From contig AP031359.1 of the NCBI GenBank assembly GCA_037833965.1, forward strand, positions 1,980,001 through 2,044,000: 64,000 nt of DNA. Reading direction: 5' to 3'. This document shows positions 1 through 64,000 of the stretch, piece after piece; positions within the stretch are counted from its first letter, which is position 1, and every line of letters begins with the position of its first letter. Both the position numbers and the translations under genes were made by a program. This DNA is from Marchantia polymorpha subsp. ruderalis. Lineage: Eukaryota; Streptophyta; Marchantiopsida; Marchantiales; Marchantiaceae. The notes below the pieces were generated by a model. That model saw only the letters and a list, made by a program, of their open reading frames with translations, had not been told where the DNA came from and did no database searches.

Positions 1-1196
1 AGAAGTGCCTTTCGACGAAGACGACCCTCTGAGGGTTGTTGGCTCGTCAGCCAAACTCCCTTCTGCTCCGGCCTGCTGTCCGGTTCAACGCGCCGCTCCG
101 TCGGCCTTCCTTCCGTTTGTCGACCTTCAGTCGCCCGACTCGTAGTCGGTCGATTGTCAGTCCGTCCATCTTCTTCCGAAGGCATTGGTGCCTTCTGCGC
201 AGAGGTATTTGCCGACCATCCCAGAATCTGCGCAATTATATCCTCCTGCGTGGGCAGGATACTCCGCCGGACCGGAGTACGCCCGGTCTCCTCAGTACTA
301 GTTGGCATTTTGCGTGCCCTCTGTTTCGGTCGGCTGTGAGGCTCGTTGGTTGGCCGACTACGAGTCGGCACAGCTGGCGCTTCCGGCTGCCTGTCCTCAG
401 GTCTCTCATCCCACTTCCGCTTTCGCGGAACGCGCTCACTTCGACGTTCTTCTGCTGCTCTTGCTAGGGGCGGAGCCGGAGGCGGACTGGTAGGTGCCTC
501 GTCCGGATCCGTGTCTACTTCGGCCTCCCTCGAGTATCTACCTGGATAGCTCCGGGTTAGCAGCGGAAACCGTGTCCGCTCTGAATTTGTCAAACATCCC
601 ATCGCCCGATAAAACACAATCAGGTAAGGCGAAAGATGATTGAGGGTTCCTCCTCTCTCTTCTTGCGCATGTTGGCGCGTCACCTTCCACTGGAGCCGTG
701 CCCAATGCACTGGAGCTCCTGACAACACTAGCTCCACAAATCCTACTTGCCAACCATGCATGTAAGCGGTCTTGGTCGGCTGCAATATCTGCAACAATGC
801 AGTCGCGACATTTCTCCGCAATCGATCTTTGTAATCCCGTGTCCGGAAACCGTTCTTGGGATGCCTGGCAACTTTGAAAAGCTCATTGTAGGAGATTTCT
901 TCCTCCTGGGACACCTTCACGCTATCGGCCTCGAAGAGGAGATACCCTTCCTCGCCGGCACACCTGCCCAACACCTGCGCCCAGTCACAAATGTCCCACC
1001 TTTCTGGATGTGGACGGAATCCGCGTGAGGGCTTGTGCCTCTCCTGCAGATACTCGCGCACCATCTCCGGACATGTCCAGTTCCATCCCCACAGGAGGAA
1101 ATCGAGCTTCAGCCCTATCAGCACATCTTGAAATGCGCGTAGACCGATCTGCGGCACCCTGAGTGGAGACACTCGCAGCTGGAGGACCTTCAACAT
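1..1196 (-). CDS. LTR-encoded ORF1, N-terminal part (partial)
   Basis: The ATG at 1196 matches the start used at 23,640 and opens the same protein: PQIGLRAFQDVL, then LLWGWNWTCPEMVREYLQ, then a hydrophobic NHLSPYLIVFYRAMGCLT segment near residue 200, followed by a basic, Pro/Ser/Thr-rich linker. I see no stop before the window edge, but compared with the copy at 23,640 a single base is missing near position 76, which shifts the frame. The linker holds repeated PTTSR and PTESR units written by CGACTCGTAGTCGG-type palindromes. The function is unknown. The fold is not one I can name with certainty; the nearest idea is the ORF1 found upstream of gag in some plant gypsy elements such as Ogre. Confidence 0.55.
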   Translation of the reverse strand, partial: MLKVLQLRVSPLRVPQIGLRAFQDVLIGLKLDFLLWGWNWTCPEMVREYLQERHKPSRGFRPHPERWDICDWAQVLGRCAGEEGYLLFEADSVKVSQEEEISYNELFKVARHPKNGFRTRDYKDRLRRNVATALLQILQPTKTAYMHGWQVGFVELVLSGAPVHWARLQWKVTRQHAQEERGGTLNHLSPYLIVFYRAMGCLTNSERTRFPLLTRSYPGRYSREAEVDTDPDEAPTSPPPAPPLARAAEERRSERVPRKRKWDERPEDRQPEAPAVPTRSRPTNEPHSRPKQRARKMPTSTEETGRTPVRRSILPTQEDIIAQILGWSANTSAQKAPMPSEEDGRTDNRPTTSRATEGRQTEGRPTERRVEPDSRPEQKGVWLTSQQPSEGRLRRKAL

Positions 1197-2559
1197 TGCG
1201 TTTCCTGCACACACAGACGTTCTCCCCTTCACTCGCTCTCTCACAATCGCCACTGCGCGTCGGCCGCTCAAGCACTGACTGCTGTCACTCTCTCTTCTCT
1301 CACGCTCAAGTTCGCTACTCGCAATTCTTTCCAAGGTCTGTCAAGATCCTTGCGCAACTCGCCTCCGCACTCTCTCCTCTCTCTGCAGGTCTCTCCGCCC
1401 TTGCGCGTAATCTTGGAAGCTGGGAATCGCAAAATCAAGAATGAGAGAATGAGACTGGAGGGCAGTCTTTTCTTCTCCGAATTCAAGATCGTCCAACGTT
1501 CTTACTGGTTACAATTTACGCAGCCGGCTATACGGCCTAACGGTTCGCCCTTGCATGCTCGAATTCACGTCTCCGCACTGCACGCATTCGCATGCGTGAA
1601 TGTCGAATTCTCCCGCCGCCACCGTCTTCCGGACTCGAGTTCGACGCAGTGTATACGTCGGCTATGTTGTCTTTTCCTAACCCGTCCATCATCGGAGGCG
1701 TGTCGCCGCTGGCGTGTTCTTCATCCGTCGGCGCCTTGCTGGAGGCGCACATCCAGTCGGCGCGAATTACGCCGGCGCGTATTCGTACCGCTTGTTTTGT
1801 CCGTTCTGCCTTGTCCATTGCTGACGGCGCATATCCCGCCGGCGCAAATCATGCCAGCGCATCCGCCTATCAGCGCCACGTCGGAGGCGTACGTCCGGCC
1901 GGCGCTTTTCTTCCGTTGCGCAGCCGCCAAAGGCGCTTCCGACTCTGAGTTGATTTCCTCCCATGAGCGCGTGATTCCGCCGAAGGCGCATCGCCGAAGG
2001 CGTACGGGAGTCCTTTCCGACTGTGAACCCTAGCGCGAACTGCGCATGTCCGGCTACGAGTTTTCCAATGCTCATAACTTCTTTGTCCCTGATCCATCTC
2101 CGACGCTCTTGGGCTCGTTAGAACGAGCGTCCCGAGCTCTTTCTAATGCAACTTCAACCAACTGGAACTACCGTGTATTCCGATCGTTATGAAGGTTTCC
2201 CTTTCCGCGCTAGCGGCGCATCGCCGAAGGCGCACTCATGGTCGGAAGCCTTCAGAGGTCCGTGCCGTTCTTCTGACGTCTTTAGCAAAATCTCCTCCGG
2301 ATGTGTCTGCGCCGGAAGCGTAGCTTCCTTAAACGATGGGAGCGCGTGAGTAGAGACACCTCAGAAAAGGAGCTTTTGCCGAAGGCGCCGAAGACATTTG
2401 GCGCTGGTACATCCGACTTCGCGATTCTTCGTGACCTCGTGACGATCTCCTCAATCCACTCTGTTTAACGTACCCTTTTCTAACTACAGACACTGCTTCG
2501 ATACTTGTTTTCTAAAATTGTTTAAATTCTGCAAAAAAAACAAAAAGTGTGTTACCACA
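1..2559 (-). mobile_element. Giant LTR (U3 part), nested in another LTR, runs off the window
   Basis: Read on the minus strand this begins TGTGGTAACACAC at 2559 and is closely similar base by base to the start of the complete LTR at 22,296. It holds the U3 leader and the first part of ORF1 and leaves the window at position 1. It sits inside ORF1 of another LTR of the same family (2560-4312), so it is a younger insertion. It belongs to the subfamily rich in GCCGGCG motifs (around 1700-1930) and shares that trait with the copy at 22,296. The true end and any target duplication lie outside the window. Confidence 0.75.
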
Positions 2560-4312
2560 GGCTGCAAGAGTTGGAGAAGTGCTACCGCGACATTTCTGCG
2601 GTAGCGATCCTTGTAGTCCCGGGTCCTGTACCTGTTCTTGCTGGACTTTTAACTCTTGAACAAGGTCGCGAAGGAAATCTCTTCCTCCTTCGTCACCTTG
2701 ATGCTCTCACTATCAAATATGTGGTACCCGTCCTCGCCTGCACATCTTCCCAGTACTTGTCCCCAATCTTCGACGGTCCAACGCTCTACGTACGGTCGAA
2801 ACCCGCGCGTAGGTTGATGTCTCTCCCTTTGCCATTCGCGCACCATGTCCTGGCACACGTAATTCCATCCCCACAGGAGGAAATTGAGCTTCACCGCAAA
2901 TAGCCGGTCATGGAAAGCGCGCAACCCAATCTGCGAGATCTTCAGCGGAATCATCCGCAGTTGAGTGGGCTTCGACATTGCGTTCTTGAGATTGGATTTC
3001 GTAAACTCCCCTTCGCTATGCCCAAGCTTCTTGCCCGCGGCTGCAATTCCTCTGCAAACGCTAATCTCCCTCATTGCCGACGGTCGCACACTCAATTCTC
3101 TCTCTGTCAACTTGCGAGTTTCTGTGCGTCGCCTTCTTGAATTTCGCTCTGCCAGAATGTGTGCGCGCGCAGCTCTCACAAGAAATTGAAATCGCAGATT
3201 CAAGAATGAGTGATCCGCCCTTGTCTCACAGGATGTCATTGTCGACACTTGGTTCTGAGTGTCGACTCACTTGATGGCTATGCCGGCTTGGAGGCGTAAC
3301 GACCCTCCTCTCGCACGCACGGCTTCACGCTCCGCCGTGGCGCGGACTCACATGCTCAAAAATTCAATTTGATTTCCGCCATTGTACTTCGCCGCGGCCA
3401 TGTTCGCGCAGCGCCGAAGGCGTATCGCCGAAGGCGCGGCGGCGAAGGCTTTTGCCTCTAGCGGACTCGCAACTTGTATCCATCCCGCACCGCCGAAAGC
3501 GAACTCCTTCCGCCGAAGGCGTTGACCCGCAGCGCCGAAGGCGTCTCTACCGCCGAAGGCGTTGACTCCCGAAGGCGGCTGTGCCGAAGGCGTTGACCGT
3601 GGTCAACGGATTTTATCTTCTCTGTTGATCCCTCTTGTTCCTCCGAAGGCGATCTTGCTGCCGGAGCTCTATCCCGCCGAAGGCGCACATGTCTCGCCGA
3701 AGGCGTTGAGCCGAAGGCGGACCGTACGGAGTTGCTACCTCCGAAGGCACTTACCTAATCTTAATGCGCTGGCGCCAAAGGCGCCGTACGAAGACATTCA
3801 CCTCCGAAGGCGAACATCTAGGGCCGAAGGCGGATTTCCCGCCAAAGGCGAATTTTCCGGCGGACTTACCGCCGAAGGCGAACTTCTTCCGCCGAAGGCG
3901 TCCGTCTACGTATCTTCCAATGATCATAACTCCTTAAGTCTTTATCCATTCCAAGCGTTCTTGGGCTTGTTAGAACGAGCGTGTTGAGCCCTTTTCAACG
4001 AGACCCTAATCAAGTCAAGGCGTTGTGAATTGAATAAGCTATGAGGGATTTCCCTAGCGCCAAAGGCGTATCGCCGAAGGCGGATTATGCGCCTTGTGCC
4101 GAAGGGGATCTCCTTCAGAATTGATCGTTTAGGTCGGGGCGCCTGCTCCGGACATTGCGCTCAACTCTTGGATACTACGAGATCATACAAGACCCGCGAT
4201 TATCCATCTTCACTCTATTTAAATGTACCGATTACCATTTACACGGCTGCTGCGTTACTGTTTTCCAAAAATGTTTTAAATTCCGCACAATAACAAAAAT
4301 TGGGTTACCACA
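2560..4312 (-). mobile_element. 3' LTR (U3 part) of a minus-strand gypsy element, interrupted
   Basis: On the minus strand the LTR starts TGTGGTAACCCA at 4312, immediately after a polypurine tract and integrase, so it is the 3' LTR of that element. The first kilobase (4312-3272) is U3 packed with CGCCGAAGGCG hairpins and includes the direct repeat unit with TCGTTCTAACAAGCCCAAG. A leader follows, then the start of ORF1 (2978). The LTR is cut at 2560 by insertion of the LTR that begins at 2559; the rest of it lies outside the window. Confidence 0.75.
2649..2978 (-). pseudogene. LTR-encoded ORF1, N-terminal fragment
   Basis: The ATG at 2978 opens MSKPTQLRMIPLKISQIGLR and continues with a LLWGWNYVCQDMVREWQRE block aligned to residues about 32-50 of the copy at 23,640. 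The frame closes at 2649 after SFATLFKS. Recognisable ORF1 sequence goes on in other frames to 2560, where another LTR is inserted. An upstream in-frame extension to 3248 is present but reads through leader sequence, so I prefer 2978. This copy is more diverged from the 23,640 copy than the one at 1-1196 and forms a second sequence subtype with the copy at 61,595. Confidence 0.6.
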
Positions 4313-4332
4313 TGCTCCCCCCCTCAATTGTG
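4313..4332 (-). other. Polypurine tract before 3' LTR
   Basis: On the minus strand CACAATTGAGGGGGGGAGCA runs straight into the LTR start TGTGG. This is the classic plus-strand priming site of LTR retrotransposons. The same arrangement recurs at 60,773-60,795, which fixes TGTGG as the LTR 5' end. Confidence 0.8.
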
Positions 4333-4403
4333 AGCGCTCACGCAAACACTCATACGTGGTATTTCTTCAGACGCCACCCATTCACTCGGGTGCGTAGTAA
4401 CTC

Positions 4404-5196
4404 TCATGTCAAGTCTGCGAGTTGGATTGATCCATTCGGGAAGACCTCTATCACCCTATAGGGTCCCATCCATCTCAGATGCAGCTTGCCCGGAAATCGA
4501 GCATGTCTATTGTCATAGAGCAAGGCCAAATCGCCCTTTTGGAGTAACACCGGTTTGATCTTCCTATCATATCTCTCCTTCCGGCAAAGTTGGATTTGGC
4601 TGGTGCGTTCTTCTACTTCTCGTCGTCTCTCCTCCAGTACCATGACTTCCTGCAACCTATAGAGCTGACTCTCTTCAGCACCTATCCGTCTTAGATCCAA
4701 GGTTTGTTGGGTGGGTACTTCGAATTCGATGGGTAGGATTGGGTGTTGTCCATACACCAGAAAATATGATGTCTGCCGGGTGGTGATCTTTTCTGCTGTC
4801 TGGTATGCCCACAATGCGGCTACCAACTTCGTGTCCCAGTCGTGCGCGTGATTCACCGTCACTTTGAGTAGGATTTTGCACAACAATCCATTGGACTTCT
4901 TAGTCAACCCATTCGCCTTGGGGTTGTATGGTGTAGTCTTCCGATGCTTAATGTGAAAATGCTACGTTAGATCTTCAATCACCTGGTTCAGAAAGAGGGT
5001 GCCCCTATCACTAACTAGCTCTAACGGACATCCGTAACGCGTGATGATAGATTCGAACAGAAAGGTCGCTACTGTTGCTGCATCATCTCTTTGAGTAGCT
5101 TTGGCCTCCACCATCTTAGTTGCATAGTCCGTTGCTACTAGGATGTAGCGTCTTCGTGTGTTTCTAGTGACTGGCTGTATTGGTCCTACGAAGTCG
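4404..5196 (-). pseudogene. Ty3/gypsy integrase, central and C-terminal part, broken
   Basis: Two pieces in the same order as in an integrase. From 5196 the core reads DFVGPIQPVTRNTRR, then ILVATDYATK (first catalytic Asp) and LVSDRGTLFLNQVI (second Asp), ending at a stop at 4962. After it come PYNPKANGLTKKSNG, then a spacer, then LRWMGPYRVIEVFPNGSIQL, the GPY/F motif of gypsy integrases. The third catalytic residue is normally Glu in a QVE/QAE context; here the position reads TKK, so it appears lost. The 5' end at 5196 is where an LTR of the same family is inserted. The protein would insert cDNA into nuclear chromatin; this copy cannot. Confidence 0.85.
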
Positions 5197-6180
5197 TGTA
5201 ATAACCCACTAAAGGCTAAAACTACAATATAGTGGTAGAAAGGTCGAACCCACAAGGACAGAGGAACACACAGGGTACAAAGTGTCACATTTAACAAACT
5301 ATTGAGGAGTTTGAATTCTCAGGCGACTGTCACTCCCAGAAATACTGCAAGTGTTCACTCGGAGCTCACTCGAAGGTCGCAAAGTGCAGCGTAGTTCACT
5401 CAACACACACACACACACACACACACCTGAAACTACAGAAACACAACCCAGAGATCGGTTAGGACCTTTACTTAAGATTTCAGATGGGAAAGTCTCTCGC
5501 GAGTACACTCAGCGAAGCTACGGGTAGTAGTGACTCCCAACTCCAACTTTTACAACCCTCCCACTAGCTTTTTGCTAGCGTAGGGAACCCGGGTTGGACT
5601 TCCTACTTCGGATCGAAGTCACTCACACGCGGTGAACAACACTCTAAACTCACAAAACGCGCAGAGAACACAGGTCCGCACGGAGGGACTCACTGAGAAA
5701 CGTTCCAGTTCACACCATAACAGTCTATTGAAGAGTTTGAATTCTTAGGCACTTGTCATTCCCAGAAATACTACAAGGGTTACCCTGAAGGCACCTGCTG
5801 CAGCGTAACCTGAATTTACAACCAAGGCTTACACGAAGTAGCAAAACTTCACTTTGGCATTTAGGGGAAAAATCCTGAAGGAGTACAATCAGAAACAATC
5901 ATCCGAAGGTGTAAGGGGGAAACTGTTCAAGTATCTAACTCGTCACTGGCTCTGAGCATCAGCAATCACCTGCAGGTGTAGATCATAACTACTCAAGTCT
6001 CTAACCAATGTACTAGCTCTGAACATTCGGCCGAAGGCCTTCAGCTACACAATGCGGATCGCCAAGGTGTAGCTCCTCTTGCGTGGTGACAGAACTAAGG
6101 ACACAAACACGCAGAGAAAATGAGTTCTTGATCTGCACTTCCGAAACTGGGAAAATCCCAAGGCAAGACGCCTTGAACTA

Positions 6181-6187
6181 CTTTATA
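6181..6187 (-). promoter_or_regulatory. LTR TATA box
   Basis: TATAAAG on the minus strand, followed by TAGTTCAAGGCGTCTTGCC. The same motif and downstream sequence occur in every R-U5 copy in the window. It lies just 3' of ORF1, as expected of a U3/R boundary. Confidence 0.6.
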
Positions 6188-6289
6188 CCTTCTAAGTCCT
6201 AACTAACACTACACTGCACTACACTACGCGCCTGCACGGAACCACGCTACACTACACTCCGCAAAACCTGTGCTTTGCCTCCTGCGCAA

Positions 6290-8524
6290 CGGACTGCCGC
6301 GCACTAACTCCCTACCCTGCCAATCCTCAGCTCAACTGCGCAGTCCCAACCGCCGCAACACTGCGGAAACCTCCGTCTCAAGGGTGGTCATGGTGTCCCG
6401 TGATCTCGACAGAAAAGAGTCTAGCTTCTTCGCCACTCGCCGCCGACTCCGACTGTCACCTGTCAACAACCCGGTTGCACGTAGCTCTAACTCGCGCAGT
6501 GTGAGTTCTCCTGCGCCGCCACTTCCCAGTGGGCGTAGCCCTTGAGACAGTGGGTGACTCGCCTCGCCATCTCTTCCTTCGTGTGATCTGCCGCCCGCCG
6601 GCGATCGTCTTCAACTACAACCAACTGCAATTCGGCCTCCGCACGCTGTGCTCTCAATTCCCCGCACTCAGATTGCAGTCTGCGGATTAATTCCTCATCC
6701 GCCTGTCGTGCGAGCTGACACTGCTCTAACAACCGTGTCTGCCGCACGAGCTCCTCTGACAAAATTCGATTCTCAGCCTGCTTAGAATCCAGCGCCTCTG
6801 TGAGCTTCGCCTTCTCCTTGGCAAACTCTTCCAGCTTCTCGTCCTTTGTCTTGTCAAAGTGTTTGTACAACTTCCTATTGAGGTTGTACTGACCCCACAG
6901 GCACTCATGCTTTTCCCGCAGATCCTGGTCCACACGGGCCAGCAACTTGCTGGTGTGGACTTTAGTGCGAGTTCGCCTACGCACTAACTCGAGGTAGGAC
7001 CAAGGCTGGCGAGGGTCCGCGTACTTCTCCATCTTGCGGTCCAGGTACCTCAGCAGAGGTACTACCTGCTCACAGAGCGCCGCCGTCGGCGCACCTACCA
7101 TTTCCTCCTCCTCCTCCTCGGTGGATCCCGATCCCAACACTGATTCCGTGGATCCTCCTTCCTCGTCATCTTCCGAATTGAGGATTTTGGTCGCCATTGA
7201 ATGCGTCGGCGACTGGCCTGTGCGGGGCTGCAAGATGTCTGCGTGCTCTGCCGCCGCTGACGCTCCTGCACCCTCGCTGCTCCCTGCTAAAATGTCCAAG
7301 GCGGTGGGTGAATGCGGCCGTGCCAAATTCGCATCGTCCGCCTGTCCCTGTCCCGCCGCGACTGTAACCTCTTCGCCGCCGGCGTCTACCGCCGAAGGCG
7401 ATCGTGCGGAATGTATATGCGCGGGGTGTAATTGTGCATCGCGCGCACGAATTTCAACCTGCGGACAATCAATCCGCTCCACCGATCGGTCCTGCTCCAC
7501 CCTTAGGTCGTGCGCCTGGGATGCGTCCGGCCTACGCGTAGGCGCAATTCCCGGCGCTTCTTCCGCCGAGGGCGCAGCGCCGAAGGCGTCTACCGCCAAA
7601 GGCGGTTGAGCCGAAGGCGGCCCGCCCGATGTCCCTTGGCCTGAAGGCCCTTCCGCCAAAGGCGCGGCTCACGTCGGCTCTCTGTTTGTAACTCGGTGGC
7701 CTGAAGGCCCTGGCGCCGAAGGCGCATATCCCAGCAATCTCGCCGCCGGAGGGCCTTGCCCCGAAGGCCCTTGAACCGAAGGCGTATCTTCCGCCGGCTC
7801 CTTCCCCTTCCTGCGTTGCACCGGGGGTGAGTCCTGCCTATGCGTAGGCAAACTTTCTCTGCCTATGCGTAGGCACTAGTCTACGTCCGCAAGGGGTCGT
7901 CTATCCACAGGGAGTCGCCTATGCGTAGGCAGCACACTCATCCGTGCCGCACGTTGTAGCTCTTGACCCGAAGGTCGTCTCTCCTCCGCCGAAGGCATAG
8001 GGTGGTCTACTAACGCCTCGGCCCGTCCGCGTAGTCCCATCCTTCTCCGGGGATGGACATCCCTTCTCTGTGGCGATCGTTGCCGTTTCCGCGCTGCTGG
8101 CCGGTAACAAAAGCCTACGGGCCTTCTGCTTCGGCCGGCTGCAGATCTCGTGCAGTGGCCGCTTCCGGGTGAGAGCAGCTGATTCTTGATGTTGCTCTTT
8201 CTCTGGTTCCTCTCTCCATCTCCGCTTCCGCGGCACTCGCGCTGCGGATGTGTCTCTCCCCGCATCTTGTTGACCCAGTGAAGTGGAAGTCGGTGAGTCC
8301 TCCGCGTCGGTGTCTACTTCATTATCCCGCACATACCTCCCGGGATGGTCGACTGACAATGGCGGAAATCGAGCACGCTCGGCCGCAGTTAAACAATTCA
8401 TCGACCGATAAAAGTTTATCAAGAAGGGGGAGAGGTGATTGAGTGTTCCTCTCCGCTCCTCAAACGCAAGCTGTCGCATCACCCTATGCAGGATACGCGA
8501 CCAGTGAACTAGAGCTCCAGCCAA
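6290..8524 (-). pseudogene. LTR-encoded ORF1, fragment with two long open pieces
   Basis: The pieces 8524-7919 (VHWSRILHRVMRQ, then NHLSPFLINFYRSMNCLTAAE and a basic RKRRWREEPEKE stretch) and 7659-6487 (390 codons) are parts of one ORF1 split by frameshifts. The second piece has a Pro/Ser/Gly linker made of PSGQ and PSAQ units, an acidic patch (EDDEEGGSTE...TEEEEEE), the conserved LCEQVVPLLRYLDRK block, and a long coiled coil from EKLEEFAKEKAKLTEAL to AEAELQLVVVEDDRRR. The tail (LRELELRAAG..., RRRSTGS) continues in another frame to about 6290. It is non-functional as read, and ORF1's role is unknown. Confidence 0.65.
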
Positions 8525-8684
8525 TGTGCGCAGGACCTGGGACTACAAGGATCGCTACCGCAGAAATGTAGCGGTGGCACTTCTGCAACTCTTGCAGCCG
8601 CACCGAACAACATTCACCACTTCTTGGCAAGTGTCTTTTGTGGAGCTGGCGTTGGCCGGAGCTCCGATTCACTGATCGCGTATC

Positions 8685-10900
8685 TTGCATAAGAGAACGC
8701 GGCAGCATGCATTTGAGGAGAAGGGGGGATTGATCAATCATCTCTCCCCCTTCTTGATCAACTTTTTTCTTTCGATGGGTTGTTTAACCGCGACCGAACG
8801 TGTTCAGTATCCGCTGCTGTCACTCAGCAATCCCGGGAGGTATGTGAGGGATGTCGAGGTCAACACCGACGCGGAAGAAACTCCGGTCTCCACGCCACCT
8901 GCCCAACAAGGTGCTGGGAGGGAAACATTCGCAGCACGAGTGCCGCGGAAGCGGAGATGGAAGAAAGAATCAGAGAAGGGTCCACATTGAGACTCGATGG
9001 CTCTCAAACGGAAGCGGCCACTAGAGGAAATTTGCAGAAGCAGAAAGCACGCAGGCTCGTATTGCCTACAAGTAGCGCGGAGATAGCGCGTGCCGCCGGA
9101 GAGAAGGAGACGCCATCCTCGGAGGAGGATGGGAACGCGCGGACGGCAGAGGGGTCAACAAACCTCCCTACGCCGAAGGCACGGATGCCTTCGGCGGAAG
9201 CAAGACGACCTTCGGGTCAAGAGAGACAACACGCGGCACAGATGAGTGTGCCGCCTACAGATAAGAGAGCTGCTCGGGTACCGTACGCGGACTCGCCTTC
9301 GGGGATGGGGCCTTTGGCACGTGCGCCTTCGGCGCAGTCGCCTCCGGTGCAGCAAAGGGAGGGAAAGGAGTCGGCAGAAGATCCGCCTTCGGCTCAAGGG
9401 CCTTCGGGGCAAGGTCCTTCGGCGGTGAGACCGCCGGAAAGTGCGCCTTTGGCGCAAGGACCTTCGGGCCGAGGAGTTGCAAGTAGGGAGCCGGCGGGGA
9501 AGGCGCCCTCGGCGAGAAGTCCGCCGGAAAGTGCGCCTTCGGAGGAAGGGCCTTCGGGCCAAAAGATATCAGGCGAGCCGCCTTCGGCGGAAGCGCCGCC
9601 AACAAATGTGCTTTCGGCGGCGGCGTCGGCACCTCCAACGTAGGACCTATCAAAGGAGTAGGACCTAACGGAGGAGCGAAATGACAGTCGGAAGGAGGAA
9701 ACACGTGTGCGCAATGCACAATTGCAATCCGCGCAGACACCTTCCGCACGAACGCCTTCGGCGGTGGACGCCTTCAGCGATGCGGAGTTAGCAGAAGCCG
9801 GACGGGCGGGCGATACGAATTTGACACAACCCAACTCTCCCACCGCCTTAGACATTCTGGCCGGAAGCAGCGAGGCTGCAGCGACGACAGTGGTGGCAGA
9901 CGACGCAGACGCTACGAAGCCACACTCACGACAGTCGCCGGAGAATTCAGTGCCGACCGAAATCCTCAGTTCGGAGGATGACGAAGGAGGATTCACGGAA
10001 TCGGCATCGGGATCGAGATCAAGTGAGGAGGAGAAACAATCAGTGGCAGGCACGCCGACGACGGCACTCTGCGAGCAGGTGGTACCTCTGTTGAGGTTCC
10101 TAGATCGCAAAGTAGAGAAGTATGCAGACCCCCGCCAGCCTGGGTCCTATGTCGAATTAGTGCGTAGGCAGACTCGGACTAAAGTCCACACCAACAAGTT
10201 AATGGCCCGTGTGGATGGGGATCTTAAAGATCTGCGGGAGAAGTATGAGTGTCTGTGGGGCCACCTTAATCTCACTCGGAAGATGCACAAGGCCATCGAC
10301 AAGTTGAAGGACGAGAAGCTTGAAGAGGCGGCAAAGGAGTTCGCCAAGGAGAAGGCGAAGCTCGTAGATGAGATGAATTCTGAGCAGGCTCAGAATTGAA
10401 TTGAGTCAGAAGAGCTCGTGCGACAGACACGGTTGTTGGAGCAGTGTCAGCTCGCACGTCAGGCGGATGAAGAATTAATCCGCAAACTGCAATCCGAGTG
10501 CGGGGAATTGAGAGCGCAGCGTGCGAAGGCCGAATTGCATTTGGCTGTAGTTGAAGACGATTGCCGGCAAGAGGCCGATCGCACGAAGGAAGAGTTGGCG
10601 AGGCGAGTCAGCCACTATCTCAGAGGTTACACCCACAGGGAAGTGGCGGCGTAGGAGAAACTCACACTGCGCGAGTTAGAGCTTCGTGCGGCGGCTTTGG
10701 TGTCAGGTGATAGTCGTAGCCAACGGCGAGTGGCAAAGAAGTTAGATTCGTTTCTGTCGAAGTCGCGGGACGCCATGGCCACCCTCGAGACAGAGGTTAC
10801 CGCGGTGTTGCGGCGGCTAGGACTGCGCAGTCAAGCTGAAGACTAGCAGGGTAGGGAGTTAGTGCGCGGCAGTCCGTCGCGCAGGAGGCGAAGCACGGGA
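8685..10900 (+). pseudogene. LTR-encoded ORF1, near-complete C-terminal two thirds, broken
   Basis: The pieces are 8685-8990 (EKGGLINHLSPFLINFFLSM), then about 9000-9643 in a shifted frame (linker made of PSAQ, PSGQ and PPESAPS units encoded by CCTTCGGCG/CCTTCGGGC hairpins), 9707-10,399 (acidic patch, LCEQVVPLLRFLDRKVEKY, start of the coiled coil) and 10,418-10,654 (EELIRKLQSECGELRAQRAK). The last three share one frame and are separated only by stops at 9641 and 10,397. A further frame-matched tail runs to about 10,900. It is clearly one decayed gene. The linker shows how the short palindromes are translated as PSA/PSG repeats. Confidence 0.65.
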
Positions 10901-10983
10901 TCTACAGAGTGTAGCGTAGCGTGGTTCCGTGCAGGCACATAGTACATGGCATTGTAGTGTAGTGTTAGTTAGGACTTAGAAGG

Positions 10984-10990
10984 TATAAAG
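10984..10990 (+). promoter_or_regulatory. LTR TATA box
   Basis: TATAAAG followed by TAGTTCAAGGCGTCTTGCC, in the same place relative to ORF1 as in all other copies. It is the likely promoter for the gag-pol transcript of this element. Confidence 0.6.
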
Positions 10991-11701
10991 TAGTTCAAGG
11001 CGTCTTGCCTTGGGATTCTTCCAGTTCGGAAGTGCTGATCGGGAACTCATTTTCTTTGCGTGTTTGTGTCCTTAATTCTGTCACCACGCAAGAGGAGCTA
11101 CAACTTGGCAATCCGCATTTTGTAGCTGAAGGCCTTTGGCCGAATGTTCAGAGCTAGTTTACTGGTTAGAGACTTGAGTAGTTCGGATCGACACCTGCGC
11201 GTGATTGCCGATGCTCAGAGTCAATTACTAGTTAGATACTTCAACAGTTTCCCCCTTACACTTTCGAGTGATTGTTCCTGATTGTACTCCTTCGGGATTT
11301 TCCCCTGAATGCCAAAGTGAAGTTTTGCTACTTTGAGTAAGCCTTGGTTGTAATTCAGGTTACGCTACAGCAGGTGCCTTCAGGGCAACCCCTGTAGTAT
11401 TTCTAGGAATGACAAGTGCCTAAGAATTCAAACTCTTCAATAGACTGTTATGGTGTGCTACTGGATCGTTTCTCAGTGGGGTCTCTCAGTTCAGACCTGT
11501 GTTCTCTGCGCGTTTTGTGAGTTGAGTGCGTTGTTCACCGTGTGAGTGACTTCGATCCGAAGTAGGAAGTCCAATCCGGGTTCCCTTTGCTAGCAGAAAC
11601 TAGTGAAAGGGTTGTAAAAGCCGGAGTTGGGAGTCACTACCCGCAGATTCGCTGAGTACAGTGCGTCAACACCGGAGTACGTGAGCAGCAATGCTCGGTG
11701 T

Positions 11702-13570
11702 ATGTCGACAAGAGCAAGTGGGAGCAAACTGAGTGCGCGATCTGCCCGCAAACTCCGTCGAGATTCAGAAAAAGCCGTGGAAGAGACACGGCGTCAGAAG
11801 GAGAACCAGTTGATATCAAAAACATTACCCAAGTCTAGTTCGGTTGGCACCACTGGCGGAGATACCACCAGTGATTCTGAACCAAACTTTGTGCTCACGG
11901 TTGTGTTAGACATACTATCCACAGAACCTTCCCTTAACTTAGAACAAGCCGCTCGAGAACCGTCAACAGACGAGCCAATGACGGACAGACCAGCCAATGC
12001 GCGACCGGTGTACTCTCAACTCTTTACCAAACATTCATATCCGAAGTACAAAGGGAGCGGGGATGACGATGATGCCGACTCCTACATCAAATTGTTTGAA
12101 TAAGTGTGTGTCACCAACCGCGAGATCAGCGATGATGACATACTGCGGATATTTCCTAGCCTGTTGCGGAAGAAGGAGCGCAGCTGGTATAACCACGAGA
12201 GTACCGACCCGAATGGTTTGCAAACGTGGGCTCAACTTAAGGAGAAGTTCCTTCGACGCTTCCGCGAGCTTGGCTACGACAGTCGGGTGCTTTCAAAACT
12301 GCGTAACCTCCAGCGGGAAAAGAAGGAGAACCTTCGTGATTACACTGAGAGGTTCCAAGACCTTCTCGACAGAATTCCGAAGACGGGACTAGGATCCCCC
12401 TTCTCAGTTCAGCAAGCGGTTGACTGGTACGTGACCGGATTAACAAGGGAGATGAAGACCTTTTGCAGACGTGGGAAGTGTGATACCATCAAAGATGTGA
12501 TTGCATCGGCAGAAGCTTTTGAGACTTCCACTCTCAACCGAAGAGGGAGAGAGCGACGGGACTCGGTAGAACGAAAGCCGAAAGGAGGACGAGGGAAACG
12601 CCGAGGGGCTACGCCTTCGTCGGAAGAACTGTCCTCGGATGAAGGCAGTACTTCATCAGAAGAAGAGACATCCTCGTCGGAAGAGGATAGGAAGAAGAAG
12701 AAGCGCGGAGCGGCAAAGAAGAAAAGCCAGAGAAGGGCAAATATGGACAAAGATTCGGGAGACATTGCCTTCAAAGTGGAGACCCTGGTCAAGGACTTCG
12801 CCGACTTGAAAGTCCACGTGGTGGGCGGTCAAGACCGACGGAAGTCTCCAGGGAGGTTGCGGGCGAATTTATGGTGTACTACGTGCGGAGCAGTGGGACA
12901 TGCTAACACTTAATGTCTTACCACCCGTCCGTCTTACCCGGTGAACGCAGTGGAGTGAGCACCTCAGTATTATGATGAAAACCCTCAGTACTATGGCGAG
13001 ACGAGTGAAGATGCGGCCTACGCCATCCAGTCGACCCCAGCTATTACCCCGATCCAGCCAATACATATACCCCGGTACCATTCAAGAGATATGGCTACTA
13101 CGCTACCCTAGAGGCGCATGGCACCTCCCGGGACGTATAACCAACAGCCACCGCCACCGCGGGCCTGTTTCAATTGTGGAGAAGTGGGACATTACTCTCC
13201 CCAATGTACCCACCCAAAAAGACAGACAGGGTATGTTCCGAGCTGCAGCAACTGCAAAAAGTCTGGACATACATCAGTGGAATGTGATCAACCCCCAGCA
13301 AACCGACCTACTGTGCGATTTGTGACGCCCCCTGCAAAGGATGACGTACAGGTCAATCAAGTCGATTTGAGTTCGGACAAGAATGACGAGGAGGAGGAAT
13401 GGCCCGAAGAAGAAGTTATGTGCGGACGGGTGGAGACCCGTAGCTCAAAGAGATCGAAAGAGGACGAACGGGATAATCGTAAGCACAGTCGCAAGCCCGA
13501 CGACCGAGAAGGGAAAGGAGAAGAGAAATCAAGTAGCAGGGCAGACTTGAGGCCTACGCGAAGGCCTTAG
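11702..13570 (+). pseudogene. Ty3/gypsy gag (capsid and nucleocapsid), broken by stops
   Basis: I start at the ATG at 11,702 because upstream in-frame sequence is LTR. One reading frame carries the whole gag, interrupted by a TAA at 12,101 and a TAA at 12,911. Order: a Ser/Arg-rich N-terminus; HSYPKYKGSGDDDDADSYIK; the retrotransposon gag domain with RSWYNHES, QLKEKFLRRFRELG and NLRDYTERFQDLL; a Lys/Glu/Ser-rich stretch; a first zinc knuckle CTTCGAVGH whose last Cys follows the 12,911 stop; then two knuckles CFNCGEVGHYSPQC and CSNCKKSGHTSVEC (CX2CX4HX4C). Gag would form the particle and bind genomic RNA. The continuous frame with few stops suggests fairly recent decay. Confidence 0.85.
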
Positions 13571-13573
13571 GCT

Positions 13574-14340
13574 ATGCGCGAAACACCTTCGGCGCGGCCT
13601 GATACAAGGACCGAAGACGAACAAGTACGTGTGTTGAGGCAGGAGTACGCCCCGGACATCAAGGACGAAGTCGCTGAACTTTTGAAGGAAGCAATCCGTA
13701 ATCGGACGGAGACGGAAGGACGGAACACGCGGACGCCTTCTGTCGCTCGGCCGTCTGCAACCTCGGACCAGCGTAAGACGTTGGTGTCAAGCCGACACGT
13801 CCACTACGATGTAGTGGAAGACATCGGAAATCACCGGGCTAACATCACGTTCAACCAGCTCCTAGACGACAACAAGACGTATCGAAAGATGCTTATGCTT
13901 TCGCTACGCCGTCCACGGAAGACCCGTGTAGTCAAACGTCCGGAAGTCTACCACGTCACCAGCAAAGACCTAGGACCTCCCGAGATCGATGTGGAGATCA
14001 GCGGATGCTATGTTCGCAAGGTACCGGTAGACTTAGGGTTGGGATTTAACATATTGACGGAGGATACTGCGCGCGCCTTAGGGTTTAGTATTTTTGAGCC
14101 TACAACACGAGTGTTGAGGCTGGCGGATCAAACGCGGAGGATGCTTCTGGGCATGTTGCGCAATATTAGAACCAACATCGGAGGCGCGGACTTTCATCCT
14201 GCAGCCTTTGATGAAGCGAGGATATGAGATCCTGCTCGGGCGACCATGGTTGTATGGTGCGCAAGTGCGATGTAATTGGCAGAGGCAACGTCTACGGTTT
14301 CCAGACCCCAAATATCCTTCGAGGATCATCACCGTCCCTT
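13574..14340 (+). pseudogene. Retrotransposon aspartic protease region, broken
   Basis: This continues in the same frame as gag after a TAG at 13,569, which suggests a gag-protease fusion. The protease region is marked by PEIDVEISGCYVRKVPVDLG, FNILTEDTARALGF and LRLADQTRR. The catalytic Asp is in VDLGLGFN, where related elements have DSG, DTG or DGG, so the second residue is atypical. A stop at 14,225 is bypassed by a one-base shift that restores GYEILLGRPWLYGAQV, the conserved C-terminal Gly-Arg-Pro-Trp block, up to about 14,340. It would cleave the polyprotein; this copy is inactive. Confidence 0.7.
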
Positions 14341-14555
14341 GAACCAAGGTTCCTCATGAAGGAGAGACACCATCGACAAGCGCAGTTTATACTTCGGGAG
14401 CGGAAAGTGATTCGTAGCTTCCGTTAGACTTCGACTGGACCCTCGACTTTGTGGGATTTGTCGCCTGCTGCTCGGTCGAAGAGGAACTGGACGCTATCCA
14501 GCCGGACGATGATTAGCAATTAACGGTAGGACTGGGAAGAAGCAAAACGAGTCAC

Positions 14556-15653
14556 ATGGAGGGCATTGTGGATCCTAGTGACTGTCGTGAAGTACAGCTC
14601 AGTCTTGATAAGAGCTTGAAGGTATCAAGCAAGGTGACGGGAGAGGAGCTAAGGGAGGTACAAGCATTCCTTCGCCACTATGTAGATGTCTTCGCCTGGA
14701 GAATAGAGGACATGAAAGGAATACCTGCACGGTATGGGGAACACCGGATTGACTTATTGGACGAAGCAGTTCCAATCCGTCAACGCCAGTACCGGCTCAA
14801 CCCGAAATACTCCTTGCTGGTTAAGGAGGAAATCGATAAGTACCTCAGCGCAGGTATCATCTACCCAGTTCTCAGTAGTGAATGGGTATCCCCGATCGTC
14901 ATCGTACCAAAGAAGTTGACAGGTAAGATAAGGGTATGCCAGGACTTCAGGAAGTTGAACGCGGCAACGCGTAAGGACCATCACCCCCTTCCATTCACGG
15001 ATGCCATTCTAGATCATGTCGCGGGACATGAGTGCTACAGTTTTCTCGACGGGTTCTCAGGATACAACCAGATGTCTATCAGGGAACAAGACAAGAACAA
15101 GACGACCTTCACAACCGATTGGGGAACCTACGCGTATCACAAGATGCCCTTCGGTTTGTGCAATGCACCGGCCACCTTCCAGCAGATGATGACCAACATC
15201 TTCCAAGAGCAGTTGAGAAAGTTTCTAGAGATATTCATAGACGACTTCTGCGTCTTTGGAAAACGGTCGGAGAGTCTGGGACACCTTCGACATACTTTTG
15301 ATTGATGCAGGGAGAGCAGTTTATCGCTGCATCCCAAAAAATGTTTTTTCTTCATGACCAGCGGAATCCTGTTGGGTTATCGAGTTTTGTCTAACGGCAT
15401 TGCAGTAGACACCGAGAAGGTCAAGGTCATTCTCGAACTAGAGCCGCCGACGAATCTGCGAGAACTGAGAGCATTTCTTGGTCATGTGGGATACTACCGA
15501 AGATTCATACACATGTATGCAATCTTGGCAGCCGATCTGACCAAGTTGCTAAAGAAGGTTGAACCCTACGAGTGGGGTGAGAAGCAGCAGTTGGCGTTCG
15601 AGGCTCTCAAATCTAAGCTTACAACCGCCCCGGTACTGAGGAGACCGGACTAG
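14556..15653 (+). pseudogene. Ty3/gypsy reverse transcriptase, broken by stops
   Basis: The ORF 14,556-15,305 has the fingers-palm segments: HRIDLLDEAVPIRQRQYRL, EWVSPIVIVPKK, IRVCQDFRKLNAATRKDHHP, then CYSFLDGFSGYNQ with the first catalytic Asp, MPFGLCNAPATFQ, and IFIDDFCVFGK with the catalytic Asp pair (FIDD in place of YVDD). After a stop at 15,303 the same frame resumes at 15,354 with GILLGYRVLSNGIAVDTEKV and LRAFLGHVGYYRRFIH (thumb/connection). It ends at a TAG at 15,651 in the linker to RNase H. Motifs and order are those of Ty3/gypsy (Metaviridae) plant elements. The enzyme core residues are all present, and only stops break it. Confidence 0.9.
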
Positions 15654-16633
15654 GACCGACCTTTCTATGTCTACGTCGACACATCGGCATTCGCTATCGG
15701 TGTGGTTTTAAGTCAGAAGGATGACAACAAAAAGGACTACCCGATTTATTTTGCGAGCCGTCAGCTGTCGCTAGCAAAAAAGAAGTATACCACGACAGAG
15801 AGAGAGGCGTTGGGGATGGTGTATTCCTGCAAGAAATTCAAACACTATCTAATCTGCTACGAGTTTGTGTTCCATGTAGACCACTACGCCTTGCAGCATT
15901 TAGTGAAGAAAGCAGATCTGTCTGGCCGGACAGCCAGGTGGGTGCTGCTGCTACAGGAATTCACTTATACTGTGCAGACCAGGAAGGGTGTTCACCACGA
16001 AAATGCAGACTACCTCTCCAGATTATGGACCCAGCCAACCGAGGAGAAATTGGTTGACGACTTCCCTAACGAACAACTCTTTCAGTTGTCAGCTAGCAAT
16101 GAGTCCAGGTATGCAGACTTGTACAGATACTTGCTCACCCTTCAATGCCCGGAAGGCATGGATGTTGAGCAACGGACAGTCTTCATACATAAGGCTGGCC
16201 CTTTCCAACTCCAACAGGGAGTATTGTTCAAGAAGATGGCAGATGAGAGATTGTGTAGATGCTTGGAGGAATCAGAGGTTCCACGGGTCGTAAGTGCGAT
16301 GCACACAGAAGATGCTGGTGGCCACTATGCCACCAGGAATACAGTTACCAAGATCGTGAACGCAGGGTATTGGTGGCCGACAATGTTCAAGGATGTCCTC
16401 GAATACATACGGAAGTGCGACAGTTGCCAGAGGACAAGAAGACCAACGCCTACCACACGGTGGCCCCTGAGTCCCATCATGCCCTAAGCACCTTTTGAAA
16501 AATGGAGAATCGACTTCGTAGAACCAATACAGCCATTCACCAGGAACACACGAAGGCACTACATCCTGGTAGCAACGGACTATGCAACCAAGATGGTGAA
16601 GGCCAAAGCTACTCAAAGAGATGATGCAGCGAT
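15654..16633 (+). pseudogene. RNase H and N-terminal integrase, truncated
   Basis: In frame with the reverse transcriptase. RNase H shows FYVYVDTSAFAIGVVLSQ (catalytic Asp), TEREALGMVYSCKKFKHYL (catalytic Glu) and FHVDHYAL. The integrase zinc finger follows: AMHTEDAGGHYATRN, YWWPTMFKD and CDSCQRTR (HHCC). After a TAA at 16,485 the core begins FEKWRIDFVEP and ILVATDYATKMVKAKATQRDD (first catalytic Asp). At about 16,633 the sequence jumps into ORF1 of an LTR, so the rest of the integrase, the polypurine tract and the start of the 3' LTR are deleted. I see no extra RNase H domain of the kind found in Tat-lineage elements. Confidence 0.85.
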
Positions 16634-17934
16634 CAAATTTTGTCATAGGAGCTCGTGCGACAGACACGGTTGTTGGAGTAGTGTCAGCTCGCACGTCAGG
16701 CGGATGAAGAATTAATCCGCAAACTGCAATCCGAGTGCGGGAAATTGAGAGCGCAGCGTGCGAAGGCCGAATTGCAGTTGGTTGTAGTTGAAGACGATCG
16801 CCGGCGAGAGGCAGATCGCACGAAAGAGGAGTTGGCGAGGCGAGTCAGCCACTATCTAAGACGATACATCCACTGGGAAGTGGCGGCGCAGGAGAAACTC
16901 ACACTGCGCGAGTTAGAGCTTCGTGCGGCGGGTTTGGTGTCAGGTGACAGTCGGAGCCGGCGGCGCGCGGCGAAGAAGTTAGATTCGTTTTTGTCGAAGT
17001 CGCGGGACGCTATGGCCACCCTCAGGACAGAGGTTTCTGCGGAGTTGCGGCGGCTTGGACTGCGCAGTCGAGCTGAAGACCGGCAGGGTAGGGAGTTAGT
17101 GCGCGGCAGTCCTTCGCGCAGGAGGCGAAGCACGGGTTCTGCGGAGTGAAGTGTAGCGTGGTTCCGTGCAGGCGCGTAGTACATGGTAGTGTAGTGCTAG
17201 TTAGGACTTAGAAGGTATAAAGTAGTTCAAGGCATCTAACCTTGGGATTCTTCCAGTTTCGGAAGTGCAGATCAGGAACTCATTTTCTCTGCGTGTTTGT
17301 GTCCTTAGTTCTATCACCGCGCAAGAGGAGCTACAACTTGGCGATCCGCATTTTGTAGCTGAAGGCCTTCGGCCGAATGTTTAGAGCTAGTGTACTAGTT
17401 AGAGACTTGAGTAGTTCGGATCTACACTTGCAGGTGATTGCCGATGCTCAGAGCTAGTCACTAGTTAGATACTTGAACAGTTTCCCCCTTACACTTTCGA
17501 GTGATTGTTCCTGATTGAACTCCTTCGGGATTTTTCCCCTGAATGCCAAAGTGAAGTTTTGCTACTTCGAGTAAGCCTTGGTTGTAATTCAGGTTACGCT
17601 GCAGCAGGTGCCTTCAGGGCAACCCCTGTAGTATTTCTGGGAATGACAAGTGCCTAAGAATTCAAACTCTTCAATAGACTGTTATGGTGTGCTACTGGAT
17701 CGTTTCTCAGTTGAGTCTCTCAGTTCGGACCTGTGTTCTCTGCGCGTTTTGTGAGTTGAGTGCGTTGTTCACCGTGTGAGTGACTTCAATTCGAAGTAGG
17801 AAGTCCAATCCGGGTTCCCTGTGCTAGCAGAAACTAGTGGAAGGGTTGTAAAAGCCGGAGTTGGGAGTCACTACCCGCAGATTCGCTGAGTGTATTCGTG
17901 AGAGACTTTCCCCATGAAATCTTAAGTAGAGGTT
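16634..17934 (+). mobile_element. Remnant of the 3' LTR of the gag-pol element
   Basis: It begins in the ORF1 coiled coil (CTCGTGCGACAGACACGG), right at the integrase deletion point, and continues through a TATA box (17,216-17,222) and R-U5. It parallels the 5' LTR at 10,400-11,650 closely, consistent with the two LTRs of one element. It stops matching the LTR near 17,934, in U5, and gives way to unrelated DNA. Confidence 0.65.
16745..17149 (+). pseudogene. LTR-encoded ORF1, C-terminal fragment
   Basis: An open stretch of 134 codons covering the end of the coiled coil (LQLVVVEDDRRREADRTKEE), the WEVAAQEKLTLRELELRAAG block, the RRAAKKLDSFLSKSRDAM block and the basic tail SPSRRRRSTGSAE. The start is the deletion joint with integrase, so it is only a tail. 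It shows the natural ORF1 C-terminus, about 70 bases before the TATA box. Confidence 0.65.
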
Positions 17935-18289
17935 GTGAGCCCAAACTCCCCACCCTTCAGCGTTTGTAGTCCAGGTGGGGGTTCGAGCTCCCATAATCTT
18001 ACTTCTCTGATCTCAACCATGTGGTCAAAGTGTGTTCAAGGCAATGAGATCATAAACACTTGCTCTTTCACAGACAAATTATCTAGAACTGAAAATAATA
18101 ACTTGCTGTCTGCTATTTCCACAAGAGCAGCAGACAAGCTCTTTGTTACATAAAGATCTAACCCAACTCTTGGTGACTTTCTCTATACCACAGTCGCTGT
18201 GGTCTATCCTAGCTTTGAGTTCCACTCCCAATTCCTACTAAGATTCCACTCTCCCTTTTCAGTTTCAAATTCAAATCCCGACTATCAGA
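17935..18289 (+). other. Non-coding stretch
   Basis: Unrelated to the LTR family. A GGGGGTTCGAGCTCCC segment near 17,978 resembles a tRNA T-arm or pol III B box, but I find no A box or cloverleaf. No gene seen. Confidence 0.4.
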
Positions 18290-18600
18290 TTTCAGTCTCA
18301 GATTTCACTTCACTCTCAGCTCCCACTCACAGATCTTCCACTCGGATTTCAGCTCCCACTCACAGATTTTCGCACCTTAATCTTAGATCCCAATCACAGA
18401 TTTTGCACTTCGACCTCAGATCCCACTCACAGATTACACTTCAATCTCAGATCTCACTCACGGATTTTACACTTCAATCTCATATCTCACTCACAGATTA
18501 CACTTCAATCTCAGATCCCACTCACGGATTTTACACTTCAATCTCATATCTCACTCACAGATTACACTTCAATCTCAGCTCCCACTCACAGATTTCACTC
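18290..18600 (+). repeat. Minisatellite, about 30-bp units
   Basis: Tandem units of about 30 bases built on TCAGAT..CACTCACAGATT..ACTTCAATC, with higher-order pairs of about 60 bases toward the 3' side. The array is translated without stops in one frame over much of its length, but as a monotonous Ser/Thr/His-rich repeat that I do not regard as a gene. Confidence 0.75.
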
Positions 18601-18749
18601 TCAGAAACGACTCTCTACCCACGAGAGTTTGCTTCCTCCTTCTTCGAACTCTCCACACTCTCCTCCTAATTCTCACCACTTCCCTGCGAAAATCACTCAC
18701 ATCCACACCCTATCCTGCGACCAATGCCACCAGCGATCTCTATCCCCAG

Positions 18750-20125
18750 GCCGAAAATTCCTCTCTAACGTTCAAGGGCCGGTCACCCACAGCCCGCGTG
18801 AATGCCGCTCCCGCGATGATGGGCAACGGCCTGGCTCCCATGTGCAACTTCATGCCCCGCCGCTGCCACACCTGTACAGTCTGTATTCATGACCACGTCA
18901 ACATCCGCCGTCCGAAATTTTCTTCCGCGCACCGCCGAAGGCATCCTCCCGCCGAAGACGCCCTTCCGCACCTTTGCCTATCTATAACAGTCACCCCCGA
19001 CGCCCATAACTCACAGATCTCTTCTTTGTTTGAAACGTTCTTGGGCTCGTTGAAACAAGCGTGTTGTGTTCTTTTCAACGAGCTCCTAACTAAGTCAAAC
19101 CGATAAGAATTGAAAAAGTTATGACGGTTTTACTCTTCCGCCGAAAGCATTTGCCTATGCGCAGGCGTCCGCGTCCTACACGCAAGCGTCCGCGTCCTAC
19201 ACGCAGGTGTCCTTGGGCCAAAGGCCCCTCTAACTGTTAACGCCGAAGGCCTCTCGCCTAACCATGACAGCCGCTTTCGACGCTCATAACTCAGTGATGA
19301 CTGATCCGTTTCAAGAGATCTTGGTCTCGTTGGAACCAACGCGTTGAGTTCTTTCCAACGAGACCCAAATCAAGTCAAACCGCTAAGAATTGAAAAAGAT
19401 ATGCCGGTTTTACTGCTTCGCCAAAGACCTGCAACCGCCGGAGGCGTTCGTCCGCGCATAGGACAAAAGTTGAACTTTCTTCCGCGTAAGCGGAATTCCC
19501 GGCGGAGGCGAACTCCTTCCGCCGAAGGCGAACGTCTACGTATTTTCCGATAGTCCGAACTCACTAAGTTCTCATCCGTTCCAAGCGTTCTTGGGCTCGT
19601 TAGAACGAGCGTGCCGAGCCCTTTCCAACGACACCCTAATCAACGCAAACCGTTAAGAATTGAAAACGTTATCACGGTTTTACCCTTCCGCCGAAGGCGA
19701 TTGCCTATGCACAGGCCGCCTACGCGCAACCCGCCGAAGGCCCTCCATATCAGAAACTTCCGCCACTCCTAACTCGGTGATGCCTTATCCGTTTCAAGAG
19801 TTCTTGGTCTCGTTGGAACGAGCGTCGCGAGCTCTTTCCAACAAAACCCTAACTGAGTCAAGGCGTCACACATTGAAAACGTTATGAGAGTTTCACTTCT
19901 TCGCTGAAGGCCTTTTCCGAAGGGACTTCACCGAAGGCACTTCGCCCAAGACCTTGCCTTGAAGGCCCCCTTCCGCACCTTGTGCCCCCCTAACCATCAT
20001 ACCAACTCCTACTCTTGCCAAAACTTTTAGAAAACCCCAAGCATAATTTTGCAAGAGCTTAAATCCAAACTTTTAACTCTCATAAGGGTAAAAAGACATG
20101 TGAGCACAGTTTTGTGCTCACAGAG
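18750..20125 (-). mobile_element. LTR U3 fragment, ORF1-less variant
   Basis: On the minus strand this matches the U3 of the ORF1-less LTR at 53,275-56,035. Positions 18,750-18,900 align with 54,570-54,760, and four copies of the 240-280-base U3 unit (near 19,010, 19,275, 19,555 and 19,760) carry CGTTCTAACGAGCCCAAGAA-type cores next to CGCCGAAGGCG hairpins. No TGTGG terminus is preserved. Confidence 0.6.
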
Positions 20126-20131
20126 GTCCTA

Positions 20132-20399
20132 ACCGACCTCTGAGTGGTGTTTCTATAGTTTCAGGTGTGTGTGTGTGTGTGTGTGTGTGTGTTGATTGAA
20201 CTACGCTACACTGTGCGACCTCCGAGTGATCTCCGAGTGGACACTTGTAGTATTTCTGGAAGTGACAGTCGCGCGAGAATTCAAACTCTTCAATAGTCTG
20301 TTAAATGTGACACTTTGTACTTTGTGTGTTGCCTCTGTCCCTGTGAGTTCGACCTTTCTATCACTATATTGCAGTTTAAGCCTTTGGTGGGTTATTACA
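20132..20399 (+). mobile_element. LTR U5 end
   Basis: The last 270 bases of an LTR: the CCTAACCGACCTCTGAG segment, a (TG)n tract (about 20,165-20,191), the TTCAAACTCTTCAATAGTCTG block and the terminus GTGGGTTATTACA ending at 20,399. It abuts leader sequence of another LTR at 20,400. Confidence 0.7.
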
Positions 20400-20861
20400 A
20401 GCTGTTTCTCCTCCACGCCGGCATTGCATTCAAGCGGGCCGCGGCCAGCCCAAGTGTCTAACGTTGAGCAATCTTGATCGCCAAAGGAAGTGACTCACCC
20501 TCACATTTTCAATTTTGCATTTGCTAGAGCTCCCGACGCGCAGCCGGAGAATCAGCGGAGAGAATTGTAGAGAGTTGTGTCGAGAGTGTGTTGCAAGAGA
20601 GTGTGTAGGGAATCTGCCTAGAGTGCGTAGCAGCATAGTGCGTAGCGGAAAAGTCCTTGCACGAGTCTTGTGGAGAATTCGCGGGGAGCTCGCGGATAGT
20701 TTGGGAGAGTGGGAGAGAATTGCAAATTACAACGAGTTTGCCCGAGGTCCCGACGCGCAGTAGCCGAGTGTGCAGAGAGTTGCAAGAAGTTCGCGGCAGC
20801 AGAGAGCAGAAGTTTGCAGAGACTTTGCGAGAGTTCAATGGCCATGTCAACTTAGCTACAA

Positions 20862-21871
20862 ATGGTCCCGCTGAAAGTGCCGCAGATCAGACTGCGCGCA
20901 TTTCAAGACGAGCTGCTTGATTTACCAGAGCTAGCGAAAAGTGCCCGCTGCTCCAATTAGACGTCGGGCAAACCACGAGCCCTCAAGTCGACCGAAGCAG
21001 AAGGCACGCAAGCTTGTTCTGCCGGCGAGCAGCGCGGACACAAAACGAGCTGCGGAGACAAAAAACTCATCATCCTCGGAGGAGGATGCAAGTGCAGGAG
21101 TTCTTGGGAGGTCAGCTGATCTCCCTGCACCGAAGGCACAAACGCCTTCGGAGAAAGCACGTAGGCCTTCGGGCCAAGGAAGACGGCATGCAGCACCGGC
21201 CAAACATGCCAGCGATGGAGAAGTGTTTGGCCTCCGAGCAAGTATCCTTCGATTACTCGACTTCGAGTCAAGAGCCTTTGGCTCAAGCGCCTTTGACGCA
21301 GGAGCAGAGTAGGGAGAAGCCTTTGGCTCAACAGACTTCGTCTCAAGTGCCTTCGGCGCAGACGCAACTTGAGCAATCTGCGGCGGACGAAGGCAGGAAG
21401 GAGGAGACACGTGTGCCTTCAGCACACACGCCTTTGGCAGTAGTAGTCCGGGCAGGTGAAGCAGGCCCACCGGAGGCAAGTTCTCCCATCCTGTTGGAGA
21501 TGTTGGCAGGACGTGGAGCGGAGGTCGCGGCACAAGAAGCTGTGCGACCCAGCTCAAGAGAATCGCCGAGGATTTCTGCGGCGACAGATATCCTCAAGAC
21601 CAAAGACGACACGGGATCGGAGGAAGAGGAAGTGGATTTGGTGCGAGGTACACCGACGGGAGTGCTTTGCGAGCAGGTGGTACCACTACTACGGTACCTT
21701 GATCGCAAGGCGACTAGGTACGCGGATCCCCGCCATCCAGGATCCTACGTTGAGTTGGCTAGGAATCGGACTCGGATTAAGGTAGCAACGAATCCCGAGC
21801 TGATAGCCCTGGACCAGAAGTACCGAGAGCTGGTACAACATCTTGCAGGAGCAGTTTACCCTAACGCGTAG
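20862..21871 (+). pseudogene. LTR-encoded ORF1 with internal deletion
   Basis: The ATG at 20,862 opens MVPLKVPQIRLRAFQDELL, aligned with PQIGLRAFQDVL of the other copies. After about 30 codons it jumps to the RPKQKARKLVLPASSAD linker block, so the hydrophobic N-terminal domain (about 200 residues) is deleted. Frames alternate. The long piece 21,014-21,871 contains the PLAQ/PSAQ linker, the acidic patch, the TPTGVLCEQVVPLLRYLDRK block and then stops. The coiled-coil remnant continues in other frames to about 22,010. Confidence 0.6.
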
Positions 21872-22290
21872 ACTGCAGAAGAAAGCGTTGGAGCTGCGAG
21901 ATTCTATGGTGGCCGATGCCCAGCGCGAATTTGAAGGGCAGCGTGCGAAGATTGGGGTGGAGCTCAATTCCGAGCGAGGTTAAAATTGCATCTTGCAAGA
22001 GAGCAGACGATTGAACGGGTAGGGAGTTGGTGCGTAGCCGGCCTTCGCATCGGAGGCATAGCAGATGAAGCGGAGAGTAGAGTGTTAGGTAGCTAGGATT
22101 GTAGAGTGTATAAAGTAGTTCAAGGCGTTTGCCTTGGGGGATTTTCCAGTTTCGGAAGTTCAGTTCAGGACCTCGTTTTCTCTGCGCGTTTGTGTCTTTC
22201 GTTCAGTCACCGCGCAAGAGGAGCTACAGCTCGTCGAAGTTACCGCATTTTGTAACTGAAGGCCTTCGCCCGAATGTTCTGAGCTAGTGT

Positions 22291-22295
22291 AGTCT
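22291..22295 (+). repeat. Target site duplication, left copy (AGTCT)
   Basis: AGTCT directly before TGTGGTAAC. The same five bases follow TTATTACA at 27,125-27,129. A 5-bp duplication is the usual footprint of an LTR-element integrase. Confidence 0.85.
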
Positions 22296-23639
22296 TGTGG
22301 TAACACACTTTTTGTTTTTTTTGCAGAATTTAAACAATTTTAGAAAACTAGTACCGTAGCAGTGTTTGTAGTTAGAAAAGGGTACGTTAAATAGAGTGGA
22401 TTGAGGAGATCGTCACGAGGTCACGAAGAATTGCGTAGTCGGATGTACCAACGCCAATGTCTTCGGCGCCTTCGGCAAAAGCTCCTTTTCTGAGGTGTCT
22501 CTACTCACGCGCTTCCAGCGTTTAAGGAAGCTACGCTTCCGGCGCAGACACCTCCGGAGGAGATTTTGCTAAAGACGTCAGAAGAACGGCACGGACCTCT
22601 GAAGGCTTCCGACCATGAGTGCGCCTTCGGCGATGCGCCGCTAGCGCGGAAAGGGAAACCTTCATAACGATCGGAATACATGGTAGTTCCAGTTGGTTGA
22701 AGTTGCATTGGAAAGAGCTTGGGACGCTCGTTCTAACGAGCCCAAGAGTGTTGGAGATGGATCAGGGACGAAGAAGTTATGAGCGTCGGAAAACTTGTAG
22801 CCGGACATGCGCCGTTCGCGCTAGGGTTCACAGTCGGAAAGGACTCCCGTACGCCTTCGGCGATGCGCTTCGGCGGAATCGCGCGCTCATGGGAGGAAAT
22901 CAACTCAGAGTTGGAAGCGCCTTTGGCGGCTGCGCGACGGAAGAAAAGCGCCGGCCGGATGTACGCCTCCGACGTGGCGCTGATGGGCGGATGCGCTGGC
23001 ATGATTTGCGCCGGCGGGATATGCGCCGTCAGCAATGGACGAGGCAGAACGGACAAAATAAGCGGTACGAATACGCGCCGGCGTAATTCGCGCCGACTGG
23101 ATGTGCGCCTCCAGCCAGGCGCCGACGGATAAGGAACACGCCAGCGGCGACACGCCTCCGGTGATGGTCGGGTTAGGAAAAGACAAACATAGCCGACGTA
23201 TACACTGCGGCGAACTCGAGTCCGGAAGACGGTGGTGGCGGGAGAATTCAACATTCACGCATGCGAACGCGCGCAGTGCGGAGACGTGAATTCGCGCATG
23301 CAAGAGCAAACCGTTAGGCCGTATAGCTGGCTGCGTAAATTGTAACCAGTAAGAACGTTGGACGATCTTGAATTCGGAGAAGAAAAGACTGCTCTCCAGT
23401 CTCATTCTCTCATTCTTGATTTTGCGATTCCCAGCTTCCAAGATTACGCACAAGGGCGGAGAGACCTGCAGAGAGAGAAGAGAGTGCGGAGACGAGTTGC
23501 GCAAGGATCTTGACAGACCTTGGAGAGAATTTGCGAGTAGCGAACTTGAGCGCGAGAGAGAGACTTGAGCGGCCGACGCTCAGCGGCGATTGTGAGAGAG
23601 CGAGCGGAAGGGAGAGCGTTTGTGTGTGCAGGAAACGCA

Positions 23640-26171
23640 ATGTCGAAGGTTCCCCAGCTGCGAGTGTCTCCACTCAGGGTGCCGCAGATCGGTCTACGCG
23701 CATTTCAAGATGTGCTGATGGGGTTGAAGCTCGATTTCCTCCTGTGGGGATGGAACTGGACATGTCCGGAGATGGTGCGCGAGTATCTGCAAGAGGGACA
23801 CAAGCCCTCACGCGGATTCCGTCCACATCCAGAAAGATGGAACATTTGTGACTGGGCGCAGGTGTTGGGCAGGTGTGCCGGCGAGGAAGGGTATCTCCTC
23901 TTCGAGGCCGATAGCGTGAAGGTGTCGCAGGAGGAAGAAATCTCCTACAATGAGCTTTTCAAAGTTGCCAGGCATCCCAAGAACGGTTTCCGGACACGGG
24001 ATTACAAAGATCGATTGCGGAGAAATGTCGCGACTACATTGTTGCAGATATTGCAGCCTACCAAGACCGCTTACATGCATGGTTGGCAGGTAGGATTTGT
24101 GGAGCTAGTGTTGTCAAGAGCTCCAGTACATTGGGCACGGCTCCTGTGGAAGGTGACGCGCCAACATGCGCAAGAAGAGAGAGGAGGAACCCTCAATCAT
24201 CTTTCGCCTTACCTGATTGTGTTTTATCGAGCGATGGGATGTTTGACAAATTCAGAGCGGACACGGTTTCCGCTGCTGACACGGAGCTATCCAGGTAGAT
24301 ACTCACGGGAGGCCGAAGTAGACACGGATCCGGACGAGGAACCTGCCAGTCCGCCTCCGGCTCCGCCCCCAGCAAGAGCAGCAGAAGAACGTCGAAGCGA
24401 GCGCATTCCGCGAAAGCGGAAGTGGGATGAGAGACCTGAGGACAGGCAGCCGGAGGTGCCAGCTGCGCCGACTCGTAGTCGGCCAACCAACGAGCCTCAC
24501 AACCGACCAAAACAGAGGGCACGCAAAATGCCAACTAGTACTGAGGAGACCGGGCGTACTCCGGTCCGGCGGAATCCCACGCAGGAGGAGATAATCGCGC
24601 AGATTCTGGGGAAGTCGACAAATACCTCTGCGCAGAAGGCACCAATGCCTTCAGAAGAAGATGGACGGACTGACAGTCGGCCGACTACGAGTCGGGCGAC
24701 TGAAGGTCGACAAACGGAAGAAAGGCCGACGGAGCGGCGCGTTGAACCGGACAGCAGACCGGAAGCAGAAGGGAGTTTGGCTGACGAGCCAACAACCCTC
24801 AGAGGGTCGTCTTCGGCGGAAGGCACTTCTGGGAAAACGCCGCCAGCAAGCAGGCCAAGTGGAGTGAAGACGCGCAGGGTGTATCCGACTGCCAGTCGGC
24901 CAACTGCTAGTCGGCCAACTGCGAGTTGGTCAACAGAGAGTCGGCCGGATTCGCCGACTGCGAGACGGACAGGGCCGGCGACCAGTGTGCGGACGCCTTC
25001 GGCGGACGCACCTCCAGCGAAGACACCTTCCGCGCAGATCGCGCCGGAAGGGCAGGTAGCAGAAGCGGGCGGTGCAAAGGTGACAAAAGTCACTGCGGCG
25101 TCGACCCCTTCGGAAATTAAAGATCGAGCCGGAACAGGGGCTCAAGCAATGGGATCCCCCTGTGCCTTGGATATTTTAGCAGGGAGTGGAGCGGCAGTCG
25201 CGGCGGAAGCTGCTGCGCGCCACAGTTCCAGGGAGACGCCAAGGGATTCGGTGGCGACTTAAATCCTTGAAACGGAGGATGAGACGAGCTCGGAAGAGCA
25301 GGAAGCGGATTCTGTGCAGAAAACGCCAACAGGGGTGTTGTGCGGGCAGATAGTTCCACTCCTGCGCTATCTGGATCGCAAGACATCCAAGTACTCGGGT
25401 ACCGGAAAACCGCAGTCTTATGTGGAGACTGTCAAACGCAGGACAAGGAGCAAGGTGGCCACTTGGGCCTCTAGGTGCCAAGTATTGCAGGATAGGAACA
25501 CTACCCTCCGACAACACCTGGCGGTCACACAGAAGCTATACCAAACCTTGCAGCAGCAGAGGTAGGATGCGGCGACGAAAAGCCAGGCGGATGCTGAGCT
25601 AATGCGGGCAAAGATCGAGTCGGAATTGCAGGAAGAGCGGAGACAAAACCGCATCTTAGCAGCAGAGCTTGCGCGCCAGATGCGCGCCTTAGAAGAAAGT
25701 CAAAGAACACACAAGGAGGATGAGGAGTTGTTGCGCAACTTGCAATCCGAGTGCTCGGATTTGAGGGCGCAGCGCGCAGATGCGGAAATGCAGCTAGCAG
25801 AGGTGGAAGGCAGCTGCCGGGTGACTCACTATCTAAAAGGATACGGCCATTGGGAGGTGGGAGCTCAAGAGAGGATCACACTCAAGGAGTTCGAGCTTCG
25901 GGCGGCGGCATTGACGGAGGGTGACAGTCGGAGTCGGCGGCGAGTAGCGAGGAAATTAGAATCCTTCTTGTCGGGTGCGCGCGACACTATGGCGCACTTA
26001 GAGTCGGAAGTAACTGCAGCCCTCCAACGCCTGGGGTTGCGCAGCCGGTCGGAAGATTGGCAAGGTAGAGATAGAGAGCGAGGCAGTCCGGCGCGCAAGA
26101 GGCGCAGCACCGGATCTGCAGAGTGCAGTAGCATAGTTTGGTTTCGTGCAAGTGTTGCGAGTAGTAGATAG
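23640..26171 (+). CDS. LTR-encoded ORF1, best-preserved copy (two internal stops)
   Basis: One frame spans about 844 codons with stops only at 25,260 and 25,563. Residues 1-230 form a globular domain: PQIGLRAFQDVLMGLKLDF, LLWGWNWTCPEMVREYLQ, WAQVLGRCAGEEGYLLFEAD, then GGTLNHLSPYLIVFYRAMGC. Residues about 230-540 are a disordered basic, Pro/Ser/Thr linker with PTTSR/PTASR repeats. From about 560 comes a conserved VPLLRYLDRK block, a long coiled coil (IESELQEERRQNRILAAELA onward), the HWEVGAQERITLKEFELRAA block and a basic Arg/Ser tail. I start at 23,640 because other copies share this ATG; a longer in-frame start at 23,565 exists. Sited wholly within U3, it would need its own upstream promoter. 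It resembles the extra ORF of Ogre-type elements in being additional to gag-pol, but differs in position. Function unknown. Confidence 0.7.
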
Positions 26172-26202
26172 GATAGCGTAGTGTTAGTTAGGACTTTTGA
26201 GG

Positions 26203-26209
26203 GTATAAA
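26203..26209 (+). promoter_or_regulatory. LTR TATA box
   Basis: TATAAAG followed by TAGATCAAGGCGTTTTGCC, 31 bases after the ORF1 stop. Transcription would start about 30 bases further on, making U3 about 3.9 kb and R-U5 about 0.9 kb. Confidence 0.6.
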
Positions 26210-27124
26210 GTAGATCAAGGCGTTTTGCCTTGGGACTCTTCCAGTTTCGGAAGTACAGATCAGGAACTCACTTTCTTGGCGTGTTTGTGCATTTTGGTCC
26301 TGGCACCACGTAGAGAAGCTGCAGCATAGCGAAGTTACCGTATGTTGTAGTTGAAGGCCTTCGGCTGAATGTTCAGAGCTAGTACCCGGTTAGAGACTTG
26401 AGTAGTGCGGATCTGCACCTGCGGGTGATTTCTGATGCTCAGAGCCGGCTGCGAGTTAGAGACTTGAACAGTTCCCCCTTACTCCTTCGAGTGACATATC
26501 CTGATTGTACTCCTACGGGAAGTTTCCCCTGAATGCCAAAGTGAAGTTTTATTACTTCGTGTAAGCCTTGGTTTGCAATTCAGGTTGTGTGTGTGTTGCT
26601 GGGTTGTGTCTCAGTTAAGTCCTCAGTCGGGCCTGTACTCCCTGCGTTTGGTGTGAGTCGAGGGTGACGTCCACGGCGTATGAAGAGGCTTCGTTCCGAA
26701 GTGGGAAGTCCAGTCCGGGTACCCTACGCTAGTTCATGGCGGAAGGGCAGTAAAAGCCGGAGTGGGAGTCACTACCTGCAGAACCTCTGAGTGCACTTTT
26801 GAAACACTTTCCCCCTGAAATCCGAAGCGGAGGTCCTGACCGACCTCCGAGTTGTGCTTTTGCCAGTTTCAGGTGTGTGTGTGTGTGTTGAGTGACTACG
26901 CTGTACAGTGCATCCTCCGAGCATCCTCCGAGTCGAGATCCTCCTCCGAGTCGAGCCTCCGAGTCGAGCACTGCAGTATTTCTGGGAGTGACAGTCGCCT
27001 GAGAATTCAAACTCTACAAAAGTCTGTTAAACGTGACACTTTTACTCTGTGTGTTGCCTCTGTCCCTGTGGGTTCGATCTTTTTACCACCATACTGCAGT
27101 TTTAGCCTTTGGTGGGTTATTACA

Positions 27125-27245
27125 AGTCTAATTAGGATCTTCAAGTTCGGACTTTCGCCTTTAGACGATTTTCCCTGTTTGTATTCCTTCGGGATTTTCC
27201 CCCTGAATGCTAAAGTGAAGTTTTTGCTAACTTTGGAGTAAGCCT
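27125..27245 (+). mobile_element. Rest of the interrupted older LTR
   Basis: Begins with the right AGTCT duplication and continues as R-U5 sequence (CTTCGGGATTTTCCCCCTGAATGCTAAAGTG...), collinear with the segment expected after 22,295. It ends near the left edge of the long inverted repeat. Confidence 0.65.
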
Positions 27246-27249
27246 TCGG

Positions 27250-29290
27250 AGTAAGTACACACACTCTCACTCAATCACACTCAATCAAACGCCCGTTTAG
27301 CTGCGGCAGAGGCCAAACCATCACAGCCGCAGTCAGTAGTTAGTTATCCTCTTCAGGGCACAAATCCAAGGAAAGCGTTTCAAAGACAGTAGTCGTCTTC
27401 ATCTTCTTCATGGGTAAATGGGATCGGCTGTGGCAGAGGCCAAACCATGACAGCCGCAGTCAGTAGTTAGTTATCCTTTGCAGGGCATAAATCCAAGGAA
27501 AGCGTTTCAAGGACAGTGGTCGTCTTTGTCTTCTTCATGGGTAAACGGGATCGGCATCCATGGCGTTTTAGGGAGTGGCGTGGTGCGGTACCAACCAGAC
27601 TGCTGCTGCTCCTCTTCTCTTCCTCAACTCAAGATGCCTGGGAAAAGAACCCGCATCAGGCGAGGTCTGAATCACACACCAGCTCGTACGACATCAGTCC
27701 ACTTTACCCCATCTCAAGCAAACGAACGAACCCACAACCACCTCGACTTAACTTCAGTTCATGCTGCTGGTGCAGCAGGGCAGAGTTAAGAGTGTCTGCT
27801 GTCGCATGCCTCCATTTCATTCTCTTGTGGCTGGTGCCGCCATTTATGAGCTCTCGCACACACAATATAATCCACGAACCCTGCTGATTCTCCCGCAGGA
27901 ACAGTCATAAACCGCTTTCGAGCAGATGATGTTTGCGAAAACCGGCATCACTAATTCAATGATCACCGGCAGCGAGCAAGATGATCCTTTGTGGGAGCCA
28001 AGATGCAGCGAGACACATCTCTTGACATTGACTATGGCGAGACAAAGCCACCGCTTTTGATTTATCCCGCTCCCTCCCCATCCGCCACTGCCCACTGCAA
28101 CGAAAGAATCTAGTGCATCCGCCACTGCCTCGCGCGCGACAGGAATCTAGACGCGTCCCAGAGATCCCCCTCGCGCGCCCGGCAGGAATCTAGACGGGTC
28201 GAAATGGATCTGATCTCAACGTGGGACTCTTTGTAATTCTGGGACTCTGCCTGACCCGCCCTCCTCTTAATTGGGCCACCCGTTTAATAATACCCCCACC
28301 CCTTCTTGTTTTTCTGCCCAATGTTCGTGCGTCACTCCGAAGCCCAGAACTTCCTGCTCCGAACAGCAAATCGTCGTCGTCCTGGAGGAAGATTATTACG
28401 GTAGAGTCTGGGCTACCTTCGGCGCAGCCACTCGTGCGATTCTTTCGTTGCAGTGGGCAGTGGCGGATGGGGAGGGAGCGGGATAAATCAAAAGCGGTGA
28501 CTTTGTCTCGCTTGAATCAATGTCAAGAGATGTGTCTCGTTGCATCTTGGCTCCCACAAATGATCATCTTGCTCGCTGCCGGTGATCATTGAATTAGTGA
28601 TGCCGGTTTTCGCAAACATCATCTGCTCGAAAGCGGTTTATGATTGTTCCTGCGGAAGAATCAGCAGCGTTCGTGGATTATATTGTGTGTGCGAGAGCTC
28701 ATAAATGGCGGCACCAGCCACGAGAGAATGAAATGGAGGCATGCGACAGCAGACACTCTTAACTCTGCTCTGCTGCACCAGCAGCATGAACTGAAGTTAA
28801 GTCGAGGTGGTTGTGGGTTCGTTCGTTTGCTTGAGATGGGGTAAGGTGGACTGATGTCGTACGAGCTGGTGTGTGATTCAGACCTCGCCTGATGCGGGTT
28901 CTTTTCCCCGGGCATCTTGAGTTGAGGAAGAGGAGAGGAGCAGCAGCAGCAGTCTGGTTGGTACCGCACCACGCCACTCCCTAAAACGCCATGGATGCCG
29001 ATCCCGTTTACCCGTGAAGAAGACAAAGACGACCACTGTCCTTGAAACGCTTTCCTTGGATTTATGCCCTGCAAAGGATAACTAACTACTGACTGCGGCT
29101 GTCATGGTTTGGCCTCTGCCACAGCCGATCCCATTTACCCATGAAGAAGACGAAGACGACTACTGTCCTTGAAACGCTTTCCTTGGATTTGTGCCCTGCA
29201 GAGGATAACTAACTACTGACTGCGGCTGTCATGGTTTGGCCTCTGCCGCAGCTGAGCGGGCGTTTGATTGAGTGTGAGAGTGTGTGTACT
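27250..29290. repeat. Long inverted repeat, arms about 0.86 kb
   Basis: The left arm is 27,250-28,111 and the right arm 28,437-29,290, reverse complements with scattered single differences. The spacer of about 325 bases includes TCTAGACGCGTC motifs. Each arm contains a tandem duplication of about 125 bases (27,301-27,425 and 27,426-27,553, mirrored at 29,040-29,260) holding GGCAGAGGCCAAACCAT and CAGTCAGTAGTTAGTTATCC. The short ORFs in the arms are mirror images and look like nothing I know. The inner part (about 28,135-28,520) has another copy at 42,960-43,265. A transcript would fold into a very long hairpin. Confidence 0.85.
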
Positions 29291-30926
29291 TGGATCAAAA
29301 ATTTCCAATCGTCCACCACATCCTCTCACGAAGTGGAAGTGAGTAGATCCCGAAGCGCGTCCCCTCTATCTTTCTCTTCATCTCTCAGCGCAAAAAAAGC
29401 CCAAGGTCGAAAAGAACACTGACTGACTCACGACTGCACTGTCAGGCCGTACTTACTATCTTAGATTGCGTCGTCCGTTCCTTGGGATGCGTTTGCCAAT
29501 CTACTGTTCCTGTTTTCGGTCAACAAATCTGTTGAACTAAAGTGTGTGAGATTTGAGCGATCCTATCAAAATGCCCTCAAGCAGCAGCTGCTGATGCCTG
29601 AACCCTCCTCCTGCCTGAGCACTTGCAAATTAGACGATTGCTGAACAATTTCATAGAGGATGGAAGGACAGACAAGTACATGCCGAGGCGGCTCCGCAGT
29701 CAGTTAAAAAGGTCTTTATGATCCAAAAGCTTCCTCAAAAGCCATCACCAGCCATCTCTCCAGACTGTGTGTGCCTTTGTCCAATTCTTGTTGCGATAGA
29801 CTCCATGGAGCAGACAAGCCCTTCACATGGCCCCCAATATTTTATCATCTATCGATTTCGACCATCAAATTTAAGGCGCTAGAGGTCATTACATCCCAAG
29901 AATTACATCGGGCTGATATAAAAAAAAAAACCAGCACCTGTGTTTCCTGTTGTGTAGACTAAGGGTACATATCTTCACCGACCTTCTATTTAAGTCCATC
30001 CCGGAGTGGAAAGAAGGTGTCACATATTCGCATCGGAATTTATGCACGTATAAATCAGCAGACTGCCGCCACCTCGCCACATTCTTCACTTTCTCCTTGC
30101 TTCTGGAGAAGTTCGAGTCATTAATCAGATGGGCTTCTTATGTGCTTTTTTTATTTCTATTGAAGCTTGATTAGCACACATCTTGGGATGCTTCTCTTGA
30201 TTGATGTGGCAACTGCTCTTCCGCACATCTCAGTGGGATCTCTCTTTTCCATAGGCCCCGAATTCAGTCTTGAAAACTTAGGGTACTTACGCTATTGCGG
30301 ACGTACCCTTAATGAAGATTGTGACCCTTAATGAAGATTGTGAGTCTAAAAGCTGGATTCACAAGACAGGTTATGATCAAAAGGATTAAATGTTAATCCT
30401 TTTGTAAAGTTAAAATAATACAATAAATAGTTGTAGTTTAAGGTTTATGAGATAGATAACCTTCCGAAGTGGAGTTTGGGGTTGCCGAAGGTGATGGTGC
30501 TTCGATGGATGAGGGGCTAAAAAAAAGAAATTATAGCAAGCGGGGGAACAGAGACAAAGGACGAGGTAGTAATAGGGACATACGCGCTAGTTGAAGAATT
30601 TTCTGTAGATGGGGTCTAGGGTGATGCTTTACAAAGTCGGCGGAACTCTTACACTACACGCTATGTAGTTGTCTCCTTCCGCCGTGTAGGCGAACTTAAT
30701 CCCTTCGTACTCTTCCGGGTTTGCGGGTGTTGAGGGTAAAGGAATTTCTCGTGAGCAGTTGAGGAGACAAGGTGCTAACTGTCAGATCATGTTCTGCCCC
30801 AACGTATCGCTCGGGTCTAGTAAGCAATATTTGAAATTGCGATCGGGTTCCACACTCTCGTTAGTTGCGCGCTTTCCGAATTCAATTCGGAAATTTCAGA
30901 GAGCCATTTCGATTTTGTAAGCCGAA
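29291..30926. other. Intergenic stretch, no gene recognised
   Basis: No repeat family shared with the rest of the window and no convincing ORF. An A-run sits at 29,921-29,931, and a short direct duplication (GACCCTTAATGAAGATTGTGA-like) lies at 30,305-30,350. The part next to 30,993 is presumably the 5' region of the KRI1-like gene. Confidence 0.4.
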
Positions 30927-30992
30927 GTGAGAATTTATCAGGTTTTTTATCGAGCTGGAGAATGCCGAGGAGGCCATTTGTCGACTGAAGGT

Positions 30993-31361
30993 ATGGCTAG
31001 CGGGCGCAGATCTCTGCTGGACGATGATGAAGGACACGAGGAGGCTGCCCTGCAGCTGCGAGTGAATGATGCGTATCCTAAGCGGTTCGTGCACAACAAG
31101 GAACGTGAAGACTTGCACCGGCTTCAGGAGCTGCGTAAGGACGGGCTTGCTCAGTATTCCGATGAGTCGTCGTCCGAAGAGGAAGATGAGGACGGACTTC
31201 TGTCCGTGAAAACAGAGGAGAAGATTTTTGATACTCTCTCTAAAATTAAGAAACGCGACCCTAGTATTTACTCACCTAGAGCGAGAGCGCGCAGTGGCGA
31301 GCGAGTTTGGGGTAGCAGAAGCACAGCAGCGGCAGCAGGAGGCATACCAGCCCTGATGTGA
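30993..31361 (+). pseudogene. KRI1-like ribosome biogenesis protein, N-terminal part only
   Basis: From the ATG at 30,993 (MASGRRSLLDDDEG...) the protein has the KRI1 N-terminal signature: LQLRVNDAYPKRFVHNKERE, LHRLQELRKDGL, an acidic SSSEEEDEDG patch, then EEKIFDTLSKIKKRDPSIY. KRI1 is a nucleolar factor for 40S subunit maturation in yeast. After DPSIY the similarity ends, and about 30 codons follow that belong to a dispersed repeat also present at 48,588-48,680, with a stop at 31,361. The upstream in-frame Met at 30,927 looks less natural. Either the gene is truncated by the repeat, or exon 1 ends near 31,270 with later exons displaced; I do not see them here. Confidence 0.65.
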
Positions 31362-31720
31362 TCGGATCACGGCGGATTTTGTTATCTTGTCCTATGATAA
31401 TCATTCGCATGAGAGATAAAAGAATCAAAAATCAATGAGTCAAATGAGTAAATAAAAAGATGAACAAATAAAGAAAATAAAATTCAAAATAAATAATAAA
31501 TAAAAAGATTAATATGACTCTGACTCTGAAGGATGATCTGAACAGTTGATCTTCGAACCAATGTTGAGATTTCTGCTTTTAATTATAAATGATCATGGAT
31601 AGAAACAGTAACATTTAGAAATTAGCAATCAGGTAGGAAATTTTAATTTTTAATACTTGATATTTGTTTTTCAAAAAATGATATTCATATTGTATATCAT
31701 TCATAAAAATGATATTCAAG
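31290..31720 (+). repeat. Dispersed AT-rich repeat (family C), copy 1
   Basis: GCGCGCAGTGGCGAGCG..., then GTGATCGGATCAC and AATCATGGATAGAAACAGTAAC-like sequence. It is closely similar to 48,588-49,000. Confidence 0.75.
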
Positions 31721-33248
31721 CTAGACTTTGACCAACAGACTGTCCAGGAGTAGTAAAATAATAAAAATATTTAAAAATCTGTTTTGTTCATCCTTCTGAA
31801 ACATCAGAAATGTCCTGTAATATTCTCACTTGTCATAGAGGTAGCGGTTCTATATCAATGTCAGAAATCGTGCATCCTCCATGTCTTCTACCACTTATAT
31901 AAAACAATGAGAACCTTGAACGGAAAGAAATTTAGTAGACAAGCAATTTTATTTCCCCAAAGTGCGAAGTAGATCACAATCTCCATGCAAAAAGCTTATG
32001 AACATGTAAGTTTTGTTTTGAATTTTCCTCATGTGGACATTCAGGTGGAGAGTTTCTATATTTAGATTGAAAATTTGCGAAACGGGTAAAATTCTTATTG
32101 TATCAAAGTATTTATTTTTTATTATTCTTTTTTAAATAAAGTATATATATATATATATATAAAAGTCGAGGAAACAGCGTCCGGACTCTTTCCCGAACAC
32201 TCAATGACTTGACTACATTGGGATAGAAGTCTATCTTGTCTGATGTACAACTTACGTATGTACTCAGCGAAATCTGACATTACAGGTCTCACAAGTTCTA
32301 CCCTTAATAGGATTTACATTAGTAACGATTTTTCATGTTAGCAGTAAATCTTCTCCCAGTTGTCAGCAGAATATGCACATGAATAATTTTCACACCGTGT
32401 TCAATCTTTAGTGGTTGGTTTGCTATTTAGTGTAAATGTGTTCTGATTTGTCCTGTTGTGGGATGAACATTTTCAGGATGCAGTGTACGTTACCTGTTCT
32501 TCTTAGGTTAAGCAGGATGAGTATGCAGCTCTTGATTTCATCATAGCGAAAGGGAGCCCTAGAAGCCCAATCTTTCACCAAACCATACTCCTTCAGCTAG
32601 AAGGTGTGAGTGTACTGCTCTACTTTTAGGCGATTGTAGGCTTAGTAATAAGGGACAGTCTATTAGACTTGTATTCGACCTTGTAACTTGTTTATACGCT
32701 CTTTTGTTGATATATTCTCATCGAGACTGTCAATACACCGCTTTGCAGAAGGTGAAATCTTGTTCTATTGACTGGGGTTATGACTCTTTGAAAAAATATT
32801 TTACCATCGCTAACATCACAACGTGGAAGTTTCCCACTTCCATGAAATTAATCAAGAGTCATAGCATGGAACTATGTGACTTCTGAAGTGCTTCGGACAG
32901 GCTTCGAAGACAGGAATAGCTTTCCGGCGTTTTCTAAGATTCCATGTGAGCTGATAGCGTAATCAAAATGATAAACGTTCTACTGGTCCATACTTGCTTC
33001 CCATACACTACTCACATAAATAGGCTTCATTCAGTGCCTGCTAGCATGACAACTTTAACCTAGAAGAGCATGATTTCGTTTATGACTCTTACAAAGAGAC
33101 TGCAGTGTGTGGACTTGCCTTCCATGTAGTGATTTCAGCAACAGATAGATCTGGTTGGGATACCAAGTCAGACTATGCAACTAATTTACAAGAATCGAAA
33201 GTACATCTCTAAATGGGAAAGGGTAACCTACAGCGACCCCCGTCTAAA
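31721..33248. other. AT-rich intergenic stretch
   Basis: Low GC, with a (TA)n microsatellite at 32,143-32,162. No ORF with recognisable content; a short Lys/Ser-rich ORF at 32,704-32,886 is not convincing. Confidence 0.4.
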
Positions 33249-33482
33249 AGTGTAAGGTCAGGAAGTTAGAGAAAGACAGATCGCAAGTTGGATTCCCAAC
33301 AAAATCTACATGAATCCAACTTCCGGGATGGTCTTACAATCTTGCAACTAATCAGCTTGATAAGGACTGTAAGGTAAGAAGTCAGAAGAACAGATTCGCA
33401 AGTTGGATCCTCAACCAACACCTACATGAATCCAACTTTGGGATAATCTTACAGCTCTTGCAACTAATCAGTTTGATAGCTT
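33249..33482 (+). repeat. Tandem duplication of a hairpin-forming unit, about 118 bp
   Basis: Two diverged units (about 33,250-33,362 and 33,368-33,480). Each holds GCAAGTTGGAT(C/T)C followed about 15 bases later by GAATCCAACTT, so each can fold into a stem of about 11 bp. Both also share CTTGCAACTAATCAG. Confidence 0.75.
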
Positions 33483-33814
33483 TTACTTGAGACAACAGAA
33501 AACCTCCAGCAAATAAGCTCTGAATTTACAATTGCAATGTTGGGGTTGCGTGCAGGGTAGGCTCTGTGAGCAGGTTCTGGAATCCCAGACTGGAAGGGGA
33601 AAACGCCTAAAGAATAAGAAACTTGAATTTGCTACGTACTAATCTTGAGTATCATGAAGATCATGACAATACTTCACAACCTTGAATCTCTCTGAAGGAG
33701 AATTGCTGGGGCCAAACAAAAATATAAGACGTAACAAAAATAAAAAAATTGTTACTTCTTTTGAATAGAGTTTCAAGACTATTCAAACCACTTGCAGAAG
33801 CGAATCCTCCGCCG

Positions 33815-36800
33815 TTATCGATCTTGCTCAGCTTCCAAATCGGCTTCCGCCCTAGTCCATCTTCTAGAGTTGTAGCCCCCTTTAAATAAGTTCCGTCTAA
33901 AGAAGTCCTCAGTATCCAGCACGTAGGAGACTTTGGATGTGTTACAAGAAATCTTGTACTCCAAGCCATTGACGACAGTGGCGTTCACCATCTTCTTCTG
34001 CAGAGCTACGCACTCTTCATCGGTGCCTACCACTTTCCTCTTATTTCTAGCAAGAAATACGCGATTATGGAAAACCTTCTCTCCTGTGGGTATGAGCAGA
34101 AAGTTATTGAGGTACGTAGAAAACGAGGACTCCAAAGCGTTGGCAGGCACGTCGTGCTTGTCAAAACGTCCCTCCATGATCTGCATCAAGCACTCCGTGG
34201 ACTTTACGTTGTACTCGAACCGGTAGATGTTGTCATCGTGCAGGAGCACGCTGGCATTTGCGAAGTATACATGATCAATGAACAGCCCCGGCGGCCGGGA
34301 CATTTCGTACGTATGAAGAACCAAAATCTTCTGCAAAACATCGTCTGATATAGCTGCCTGCAGCTGCTTTACAAGCTTGAATATAAGCTTATCTAGAGTG
34401 AAAAGAATGTAGGACGGGGTCCCAATGATGGTCCGGCATTCATCCTCAAACTTACCGTTGTCAGTGGACCCGTCCAGGAGGTTCAACAACACCTTTTGAA
34501 ACTTGGCATACAGATTAGGAGAAGCTGTATCCTTGATGGACTTCCACTTCCTTTCGGCAGCGATAGAATTCGTTTTAGCACACAAAATACGCTCGTACAG
34601 AGTCTGATGGAGTCTGAAGATCACATAGGCATTGTCATTTCCATAGAAGACGTTGCAGTTCTGCGAGCCCAATCTAGGAATGTCGTCGGTATCCAAGTAA
34701 GGAGCCAGAGGGGGGCATTCGGAGTATGACATGTCCAAAGGAGGAGATGACATTCTATCCCGTTCCCCGTCGTTATCGTCCCCGTCTCCATCGGCCTCGC
34801 CCTCGCTCTCGGCCTTGCCTTCACGCTCGGCATCTTCATCATCGTCCTCGTCCTCGTGGTCGTCCTGAGAACCATCATCCGCATCGTGGGACTCGTTGCC
34901 AGAGAGATTGACGTCGTCAGACAGATTCTCGTTCGCACTCTCCTCCCCTTCATCATCGGCATCGCCTTCGACGTCCGGGTCGTTGCCCTTGGACACCTCG
35001 ATCTCCAGCTGAGGGCAGATCGACTTGCTCATGACAGCCCCGTCCAGGCCATCCCGGATCTTGTACTTGTCTGCAAAGGTTGAGTGATTGTGCATGAATT
35101 GCAAGGTGCCCCGGTCCTCCAGATCGGGCGACGGCGACAATTCGCCCTCCTCGCGGTACCCTCGAGTGGAGATCTCCAGATGGCCGCCGCTGCGGTTTTT
35201 GCTGATGAGCAGAGGCCGGCTCCTGTGGTTGGCCTTCACCTCGTCGGCCGCCGTCGAGGAACGCCTGGCAGGCCCCGGGTCGGCACTCTCGTCCACGGAC
35301 ATGGGCGTCAGCTTGGGGGCCGAGGCCGAGAAGGAGGAGCCGGATCTCACCAACCCCAGAGCGTTGGCGGAGGTCACCGAGCCCTCGGGCTCGCCAGCCT
35401 TTCCGTCCTGCAACGTCGCCTTCTCGGGCTCCCGGGCCTCGCCGTAGTTGCCCAACACCTCGGCGCCATCGGCCGAGCTGCCCTTGGTGGCGGCCAGAGT
35501 CTGACTCTTGGCCGCGTCGAGTCTGTCGTCGACTCCCTGAGCACGTCGAGCCACAGAGAAGAAAGGCTCGATGACGTCCGTCCACATTCGCAAAATCTTT
35601 TGGGACTGGTCGGGGGAGTTGCACACCTCCTCCAAAGAGTACTTAATTATCTTGAACACATCCTCGTGGATGGTGGGATCCGAGTAAACCAACTTGAGGT
35701 CGGGAATCAGGGGCCGCCGATTGCCCGAGGCCACGGCCACGGCCGAATCGAGCTCCCTCCTCTTCTTCTCGCTGATCTCCTTGATTTCGGTGATCAGGAC
35801 CTTGGTGCTCAGGCTCTTCTTGTCCTGCTGCTTAAAGTAGAAGCTTCGGTGATCCAGCGACTTATGGTAGTTCTTAGCATAAACTTCGGCCCAGACCTTG
35901 TTCATGTCAGTCCGGTACCTTGACCAGTCGTCCTGCTTCTGCTTCAGCCGGTTGAGGATGACGGGCAGAGCCACAGAGGAATTCTTCCGTACGAGGTCAA
36001 CAATTTCCAGGCCGTGGTCGCCATAAATCCGCTCGATGCAGCGAAGGTTTATGGGCGTCAAGTGATCCTCCACGTGCAGCAAGTTGAGCTTGCTCAAACT
36101 GGGATCCTGCAGAGTGTCTAGCAATTCTGTCACCCGCCTGGCCGTCACATTGGTGGATTCAAGAAGCATGTCCAATTCGAAGCGGTCGTCCTCGCAGCGG
36201 AAGAGGATCTCCTCGTACTGGTTCTTCCGCATGTGCTTGAACGAGTAATCTTCGCTCCCGGATGTAACCGAGACCCAGCTATCGTTCAAAACCTCACGTG
36301 CCAGGTCGGTCCGATGCGTGGAAATGGGCTTGGGGTAGCTTTTGGGCAACAGGCGGTAGCTCGGCGTGCAGCGCTCGCAATTGGACAGGTTGAGCTCGGA
36401 GATGGGCTTGTTCGAGTACTTCTCCTTGTTGAACATGGACGAGGCCTTTTGGCATGTCGGGTCCTTGGGGCCCAGGAAGGCGCTTCGATCTCGGTCCTTC
36501 TCGTGCTCATGCTCTGGCTCGTTCATGGGCCTCTCGCCATCCCTCTCTTTGCGGTCGCGCTCGCGCTCCTTGTCCTTCTCGACCTTGGGCGGCTTGAGCA
36601 TTGTGCCTTCGCCGAAGTCGAGCTTTGTGCTGCTGAACACGCCGGCGAGGTAGCCCTCAAGATTTTCCCGACGCGAAAGAAAGTCGTTGAAGCCATCCAT
36701 AAGATCTGAATGCTTTCCTAAAATTTCGGCCACCAGGCTCTGCAGCTCGGTGCGGCTGATAATCTCCTGGCTGAAAATGTTGAGACATTTCAGAAACTCC

Positions 36801-37942
36801 TGGTAGGTGTCGCGGTTGCGCAATCTGCCCTTCACCTTGTCGAAGAACGCAAGCTGCTCCTTCTGCAGGCTCGAGCTCTTGAGCGACTTCTTGTCGTCGT
36901 CGACCAGAGGCGATGCCGACAATCCCTGCAGGGCCTCGCCGCCCTCGGCGGCCTGAGATTGCTTGCGAACCAACTCGTCAGCTCGCCGGGCGGACTTGCG
37001 CTTGTGGGGGAGCCGCTGCGAGGCGTCCAAATCCTTTTCTTTTCCGTCGTCGAGATCTTTGGCCGCCTTGTCCTTATCCTTCTCTCGTCGATCAAAATCG
37101 TCTTTCTTCTCCTCGTCCGACTTCTTCCGCTGCTCCTTCTCCACCTTCGACGATAACCGTTCCGGAACCCCATCTCCATGCCTGTCAGATCCTCGATCGC
37201 GGTCTCCGTAGGAGCCAATCTGTTCCCTCCTAACTACCCTCTCCGCGTGTATCTGGCGGCCTTGAATCAATCCGGAAGCTTTCTCGACGGCGCCACGAAT
37301 GTTCGAGTGAGTGGGCCGCAGAGGCCCGACAGGTGCGCCAGAAGAATCTGGCAGGAAGTACGTGAACTCCTCCAGCAGGTCTGCGTGCTCACTGAACAGC
37401 GTCGCGACCTCTCGATACACTTCACTGATTGACTTATTGCCTTTTCGGTACATATTGAAAATCTCCAGAAACGCCTTGTACACGTGCTCATCCGTTGAAA
37501 AGCGTGTCTTGATCTTGTTGACATAGTTGATGGCCTGATCAAATTCCACCGGCTGCTTCTGAGGCTTGGGGGGCGGAGGCTCCAGGACCTCCTCTGCAAT
37601 CGTAATCTCATAACCCTTGGGTAGAAATGTGTTGAACCCGAGAATGAGTTCTCGGTGGCCCTTGAAAAGATCCTTAACCCGAATAATCACGCCCGCCGTA
37701 TCAATTCGTTGCGCCTTGAAATTTTTCATCACCTCCAGAAATTCGTCGTACTTATCTTTGTCATCCTTGATCATATCTTTCACCGCCTTCAGATATGCAA
37801 GAGCATCGTCCGTTGTCAGGCGCGGTTGAGGGGTGTTGTTGTTCGATGTTGGCAGGGATGCATCAGATGTCGCCGTTTCTCCTCTGTACCCTGCCACGCG
37901 CTTCACCTGCCGGGCGGAAGCCCCTTCCTCCCTCAACTTCAT
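33815..37942 (-). CDS. SIN3-like histone deacetylase corepressor scaffold, intronless
   Basis: A single open frame of 1,375 codons from MKLREEGASARQVKR. Three paired amphipathic helix domains are visible: PAH1 about 44-112 (DALAYLKAVKDMIKDDKDKY...FNTFLPKGYEI), PAH2 about 132-200 (FDQAINYVNKIKTRF...FTYFLPD) and PAH3 about 363-428 (QLAFFDKVKGRL...FNDFLSRRE). The HDAC-interaction region starts about 522 (CERCTPSYRLLPKSYP, LNDSWVSVTSGSEDYSFKH, NQYEEILFRCEDDRFELDML). A highly acidic stretch lies about 1,000-1,090, and the Sin3 C-terminal domain follows (NVFYGNDNAYVIFRLHQTLY to the end). SIN3 proteins bridge DNA-bound repressors to class I histone deacetylases in the nucleus. Length and domain order fit plant SIN3-like proteins, whose genes usually have many introns, so the uninterrupted frame is odd. 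It looks functional. Confidence 0.93.
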   Translation of the reverse strand: MKLREEGASARQVKRVAGYRGETATSDASLPTSNNNTPQPRLTTDDALAYLKAVKDMIKDDKDKYDEFLEVMKNFKAQRIDTAGVIIRVKDLFKGHRELILGFNTFLPKGYEITIAEEVLEPPPPKPQKQPVEFDQAINYVNKIKTRFSTDEHVYKAFLEIFNMYRKGNKSISEVYREVATLFSEHADLLEEFTYFLPDSSGAPVGPLRPTHSNIRGAVEKASGLIQGRQIHAERVVRREQIGSYGDRDRGSDRHGDGVPERLSSKVEKEQRKKSDEEKKDDFDRREKDKDKAAKDLDDGKEKDLDASQRLPHKRKSARRADELVRKQSQAAEGGEALQGLSASPLVDDDKKSLKSSSLQKEQLAFFDKVKGRLRNRDTYQEFLKCLNIFSQEIISRTELQSLVAEILGKHSDLMDGFNDFLSRRENLEGYLAGVFSSTKLDFGEGTMLKPPKVEKDKERERDRKERDGERPMNEPEHEHEKDRDRSAFLGPKDPTCQKASSMFNKEKYSNKPISELNLSNCERCTPSYRLLPKSYPKPISTHRTDLAREVLNDSWVSVTSGSEDYSFKHMRKNQYEEILFRCEDDRFELDMLLESTNVTARRVTELLDTLQDPSLSKLNLLHVEDHLTPINLRCIERIYGDHGLEIVDLVRKNSSVALPVILNRLKQKQDDWSRYRTDMNKVWAEVYAKNYHKSLDHRSFYFKQQDKKSLSTKVLITEIKEISEKKRRELDSAVAVASGNRRPLIPDLKLVYSDPTIHEDVFKIIKYSLEEVCNSPDQSQKILRMWTDVIEPFFSVARRAQGVDDRLDAAKSQTLAATKGSSADGAEVLGNYGEAREPEKATLQDGKAGEPEGSVTSANALGLVRSGSSFSASAPKLTPMSVDESADPGPARRSSTAADEVKANHRSRPLLISKNRSGGHLEISTRGYREEGELSPSPDLEDRGTLQFMHNHSTFADKYKIRDGLDGAVMSKSICPQLEIEVSKGNDPDVEGDADDEGEESANENLSDDVNLSGNESHDADDGSQDDHEDEDDDEDAEREGKAESEGEADGDGDDNDGERDRMSSPPLDMSYSECPPLAPYLDTDDIPRLGSQNCNVFYGNDNAYVIFRLHQTLYERILCAKTNSIAAERKWKSIKDTASPNLYAKFQKVLLNLLDGSTDNGKFEDECRTIIGTPSYILFTLDKLIFKLVKQLQAAISDDVLQKILVLHTYEMSRPPGLFIDHVYFANASVLLHDDNIYRFEYNVKSTECLMQIMEGRFDKHDVPANALESSFSTYLNNFLLIPTGEKVFHNRVFLARNKRKVVGTDEECVALQKKMVNATVVNGLEYKISCNTSKVSYVLDTEDFFRRNLFKGGYNSRRWTRAEADLEAEQDR

Positions 37943-37955
37943 CCTCCGTCGCCCA

Positions 37956-37991
37956 CCTAAACCCTCCTAAACCCTTAAACCCACCCCTAAC
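37956..37991 (-). promoter_or_regulatory. Telo-box-like motifs 5' of the SIN3-like gene
   Basis: CCTAAACCCT, CCTAAACCCTTAAACCC and ACCCCTAAC lie 15-50 bases upstream of the ATG (written on the plus strand). Such AAACCCTA motifs are common near plant transcription starts, especially in genes of growth and ribosome biogenesis. They probably lie in the 5' UTR or core promoter. Confidence 0.5.
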
Positions 37992-38159
37992 GACTCCCGC
38001 TGCACTCCTTGGCATCTCTGAGCCCTGCCGCTGCTCCACAGTCCGGACTCACAGGTCCAATCGCAATACTGCACCGACCCGCCTTCAAAGCCAGACAATA
38101 AATGCAAACTCCTCCCTCGGACTCCCACGTCTTAATTGAGCCACATACCCACAGTGGGG

Positions 38160-38439
38160 AGTCCTTAGTGGCGAGCGGGAGGCAGGGAGGAAGTGAGCGA
38201 GGCGCGGGAGGCAGGAAGGGAAGACCTGAGCCAGGCGTGCAAGCCTCCGCTCGCCCAGACCCAGGGGCAGGGATCAGCTAACTCCCCCAAAGCGGGAGGC
38301 AGGGATCGCGTTCCCCCCCAAAGTGGGGGAGGGGAGCGGGAGGGAGGGAGGAAGTGAGCGAGGCGCGGAAGCCTGCGCTCGCCTAGACCTTGGGGCAGGT
38401 GCAGGGATCAGCTAACTCATTCGGAAGACGTAGCACAGA
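38160..38439 (+). repeat. GC-rich duplicated segment
   Basis: Two related units (GCGGGAGGCAGGGAGGAAGTGAGCGAGGCGCGG... and GCCTAGACC(C/T)...GGGGCAGG...GGGATCAGCTAAC), about 38,165-38,290 and 38,295-38,415. Further copies lie at 41,945-42,020 and 50,103-50,200. They are non-coding and may overlap the SIN3 promoter. Confidence 0.65.
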
Positions 38440-38800
38440 CGACCTGGCACCTTAACCAGCCGGGCCCAAGGTTAAGGTTAAGGATTGACGACCATGTTAA
38501 GAATGTTAAGGTTTCTTTTATGATTATAAATCATCATGAATAGAAACACTAACAGTTAGAAATTAGCAATCAGGTTAGAACTGAGTAATTTTGATATTTT
38601 TTAACTTTAAAAAAAAATGATAGTCATGCAATAAATTTGCATCTTTTTCAATAGACTTGGCTATAGAATTCTGCAAGAATTGAGCCCAAGTTATGAACTT
38701 TGAAGTTAGAAAACTCGAAACTAGAAAAACATTTGAGAGCGCCACGTGTTCAGTATTCTTGCACTAATGGCATAAGTGCTGTAATCTCAGGTCTTACGCG
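38440..38800 (+). repeat. Family C repeat, copy 2
   Basis: AATGTTAAGGTTTC..., AGAAATTAGCAATCAGGTTAGAA, GAATTCTGCAAGAATTGAG, GAGAGCGCCACGTGTTCAGT and CTCAGGTCTTA in the usual order. With its GC-rich left neighbour it is closely similar to 50,103-50,590. Confidence 0.8.
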
Positions 38801-39103
38801 TATAAATACTGCAGCTGCACCTCCCCTCTCGTCCCTTCGGGGACATCCGATCAGCGGCCGTTGGTAGCCGCTGAGCGGCAGAGCGCAAGGGGCCAGTGAG
38901 TGGCGCGTCCTCTTGCGCCCTTGGCAGGAACTTGGAAATAAAAAAATAAAACATAAATTCATAATTCACCATCCCTCGGTTCTTGACTAACTGCGAACTG
39001 ACCCCACAGTTTATATCGTCAGTCGTCAATCACAGTCCCTTGATTTTTGACTGACTGTCAGTCGTAAGTCGAGTTCATGTCTTTCCTCAGTGACCTTTCC
39101 TTA
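38801..39103 (+). other. Repeat-derived stretch
   Basis: Contains the third, less perfect copy of the GCGCAAGGGG...CCTCTTGCGCCC hairpin (about 38,883-38,922) seen at 48,443 and 49,397. Two diverged copies of CGGTTCTTGACTAACTG and GATTTTTGACTGACTG follow. No gene. Confidence 0.5.
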
Positions 39104-39134
39104 CGTTGGGTGGGGCTAACAGCCCCACCCAACG
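39104..39134. repeat. Perfect hairpin, 14-bp stem, 3-nt loop
   Basis: CGTTGGGTGGGGCT, loop AAC, AGCCCCACCCAACG. Confidence 0.9.
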
Positions 39135-39154
39135 ACACTGCTAATGAATAGCGA

Positions 39155-39181
39155 GACTGCTCGGCTAACGGCCGAGCAGTC
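39155..39181. repeat. Perfect hairpin, 11-bp stem, 5-nt loop
   Basis: GACTGCTCGGC, loop TAACG, GCCGAGCAGTC, only 20 bases after the previous hairpin. Confidence 0.9.
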
Positions 39182-39244
39182 ATGTCACAAAGTCATTTGC
39201 TCATGTGTTCGCACTCTCAGATGCGCTTCTTCCCCGTTACATGC

Positions 39245-39745
39245 TCGTGAATGCCAAAGCGGCGATAGTTGTCCGCATTCCATGGGGGTGATTTGATTGA
39301 GAGTAGCTCTCTTCGGTCGGTCTGGTCCGTTAGTGCACTCTAGCTGGTGCGCTACAAGGGTTTGCTTGTGAATGCCTAAGAGATGGTAGTCGCCTGCGTT
39401 TTGCGGCGAGTTTTTGGGATTTGAATGAGAGAATCTCCCTTCGGCCTGTCTGGTCTGTTCGTGCACTTTAGCTGGTGCGCTTGAGGACCTTGCTCGTTAA
39501 TCCCCAAAGAGGCAGTAGTCGTCTGGTTCCGTGGCGAGGTTTGGCTACTTGAATGATAGAAGCTCCCTTTGGCCGGTCTGGACTGTTCGTCCACTCCAAT
39601 TGATGCGCTTGCAAAATTTGGTCATGAATGCCAAAGTGACGGTAGTCTTCTGCGTTCCGCAGCGAGGTTTGAGGATTTGAATGAGAGCAGCTCACTTCGG
39701 CCGGTCTCGTTTGTTTGAGCACTCCTACGGTGCGCTGAAGGAGGC
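39245..39745. repeat. Minisatellite, four units of about 124 bp
   Basis: Units begin near 39,247, 39,370, 39,495 and 39,626 with (T/G)AATGCCAAAG..G..GTAGT, followed by TTCGG(C/T)C(G/T)GTCTGG and GGTGCGCT. On the minus strand most units translate as variants of HQLECTNGPDRPK, but the frame changes between units, so I treat it as a satellite rather than a gene. Confidence 0.8.
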
Positions 39746-40190
39746 AAAGCATCCCTGATGTGATTGAATCACGTCGCATTTTGTTTTCTTTTCCTATGAT
39801 AATCACATGCATGAGATATAAAGGAATAAAAAATCAAATAAAATAAAAGAAACGAATGAATGAAATGAATAAATACAAAGATAACAAATGGACAGAATTA
39901 AATTGAAATTAAATAATAAATAAATAGATAAATATGACTCTGACTCTGAGCAATTTACAAATAAGCAATCAGGTTAGAATTTATTATTTATTATTCATTA
40001 TTATTAAAATGAGCTTCATGCAATAAATTTGCATCTTTTTGAATAGAATTGCCTATAGAATTCTGCAAGAATTGAGCCCAAAATAATATGGAGTTATAAA
40101 AATTTGAAACTAGAAAAAAATTTGAGAGCGCCATGTGTTCAGTATTCTCGCATAAATGGCATAAGTATTGTAATCTCAGGTCTTAGAAAC
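39746..40190 (+). repeat. Family C repeat, copy 3
   Basis: Starts with GTGATTGAATCACGTCGCATTTTGTT and ends ...GTAATCTCAGGTCTTA. Internally shortened compared with copies 7 and 9. Confidence 0.75.
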
Positions 40191-40196
40191 TCTCTT

Positions 40197-40225
40197 AGAA
40201 ACTAGTGTGGATCACACTAGTTTCT
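40197..40225. repeat. Perfect hairpin, 13-bp stem, 3-nt loop
   Basis: AGAAACTAGTGTG, loop GAT, CACACTAGTTTCT, directly after a family C end. Confidence 0.9.
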
Positions 40226-42270
40226 CAGAGTAAATGCTTAGGCCGAAAGCACGAATTTATGTGTCTCTCACTTATTAACAAGACGTTAAGAATTGTACCA
40301 ATTTCGGTCTGATTAGATGAAAATTAGAGTGGGTGCGAATTAGAATATATATTGAAATAAAATTTGCATAAAACCTAGATGATTTCTTAACTAACTTGAG
40401 TTGAATGATACATATTAATTTAATGTTCATGCTTTGATTTCTAGTTTTTCCTACTCAGGCTGTGATATTTGAGAGTTCCATGGTATCAAACCAAAATAAA
40501 TGGCCGAGATTTTCAATTAAGTCAGTAATATTGTAAGATTTTTCCCTCCGATTCCCGATTCCCTAAAACGGCTATGAACATCAACTTTTTCTATCCATCT
40601 GTGAAATTCACACTTATTAACAATGTAATATAATAACCATCATGATTGTAGTAATCTTGAGAATCTAAGTATGAGGCCTGATTGCGATATGCTTCCACTG
40701 ACGAATATCTGCACCACTCTTCCCAACAATAGCGCAAACTACATTTGTAACTGACTGAGATTTGAAGTGACTTATACGGTGTTCCGAAACACATTGTTTA
40801 CTAGATTTGCAATAATATTAGCTAGTTTTTCGCTGAATACCTGTGTGGTTAATTAGCTGAGTTTTAGTGTTGGAAAGTACTGCAAGTAGCCAAACTGAGG
40901 TTCTCTGCCTAGATGTAAGATCCCCATGCAAAGTGAACGCAAGTCGAAAGGGCAGCTTGCAGTTTATTTCAGAGTAAATTCGGTCCCCCTTAACAACTGT
41001 CAGAAGTGAGCACTTCAAACTGCAGACTTGGAACAAATTACCGTTAAAGCCAGGACTAAAGGAAGAAACTAAACGGGAGAAACAAACTTCGTGATAAACA
41101 TGAACACATCGTTAATGATGGAAATCACCTTTCGTTTCGGCTTGTTCGATCAGATCACATAATGCCCAATATTTGGAACCTGATCTATGCAATCAGTCAG
41201 AAACTGCAAGACATTAGATTTCCAGAATCATATATAGAGTATCTACTGCTTTTACATCATGTCGTATGTGTGTTCATAATAATCTATATATAAAATTGTT
41301 CATTTATTTATTTATACGAATCAGCGTTTGGCGACTGCGACGAGATGAAAAACCAACATTAAGGCGAAGGTAATCCAGAGTGTGCATGCCCAAAACTATC
41401 AGAAAGGATGCAGAAATAGCCGACGTGTTCAACTCGTCAAAGAAAACTCTACTTGCAGATGAAAGCACAGAAGAGAATGCTGAACTCAAGCTCGATAACA
41501 CTTGAATGCTCGAGATACGAACATCTCACTCTGCTCGTATCTTCAGGCCGAGAATTTCTTCAAAGATTTGAACCTTGCGTTGCATCATTTTATACAAGTT
41601 AATCATTTTAAGAGTAAGGCGCCGAGGAGTTTAAGGAAAAACTCGATGGCAAAACTTGTCGTTAGTCCATGCCAGCCAAAAACTTGTCGTTAAGCTGCCA
41701 CATCTGATCCGCAAATTTTTCAGTTCCAGGACCGAAACAGAATTGCAGAAAAACTTCCTGAGTGAGCAATTTGCAAATCACGCTTTAACCCGGTATTGGC
41801 CTCTCTCGAACTCTGAACTGCGACTCCTCTCCAGAATCAATCTGTCTGTAAAATTCCAAAATCCCTTTGACATTCAAAGAGTCTCCATGAATGCAATTGC
41901 TTTCTGCTTGCCCTTGAATGATGAGCTTCTTGGTATATCTCCACATGGAGGCAGGGAGGGAAGACCTGAGCCAGGCGTCCAAGCCTCCGCTCGCCCAGAT
42001 CCAGGGGCAGGGGCAGCGATCAATTCTTCTTAGATGGAACGCTGAGGAGGTTTAAGATCCCAGGAGGAGAGCGATGGCGACGAGAGTAAGGAACAACCTG
42101 GGAATAAGCTGCGGGTTTGTTCTCCTTTTTCAAATCCCGAGCTAACTGCAACTTTGTTAAATTTGAAAAGACTAGAAAACTAGTAATAAAAGTCAAGCAT
42201 ACGGCCAGGCATTATGGAACCATTGAATTGAGAGCCTCACGTACGAGGTTCTTGGGGGGTTAGCAGCGGC
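40226..42270. other. Intergenic stretch with coding-like fragments, unidentified
   Basis: AT-rich to about 41,290. On the minus strand, 41,304-41,501 (MLSSLSSAFSSVLSSASRVF...) and 41,785-41,982 (MDAWLRSSLPASMWRYTKKL...) are short open stretches with protein-like composition but no family I recognise; they may be exon remnants. A GC-rich piece at 41,945-42,020 is a copy of the repeat at 38,165-38,290. Confidence 0.35.
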
Positions 42271-42271
42271 C

Positions 42272-42680
42272 TTGCGCCCAAAACGGCGCTCGGGCGCAGA
42301 TCAGTCAAGACCTTTTTGGGAGCCTAAAAGCGCAGATCAGTCAAGACCTTTTCGGGAGCCTAAAAGTGCAATGGGCGGAGATCAGTCAAGACCTTTTCGG
42401 AAGCCTGAAAGCGCAGTGGGTGCCGATCAGTCAAGACCTTTTCGAGAGCCTAAAAGCGCAATGGGCGCAGATCAGTCAAGACCTTTTCGGAAGCCTTAAA
42501 GCGCAATGGGTGCCGATCATTCGAGACCTTTTCGGGAGCCTTAAAGCGCAATGGGCGCCGATCAGTCAAGACCTTTTCGGGAGCCTAAACGCGCAATGGG
42601 CCACAAATCAGTCGAGACCTGGGAGCCAGGCGGAGGTCGGTTTGAGGGCATAGAGGCCAACACGCGCCCAGTGCAAAGCA
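42272..42680 (+). repeat. 45-bp minisatellite, about eight units, in frame
   Basis: Units of exactly 45 bases (ATCAGTCAAGACCTTTTCGG...GCCTAAAAGCGCAATGGG) repeat at 42,380, 42,425, 42,470, 42,515 and 42,560, with one shortened unit before (42,299/42,334) and degraded ones after. Because 45 is divisible by three, two frames stay open as 15-residue repeats (GADQSRPFREPKSAM in one, ISQDLFGSLKAQW in another). No start context or domain supports a real gene. Confidence 0.85.
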
Positions 42681-43269
42681 GTCAAGACCTTTTCGGGGCA
42701 ATGTTCGGGCGTGCGGACAGCTGCTTCCAGTTTATAACCCCCCCTTGGCTTTGGGTTGCGAGGCAAGGCCACGCCCGCCCCCCATAGAGGCATCCCAGCC
42801 AGAAGAGGGTGCCCTGCTTCTTGGGGACACACATTTCTGAGAGACGAGTACTCGAGGAAAGAAAATCGAGACGCGTCCGGGAGATAACCCTTGCGCCCGT
42901 GGGGGACGGTCTGCAGTCAGTCAGGGTGGAGACACCGTGAGACGCGCGTCCCCTGAAATCCAGATAGGAATCTAGACGCGTCCGAGAGACCCCCCCTCTT
43001 AATTGGGCCACCCGTTTAATTATACCCCCACCCCTTCTTGTTTTTCTGCCCAGTGTTCGTGCGTCACTCCGAAGCTCATAACTTCCTGCTCCGAACAGCA
43101 AATCGTCGTCGTCCTGGAGGAAGATCATTACGGTAGAGTCTGGGCTCCCTTTGGCGCAGCCACTCGTGCGATTCGTTCGTTGCAGTGGGCAGTGGCGGAT
43201 GGGGAGGGAGCGGGATAAATCAAAAGCGGTGGCTTTGTCTCACCAGAATCAATGTCAAGAGATGTGCAA
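42681..43269. other. Mosaic of repeat fragments
   Basis: Around 42,850-42,990 is an inverted piece related to the TCTAGATTCCTGCCGGGCGC satellite of 47,990-48,415 (GAGACGCGCGTCCCC, GGAATCTAGACGCGTC). Positions 42,965-43,265 duplicate the spacer and inner arm of the inverted repeat at 28,225-28,520. No gene. Confidence 0.6.
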
Positions 43270-43490
43270 GAGATTTTTCTCTAGCTTCAAATTCTATAAC
43301 TTCAGATAATCTTGTGCTCAATTCTTGCAGTATTCTGTAACAAAATTTATTCAAAAAAAGATGCAAAATTATTGCATGAATTTCCATTTTTTTTTAAAAC
43401 ATCATAAAGGATAATTTCTAACCTGATTGCTAATTTCTAAATGTTAGTGTTTCTATTCAGGACCATTTATTATTCAAAAAGAAATCTTAA
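43270..43490 (-). repeat. Family C repeat, copy 4 (inverted)
   Basis: Minus-strand match: TTAGAAATTAGCAATCAGGTT, TGCAAGAATTGAG and the AATTTGAAGCTAGA side, without the CACGTG end. Confidence 0.7.
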
Positions 43491-46400
43491 CATGGGTACT
43501 ATTCACTTGCATGTTTTACCAATATTTATGTTTAAACTTTAATACCCTCAAAACATAGAAATGATTTGTTTTATAGATTAATTGATCCATTAGTTCTCCA
43601 CATTTTTTATGATATTTTAATTAGTCTGTATTACTTATATGTCATTTAAAATACATTTATGAAGAAGAAGAATACTACTAGAAGTGCTATAACTTCTCCG
43701 TGGTGTTCTGATAAAGCTTATGAGGAGGTTATGTTAGAAGTCAAAAGCTTCAGATGTGGCTAAGAATTGACGAAGTTGATTGATACTTTTGGTTCTATTT
43801 GATCCTAAAATCTAAATTGGACGCAAGTTTATTACAAAAAAAGTGGTGGCAACCCAAGATTTGATTTTTGAAAATTTTCTGTCAACAGGAGAAAGAGAGT
43901 CTCTAGTTTTGGTACTAAGAATGATGTTATAGCAATATATGATAGAGTACCACATACACTCTTAGACTAACAATCGAGCCACTTTCAGGTGTAGTAAACT
44001 GTATCAACGTCAAAACTAACTGTTTATCAGATGACTTTCTCTTTAGTGCTACTGGAATGTGCAAATAATATGAATATCTGCGTCTAAGACCTGAGCTACT
44101 ATGAAAAACCTTAAAACTTAAGCTTTGAGATTTAATCTGAGCTACTATAAAAACCTTAAAATTAAAGCTTTGAGATTGAACCTGAGCTACTATAAAAAAC
44201 ATAAAACTTAAGTTTTGAGTTTAGAACTGTTGGACCTTCAAAGAGCCACTTCCTCAGCTTCTCCGACCTTTATCACAATCCCTAGTTTTTTATTTTGAGA
44301 TTTTAAATTGTAAGACCAGAAGATCTTACAAGTTTAGGTTCGTCCATCTACGTCTTCTCGAGTATCTACGTTACTAGATCTCTTAACATTGAGCTCAAGA
44401 TTTTCAAATTTTTTTTATCTTCGAAGAAGCACTTGATTTGGATGATGATATACCTTGATCATCATCACTACTCATGTAAGGTTCAAAGAGATATCTCAAT
44501 CTGAATGGATGGATTTTAAATTGATTTTTAAATCCAGTTAATCCATCAATATATGAATGGATTTACTCCTTCCAGTAAATTTTGTTCACAATCATCTAAA
44601 TTCATTCAAAGAACTGTATTTATTGACAATAATTTTAGACGTTACATGATATCTATACACAAAGAGTTCCGAAGATTAAGAACAAGTTGAAATTTGTATC
44701 CAAATATAATACAAGTATATATTACAAATATCCAAGATATAATACAACTATATTTCGGATATCACAAAATATAATATAAACAACTTTATATTTCATCATC
44801 GATTCAAGCTGAGTCAAATAAATCTTTTGATTACATACATTGAGGATTGAACATTTTCATTCTAATATGTATACGATAAATCAGATTGAATTATCATATT
44901 ATATACTGAATTGATCTTTGTATTTGTTGACGTTATTTTGATTATTTATCAAAATAATCATAGATTATTACATTTATGATATTACATGTCTATATAAAAA
45001 ACTATTAGGATTATATTCATGTGATTCACAATTATCTTAAATTCTACAAAAGCTGCATATTTCAAAGTCAAAATATAACATTTTTTGTCAAAAATGTGAT
45101 TATATTATCGTAATTCACACCATTCTCTTTTATTAGATTCCTTATCAGCAATTCAACTTTCAAACTAATATTTCATTCATCTACTTGATGATTCTTTAGC
45201 TTAAAATCCGTAACCTGTCAATCAAAGATTGATTTGTTATACGTTTCATCATTTTCAACCTACTGTTATAAATCAATAACATATTATACTTTAAAGCAAT
45301 ATTTCATTAAAAATTATAAATAGAAATCTCAATATTTCTAAAAACAAGGTTATGTTATTTTCCAAGATCAATACATTGCTTTCATCTTCATATGATTTGT
45401 TATATAAAATTAAAAATTGATGAATATACAAATTGAAACTATGGAAATCTATGAAATTCAAATTTTTGTAAACAACTGTTAAATTTTTTAAATATATAAC
45501 TTTTGTCAAAATAAAAATTATTCACATGGAGGTGAACTCAAATAAGTTAATATGATACTAATCAACATTTTAATCCAAAAATTGATGCATGTGTTTAATG
45601 ATCAAATTTCTTGAATATTTAAAATTATGTTGAATAGCAATTCAACTAAAGGCAAAAAGAAAAAAGACGAATTTTAAATTTTTTAAAATTTAAAATTTAA
45701 ATTCAAGTCAATGATAAGGATGTCATACAAGAAAAATGTGTAAATTTTTTATAATATTACTATGTTTTTTAGCAAAATATGCTACATTTTGACTGAATTT
45801 TTATTTTTGATATTCTATAAATGTAGCATGTACATTATCAAGACCAAAAGACATAATTAAAAATGATGTTGTACATTGTTTCATCCGCAATTTGGTAAAA
45901 GCCATATTTCATATCCAATAAGACTATCTTTTTTGAACTTAAAATTTGATAAAAAAAGTCATTTATACAAAAGAAAAAACATATATATTTCATCATGTTT
46001 TTAATATAATCCATAGTAGTCAATGTATAATTCCATGCTTACATATTTTTATTCAAAAATAATAATAGTGTTTTATAGGATAAAATATCTATTTTAATAA
46101 TCACTTTTTTAAATATGTATTTTATTAGAGCTTTGCATTCTTTTGATATTTATTAGAACCAAATAACATGTAGCTCTACAAGTTGATGAATTAACAAATA
46201 TCACCTAAATCTTATGATATTCACGTCTTTTTGAATTTTTACGTCTTTTCATGTAAATAGATCATCTTTAAAAAATTATTTATAATTCATAAAAATTTAA
46301 TTTACACATTAAAGCTTAAAATGATGCTGAGACTCAACATTATTTTTCATAAATTTCAAAAATATATATGTAATTTTGCAAAAATAATGCTTTGTAAATT

Positions 46401-46734
46401 AAAATGAAAAAAGGTAATAATCAGATATTCAAAACTAGCTTTCATAACTTATAACCAATATTTATTTCAATCTAACTTCAAATTGCATTGTTTCATCCAT
46501 GCCATTCATTCATCCATGATTTTGAAATAAAATCATATTAAAAAAAGTGGTTTATTTGATAATTTTTGTGTATGAACTTATAAATTATTTTTCATTCTAT
46601 GATATTCTCTCTATTTTTTGGATAAAATTTTTTCAGTTTTCTTTTTGGAATGTCAATCTTAATTTCATTGCAACAGTTAGATAATTTTACTTTATGATTG
46701 AACATACTTACTGTTTATACTTTCATCAACTAAT
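43491..46734. other. Very AT-rich island
   Basis: About 3.2 kb of strikingly low GC, unlike either flank. Three tandem units of about 58 bases (CCTGAGCTACTAT(A/G)AAAAACCTTAAA) lie at 44,085-44,220. The rest holds no full-length ORF. One possible reverse-transcriptase relic is listed separately. It looks like an old, heavily decayed element or a cytosine-deaminated region. Confidence 0.5.
45838..46023 (-). pseudogene. Possible reverse transcriptase relic
   Basis: The 61-codon frame contains KIVLLDMKYGFYQIADETMY, which resembles the LDLxSGYxQI block around the first catalytic Asp of gypsy reverse transcriptase. Neighbouring motifs (MPFGL, YVDD) are not evident nearby, so this may be coincidence in AT-rich DNA. 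Confidence 0.25.
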
Positions 46735-47020
46735 TTTTTGATTATAAATAATCATGGATAGAAACAATAACATTTAGAAATCAGCAATCCGGTTAAAACT
46801 TATTATTCTTGATATTTTATAGTTTTTTGAAAAATGATAGTCCTGCAATAAATCAGCATCTTTTTGGATAGACTTGGCTCTAGAATTCTGCAAGAATTGA
46901 GACCAAGTTATAAACTTTGAGGGTAGAAAATTTGAAACTAGAAAAACATTTGAGAGGGCCGCGTGTTCAGTATTCTCGCATTAATGGCATAAGTATTGTA
47001 ATCTCAGGTCTTAACAAAAT
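46735..47020 (+). repeat. Family C repeat, copy 5
   Basis: AATCATGGATAGAAACAATAAC..., GAATTCTGCAAGAATTGAG..., GTGTTCAGTATTCTCGCATT..., ending CTCAGGTCTTA. Nearly identical to copy 9. Confidence 0.8.
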
Positions 47021-47039
47021 CACAAATAACAAATAAATA

Positions 47040-47370
47040 GATAAATATGACTCTGACTCTTAAGTGTAATCTGAACCGTTGATCTTTGAATCGATGTCAA
47101 GGTTTCTTCTTTGATTCTAAATAATCATGGATAGAAACAGTAACATCTAGAAAGTAGCAATCAGTTTTGAAATTATTATTCATGATATTTGATTTTTTTT
47201 TCGAAAAATGAATTTCGTGTATCAATTTGCTTCTTTTTGGAGAAACGTTGTTATGGAAATCTGCAAGAATTGAGCTTTAGTTTATTTTTTTCAAACGATC
47301 TTGGGATCATTTGAAGTTATAAAATTTGAAACTAGAAAAACATTTGAGAGCGCCACGTGTTCAGTCCAAG
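47040..47370 (+). repeat. Family C repeat, copy 6, ends abruptly next to the TPD1-like gene
   Basis: Collinear with the other copies up to GAGAGCGCCACGTGTTCAGT, where it switches at 47,370 into gene sequence instead of the usual ATTCTCGCATTAATGGC end. Confidence 0.75.
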
Positions 47371-47397
47371 CTGCCCGCTCCATCATCCTCTCCGATC

Positions 47398-47986
47398 ATG
47401 TCGATTCTTCTTGCGCTCTCGTTCCTCGCTCTCTTCCAAATGCCGCATCTCTCATCAGCTGTTCCTGGTGGGCTCTTCCGGTTCCAGAGGTTCTCGGCTG
47501 CGGAATTGCCACAAAGCGTCGGTGTCGAAAGCCTCAAGCTCTCGAGTTTCCCAACGCCGCAGTCGTTCCAGCTGATGAGAGCCGCATCAATCACGAGCTG
47601 GCCCCGGCCATATTGGAAAGAAACCGGTCTGCTGTGCCTGCGTCTCATCGGAATTGCAGTGCCCTTCGTGGAGTGAGAAAGCTTCTGGTCGGTAAACTCG
47701 GAGCTGCGCACTGCAGGATCTCAGTCTGACACAAGGCCCGGTGAGCTCCACGAGCGGCATTCCAACTTTCTACATGCAGATTGTGAACCTGTGCGGAGCA
47801 TGCGCCATGGCCGACATTCATGTGGCTTGCGGAGCCTGGGCCTCGGCGACTGCTTCCGTCTTTACTCGCCTGGGCTACAACGACTGCCTCGTCAACAGTG
47901 GCCAACCGGTCAGTAGTCACGGAGGCGTTTCGTTCCAGTACTCCAGTTCGGCCATTGCCATCGCCACCAACGAATGCTCACGATGA
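47398..47986 (+). CDS. TPD1-like cysteine-rich secreted protein (two-exon model or broken gene)
   Basis: The 3' part (about 47,704-47,986) reads CALQDLSLTQGP, SGIPTFYMQIVNLCGACAMA, DIHVACGAWASA, LGYNDCLVNSGQPVSS and FQYSSS, ending TNEC. This matches the C-terminal domain of TAPETUM DETERMINANT1-like proteins, with six Cys; the second and third are CX2C, where I recall CX3C. In Arabidopsis, TPD1 is the ligand of the receptor kinase EMS1 in anther cell fate; bryophytes have related proteins. The ATG at 47,398 starts MSILLALSFLALFQMPHLSS, a good signal peptide, but in another frame, which closes at 47,676. An intron with acceptor AG at 47,702 could join them; the donor is unclear. Otherwise the gene is frameshifted. 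Repeats flank it on both sides. Confidence 0.6.
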
Positions 47987-47989
47987 AGA

Positions 47990-48415
47990 CGGGTGAGATT
48001 TCTGCCGGGCGCGAGGGGACGCGCGTCTCACGGTGTCCCCACCCTCACTGATTGCAGACCGTTCCCCGGACGCCTCTAGATTCCTGCGGGGCGCGAGGGG
48101 GACATCCCTCGGACGCGTCTAGATTCCTGTCGGGCTGGAGGGGACGCGCTTCTCACGGTGTCTCCACCCTCACTGACTGAAGGCCGTCCCCCAGACGCCT
48201 CTAGATTCCTGCCGGGCGCGAGGGGCATGTCTCTGACACGTCTAGATTCCTGCCCAGCGCAAGGGGCATCTCCCGGACGGCCTCCAGATTCCTGACGGGC
48301 GCGAGGGGCATCCCTCGGACGCGTCTAGGTTCCTGCCCGGCGCGATGGGGATCTCTGGGACGCGTCTAGATTCCTGCCGGGCGTGAGGGGACGCGCGTTT
48401 CACGGTGTCTGGAAC
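47990..48415 (+). repeat. Satellite built on TCTAGATTCCTGCCGGGCGC
   Basis: Irregular tandem units of about 50-60 bases, (G)GACGCGTCTAGATTCCTGCCGGGCGCGAGGGG, some extended by CACGGTGTC(C/T)CCACCCTCACTGA. Eight or so units. Related pieces lie at 28,135-28,200 and 42,850-42,990. Confidence 0.8.
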
Positions 48416-48442
48416 CCGGCCGTTGGAAGCCGCTGATCGGCC

Positions 48443-48482
48443 GGGCGCAAGGGGAAGGTGAGTGGTGCGTCCCCTTGCGCCC
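48443..48482. repeat. Hairpin GGGCGCAAGGGG...CCCCTTGCGCCC
   Basis: Perfect 12-bp stem with a 16-nt loop, followed by TTGGCAGGAACTTGGAAATC. A second near-identical copy is at 49,397-49,436 and a weaker one near 38,883. Confidence 0.9.
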
Positions 48483-48587
48483 TTGGCAGGAACTTGGAAA
48501 TCAGCACAAATTTGAAAGCAGGAATGAGAGGAGAAGAGACGAGGAGGAGGGGGCGAGCAGCAGAGAGAGAGAGGGAGGGCGGAGAAA

Positions 48588-49050
48588 GCGAGAGCGCGCA
48601 GTGGCGAGCGGGTTTAGGGTAGCAGAAGCACAGCAGCGGCAGCAGCAGGAGGCATACCAGCCCTGATGTGATCGGATCACGGCGGATTTTGTTATCTTGT
48701 CCTATGATAATCATTCGCATGAGAGATAAAAGAATCAAAAATCAATGAATCAAATGAGTAAATAAAAAGATGAACATATAAACAAAATGAAATTCAAAAT
48801 AAAATATAAATAAATAGATTAATACGACTCTGACTCTGAAGGATGATCTGAACAGTTGATCTTTGAACCAACGTTGACATTTCTGCTTTTAATTATAAAT
48901 GATCATGGATAGAAACAGTTACATTTAGAAATTAGCAATCAGGTAGGAAATTTGAATTTTTGATATGTGATACTTGTTTGTCAAAAAATGATATTCATGC
49001 AATAAATTTGCATCTTTTTGGATAAACGTTTTCATAGAAAACTGCAAGTT
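48588..49050 (+). repeat. Family C repeat, copy 7
   Basis: The longest copy, including the GCGCGCAGTGGCGAGCGGG left part shared with copy 1 (31,290-31,720). Confidence 0.8.
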
Positions 49051-49224
49051 TGAAGTTGGAACTGAGCAAGTTGGAAGTTGAGCGCGTCGTACCTTCCCCT
49101 TGCGCCCGCCGTGCCAAGATAAAGCGCTACGCTGTTGCGCTTGTGGTCGGTCGACGAGAAAAAGAACAACGCTGCAACGAGCTCGTCGAAAGACGCCACG
49201 GGACTGGTCCCTTCCGAGACAATC
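49051..49224. other. Unidentified GC-richer segment inside family C sequence
   Basis: About 175 bases (GAGCGCGTCGTACCTTCC... to ...CCTTCCGAGACAATC) separating two family C pieces. Both strands are open over most of it, but I recognise nothing. It may be captured gene sequence. Confidence 0.35.
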
Positions 49225-49365
49225 AGAACAACAAAATGATATTCATGCAATAAATTTGCATCTTTTTAAATAGACTTGGCTATAGAATTCTGCAAGAATT
49301 GAGCCCAAGATAATCTGAAGTTATAAAATTTGAAACTAGAAAAACATTTGAGAGCGCCACGGCTG
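49225..49365 (+). repeat. Family C repeat, copy 8 (right half)
   Basis: ATTCATGCAATAAATTTGCA..., GAATTCTGCAAGAATTGAG..., ending GAGAGCGCCACG. Confidence 0.75.
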
Positions 49366-49396
49366 ATCTTGATTTGCGCCCGGCCGCTGATCGGCC

Positions 49397-49436
49397 GGGC
49401 GCAAGGGGAAGGTGAGTGGCGCGTCCCCTTGCGCCC
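49397..49436. repeat. Hairpin GGGCGCAAGGGG...CCCCTTGCGCCC, second copy
   Basis: Same 12-bp stem and almost the same loop as 48,443-48,482. It stands directly before the longer hairpin at 49,441. Confidence 0.9.
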
Positions 49437-49440
49437 TTGG

Positions 49441-49606
49441 CAGGAACTTGGAAATCAGCATAAAATTGAAAGCAGGAACAGAACCTTGAAATGCAGCAGG
49501 AACTTGGAACTCAGCAAGTTGGAAGGTGAGCGCGTCTTACCTTCCCCTTGCTGCATTTCAAGGTTCTGTTCCTGCTTTCAATTTTGTGCTGATTTCCAAG
49601 ATCCTG
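49441..49606. repeat. Near-perfect 58-bp-stem hairpin
   Basis: Arm 49,441-49,498 (CAGGAACTTGGAAATCAGCA...) and arm 49,549-49,606 are reverse complements with two mismatches. The 50-nt loop itself can pair (GGAAGGT with ACCTTCC). Size and shape resemble a plant microRNA or siRNA foldback, or a tiny MITE. Confidence 0.9.
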
Positions 49607-49699
49607 CTGCCTTTGAAGGTTCTGGGTAGGGAAATCTGGTGCATTGCGCGAAGGGACGCGCCACCCACGCTGTTTCGATCCTGGGCGGGCGCAAGGGGA

Positions 49700-50100
49700 A
49701 GGTAATAAATAATCAATAAATAGATAAATATGACTCTGACTCTGAAGTATGATCTGAACCGTTGAACTTTGAATCAATGTTAAGATTTCCTTTTTGATTA
49801 TAAATGATCATGGATAGAAACAATAACATTTAGAAATCAGCAATCAGGTTACAATTTATCATTCTTGATATTTTATAGTTTTTTGAAAATTGATAGTCCT
49901 GCAATAAATCAGCATCTTTTTGAATAGACTTGGCTATAGAATTCTGCAAGAATTGAGCCCAAGTTATAAACTTTGAGGGTAGAAAATTTGAACTAGAAAA
50001 ACATTTGAGAGTGCCACGTGTTCAGTATTCTCGCATTAATGGCATAAGTATTGTAATCTCAGGTCTTAACAAAATCACAAATAACAAATAAATAGATAAA
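49700..50100 (+). repeat. Family C repeat, copy 9
   Basis: Full order from GAACCGTTGAACTTTGAATC to CTCAGGTCTTAACAAAATCACAAATAACAAATAAATAG; nearly identical to copy 5 including the tail. Confidence 0.8.
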
Positions 50101-50590
50101 TATGAGCGGGAGGCAGGGAGGGAGGGAGTGAGCGAGGCGCGGAAGCCTGCGCTTGCCTAGACCTTGGGGCAGGTTCAGGGATCAGCTACCTCATTCGGAG
50201 GACCTAGCACAGACGACCTGGCACCTAAACCAGCCGGGCCCAAGGTTAAGGTTAAGGATTGACGACCATGTTCAGAATGTTAAGGTTTCTTTATGATTGT
50301 AAATCATCATGAATAGAAACAATAACGTCTAGAAATTAGCAATCAGGTTAGAAATGAGTAATTTTTATATTTTTTAACAAAAAAATAAATTATATTCATG
50401 CAATAAATTTGCTTAAATATACTTGGCTATAGAATTCTGCAAGAATTGAGCTCAAGTTATAAACTTTGAAGTTAGAAAACTTGAAACTAGAAACTTGAAA
50501 CTAGAAAATCATTTGAGAGCGCCACGTGTTCAGTATTCTTGCACTAATGGCATAAGTGCTGTAATCTCAGGTCTTACGCGTATGAATACT
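50101..50590 (+). repeat. GC-rich unit plus family C repeat, copy 10
   Basis: Starts GCGGGAGGCAGGGAGGG and includes GACCTGGCACC...CAGCCGGGCCCAAGGTTAAGG, then family C. The entire block is a second copy of 38,330-38,800. Confidence 0.8.
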
Positions 50591-50623
50591 GCAGCTGCAC
50601 CTTCCCTCTTGTCCCCTTGGGGT

Positions 50624-50892
50624 AGGGTGCCGGGCACGCCCTAGGGAAAGGGCATGCCCCCAGGGTGCATGCCTCCCCCTCTGCCGTGCCCCCCTGCGCC
50701 CCCCCTGCCTCCCGGGCATGGGGGCGCAGCTTCAGAGACTGCAGATGTGATTATACTGTATGCATATCACAAACACACCTCCAATTTCCAGTGCATATGA
50801 GAAGCAAAAATCCACATGCGATGTCTCATGTGCGTGAGAAGCAAAAATCTAAACATGATGCGCGTGTAGGGAAAACCCGGCACCCTTTCCTT
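50624..50892. repeat. Short inverted repeats next to the hAT transposase
   Basis: TAGGGTGCCGGG at 50,624 and CCCGGCACCCTTT at about 50,877 are inverted copies of AGGGTGCCGGG. They may be a terminus of the hAT element (one at its 3' end) or the two ends of a small derivative of about 265 bp. No matching end was seen beyond the 5' side of the transposase. Confidence 0.4.
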
Positions 50893-50895
50893 TCT

Positions 50896-52830
50896 TTATT
50901 GTCCTAGGATGTCATCAATTGACCAGGCTCCATCCTCAGCATCTTCCTCTACTTCATCTCGTTTGTTTCTTGTTTGATCTCTCCCAACATCATCGATGGC
51001 AAAGTACTCCTCCATGCTGTCTTCCTCTAGCTCATTCTCATTTGCTTGCAGCAAAGGCTCCAGTTCTTCAGCCATCATGAGCTCCAACCTCAAGTCTTCG
51101 TCAAAATCTTGGTAAAAGACATCGAGGCCTGCGCCCTCAATAGTGGGGGCCAGTGCGTTCTGCCCTTTTTCTTGCTCTCCTGCCTTACGGACATTCATGT
51201 TGGCAATTCTGGCCCTGAGCTCGTACTTAAGCTGGCCAAGCATTGAAGGGCTCAGCCGATTTCTCGTTTTTCTCTTGATGAGCCCAAGGGCCGAGAAAAA
51301 GCGCTTGATTAGAGCACCATGGGGCGCAATGCTCAAGATTTTGAGAGCAAAGCGGCGAAGCACTGGCACAGGTCCAGAAAACCGAGTCCAAAATATGCGT
51401 GCTGAAAGTACGGTTTTCCTCACGTTCTTAAACGGGGGATCCTCGTTGTTGTACGCCAGGAGTTCCTTGTGCAGCTGCACTGCATCACACTTTGAAAATT
51501 TCCAGGCCGGCGCTAGTCCAAGGGCAAGTCTGATCATAGCGTCAATGGTCACCTTCTTTGACACTGCGAGGTGCTTCTACAATGGGAGAAGGAACAGCGC
51601 AATGAAGTTAACAGGGTCCGAAAATTCCCTTGCACACATGTTAATTGCTGCAATTGCGTGCTCCTTCAAACCAGCCATGCCAATGTTGGTGGACGATATA
51701 TGATGCCGGACAACCAAAAGCTCCTTGAAGACATCAGCTAGGGACAAATTACTAGATTAAAGGCGTCCAATTGCATCAACTGCCGGAGATATGACGTCTA
51801 CTAGAGTTCCATTATCGGCAAAGTGGTACCGCCTCTTGATGATGCCTGCAATTGGGACGCGGATCTTTGGATATCCCGATCCTGGGGTTTCACTTAGCTC
51901 TAGACAGTGCAAGAAACCTTTCTCATATTCAGCCACCCCTTTGCAGACTCTGGCTAGTGAGAACCAGCGTGTCTCGCAAAATGTCGAGAGGAAATGCCGC
52001 ACGCCATTATGTTTCTGCCATTGTTGCAGCACGTTCTACCAAATGTGCAAACTCATGAAAAAATTCACCAACTATTGGTTTGATTTGCAGCTGACTAGCA
52101 GTGATGGAAACGCGGTAATGTCCTTGACTAGAAGGTTGAATGCATGCAAGCAGCATCTGATTGGGATGATGTTCAGAAATTCGGCTTAAAATCACACAAT
52201 TTTGTCTGAGTTCGGATCAAATTTTGCTTTGTGAATACAGAATGCAGGACAATGAAAACTTGACTAACCTTCAGATTGTTTCGCATTTTCACCATCACTG
52301 ATGGATTGTCGGTCACACATGCGATAACAGAGCTTGTGTTGATTCCGTTCAATTTGAGTACCTCGAGGAATTCTTGCTTCAGGAAATTGGCGTTGTGCCT
52401 TTGGGCGAACAGGTCATTGACTTCAAGAACATGCTCAATTTCCTGCCAAAGAGCCATGAAACCGTAGATGGAGGAGCCAGATCCATCTGTCCACCCATCA
52501 AGACAGATCGTCAGGTCCCGAATCTTGGCATGTTTCTCGAGCTTTGCTTCAAGGTGCTTGGCAAAAGACGCCGTGAGGATGCGGTTGGAGATCATATCAG
52601 CTGATGGCGGGTTGTACGTTGCTGATAGGTTCTCGACAAACAGACGGAAGAAGGGATCTTCAATGACCGAAAACGGGAGATTCTTGTTGATCAGCCACTT
52701 CAATAGAATTTCATGTGCTTTCTCCTACTTTGCCAGAGCCATTGGGCGAAGCATGTCCGCAATTGTGAGCTGTTGTCCGCGCAAAGAAGAGGTGCCTTCA
52801 GCGGTCTAAACATTCTGCTGCGCCTAAGTG
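50896..52830 (-). pseudogene. hAT-family transposase, broken
   Basis: Minus strand, in order: LTIADMLRPMALAK, WLINKNLPFSVIEDPFF, YNPPSADMISNRIL, DLTICLDGWTDGSGSSIYGF (first catalytic Asp, DUF659-type), VIACVTDNPSVMVKMRNNLK (second Asp), then an apparent intron (GTTAGT near 52,270 to CAG near 52,176), CLHAFNLLVKDI, CETRWFSLARV, and the C-terminal dimerisation region LKILSIAPHGALIKRFFSALG and RKTRNRLSPSMLGQLKY. At least five in-frame stops lie between these blocks (for example near 52,728, 51,757 and 51,580). The protein would cut and paste hAT elements; this copy is dead. It is the only DNA-transposase source seen here. Confidence 0.85.
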
Positions 52831-53040
52831 TTCTGCTGCGATGAACTAGGTACTGCCGTTGTTTCCGCGCCTTCACCAGCCTCATTGTGTGAGCTCAATT
52901 ATGTGCTCACCTTTTGACTTTGAACTAGAATAGAAAAGTAGAAGATCTTAGAACAATCATAGAGAAAAAATAAAAAATAATCAGATAGTGTAAATCAGAT
53001 GTTAGTTACTATAAACGTTAAGATGGCTACGTAATGGCCT
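52831..53040. other. Short non-coding stretch
   Basis: 5' flank of the hAT relic, AT-rich after 52,920. No terminal repeat of the hAT element is recognisable before LTR sequence begins at about 53,040. Confidence 0.4.
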
Positions 53041-53274
53041 TCGGAGCAAGGCCTTTGGCGGTAGCAGGCCTTCGGCGCAAGGGACTTCGGCGGAAGGGGG
53101 CCTTCGGGGCAAGGCCTTTGGCGGAAGAGTAAAACCGTCATAACTTTTTCAATTCGGAACTTCTTGCCTTAATTAGGATCTTGTAAGAAAGAGCTCAACA
53201 CGCTCGTTCTAACAAGCTCAATACCTCTTGAAAATGATAAAGTATCACTGAGTAATGAGTGTCTAAAGTGGCTG
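53041..53274 (+). mobile_element. LTR U3 fragment
   Basis: CCTTCGGCG hairpins and one 240-280-base U3 unit (CATAACTTTTTCAATTCGG... CTCGTTCTAACAAGC). Cut at 53,275 by insertion of another LTR. Confidence 0.65.
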
Positions 53275-56035
53275 TGTGGTAACCCACTTTTTGTTTTTCG
53301 TCGGATCTAAAACATTTTTGAATAGTAAGTACCGCGGTAGCAGCTATAAATAGTAATCGTAACCAGAGTTAAAAGAGGATCGAGTACAGTCAAAGGGTTT
53401 CGAGCTTAGGCCACAGTTGAACGCTTGGGATGGAACGGGCGGTTCATGCTGCAGAACCCGCTTCGAGCACCTTTGGCGGTAGATCACTCATTCGTACTTT
53501 CTCAATACCTTGAGTTACTTAGGGTCTTGTTGAAAAGAGCTCGACGCGCTGGTTCTAACGAGCCCAAGAACTTGTGAAACCGATAAGAGATCACTGAGTT
53601 ATGAGTGTCGGAAGTTACTGATATGGAGGGAGGGCCTTCGGGTCAATGCCTTCGGCGGTAGCCGCCTTCGGGGCAAGGGCCTTCGGCGGAAGAGTGCCTT
53701 CGGCGGTACGCCTTCGGGGGAAGAGTGAATCCCTCATAACTTTCTCAATTCATAACGCCTTGACTTGGTTAGAGTCTTGTTGGAAAGGGCTTGACACGCT
53801 CGTTCTAACGAGCCCAAGAACGCTTGTAACGGATGAGGACTCAGGTAGTTATGACTATCGGAAGATACGTAGACGTTCGCCTTCGGCGGAAAGAGTTTGC
53901 CTCCGGCGGGAAATCCGCCTTCGGCCCTAGATGTCCACCTTCGGGGGTGCGCCTTCGGGGATACGCCTTCGGCGATGCGGGAGAGTGCCTTCGGCGGAAT
54001 ACCGGATTCCTCATAACTTTCTCAATTCGTAACGCCTTGACTTGGTTAGGGTCTCGTTGAAAAAGACTCGACAGGCTTGTTCTAACGAGCCCAAGAACAC
54101 CTGGAACGGATGATTACTCAGGGAGTTATGACTATCGGAAGATATGTAGACGTTCGCCTTCGGCGGAAGGAGTTCGCCTCTGGCGGGAAATCCGCCTTCG
54201 GCCCTAGATGTTCGCCTTCGGGGGTGCGCCTTTGGGGATATGCCTTCGGGGATACGCGTTCGGCGATGCGGAAGAGTGCCTTTGGCGGAAGACTGGATTT
54301 CTCATAACTTTCTCAATTCGCAACGCCTTGACTTGATTAGGGTTTCGTTGAAAAGGGCTCAACACGGTCGTTGTAACGAGCCCAAGAACGGTTGGAAAGG
54401 ATAATAGATCAATGAGTTATGAGTATCGGAAGTTACTGATAGGGAGCCTTCGGGGCAAGCACCTTTGGCGGAAGAACCGCCGGAAGATGCGCCTTCGGCT
54501 AAAGGGCCTTCGGGGCAAGGGCCTTCGGCGGTAGACGCCTTTGGCTGAACGCCTTTGGCGCCACGTGTCAGAAGATTCCCGATGGTGGTAATTGGCGAGA
54601 TTATGTGAAGTGTGGGAAGCATAACAGCGGGGCGTGAAGTTGCGTGTGGAAGGCAGAACGGCTGGGCCTGAAGTCGCACGTGAGGAGCAGGCCGTTACCC
54701 ATAATCATGGGAACGGCATTCAAGCGGCATGTGGGTCCCCCGGACCTCGGATTTTGGAGAAGGAATGTCGGCTTGGGTTCAGAGATCTTGCGTGGCCCAT
54801 ATCTTTGCGATGAACGGTCGGATGGATCTGAAATTTGGTGGAGCCGTTGGTCTTAGCCGGCCACGCATGCCTACAAATTTTTAGCCTCAGATCTTGGATG
54901 TAAAGACGCAAGCGGCTCTGTACAGTAGGCTTAGGATTCAGATTAAGGGTTAGGGTTAGATTTAGGTTGTAAATTAGAGGGGAAGGAAGCCGCCGACTCC
55001 TCAGGTGTAGGATTTGTTGCGGCTCGCACAATAGCAGTTAATGTAGTGTTATTTAGGACTAAGAGGGTATAAAGTAGTTCAAGGCGTCTTGCCTTCGGAT
55101 TCTTCCAGTTCGGAAGTGCAGATCAGGAACTCATTTTCTCTACGTGTTTGTGTCTTTAGTTCTGTCACCACGCAAGAGGAGCTACAACTTGGCGATCCGC
55201 ATTTTGTAGCTGAAGGTCTTTGGCCGAATGTTCAGAGCTAGTTTACTGGATAGAGACTTGAGTAGTTCGGATCTACACCTGCGGGTGATTGCCGATGCTT
55301 AGAGCCAGTTACTAGTTAGATACTTGAACAATTCCCCCTTACACTTTCGAGTGATTGTTCCTGATTGTACTCCTTTGGGATTTTTCCCCTAAATGCCAAA
55401 GTGAAGTTTTGTTACTTCAAGTAAGCCTTGGTTGTAATTTAGGTTACGCTGCAGCAGGTGCCTTCAGGGTAATCCATGTAGTATATCTGGGAATGACAAG
55501 TGCCTAAAAATTCAAACTCTTCAATAGACTGTTATGGTGTGCTACTGGATCGTTTCTCAGTTGAGTCTCGCAGTTCATACCTGTGTTCTCTGCGCGTTTT
55601 GTGAGTTGAGTGTGTTGTTTACCGCGTGTGAGTGACTTTGATCCGAAGTAGGAAGTCCAATCCGGGTTCCCTAAGCTAGCAGAAACTAGTGGAAGAGTTG
55701 TAAAAGCCGGAATTGGGAGTCACTACCCGCAGATTCGCTGAGTGTATTCGTGAGAGACTTTCCCCCTGAAATCTTAAGTAGAGGTCCTAACCAATCTCTG
55801 AGTTGTGTTTCTATAGTTTCAGGTGTGTGTGTGTGTGTGTGTGTGTGTTGAGTGAACTACGCTGCACTGTGCGATCTCCAAGTGAACACTTGAAGTATTT
55901 CTCGGAGTGACAGTCGCCTCAGAATTCAAACTCTTCAATAGTCTGTTAAATGTGACACTTTGTACTGTGTGTGTTCCTCTGTCCCTGTGAGTTTGACCTT
56001 TCTACCACTATATTGCAGTTTTAGCCTTTGGTGGG
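53275..56035 (+). mobile_element. ORF1-less variant LTR, about 2.8 kb
   Basis: Starts TGTGGTAACCCACTTTTTG and ends ...CCTTTGGTGGGT at the inverted joint with the next LTR, so only the last few bases of the TTATTACA end are lost. U3 holds several tandem units of 240-280 bases (near 53,500, 53,735, 54,010, 54,300). From about 54,560 to 55,010 there is unrelated U3 sequence where other copies have ORF1. TATA box at 55,068-55,074, then a normal R-U5 with a (TG)n tract at 55,823-55,849. It shows that ORF1 is optional cargo between two conserved LTR parts. Confidence 0.7.
55068..55074 (+). promoter_or_regulatory. LTR TATA box
   Basis: TATAAAG followed by TAGTTCAAGGCGTCTTGCC, as in ORF1-bearing LTRs, although the sequence upstream is unrelated. 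Confidence 0.55.
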
Positions 56036-56998
56036 TGTAATAACCCACTAAAGGCTAAAACTGCAATATAGTGGTAGAAAGGTCGAACCCACAAGGACAG
56101 AGGAACACACAAGGTACAAAGTGTCACATTTAACAGACTATTGAGGAGTTTGAATTCTCAGGCGACTGTCACTCCCAGAAATACTGCAAGTGTCCACTCG
56201 GAGCGCACTCGGAGGTCGCACAGTGCAGCGTAACACACACACACACCTGAAACTACAGAAACACAACCCAGAGATCCGTTAGGACCTCTACTCAAGATTT
56301 CAGGGGGAAGGTCTCTCAAGAGTACACTCAGCGAAGCTGCGGGTAGTGACTCCCAACTCCGGCTTTTACAACACTTCCACTAGCTTGCTGCTAGCGTAGG
56401 AAACCCGGTTTGGACTACCTACTTCGGATCGAAGTCACTCATACGCGGTGAACAACACTCTCAACTCACAAAACGCGCAGAGAACACAGGTCCGCACTGA
56501 AGGACTCACTTAGAAACATTCCAGTAACACACCATAACAGTCTATTGAAGAGTTTGAATTCTCAGGCACTTGTCATTCCCAGAAATACTACAGGGTTTAC
56601 CCCAAAGGCACCTGCTGCAGCGTAACCTGAATTTACAACCAAGGCTTACACGAAGTAGCAAAACTTCACTTTGGCATTCAGGGGAAAAATCCCGAAGGAG
56701 TACAATCATGAACAAACACTCGAAGGTGTAGGGGCGAAACTATTCAAGTATCTAACTAGTCACTGGCTCTAAGCATCGGCAATCACCCGCAGGTGTAGAT
56801 CCGAACTACTCAAGTCTCTAACCAATGTACTAGTTCTGAACATTTGGCCGAAGGCCTTCAGCTACACAATGCGGATCGCTAAGGTGTAACTCCTCGTGCG
56901 TGGTGACAGAACTAAGGACACAAACACGCAGAGAGAATGAGTTCCTGATCTGCACTTCTGATGTTGGGAAAGATCACAAGGCAAGACGCCTTGAACTA

Positions 56999-57005
56999 CT
57001 TTATA
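56999..57005 (-). promoter_or_regulatory. LTR TATA box
   Basis: TATAAAG on the minus strand, followed by TAGTTCAAGGCGTCTTGCC. Confidence 0.6.
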
Positions 57006-57041
57006 CCTTCTAAGTCCTAACTAGCACTACACTGCACTACA

Positions 57042-59519
57042 CTATGCGCCGGCACGGAACCACGCTACACTACACTCCGCAGAACCTGTGCTTCGCCTCC
57101 TGTGCGACGGACTGCCGCGCACTACCTCCCTACCCTGCCAGTCTTCCGCTCGACTGCGCAGTCCCAAATGCTGCAACGCCGCGGACACCTCCGCCTCGAG
57201 GGTGGACATGGTATCCCGCGCCTTCGACAGAAAAGAGTCTAACTTCTGCGCCACCTTCTGCCGACTGCTACTGTCACCTAACAACAACCCAGCTGCACGA
57301 AGCTCTAACTCACGCAGTGTGAGTTTCTCCTGCGCCGCCACTTCCCAGTGGGCGTAGCCCTTGAGACAGTGGGCGACACGCCTCGTCATCTCCTCCTTCG
57401 TGCGATCTGCCTCTCGCCTACGATCATCTTGAATTACTACCAACTGCGATTCGGCCTCCGCACGCTGAGCTCTCAATTCCCCGCACTCCGACTGTAGCCA
57501 GCAGATTAAATCCTCATCCGCCTGTCGTGCATGCTGACACTCCGCCAACAACTGCGTCTGTCGCACGAGCTCCTCTGATAGAATCTGATTCTGAGTTTTT
57601 TCAGAAATCAATTCTTCCGTGGTCTTCACCACATCCCTGGTGAGCTCTTCTAGTCTCGCCTTCTTCAATGTGTCGTAGTGGGTGTGCGTCTTCCGCACGA
57701 GATTATACTGTCCCCACAAACAGTCATGCTTCTCCCGCAAATCCTTCAGCTCCCGGTCCACCCTAGCTAGTAGCTTGCTGGTGTGGACTTTAGTGCGAGT
57801 CCGCCTGCGCACTAACTCGATGTAGGACCCCGGCTGGAGTGGATCGGCGTATTTATCAAATTTGCGATCCAAGTACTTCAGCAGAGGTAGTACCTGCTCA
57901 GAGAGCGCCGCCGCCGGCGCTCCAACAATTTCCTCCTCCTCCTCCTCGGTATCTCCCGATCCCGACATTGCTTCTGTGGAGCCTCCTTCGTCATCATCCG
58001 AGGGGAGGATTTCGGTCGCCATTGATTGCGTTGGCGACTGACCCGAGTGGGGTTGAGAGTTGTCTACGGGTGCTTCCGCCGAAGGCACTCCTGCAGCTTT
58101 GCTGCTCCCCGCTAAAATGTCCAAGGCGGTGGGTGAATGTGGTCGTGCTACATCCCCATCCCCCGCCTGTCGATCATCGACTGTGTCCTCTTCGCCGCCG
58201 ACGTCCGCCGCCGAAGGCGATCGAGCGGAATGTGTCTGCGCGGGGTGTAATTGCGCATCGCGCACCCAAATTTCGTCCCACGGACAGACAATCCGCTCCT
58301 CCGTTAGGTCCTGCTCCCTTGATCGGTCCTGCGCGAGGGCTAAGTGTGGTCTGTGCGTAGGCGCCAATACCGGCGCCTTGTCCGCCGCAGGCGCAGAGCC
58401 GAAGGCGTCTATCGCCGAAGGCGACAGAGCCGGAGGCCCCTCGCCCGATGTCCCTAGCCCCGAAGGCCCTACTGCCGAAGGCGCATCTGCCGGCGGATTC
58501 CCGCCGAAGGTGCGGTCTCCGCACGCTCCCTACTCAACACTCGCTGACCCGAAGGCCCTGGCGCCGAAGGCGCAAATTGCGGCGCGTTGTACGCCGGAGG
58601 GTCTGGTGCCGAAGGCCCTTGACCCGAAGGCGGATCTTCCGCCGGCTCCTTCCCCTTCCTACGTTGTATCGGGGGTGAATCCTGCCTTCGCGTAGGCGGC
58701 CGCCTGTGCGTAGGCGAACTTTCTCTGTCTACGCGTAGGCGGAGGTGCACGTCCGCTTGAGGTCGCCTTTCCGCTGAAGCTCGCCTGTGCGCAGGCGGAA
58801 CACTCGTCCGCATCGCACGTGGTAACTCCGGAGGCCCTTGGCCCGAAGGCCGCCTCTCGTCCGTCGGAGGTGTAGCGTGGTCCGTCGCTCCTGCAGACGT
58901 CCGCGCTCTCTCGATCCTCTCCGGCGACGCACTTCCCTTCTCCGTGGCGATCGTCGCCGTGTCCGCGCTGCTAGCTGGTAACACAAGCCTGCGCGCCTTC
59001 TGCTTCGGCCAGCTGCACACTTCGTGCAGTGGCCGCTGTCGTATGGGAGCAGTGGGTTCTCGATGCTGCTCCTCCTCTAACTCCTCTCTCCATCGACGCT
59101 TCCGCGGCACTCTTGCTGCGGGTGTGCTTCTTCCCTCGTCCCTCCGTGTCGGTGGAGTAGAAGCTGGTGAATCCTCTGCATCGGTGTCGACCTCGTTATC
59201 CCGCACATACTTCCCGGGATGGTCGACGGACAATGGCGGAAAGCGAGCGAGCTCCGCCGCGGTCAAACAATTCCTCTGCGGATAGAAATTGATCAAGAAA
59301 GGGGAGAGGTGATTGAGAGTTCCCCCCCTTCTCCTCGAATGCGTGCTGTCGCATCACTCTGTGCAGGATGCTCGCCCAGTGAACTTGAGCTCCCTCCAAG
59401 ATGAGCTCCACAAAAGAAACCTGCCACAAGGTGATGTAGGAGGTGCGGTGTGGCTGCAGCAAATCGCGAATTCGCGAATTCAAGAATGGGGCGCCCTCCG
59501 TCTCCTGGTCGAAGGTCAT
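57042..59519 (-). pseudogene. LTR-encoded ORF1, C-terminal half intact (441 codons)
   Basis: The first about 125 residues are deleted: leader sequence jumps to LLQPHRTSYITLWQVSFVEL. The pieces 59,519-59,196 and 59,296-58,469 (NCLTAAELARFPPLSVDHPG, RKRRWREELEEE, then a PSGQ/PSAP linker) are joined by frameshifts to 58,367-57,042. That last piece is unbroken: acidic patch, PAAALSEQVLPLLKYLDRKF, coiled coil from LKDLREKHDCLWGQYNLVRK to AESQLVVIQDDRRREADRTK, then HWEVAAQEKLTLRELELRAA, a KLDSFLSKARDTM block and the basic tail. The coiled coil suggests a self-assembling or partner-binding protein. Confidence 0.7.
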
Positions 59520-60772
59520 GGTCGGCTCTCGGTTGTGAGGGTCGAATCACTTGATGGCCGCGCCGGCTCTACGCTAAAACGGTCTCCACTCTCACGCGCG
59601 TCTTCACGCTCCGCCAACGCCGATTTAACTCACACGCTCGAATTGGCAAATTTGAACTCCGTTAGCGTACTACGCCGCGGACAGGGGTGCGCAGCGCCGA
59701 AGGCGGATTTCTCGCCTTGCGTGCTACACTCGTTCGTACCGCTCCTCGGCCAATCCCCCTCCGCCGAAGGCGATCGTCCGCCCATCGGACAAAAGTTGAA
59801 CTCCCTTCTGCGTAGGCGGAATTCTCGGCGGAATCTCCGCCGGCGCGGAACTTCATCCGCCTATGCGTAGGCGCTCGCCTACGCGTAGGCGAATTCCGTC
59901 CGCGCTGCTGTGCTGGTGCCGAAGGCGTTGACCACGGTCAACCGGCTCCGTCCAGTCTGTCCATTTCTTGTCTCTCCGTCGGCGCTCTCGCCGCCGTAAC
60001 TCCGTCCGACCGAAGGCGCATCCATCTGTTCCGTCCGTACAGTCCGTACGATCCGTACGGATTTTACTACTCCGGTGGTTCCTCGCCCGTCCGCGCCGCT
60101 GTGCTGGCGCCGAAGGCGCCGTACAATTTCTAACCCCGAAGGCGCATTTCTAGGGCCGAAGGCGGATTTCCCGCCGACGCCGAAGGCGCCTGTGCGTAGG
60201 CGAACTTTGCTCGTCCGCCTAGGCAGAGGTTTCCTCGCCTACGCGTAGGCGAGATTCGCGGCAGACATTGCGCCTACGTCAAACCCTATTTCGCCTACTC
60301 GTAGGCGAACTGCCTTCGTCTGCGCATAGGACAAACTTTTCTCACCTACTCGTAGGCGAGAAGCTGAGTATCTTGCGACCTTCATAACTCCCGGAATCCT
60401 CATCCGTTCGTGGCGTTCTTGGGCTCGTTGGAATCAGCGCGTTGAGCTCTTTTCAACAAAACCCTAATTAAGTCAAGGCGTTTGGAAATTGACCAAATTC
60501 TGAAGGATTCCTCTAGCGCCAAAGGCGTAGCGCCGAAGGCGGATTTTGCGCCTTGCGCCGAAGGGGTTATACCTTCAGAGCCCGCATGGAGGGTGGTGTC
60601 CGTCTCCGACGTTGCACCCCACTCCTGGATTCTACGAGTTCTCTCGAGAATCTTTGCGATCTTACGATTCCACTCTGTTTTGATGCACCGAAGGCTATTT
60701 ACACTGCTGCCGCGGTACAGTTTTCCAAAAATGTTTTAATTTCCTCAAAAATACCAAAAGTGGGGTACCACA

Positions 60773-60795
60773 TGCTCCCCTCCTCAATTGTGAGC
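60773..60795 (-). other. Polypurine tract before 3' LTR
   Basis: Minus strand AATTGAGGAGGGGAGCA running into TGTGG. Second instance of the arrangement at 4313. Confidence 0.8.
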
Positions 60796-60809
60796 GCCCA
60801 CGCGAACAC

Positions 60810-61319
60810 TCATACGTGATATTTCTTTAACCGCCACCCGTTCACTCGGGTGCCTAATAAATCTCCGGTTAAATCCGCAAGTTGGATGGATCCATTCGAA
60901 AAGACTTCGAAGACCTTGTATGGTCCCATCCATCTTAAGTGCAGTTTGCCGGGGAACCTGGCATGCCTGTTGTCGTAGAGCAGCACCAAATCGCCCTTCT
61001 GAAGGAGTACAGGTTTGATCTTCTTATCGTATCTCTCCTTTCTGCGGAGCTGAATTCTCCTGGTGCGCTCCTCGGCTTCTCGTCTCCTTTCTTCCAGTAG
61101 CATGACTTCTTGTAATCTGTAGAGCTGACTCTCCTCCGCACTCACCCTCTGTAGGTCCAATGTGCGTTGGGTGGGTACTTCAAATTCAATCGGGAGGATC
61201 GGGTGCTGACCGTACACCAAAAAATAGGGTGTCTGTTTTGTCGTAATTTTCTCAGCTGTCCGGTACGCCCACAGAGCGGCTGCTAACTTCGTATCCCAGT
61301 CGTAAGCGTGGTTTACCGT
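60810..61319 (-). pseudogene. Ty3/gypsy integrase, C-terminal part
   Basis: An open stretch beginning NHAYDWDTKLAAALWAYRTA and continuing through TPYFLVYGQHPILPIEFEVP to the GPY/F motif LRWMGPYKVFEVFSNGSIQL and the end NGWRLKKYHV, with a stop at 60,810. Only about 15 bases separate the stop from the polypurine tract, which is the natural pol 3' end. The catalytic core is missing: at 61,319/61,320 the sequence switches to plus-strand LTR leader, an inverted joint. This copy preserves the C-terminus that is broken at 4404. Confidence 0.85.
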
Positions 61320-61817
61320 GCCAAGTGCCGACCATGACATCCTGCGAGCGGAGAACGGACACTTCATTCTTGAATTTGCGATTTCAATTTCTTGTGCGAG
61401 CTGCGCGCGTCCACCTTCTAGCCGAGAGAAATTCCAGACACCATTGCGCAGAGACTCACAAGGTGACAGAGAGAGAATTGAGTGCGCGACAGTTAGAATC
61501 TAGAGAGATTAGAGTTTGCAGGAGAATCGAAGTTGCGGACAAGAAGCTTGAGTGTAGCGGAGGAAGGTTCACGAAATCAAATTTCAAGAACGCGATGTCA
61601 AAGCTCACTCAGCTGCGGATGATTCCGCTCAAGTTTCCGCAGATTGCATTGTGCGCTTTCCAGGACCGGTTGTTTGAAGTGAAGCTCGATTTCCTCCTGT
61701 GGGGATGGAATTACGTGTGCCAGGACATGGTGCGCGAATGGCAAAGGGAGAGACACCAACCTACGCGCGGATTCCGACCGCACGTAGAGCGTTGGACTGT
61801 CCAAGATTGGGGACAAG
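61320..61817 (+). mobile_element. LTR fragment (leader and ORF1 start)
   Basis: LTR leader GACCATGACATCCTGCGAGC... followed by ORF1, cut at 61,818 by a further LTR. It is closest in sequence to the copy at 2560-3260. Confidence 0.7.
61595..61817 (+). pseudogene. LTR-encoded ORF1, N-terminal fragment
   Basis: The ATG at 61,595 opens MSKLTQLRMIPLKFPQIALC and continues through LLWGWNYVCQDMVREWQRER to VERWTVQDWGQV, where the inserted LTR begins. An in-frame upstream extension to 61,325 is leader. It pairs with the copy at 2978 as the second ORF1 subtype. Confidence 0.6.
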
Positions 61818-62922
61818 TGTGGTAACCCACTTTTTACTTTTTCACGGAATTTAAAACATTTTTGGAAAACAGTACCGCAGCAGCAGTGTAAATAGTAATC
61901 GGTACATTTAAATAGAGTGAAAGTGGATGATCGCGGGTCTCGTAGAATCATCAAGAATCATCGAGTTGGGCGCAATGTCCGGAACAGGCGCCCGACCTGA
62001 ACGATCGACTCTGAAGGAGTCTCCTTCGGCGCAAGGCGCATAATCCGCCTTCGGCGATACGCCTTTGGCGCTAGAGAGATACCTCAGAATCTATGTAATT
62101 CACAAACTCCTTAACTTGCTCAGGGTCTTGTTGAAAAGAGCTCGACGCGCTTGTTCTAACGAGCCCAAGAACGTCTGGAACGGATAAGGACTCAGGGAGT
62201 TGTGATTGTCGGAAGATACGAAGACTTTCGCCTACGCACAAGCGGGAGGAGTTCGTCGTCGGTGGGAAGTCCGCCGAGAATTTCGCCTACACGGAAGGAA
62301 TGTCGCCTACGCATAGGCGGAAGGAATTTCATCTTCCATGCGGACGGATTTTGCCTACGCATAGCCGCTTCGCCATCGGCGGGAAATCGGCTTCGCCTTC
62401 GGCCCTAGGAGTTCGCCTTCAGAGGTGGAGCTTGTACGACGTCTACGGCGCCAGCGCATCAAGGTTAGGTAAGGACCCAACGGAGTAGCGAATCCGTACA
62501 GACCGTACGGACCGTACGGACAGAACGGACGAGTGCTCCCTCGGCGGGTCGGGACTTCGGAGACAAGAGCGCCGACGGAGAGGCGAGAGAGATGGACAGA
62601 CAGGACGGAATCCGTTGACCGCGGTCAACGCCTTCGGCACAGCCGCCTTCGGCGCTGCGCCAACGGCGATGCACCTACGCCGACGGAACACGTGAGGGAC
62701 CTACGCCAACAGACATCTTCTGTGCGGACGGTCAGTGCCTACGCTTAAGGCGAGCGCCTACGCACAGGCTGATGGGGTTCGACGCCGGCGGGAAGTCTCC
62801 AGGGAGCGTGCTAACGAACGCCTTTGGCGGAGCGTGATCAGCACAAGTCGAAGTACGAATGAGAGTAGCGCGTAGGCGAGAATTACGCCTTTGGCGCTAC
62901 GCGACCATGGCCGCGGCGTAGT
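61818..62922 (+). mobile_element. LTR U3 part, inserted in ORF1 and itself interrupted
   Basis: Starts TGTGGTAACCCACTTTTTAC. U3 contains CGCCTACGCATAGGCG-type palindromes (62,225-62,355) and a GTACGG array (62,490-62,525). It ends at 62,922, in GCGGCGTAGT, where a minus-strand LTR is inserted; the uninterrupted equivalent is seen at about 3400. Confidence 0.7.
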
Positions 62923-64000
62923 TGTAATAACCCACAAAAGGCTAAAACTGCAATATAGTGGTAGAAAGGTCGAACCCACAGGGACAGGGGAACACACAGG
63001 GTACAAAGTGTCACGTTTAACAGACTATTGAGGAGTTTGAATTCTCAAGCGACTGTCACTACCAGAATTACTGCAAGTGTCCACTCGGAGCGCACTCGGA
63101 GGTCGCACAGTGCAGCGTAACACACACACACACACACATGAAACTATAGAAACACAACCCAGAGATCCGTTAGGACCTCTACTCAAGATTTCAGGGGGGA
63201 AATCTCTCGCGAGCACACTCAGCGAAGCTGCGGGTAGTGACTACCAACTCCGGCTTTTACAACACTTCCACTAGCTTGCTGCTAGCGTAGGAAACCCGGT
63301 TTGGACTGCCTACTTCGGATCGAAGTCACTCATACGCGGTGAACAACACTCTCAACTCACAAAACGCGCAGAGAACACAGGTCCGCACGGAGGGACTCAC
63401 TGAGAAACATTCCAGTAACACACCATAACAGTCTATTGAAGAGTTTGAATTCTCAGGCACTTGTCATTCCCAGAAATACTATAGGGGTTACCCCAAAGGC
63501 ACCTGCTGCAGCGTAACCTGAATTTACAACCAAGGCTTACACGAAGTAGCAAAACTTCACTTTGGCATTTAGGGGAAAAATCCCGAAGGAGTACAATCAG
63601 GAACAAACACTCGAAGGTGTAGGGGCAAAACTATTCAAGTATCTAATTAGTCACTGGCTCGGAGCATCGGCAATCACCCGCGGGTGTAGATCCGAACTAC
63701 TCAAGTCTCTAACCAATGTACTAGCTCTGAACATTCGGCCGAAGGCCTTCAGCTACAAAATGCGGAACGCCAAGTTGTAGCTCCTCTTGCGTGGTGACAG
63801 AACTAAGGACACAAACACGCAGAGAAAATGAGTTCCTGATCTGCAATTCCGAAATTGGAAAAGAACCCAAGGCAAGACGCCTTCAACTACTTTATACCTT
63901 CTAAGTCCTAACTAGCACTACACTGCACTACGCCACACGCCTGCACGGAACCACGCTACACTACACTGCGCGGAACCTGTGCTTCGCCTCCTGCCCGACG
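62923..64000 (-). mobile_element. Giant LTR, 3' part, runs off the window
   Basis: Minus strand R-U5 ending GTGGGTTATTACA at 62,923, with a (CA)n tract at about 63,119-63,138, a TATA box at 63,896-63,890 and the last codons of ORF1 beyond 63,940. It is inserted cleanly in the U3 of the LTR at 61,818. Confidence 0.75.
63890..63896 (-). promoter_or_regulatory. LTR TATA box
   Basis: TATAAAG on the minus strand, in the usual context. Confidence 0.6.

What the first reader, a model, noticed from the sequence alone, without database searches (positions are those of the whole stretch)
22296..27124. A gypsy-type LTR of about 4.8 kb that carries an 840-codon ORF inside U3
The unit starts TGTGGTAACACAC, ends GTGGGTTATTACA and is flanked by AGTCT on both sides. 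ORF1 lies between the TGTGG end and the TATA box, so it is wholly in U3. If the whole unit is an LTR, every full-length element carries two ORF1 copies. LTR-encoded genes are rare (the mouse mammary tumour virus sag gene is a precedent in U3); Ogre-type plant elements have an extra ORF, but between the 5' LTR and gag. An LTR-borne ORF with a globular N-terminus, disordered linker and coiled coil looks undescribed to me.
Basis: partly seen in the sequence, partly recalled or inferred. Interest (0 to 1): 0.88.

Follow-up and report, generated by a model that had tools for sequence, protein, structure and literature searches.

The report
Protein-coding gene inside retrotransposon terminal repeats
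In a Marchantia liverwort, an abundant jumping-gene family carries an extra, still-selected protein gene inside its long terminal repeats, so a new insertion brings two copies and even a lone leftover repeat can keep one; that position is rare and looks new for plants.

Summary
Window 22296-27124 is a 4,829-bp TG...CA unit flanked by AGTCT. It is a solo LTR of a high-copy Ty3/gypsy-like family in a Marchantia genome. Five full-length elements were read in pieces. Each has two complete units (4.9 or 5.4 kb) around gag-pol or its junctions; outer 5-bp duplications are exact in four and differ by one base in the fifth. Paired units differ by 0.06-1.0%, other units mostly by 3-6% from the window unit, so the whole unit is the LTR. 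ORF1 (844 codons counting the stop; 851-853 aa where intact) ends 32 nt before the only TATAWA box of the LTR (13 of 13 copies), so it lies in U3. ORF1 is under protein-level constraint: family A dN/dS is about 0.3, and indels are 6-8 times rarer than in the flanking LTR, which shows no codon rhythm. The window copy is dead (two in-frame stops). Relatives were found only in Marchantia polymorpha and unnamed 'lgn' contigs; no credible Pfam, NCBIfam or PDB match. Function is unknown; I favour a nuclear accessory protein expressed from the 3' LTR. Nine searches of open-licence papers showed no plant precedent for an LTR-borne gene.

The parts
22291..22295 (.). left target-site duplication AGTCT
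22296..27124 (+). solo LTR, 4,829 bp, TG...CA
   Evidence: the same unit is the complete LTR of full-length elements
22296..26233 (+). U3 (right border inferred about 30 bp after the TATA box)
   Evidence: position of the only TATAWA; border inferred
23640..26171 (+). ORF1, 844 codons including the stop; in-frame TAA at 25260 and TAG at 25563 in this copy
   Evidence: selection
23640..24341 (+). conserved N-terminal region of ORF1 (about 230 residues)
   Evidence: lowest dN/dS in most pairs
24342..25259 (+). low-complexity linker with basic, NLS-like clusters near its start (up to the first in-frame stop)
25566..26168 (+). C-terminal region, weak 3.5-residue periodicity
   Evidence: on the intact copy P0001
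26204..26209 (+). TATAAA box of the LTR promoter, 32 nt after the ORF1 stop
   Evidence: 13 of 13 units, one TATAWA each
26234..27124 (+). R-U5 leader (extent inferred)
   Evidence: inferred from the TATA box; in full-length copies the primer site lies 21-22 nt after this end
27125..27129 (.). right target-site duplication AGTCT
1..2559 (-). second copy of the same family, 95% identical over unit positions 1-2535, cut by the window edge
8508..17933 (+). related element: LTR remnants carrying ORF1 pieces on both sides of gag-pol (11618-16487); 1.26 kb of the two LTRs still align at 93%

Best explanation
The unit is a solo LTR of a large Ty3/gypsy-type retrotransposon group in Marchantia whose third gene (ORF1) lies inside U3. 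Shown: full-length elements are LTR (4.9-5.4 kb) - primer site - gag-protease - UAG - RT-integrase - polypurine tract - LTR; pol stops 37 nt before the 3' LTR, so everything after that belongs to the LTR. Follows from the standard retrotransposon cycle: reverse transcription copies ORF1 into both ends, and LTR-LTR recombination leaves a solo LTR with a complete ORF1. Shown: ORF1 evolves as a protein-coding gene. Inferred: because the only TATA box lies after ORF1, the copy that is expressed is the one in the 3' LTR, as the last gene of the genomic RNA or of a spliced derivative (the MMTV sag or foamy-virus bel arrangement, recalled). Inferred, about 35%: ORF1 is a nuclear accessory protein (basic NLS-like cluster, no clear membrane segment) acting in trans on the element's own LTR chromatin, transcription or RNA.
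For: Full-length copies with matching outer duplications: exact in 4 of 5, one mismatch in the fifth. Paired LTRs differ by 50 of 4.91 kb (C4), 51 of 4.88 kb (C6), 33 of 5.40 kb (C5), 3 of 4.90 kb and 16 of 4.91 kb (C9), while other units are mostly 94-97% identical to the window unit, some 88-93%. On C1 and C2, 43 of 95 exact LTR|primer-site junctions have an exact polypurine|LTR junction 5.77-5.80 kb downstream on the same strand, 0 on the opposite strand; those two contigs hold 58 exact polypurine junctions. Genome-wide exact counts: 5,945 LTR ends, 1,301 LTR|primer-site and 909 polypurine|LTR junctions. ORF1 selection: codon-position divergence 4.2/3.1/7.3% (N-terminal region 3.0/1.5/7.2%) against 5.3/4.6/4.7% upstream and 2.6/2.7/3.0% downstream; distinct gap intervals per kb 2.7 in ORF1, 16.0 upstream, 18.7 downstream; dN/dS 0.29-0.32 for four pairs of intact family A copies, 0.44 for the one family B pair. 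A KRK-like basic cluster follows the conserved domain in 38 of 42 ORF1 sequences that cover it (no chance control). The two genomic ORF1s tested have no 19-residue stretch above 1.6.
Against: No transcript or protein data: expression from the 3' LTR and the nuclear role are untested. No conserved splice donor was seen near the leader, and the AG before the ATG is only partly conserved between families. Only 3 of the 7 distinct gap intervals in ORF1 are multiples of 3 (60 of 108 in the pairwise count). One relative, P0016, has a hydrophobic stretch of mean 1.98. The sampled units were chosen by similarity, so the intact fraction (5 of 13; 2 of 4 in related families) is not a genome estimate. 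Whole-ORF and C-terminal dN/dS between families is mostly saturated and not computable. The fold could not be predicted.
Confidence: 0.88

Rival explanations
1. ORF1 is expressed from its own promoter in the first 1.3 kb of U3, in both LTRs and in solo LTRs, as a stand-alone gene; solo LTRs could supply the protein in trans.
For: The units have about 1.34-1.38 kb before the ATG. In one search, 58 of 63 hits are entries named hypothetical proteins of M. polymorpha subsp. ruderalis, so gene finders do call such genes; RNA support for those models is not known to me.
Against: No TATAWA upstream of ORF1: each of 13 units has exactly one, after ORF1. A DNA comparison of the window unit with family B loci aligned nothing of 100 bp or more before unit position 1339, so no conserved promoter was seen. 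TATA-less promoters are not excluded.
Confidence: 0.3
2. ORF1 is an env-like or movement-type protein, the sense ORF3 of plant elements, captured into the LTR when the polypurine tract moved upstream.
For: Same orientation and same order after pol as the sense additional ORFs reviewed in PMC7264820 (part 1 of 3 of the text read).
Against: It is not in the internal region (pol stop to LTR is 37 nt). The best 19-residue hydropathy means are 1.35 and 1.14 in the two genomic ORF1s tested, below the usual membrane threshold of 1.6 (threshold recalled), though 1.98 in the relative P0016. No credible family match.
Confidence: 0.15
3. ORF1 is a structural or RNA-chaperone helper of gag (particle assembly, RNA packaging).
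For: Low-complexity linker with basic clusters; one annotated Marchantia protein (P0015) joins an ORF1-like stretch to a gag domain, though this may be a gene-model artefact.
Against: gag itself has Retrotrans_gag and zinc-knuckle domains, so the role is already filled.
Confidence: 0.2
4. ORF1 is a passenger: an accidental open frame kept open because the copies are young.
For: Paired LTRs differ by only 0.06-1.0%; 8 of 13 sampled units have broken ORF1.
Against: Codon rhythm and indel depletion are confined to ORF1 inside one and the same LTR. Two families with about 48% identical ORF1 proteins both have open copies. dN/dS between families in the N-terminal region is 0.20-0.22, at dS 1.65-1.79.
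Confidence: 0.03

Closest known systems
Mouse mammary tumour virus sag (LTR-encoded superantigen)
   Same: A complete protein gene in U3, so copied into both LTRs and kept by solo LTRs (recalled; the listing of PMC9412291 shows only that the phrase 'LTR contains an ORF' occurs there).
   Different: No family or PDB match links the proteins; vertebrate retrovirus, short LTR (about 1.3 kb, recalled); sag is a membrane glycoprotein (recalled), whereas the two genomic ORF1s tested have no membrane-type segment.
Additional ORFs (aORF-3S, env-like) of plant Ty3/gypsy elements such as Athila and Bagy2
   Same: Sense orientation, after pol, conserved in many copies (PMC7264820, part 1 of 3 of the text read).
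   Different: Those lie in the internal region between pol and the 3' LTR; here nothing lies between pol and the LTR but 37 nt.
Ogre ORF1 and other Tat or OTA extra ORFs; large LTRs of OTA elements
   Same: PMC6317226 (three passages) reports LTRs up to about 5 kb and extra ORFs in non-chromoviruses.
   Different: Extra ORFs there are outside the LTR (Ogre ORF1 before gag, recalled); Marchantia is not mentioned in that main text (0 occurrences).
Foamy-virus bel/tas and lentivirus nef
   Same: Accessory genes at the 3' end that overlap U3 (recalled).
   Different: They overlap U3 only in part (recalled); ORF1 is wholly in U3, 1.3 kb from its left edge.
Bdelloid rotifer LTR elements with captured ORF3 genes
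   Same: A third ORF, often of non-env type (PMC5408684, passages and section 10).
   Different: ORF3s there are typically separate spliced units; the phrase 'within the LTR' has 0 occurrences in that text.

Membership tests
LTR retrotransposon | two near-identical direct terminal repeats, TG...CA, around the coding region | tested here: met
   5 of 5 elements read; pairs differ 0.06-1.0%
LTR retrotransposon | target-site duplication of 4-6 bp | tested here: met
   5 bp. Full-length: GCAGA, GAAAA, CTCTC, ACTTC exact, GGTCA/AGTCA one mismatch (4 of 5). Solo LTRs: AGTCT, CCTAT, AGAAG, CTCAT, AAACC, ATTCA, TGCGC exact; L032 and L036 one mismatch (7 of 9)
LTR retrotransposon | primer-binding site after the 5' LTR and polypurine tract before the 3' LTR | tested here: met
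   TGGCGCCGCTGCCGGGGA 21-22 nt after the LTR; GAGGAGGGGGGCA just before it
Ty3/gypsy (Metaviridae) | gag with CCHC, then PR-RT-RH-IN in that order | tested here: met
   Retrotrans_gag, zf-CCHC, Asp_protease_2, RVT_1, RT_RNaseH, Integrase_H2C2, rve in order in the C4 element
chromovirus | chromodomain at the integrase C-terminus | tested here: not met
   none at E up to 1 in the C4 pol piece that runs to the pol stop
OTA (Athila/Tat) | RT phylogeny, archaeal RNase H in Tat | not tested
   no tree was built; Pfam shows RNase H models over one region only
plant aORF-3S / env-like | ORF between pol and the 3' LTR | tested here: not met
   37 nt between the pol stop and the LTR; ORF1 is in the LTR
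plant aORF-3S / env-like | transmembrane segment | tested here: not met
   best 19-residue hydropathy 1.35 and 1.14 in the two genomic ORF1s; 1.98 in the distant relative P0016
MMTV sag-like LTR gene | whole gene in U3 of the LTR | tested here: met
   ORF1 ends 32 nt before the only TATAWA, 13 of 13 units; the start site itself was not mapped
MMTV sag-like LTR gene | expressed from a spliced or 3' transcript | not testable with these tools
   no RNA data; no clear splice donor by pattern
Transposase_32 (PF20167), a lead recalled from the look of the N-terminal region | profile match | tested here: inconclusive
   no match in the genome, but the control genomes gave none either; not among the hits of 34 relatives

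The most novel reading that the evidence does not exclude
A plant retrotransposon group moved a trans-acting regulatory gene into U3, so that the gene persists in many solo LTRs after gag-pol is lost. Solo LTRs would then be a dispersed multigene family that can help or fight later elements, for example by anti-silencing or transactivation of the shared LTR promoter.
Probability: 0.25. Interest if true: 0.88.

Novelty: new variant of a known kind. Interest (0 to 1): 0.68.

Why it matters
Genes wholly inside LTRs are rare; I know of sag in MMTV (recalled), and found no plant case in nine searches of an open-licence library. Placement in U3 changes the genetics of the gene: two copies per insertion, copying between the LTRs at each reverse transcription, and survival in solo LTRs, which here may outnumber full-length copies (4,644 of 5,945 exact LTR ends are not followed by an exact primer site; an upper bound, since this also counts 3' LTRs and mutated junctions). 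It also warns annotators: many Marchantia 'hypothetical proteins' are pieces of this ORF. Marchantia is a laboratory plant with good genetics, so the function can be tested directly.

Tried and rejected
Rejected: (1) 'only the first 1 kb is the LTR': paired repeats span the full 4.9 or 5.4 kb. (2) 'DNA transposon with TIRs': 5-bp duplications, primer site and polypurine tract. (3) 'Accidental ORF': codon rhythm and indel depletion. (4) Known families: no Pfam match for ORF1 at E up to 1; among 34 relatives no family hit more than 2 members; Pfam on family B ORF1 and four relatives, NCBIfam on ORF1 of families A and B and PDB sequences (best E 0.24) gave nothing credible.

Led nowhere: AlphaFold2 of the N-terminal 234 residues with 14 and 34 sequences, mean pLDDT 48.7 and 48.9, so no fold search was run. 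Joined flanks of the window copy found no uninterrupted relative among the held loci. Splice-site patterns were not convincing. Searches for an LTR-encoded ORF in plants gave no precedent: nine paper searches answered, seen as listings except for the papers cited; the library holds open-licence PMC papers only, so this is weak evidence of absence. PMC12037069 was opened because it holds 'LTR ORF'; five passages showed ordinary polyprotein ORFs.

Dropped before counting: the 13 units are the complete copies among loci chosen by similarity to the window unit; units split between loci, or broken by nested insertions or deletions, were left out, among them both C9 copies that are about 88% identical to the window unit. 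The five full-length elements were chosen by looking for neighbouring units, not at random. Pair counts are not independent; one search counts distinct sites and gaps instead. Searches list only the first 100 places each; the pairing uses the C1 and C2 entries, which both lists hold completely.
Full report
What was checked. The unit at 22296-27124 is 4,829 bp, begins TGTGGTAACACAC, ends GGTGGGTTATTACA and is flanked by AGTCT. In the genome (G000, 241 Mb, 9 contigs; window on the 5.6-Mb contig C1) a query of each end gave 40 scored long matches, the window itself included, at 96-100% identity, out of 1,981 and 2,075 first-look candidates. ORF1 relatives in the protein database carry Marchantia polymorpha names, and one of them, P0006, matches C6 of this genome at 100% over residues 340-638 and 93% over 71-314, so the host is very probably M. 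polymorpha. C1 may be its sex chromosome (from size; not tested).

The unit is an LTR. On C4 a unit (starting at L017:294, itself interrupted by a nested related insertion) ends at L017:7772 and is followed by TAAGGAGCCGAC... and TGGCGCCGCTGCCGGGGA. Then come gag (Retrotrans_gag, zinc knuckle), protease, RT, RNase H and integrase. Pol stops 37 nt before a second complete unit (L018:3606-8499), which is preceded by GAGGAGGGGGGCA; both outer flanks read GCAGA. On C6 the same arrangement has GAAAA on both sides and a nested solo unit with its own CCTAT duplication. On C9 one element with ACTTC on both sides is nested in another whose outer flanks read GGTCA and AGTCA; their gag-pol was not annotated, but the internal lengths, 5,796 and 5,766 bp, are the usual ones. 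A related family on C5 has 5.39-kb LTRs, duplication CTCTC, and again a nested solo LTR with TGCGC. Paired LTRs differ at 8+42 bases of 4.91 kb, 47+4 of 4.88 kb and 6+10+17 of 5.40 kb, and on C9 at 3 of 4.90 kb and 16 of 4.91 kb, while other units are mostly 94-97% identical to the window unit, some 88-93%. That is the signature of repeats made together by reverse transcription. Solo LTRs: 7 of 9 looked at have exact 5-bp duplications, two have one mismatch.

Scale. Exact patterns over the genome, both strands: LTR end RGTGGGTTATTACA 5,945 (reversed control 37); LTR|primer-site junction 1,301 (control 0); polypurine|LTR junction 909 (control 0). On C1 and C2, 43 of 95 primer-site junctions have a polypurine junction 5.77-5.80 kb downstream on the same strand, and none on the other strand; there are 58 polypurine junctions on those contigs. 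These patterns fit both families, and the long ones tolerate fewer mutations than the short one, so the excess of LTR ends suggests many solo LTRs (4,644 of 5,945 not followed by an exact primer site), but this is an upper bound and includes 3' LTRs. PMC9985172 (passages) gives 222 full-length LTR elements for another M. polymorpha assembly; 43 from two contigs here is not obviously at odds with that, but was not reconciled.

ORF1 is in U3. Each of 13 units has exactly one TATAWA; it lies 32 nt after the ORF1 stop in the reference copy and is at the same aligned place in 13 of 13. Family B has TATAAAA in the corresponding place. ORF1 starts about 1.34-1.38 kb from the left LTR edge. Only 37 nt lie between the pol stop and the LTR, so the rest of the sequence after pol is LTR. 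The transcription start itself was not mapped.

ORF1 is a gene. Intact in 5 of 13 sampled units (851-853 codons) and in 2 of 4 related units (961 and 955 codons, in a family B 3' LTR and in the solo LTR nested in it). In 13 units, divergence by codon position is 4.2/3.1/7.3% in ORF1 and 3.0/1.5/7.2% in its first 230 codons, but flat upstream (5.3/4.6/4.7%) and downstream (2.6/2.7/3.0%). Sites with a variant shared by two or more copies number 44/31/88 at positions 1/2/3 in ORF1, 36/29/29 upstream and 6/8/11 downstream. Distinct gaps per kb are 2.7 in ORF1, 16.0 upstream and 18.7 downstream; multiples of three are 3 of 7, 1 of 22 and 2 of 18. NG86 dN/dS for four pairs of intact family A copies is 0.29-0.32 overall; for the one family B pair 0.44. 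In the N-terminal region it is 0.08-0.13 for three family A pairs, 0.41 for the closest pair (dS 0.04) and 0.03 for family B. Between families it is 0.20-0.22 there at dS 1.65-1.79; the whole ORF gives 0.22 for one pair and is saturated for the other, and the C-terminal part is saturated. The linker is loose (0.25-0.44 in family A, 0.75 in the family B pair). The window copy has two in-frame stops and is not functional as it stands.

What ORF1 might be. No credible Pfam, NCBIfam (best E 0.05, SMC model) or PDB sequence match. Homologues: 15, 36 and 63 hits in three searches, all M. polymorpha or unnamed 'lgn' contigs. The first two searches scored only the 7,995 candidates sharing most words, so distant relatives may be missed; which other liverwort proteomes the database holds was not checked. 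Two AlphaFold2 models are unusable. The best 19-residue hydropathy mean is 1.35 in the family A ORF1 and 1.14 in family B, 1.98 in one distant relative. A KRK-like cluster follows the conserved domain in 38 of 42 ORF1 sequences that cover it, with no chance control. The linker is 75% P/S/T/E/R/A/G. Heptad-like periodicity of the C-terminal part is weak (33 of 1,000 and 77 of 1,000 shuffles as strong; 513 of 1,000 in a third segment). I therefore prefer, without proof, a nuclear accessory protein acting in trans; NLS and membrane thresholds are recalled rules of thumb.

Expression. In the element, RNA starting in R of the 5' LTR would contain ORF1 once, near its 3' end. The ATG context AACGC(A/G)ATG is shared by the four families looked at, with AG a few bases upstream in each, which would fit a splice acceptor, but no matching donor was found. 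Whether ORF1 is read from a spliced RNA, a bicistronic RNA or a separate promoter is open.

Comparison. [quoted passage not shown] part 1 of 3 read) places them in the internal region. PMC6317226 (three passages) reports LTRs up to about 5 kb and extra ORFs in OTA elements, with no mention of Marchantia. PMC11963269 (one passage) and PMC5408684 (passages and section 10) describe additional ORFs of the internal region or after pol. PMC9985172 describes no LTR gene in the passages seen. The arrangement works like MMTV sag (recalled), but no test that I could run relates the protein to a known one.

Verdict. Real, ordinary in its retrotransposon machinery, unusual in carrying a selected gene wholly inside U3 at high copy number. 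New variant of a known kind.

Noticed in passing
window 14514; L018:760; L019:8109; L037 (reverse strand 4396): gag-protease and RT-integrase share one frame at this point, separated by a single UAG in the context UAG CAA (C/U)UA in all four copies checked; this is the tobacco-mosaic-virus type of readthrough context (recalled), so pol is probably made by stop-codon readthrough.
   Followed up: partly
L017:7773-7812, L019:5222-5261, L037 about 8360-8420: The tRNA-like primer site TGGCGCCGCTGCCGGGGA begins 21-22 nt after the LTR end, an unusually long spacer that the standard priming model would copy into the LTR; unexplained.
   Followed up: no
G000 C2:31345316-31384684: Primer-site and polypurine junctions repeat four times with an exact step of 11,184 bp (LTR plus internal region), i.e. 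a tandem LTR-internal-LTR-internal array.
   Followed up: no
G000 C1:2.26-3.26 Mb: Junction positions recur with offsets of about 406, 393 and 366 kb, suggesting large tandem duplications (or assembly duplication) on the small contig.
   Followed up: no
window 27268-29284: Long inverted repeats (474 nt at 97% and 358 nt at 96% complementarity) that could form one large hairpin next to the solo LTR.
   Followed up: no
window 20752-22288 and 27174-27246: The window LTR sits inside or beside remnants of a related LTR with its own ORF1 pieces; a clean empty site could not be shown.
   Followed up: partly
window 33815-37966 (-): 1,383-aa open frame with the look of a SIN3-type corepressor (recalled, not searched).
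   Followed up: no
window 50896-52724 (-): Open frames that look like hAT transposase pieces (recalled look, not searched).
   Followed up: no
window 42285-42644: 45-bp tandem repeat array, six overlapping copies in the listing.
   Followed up: no
protein P0015: Annotated Marchantia protein that joins an ORF1-like stretch with gag domains (PF03732, PF19259); fusion or gene-model artefact.
   Followed up: no
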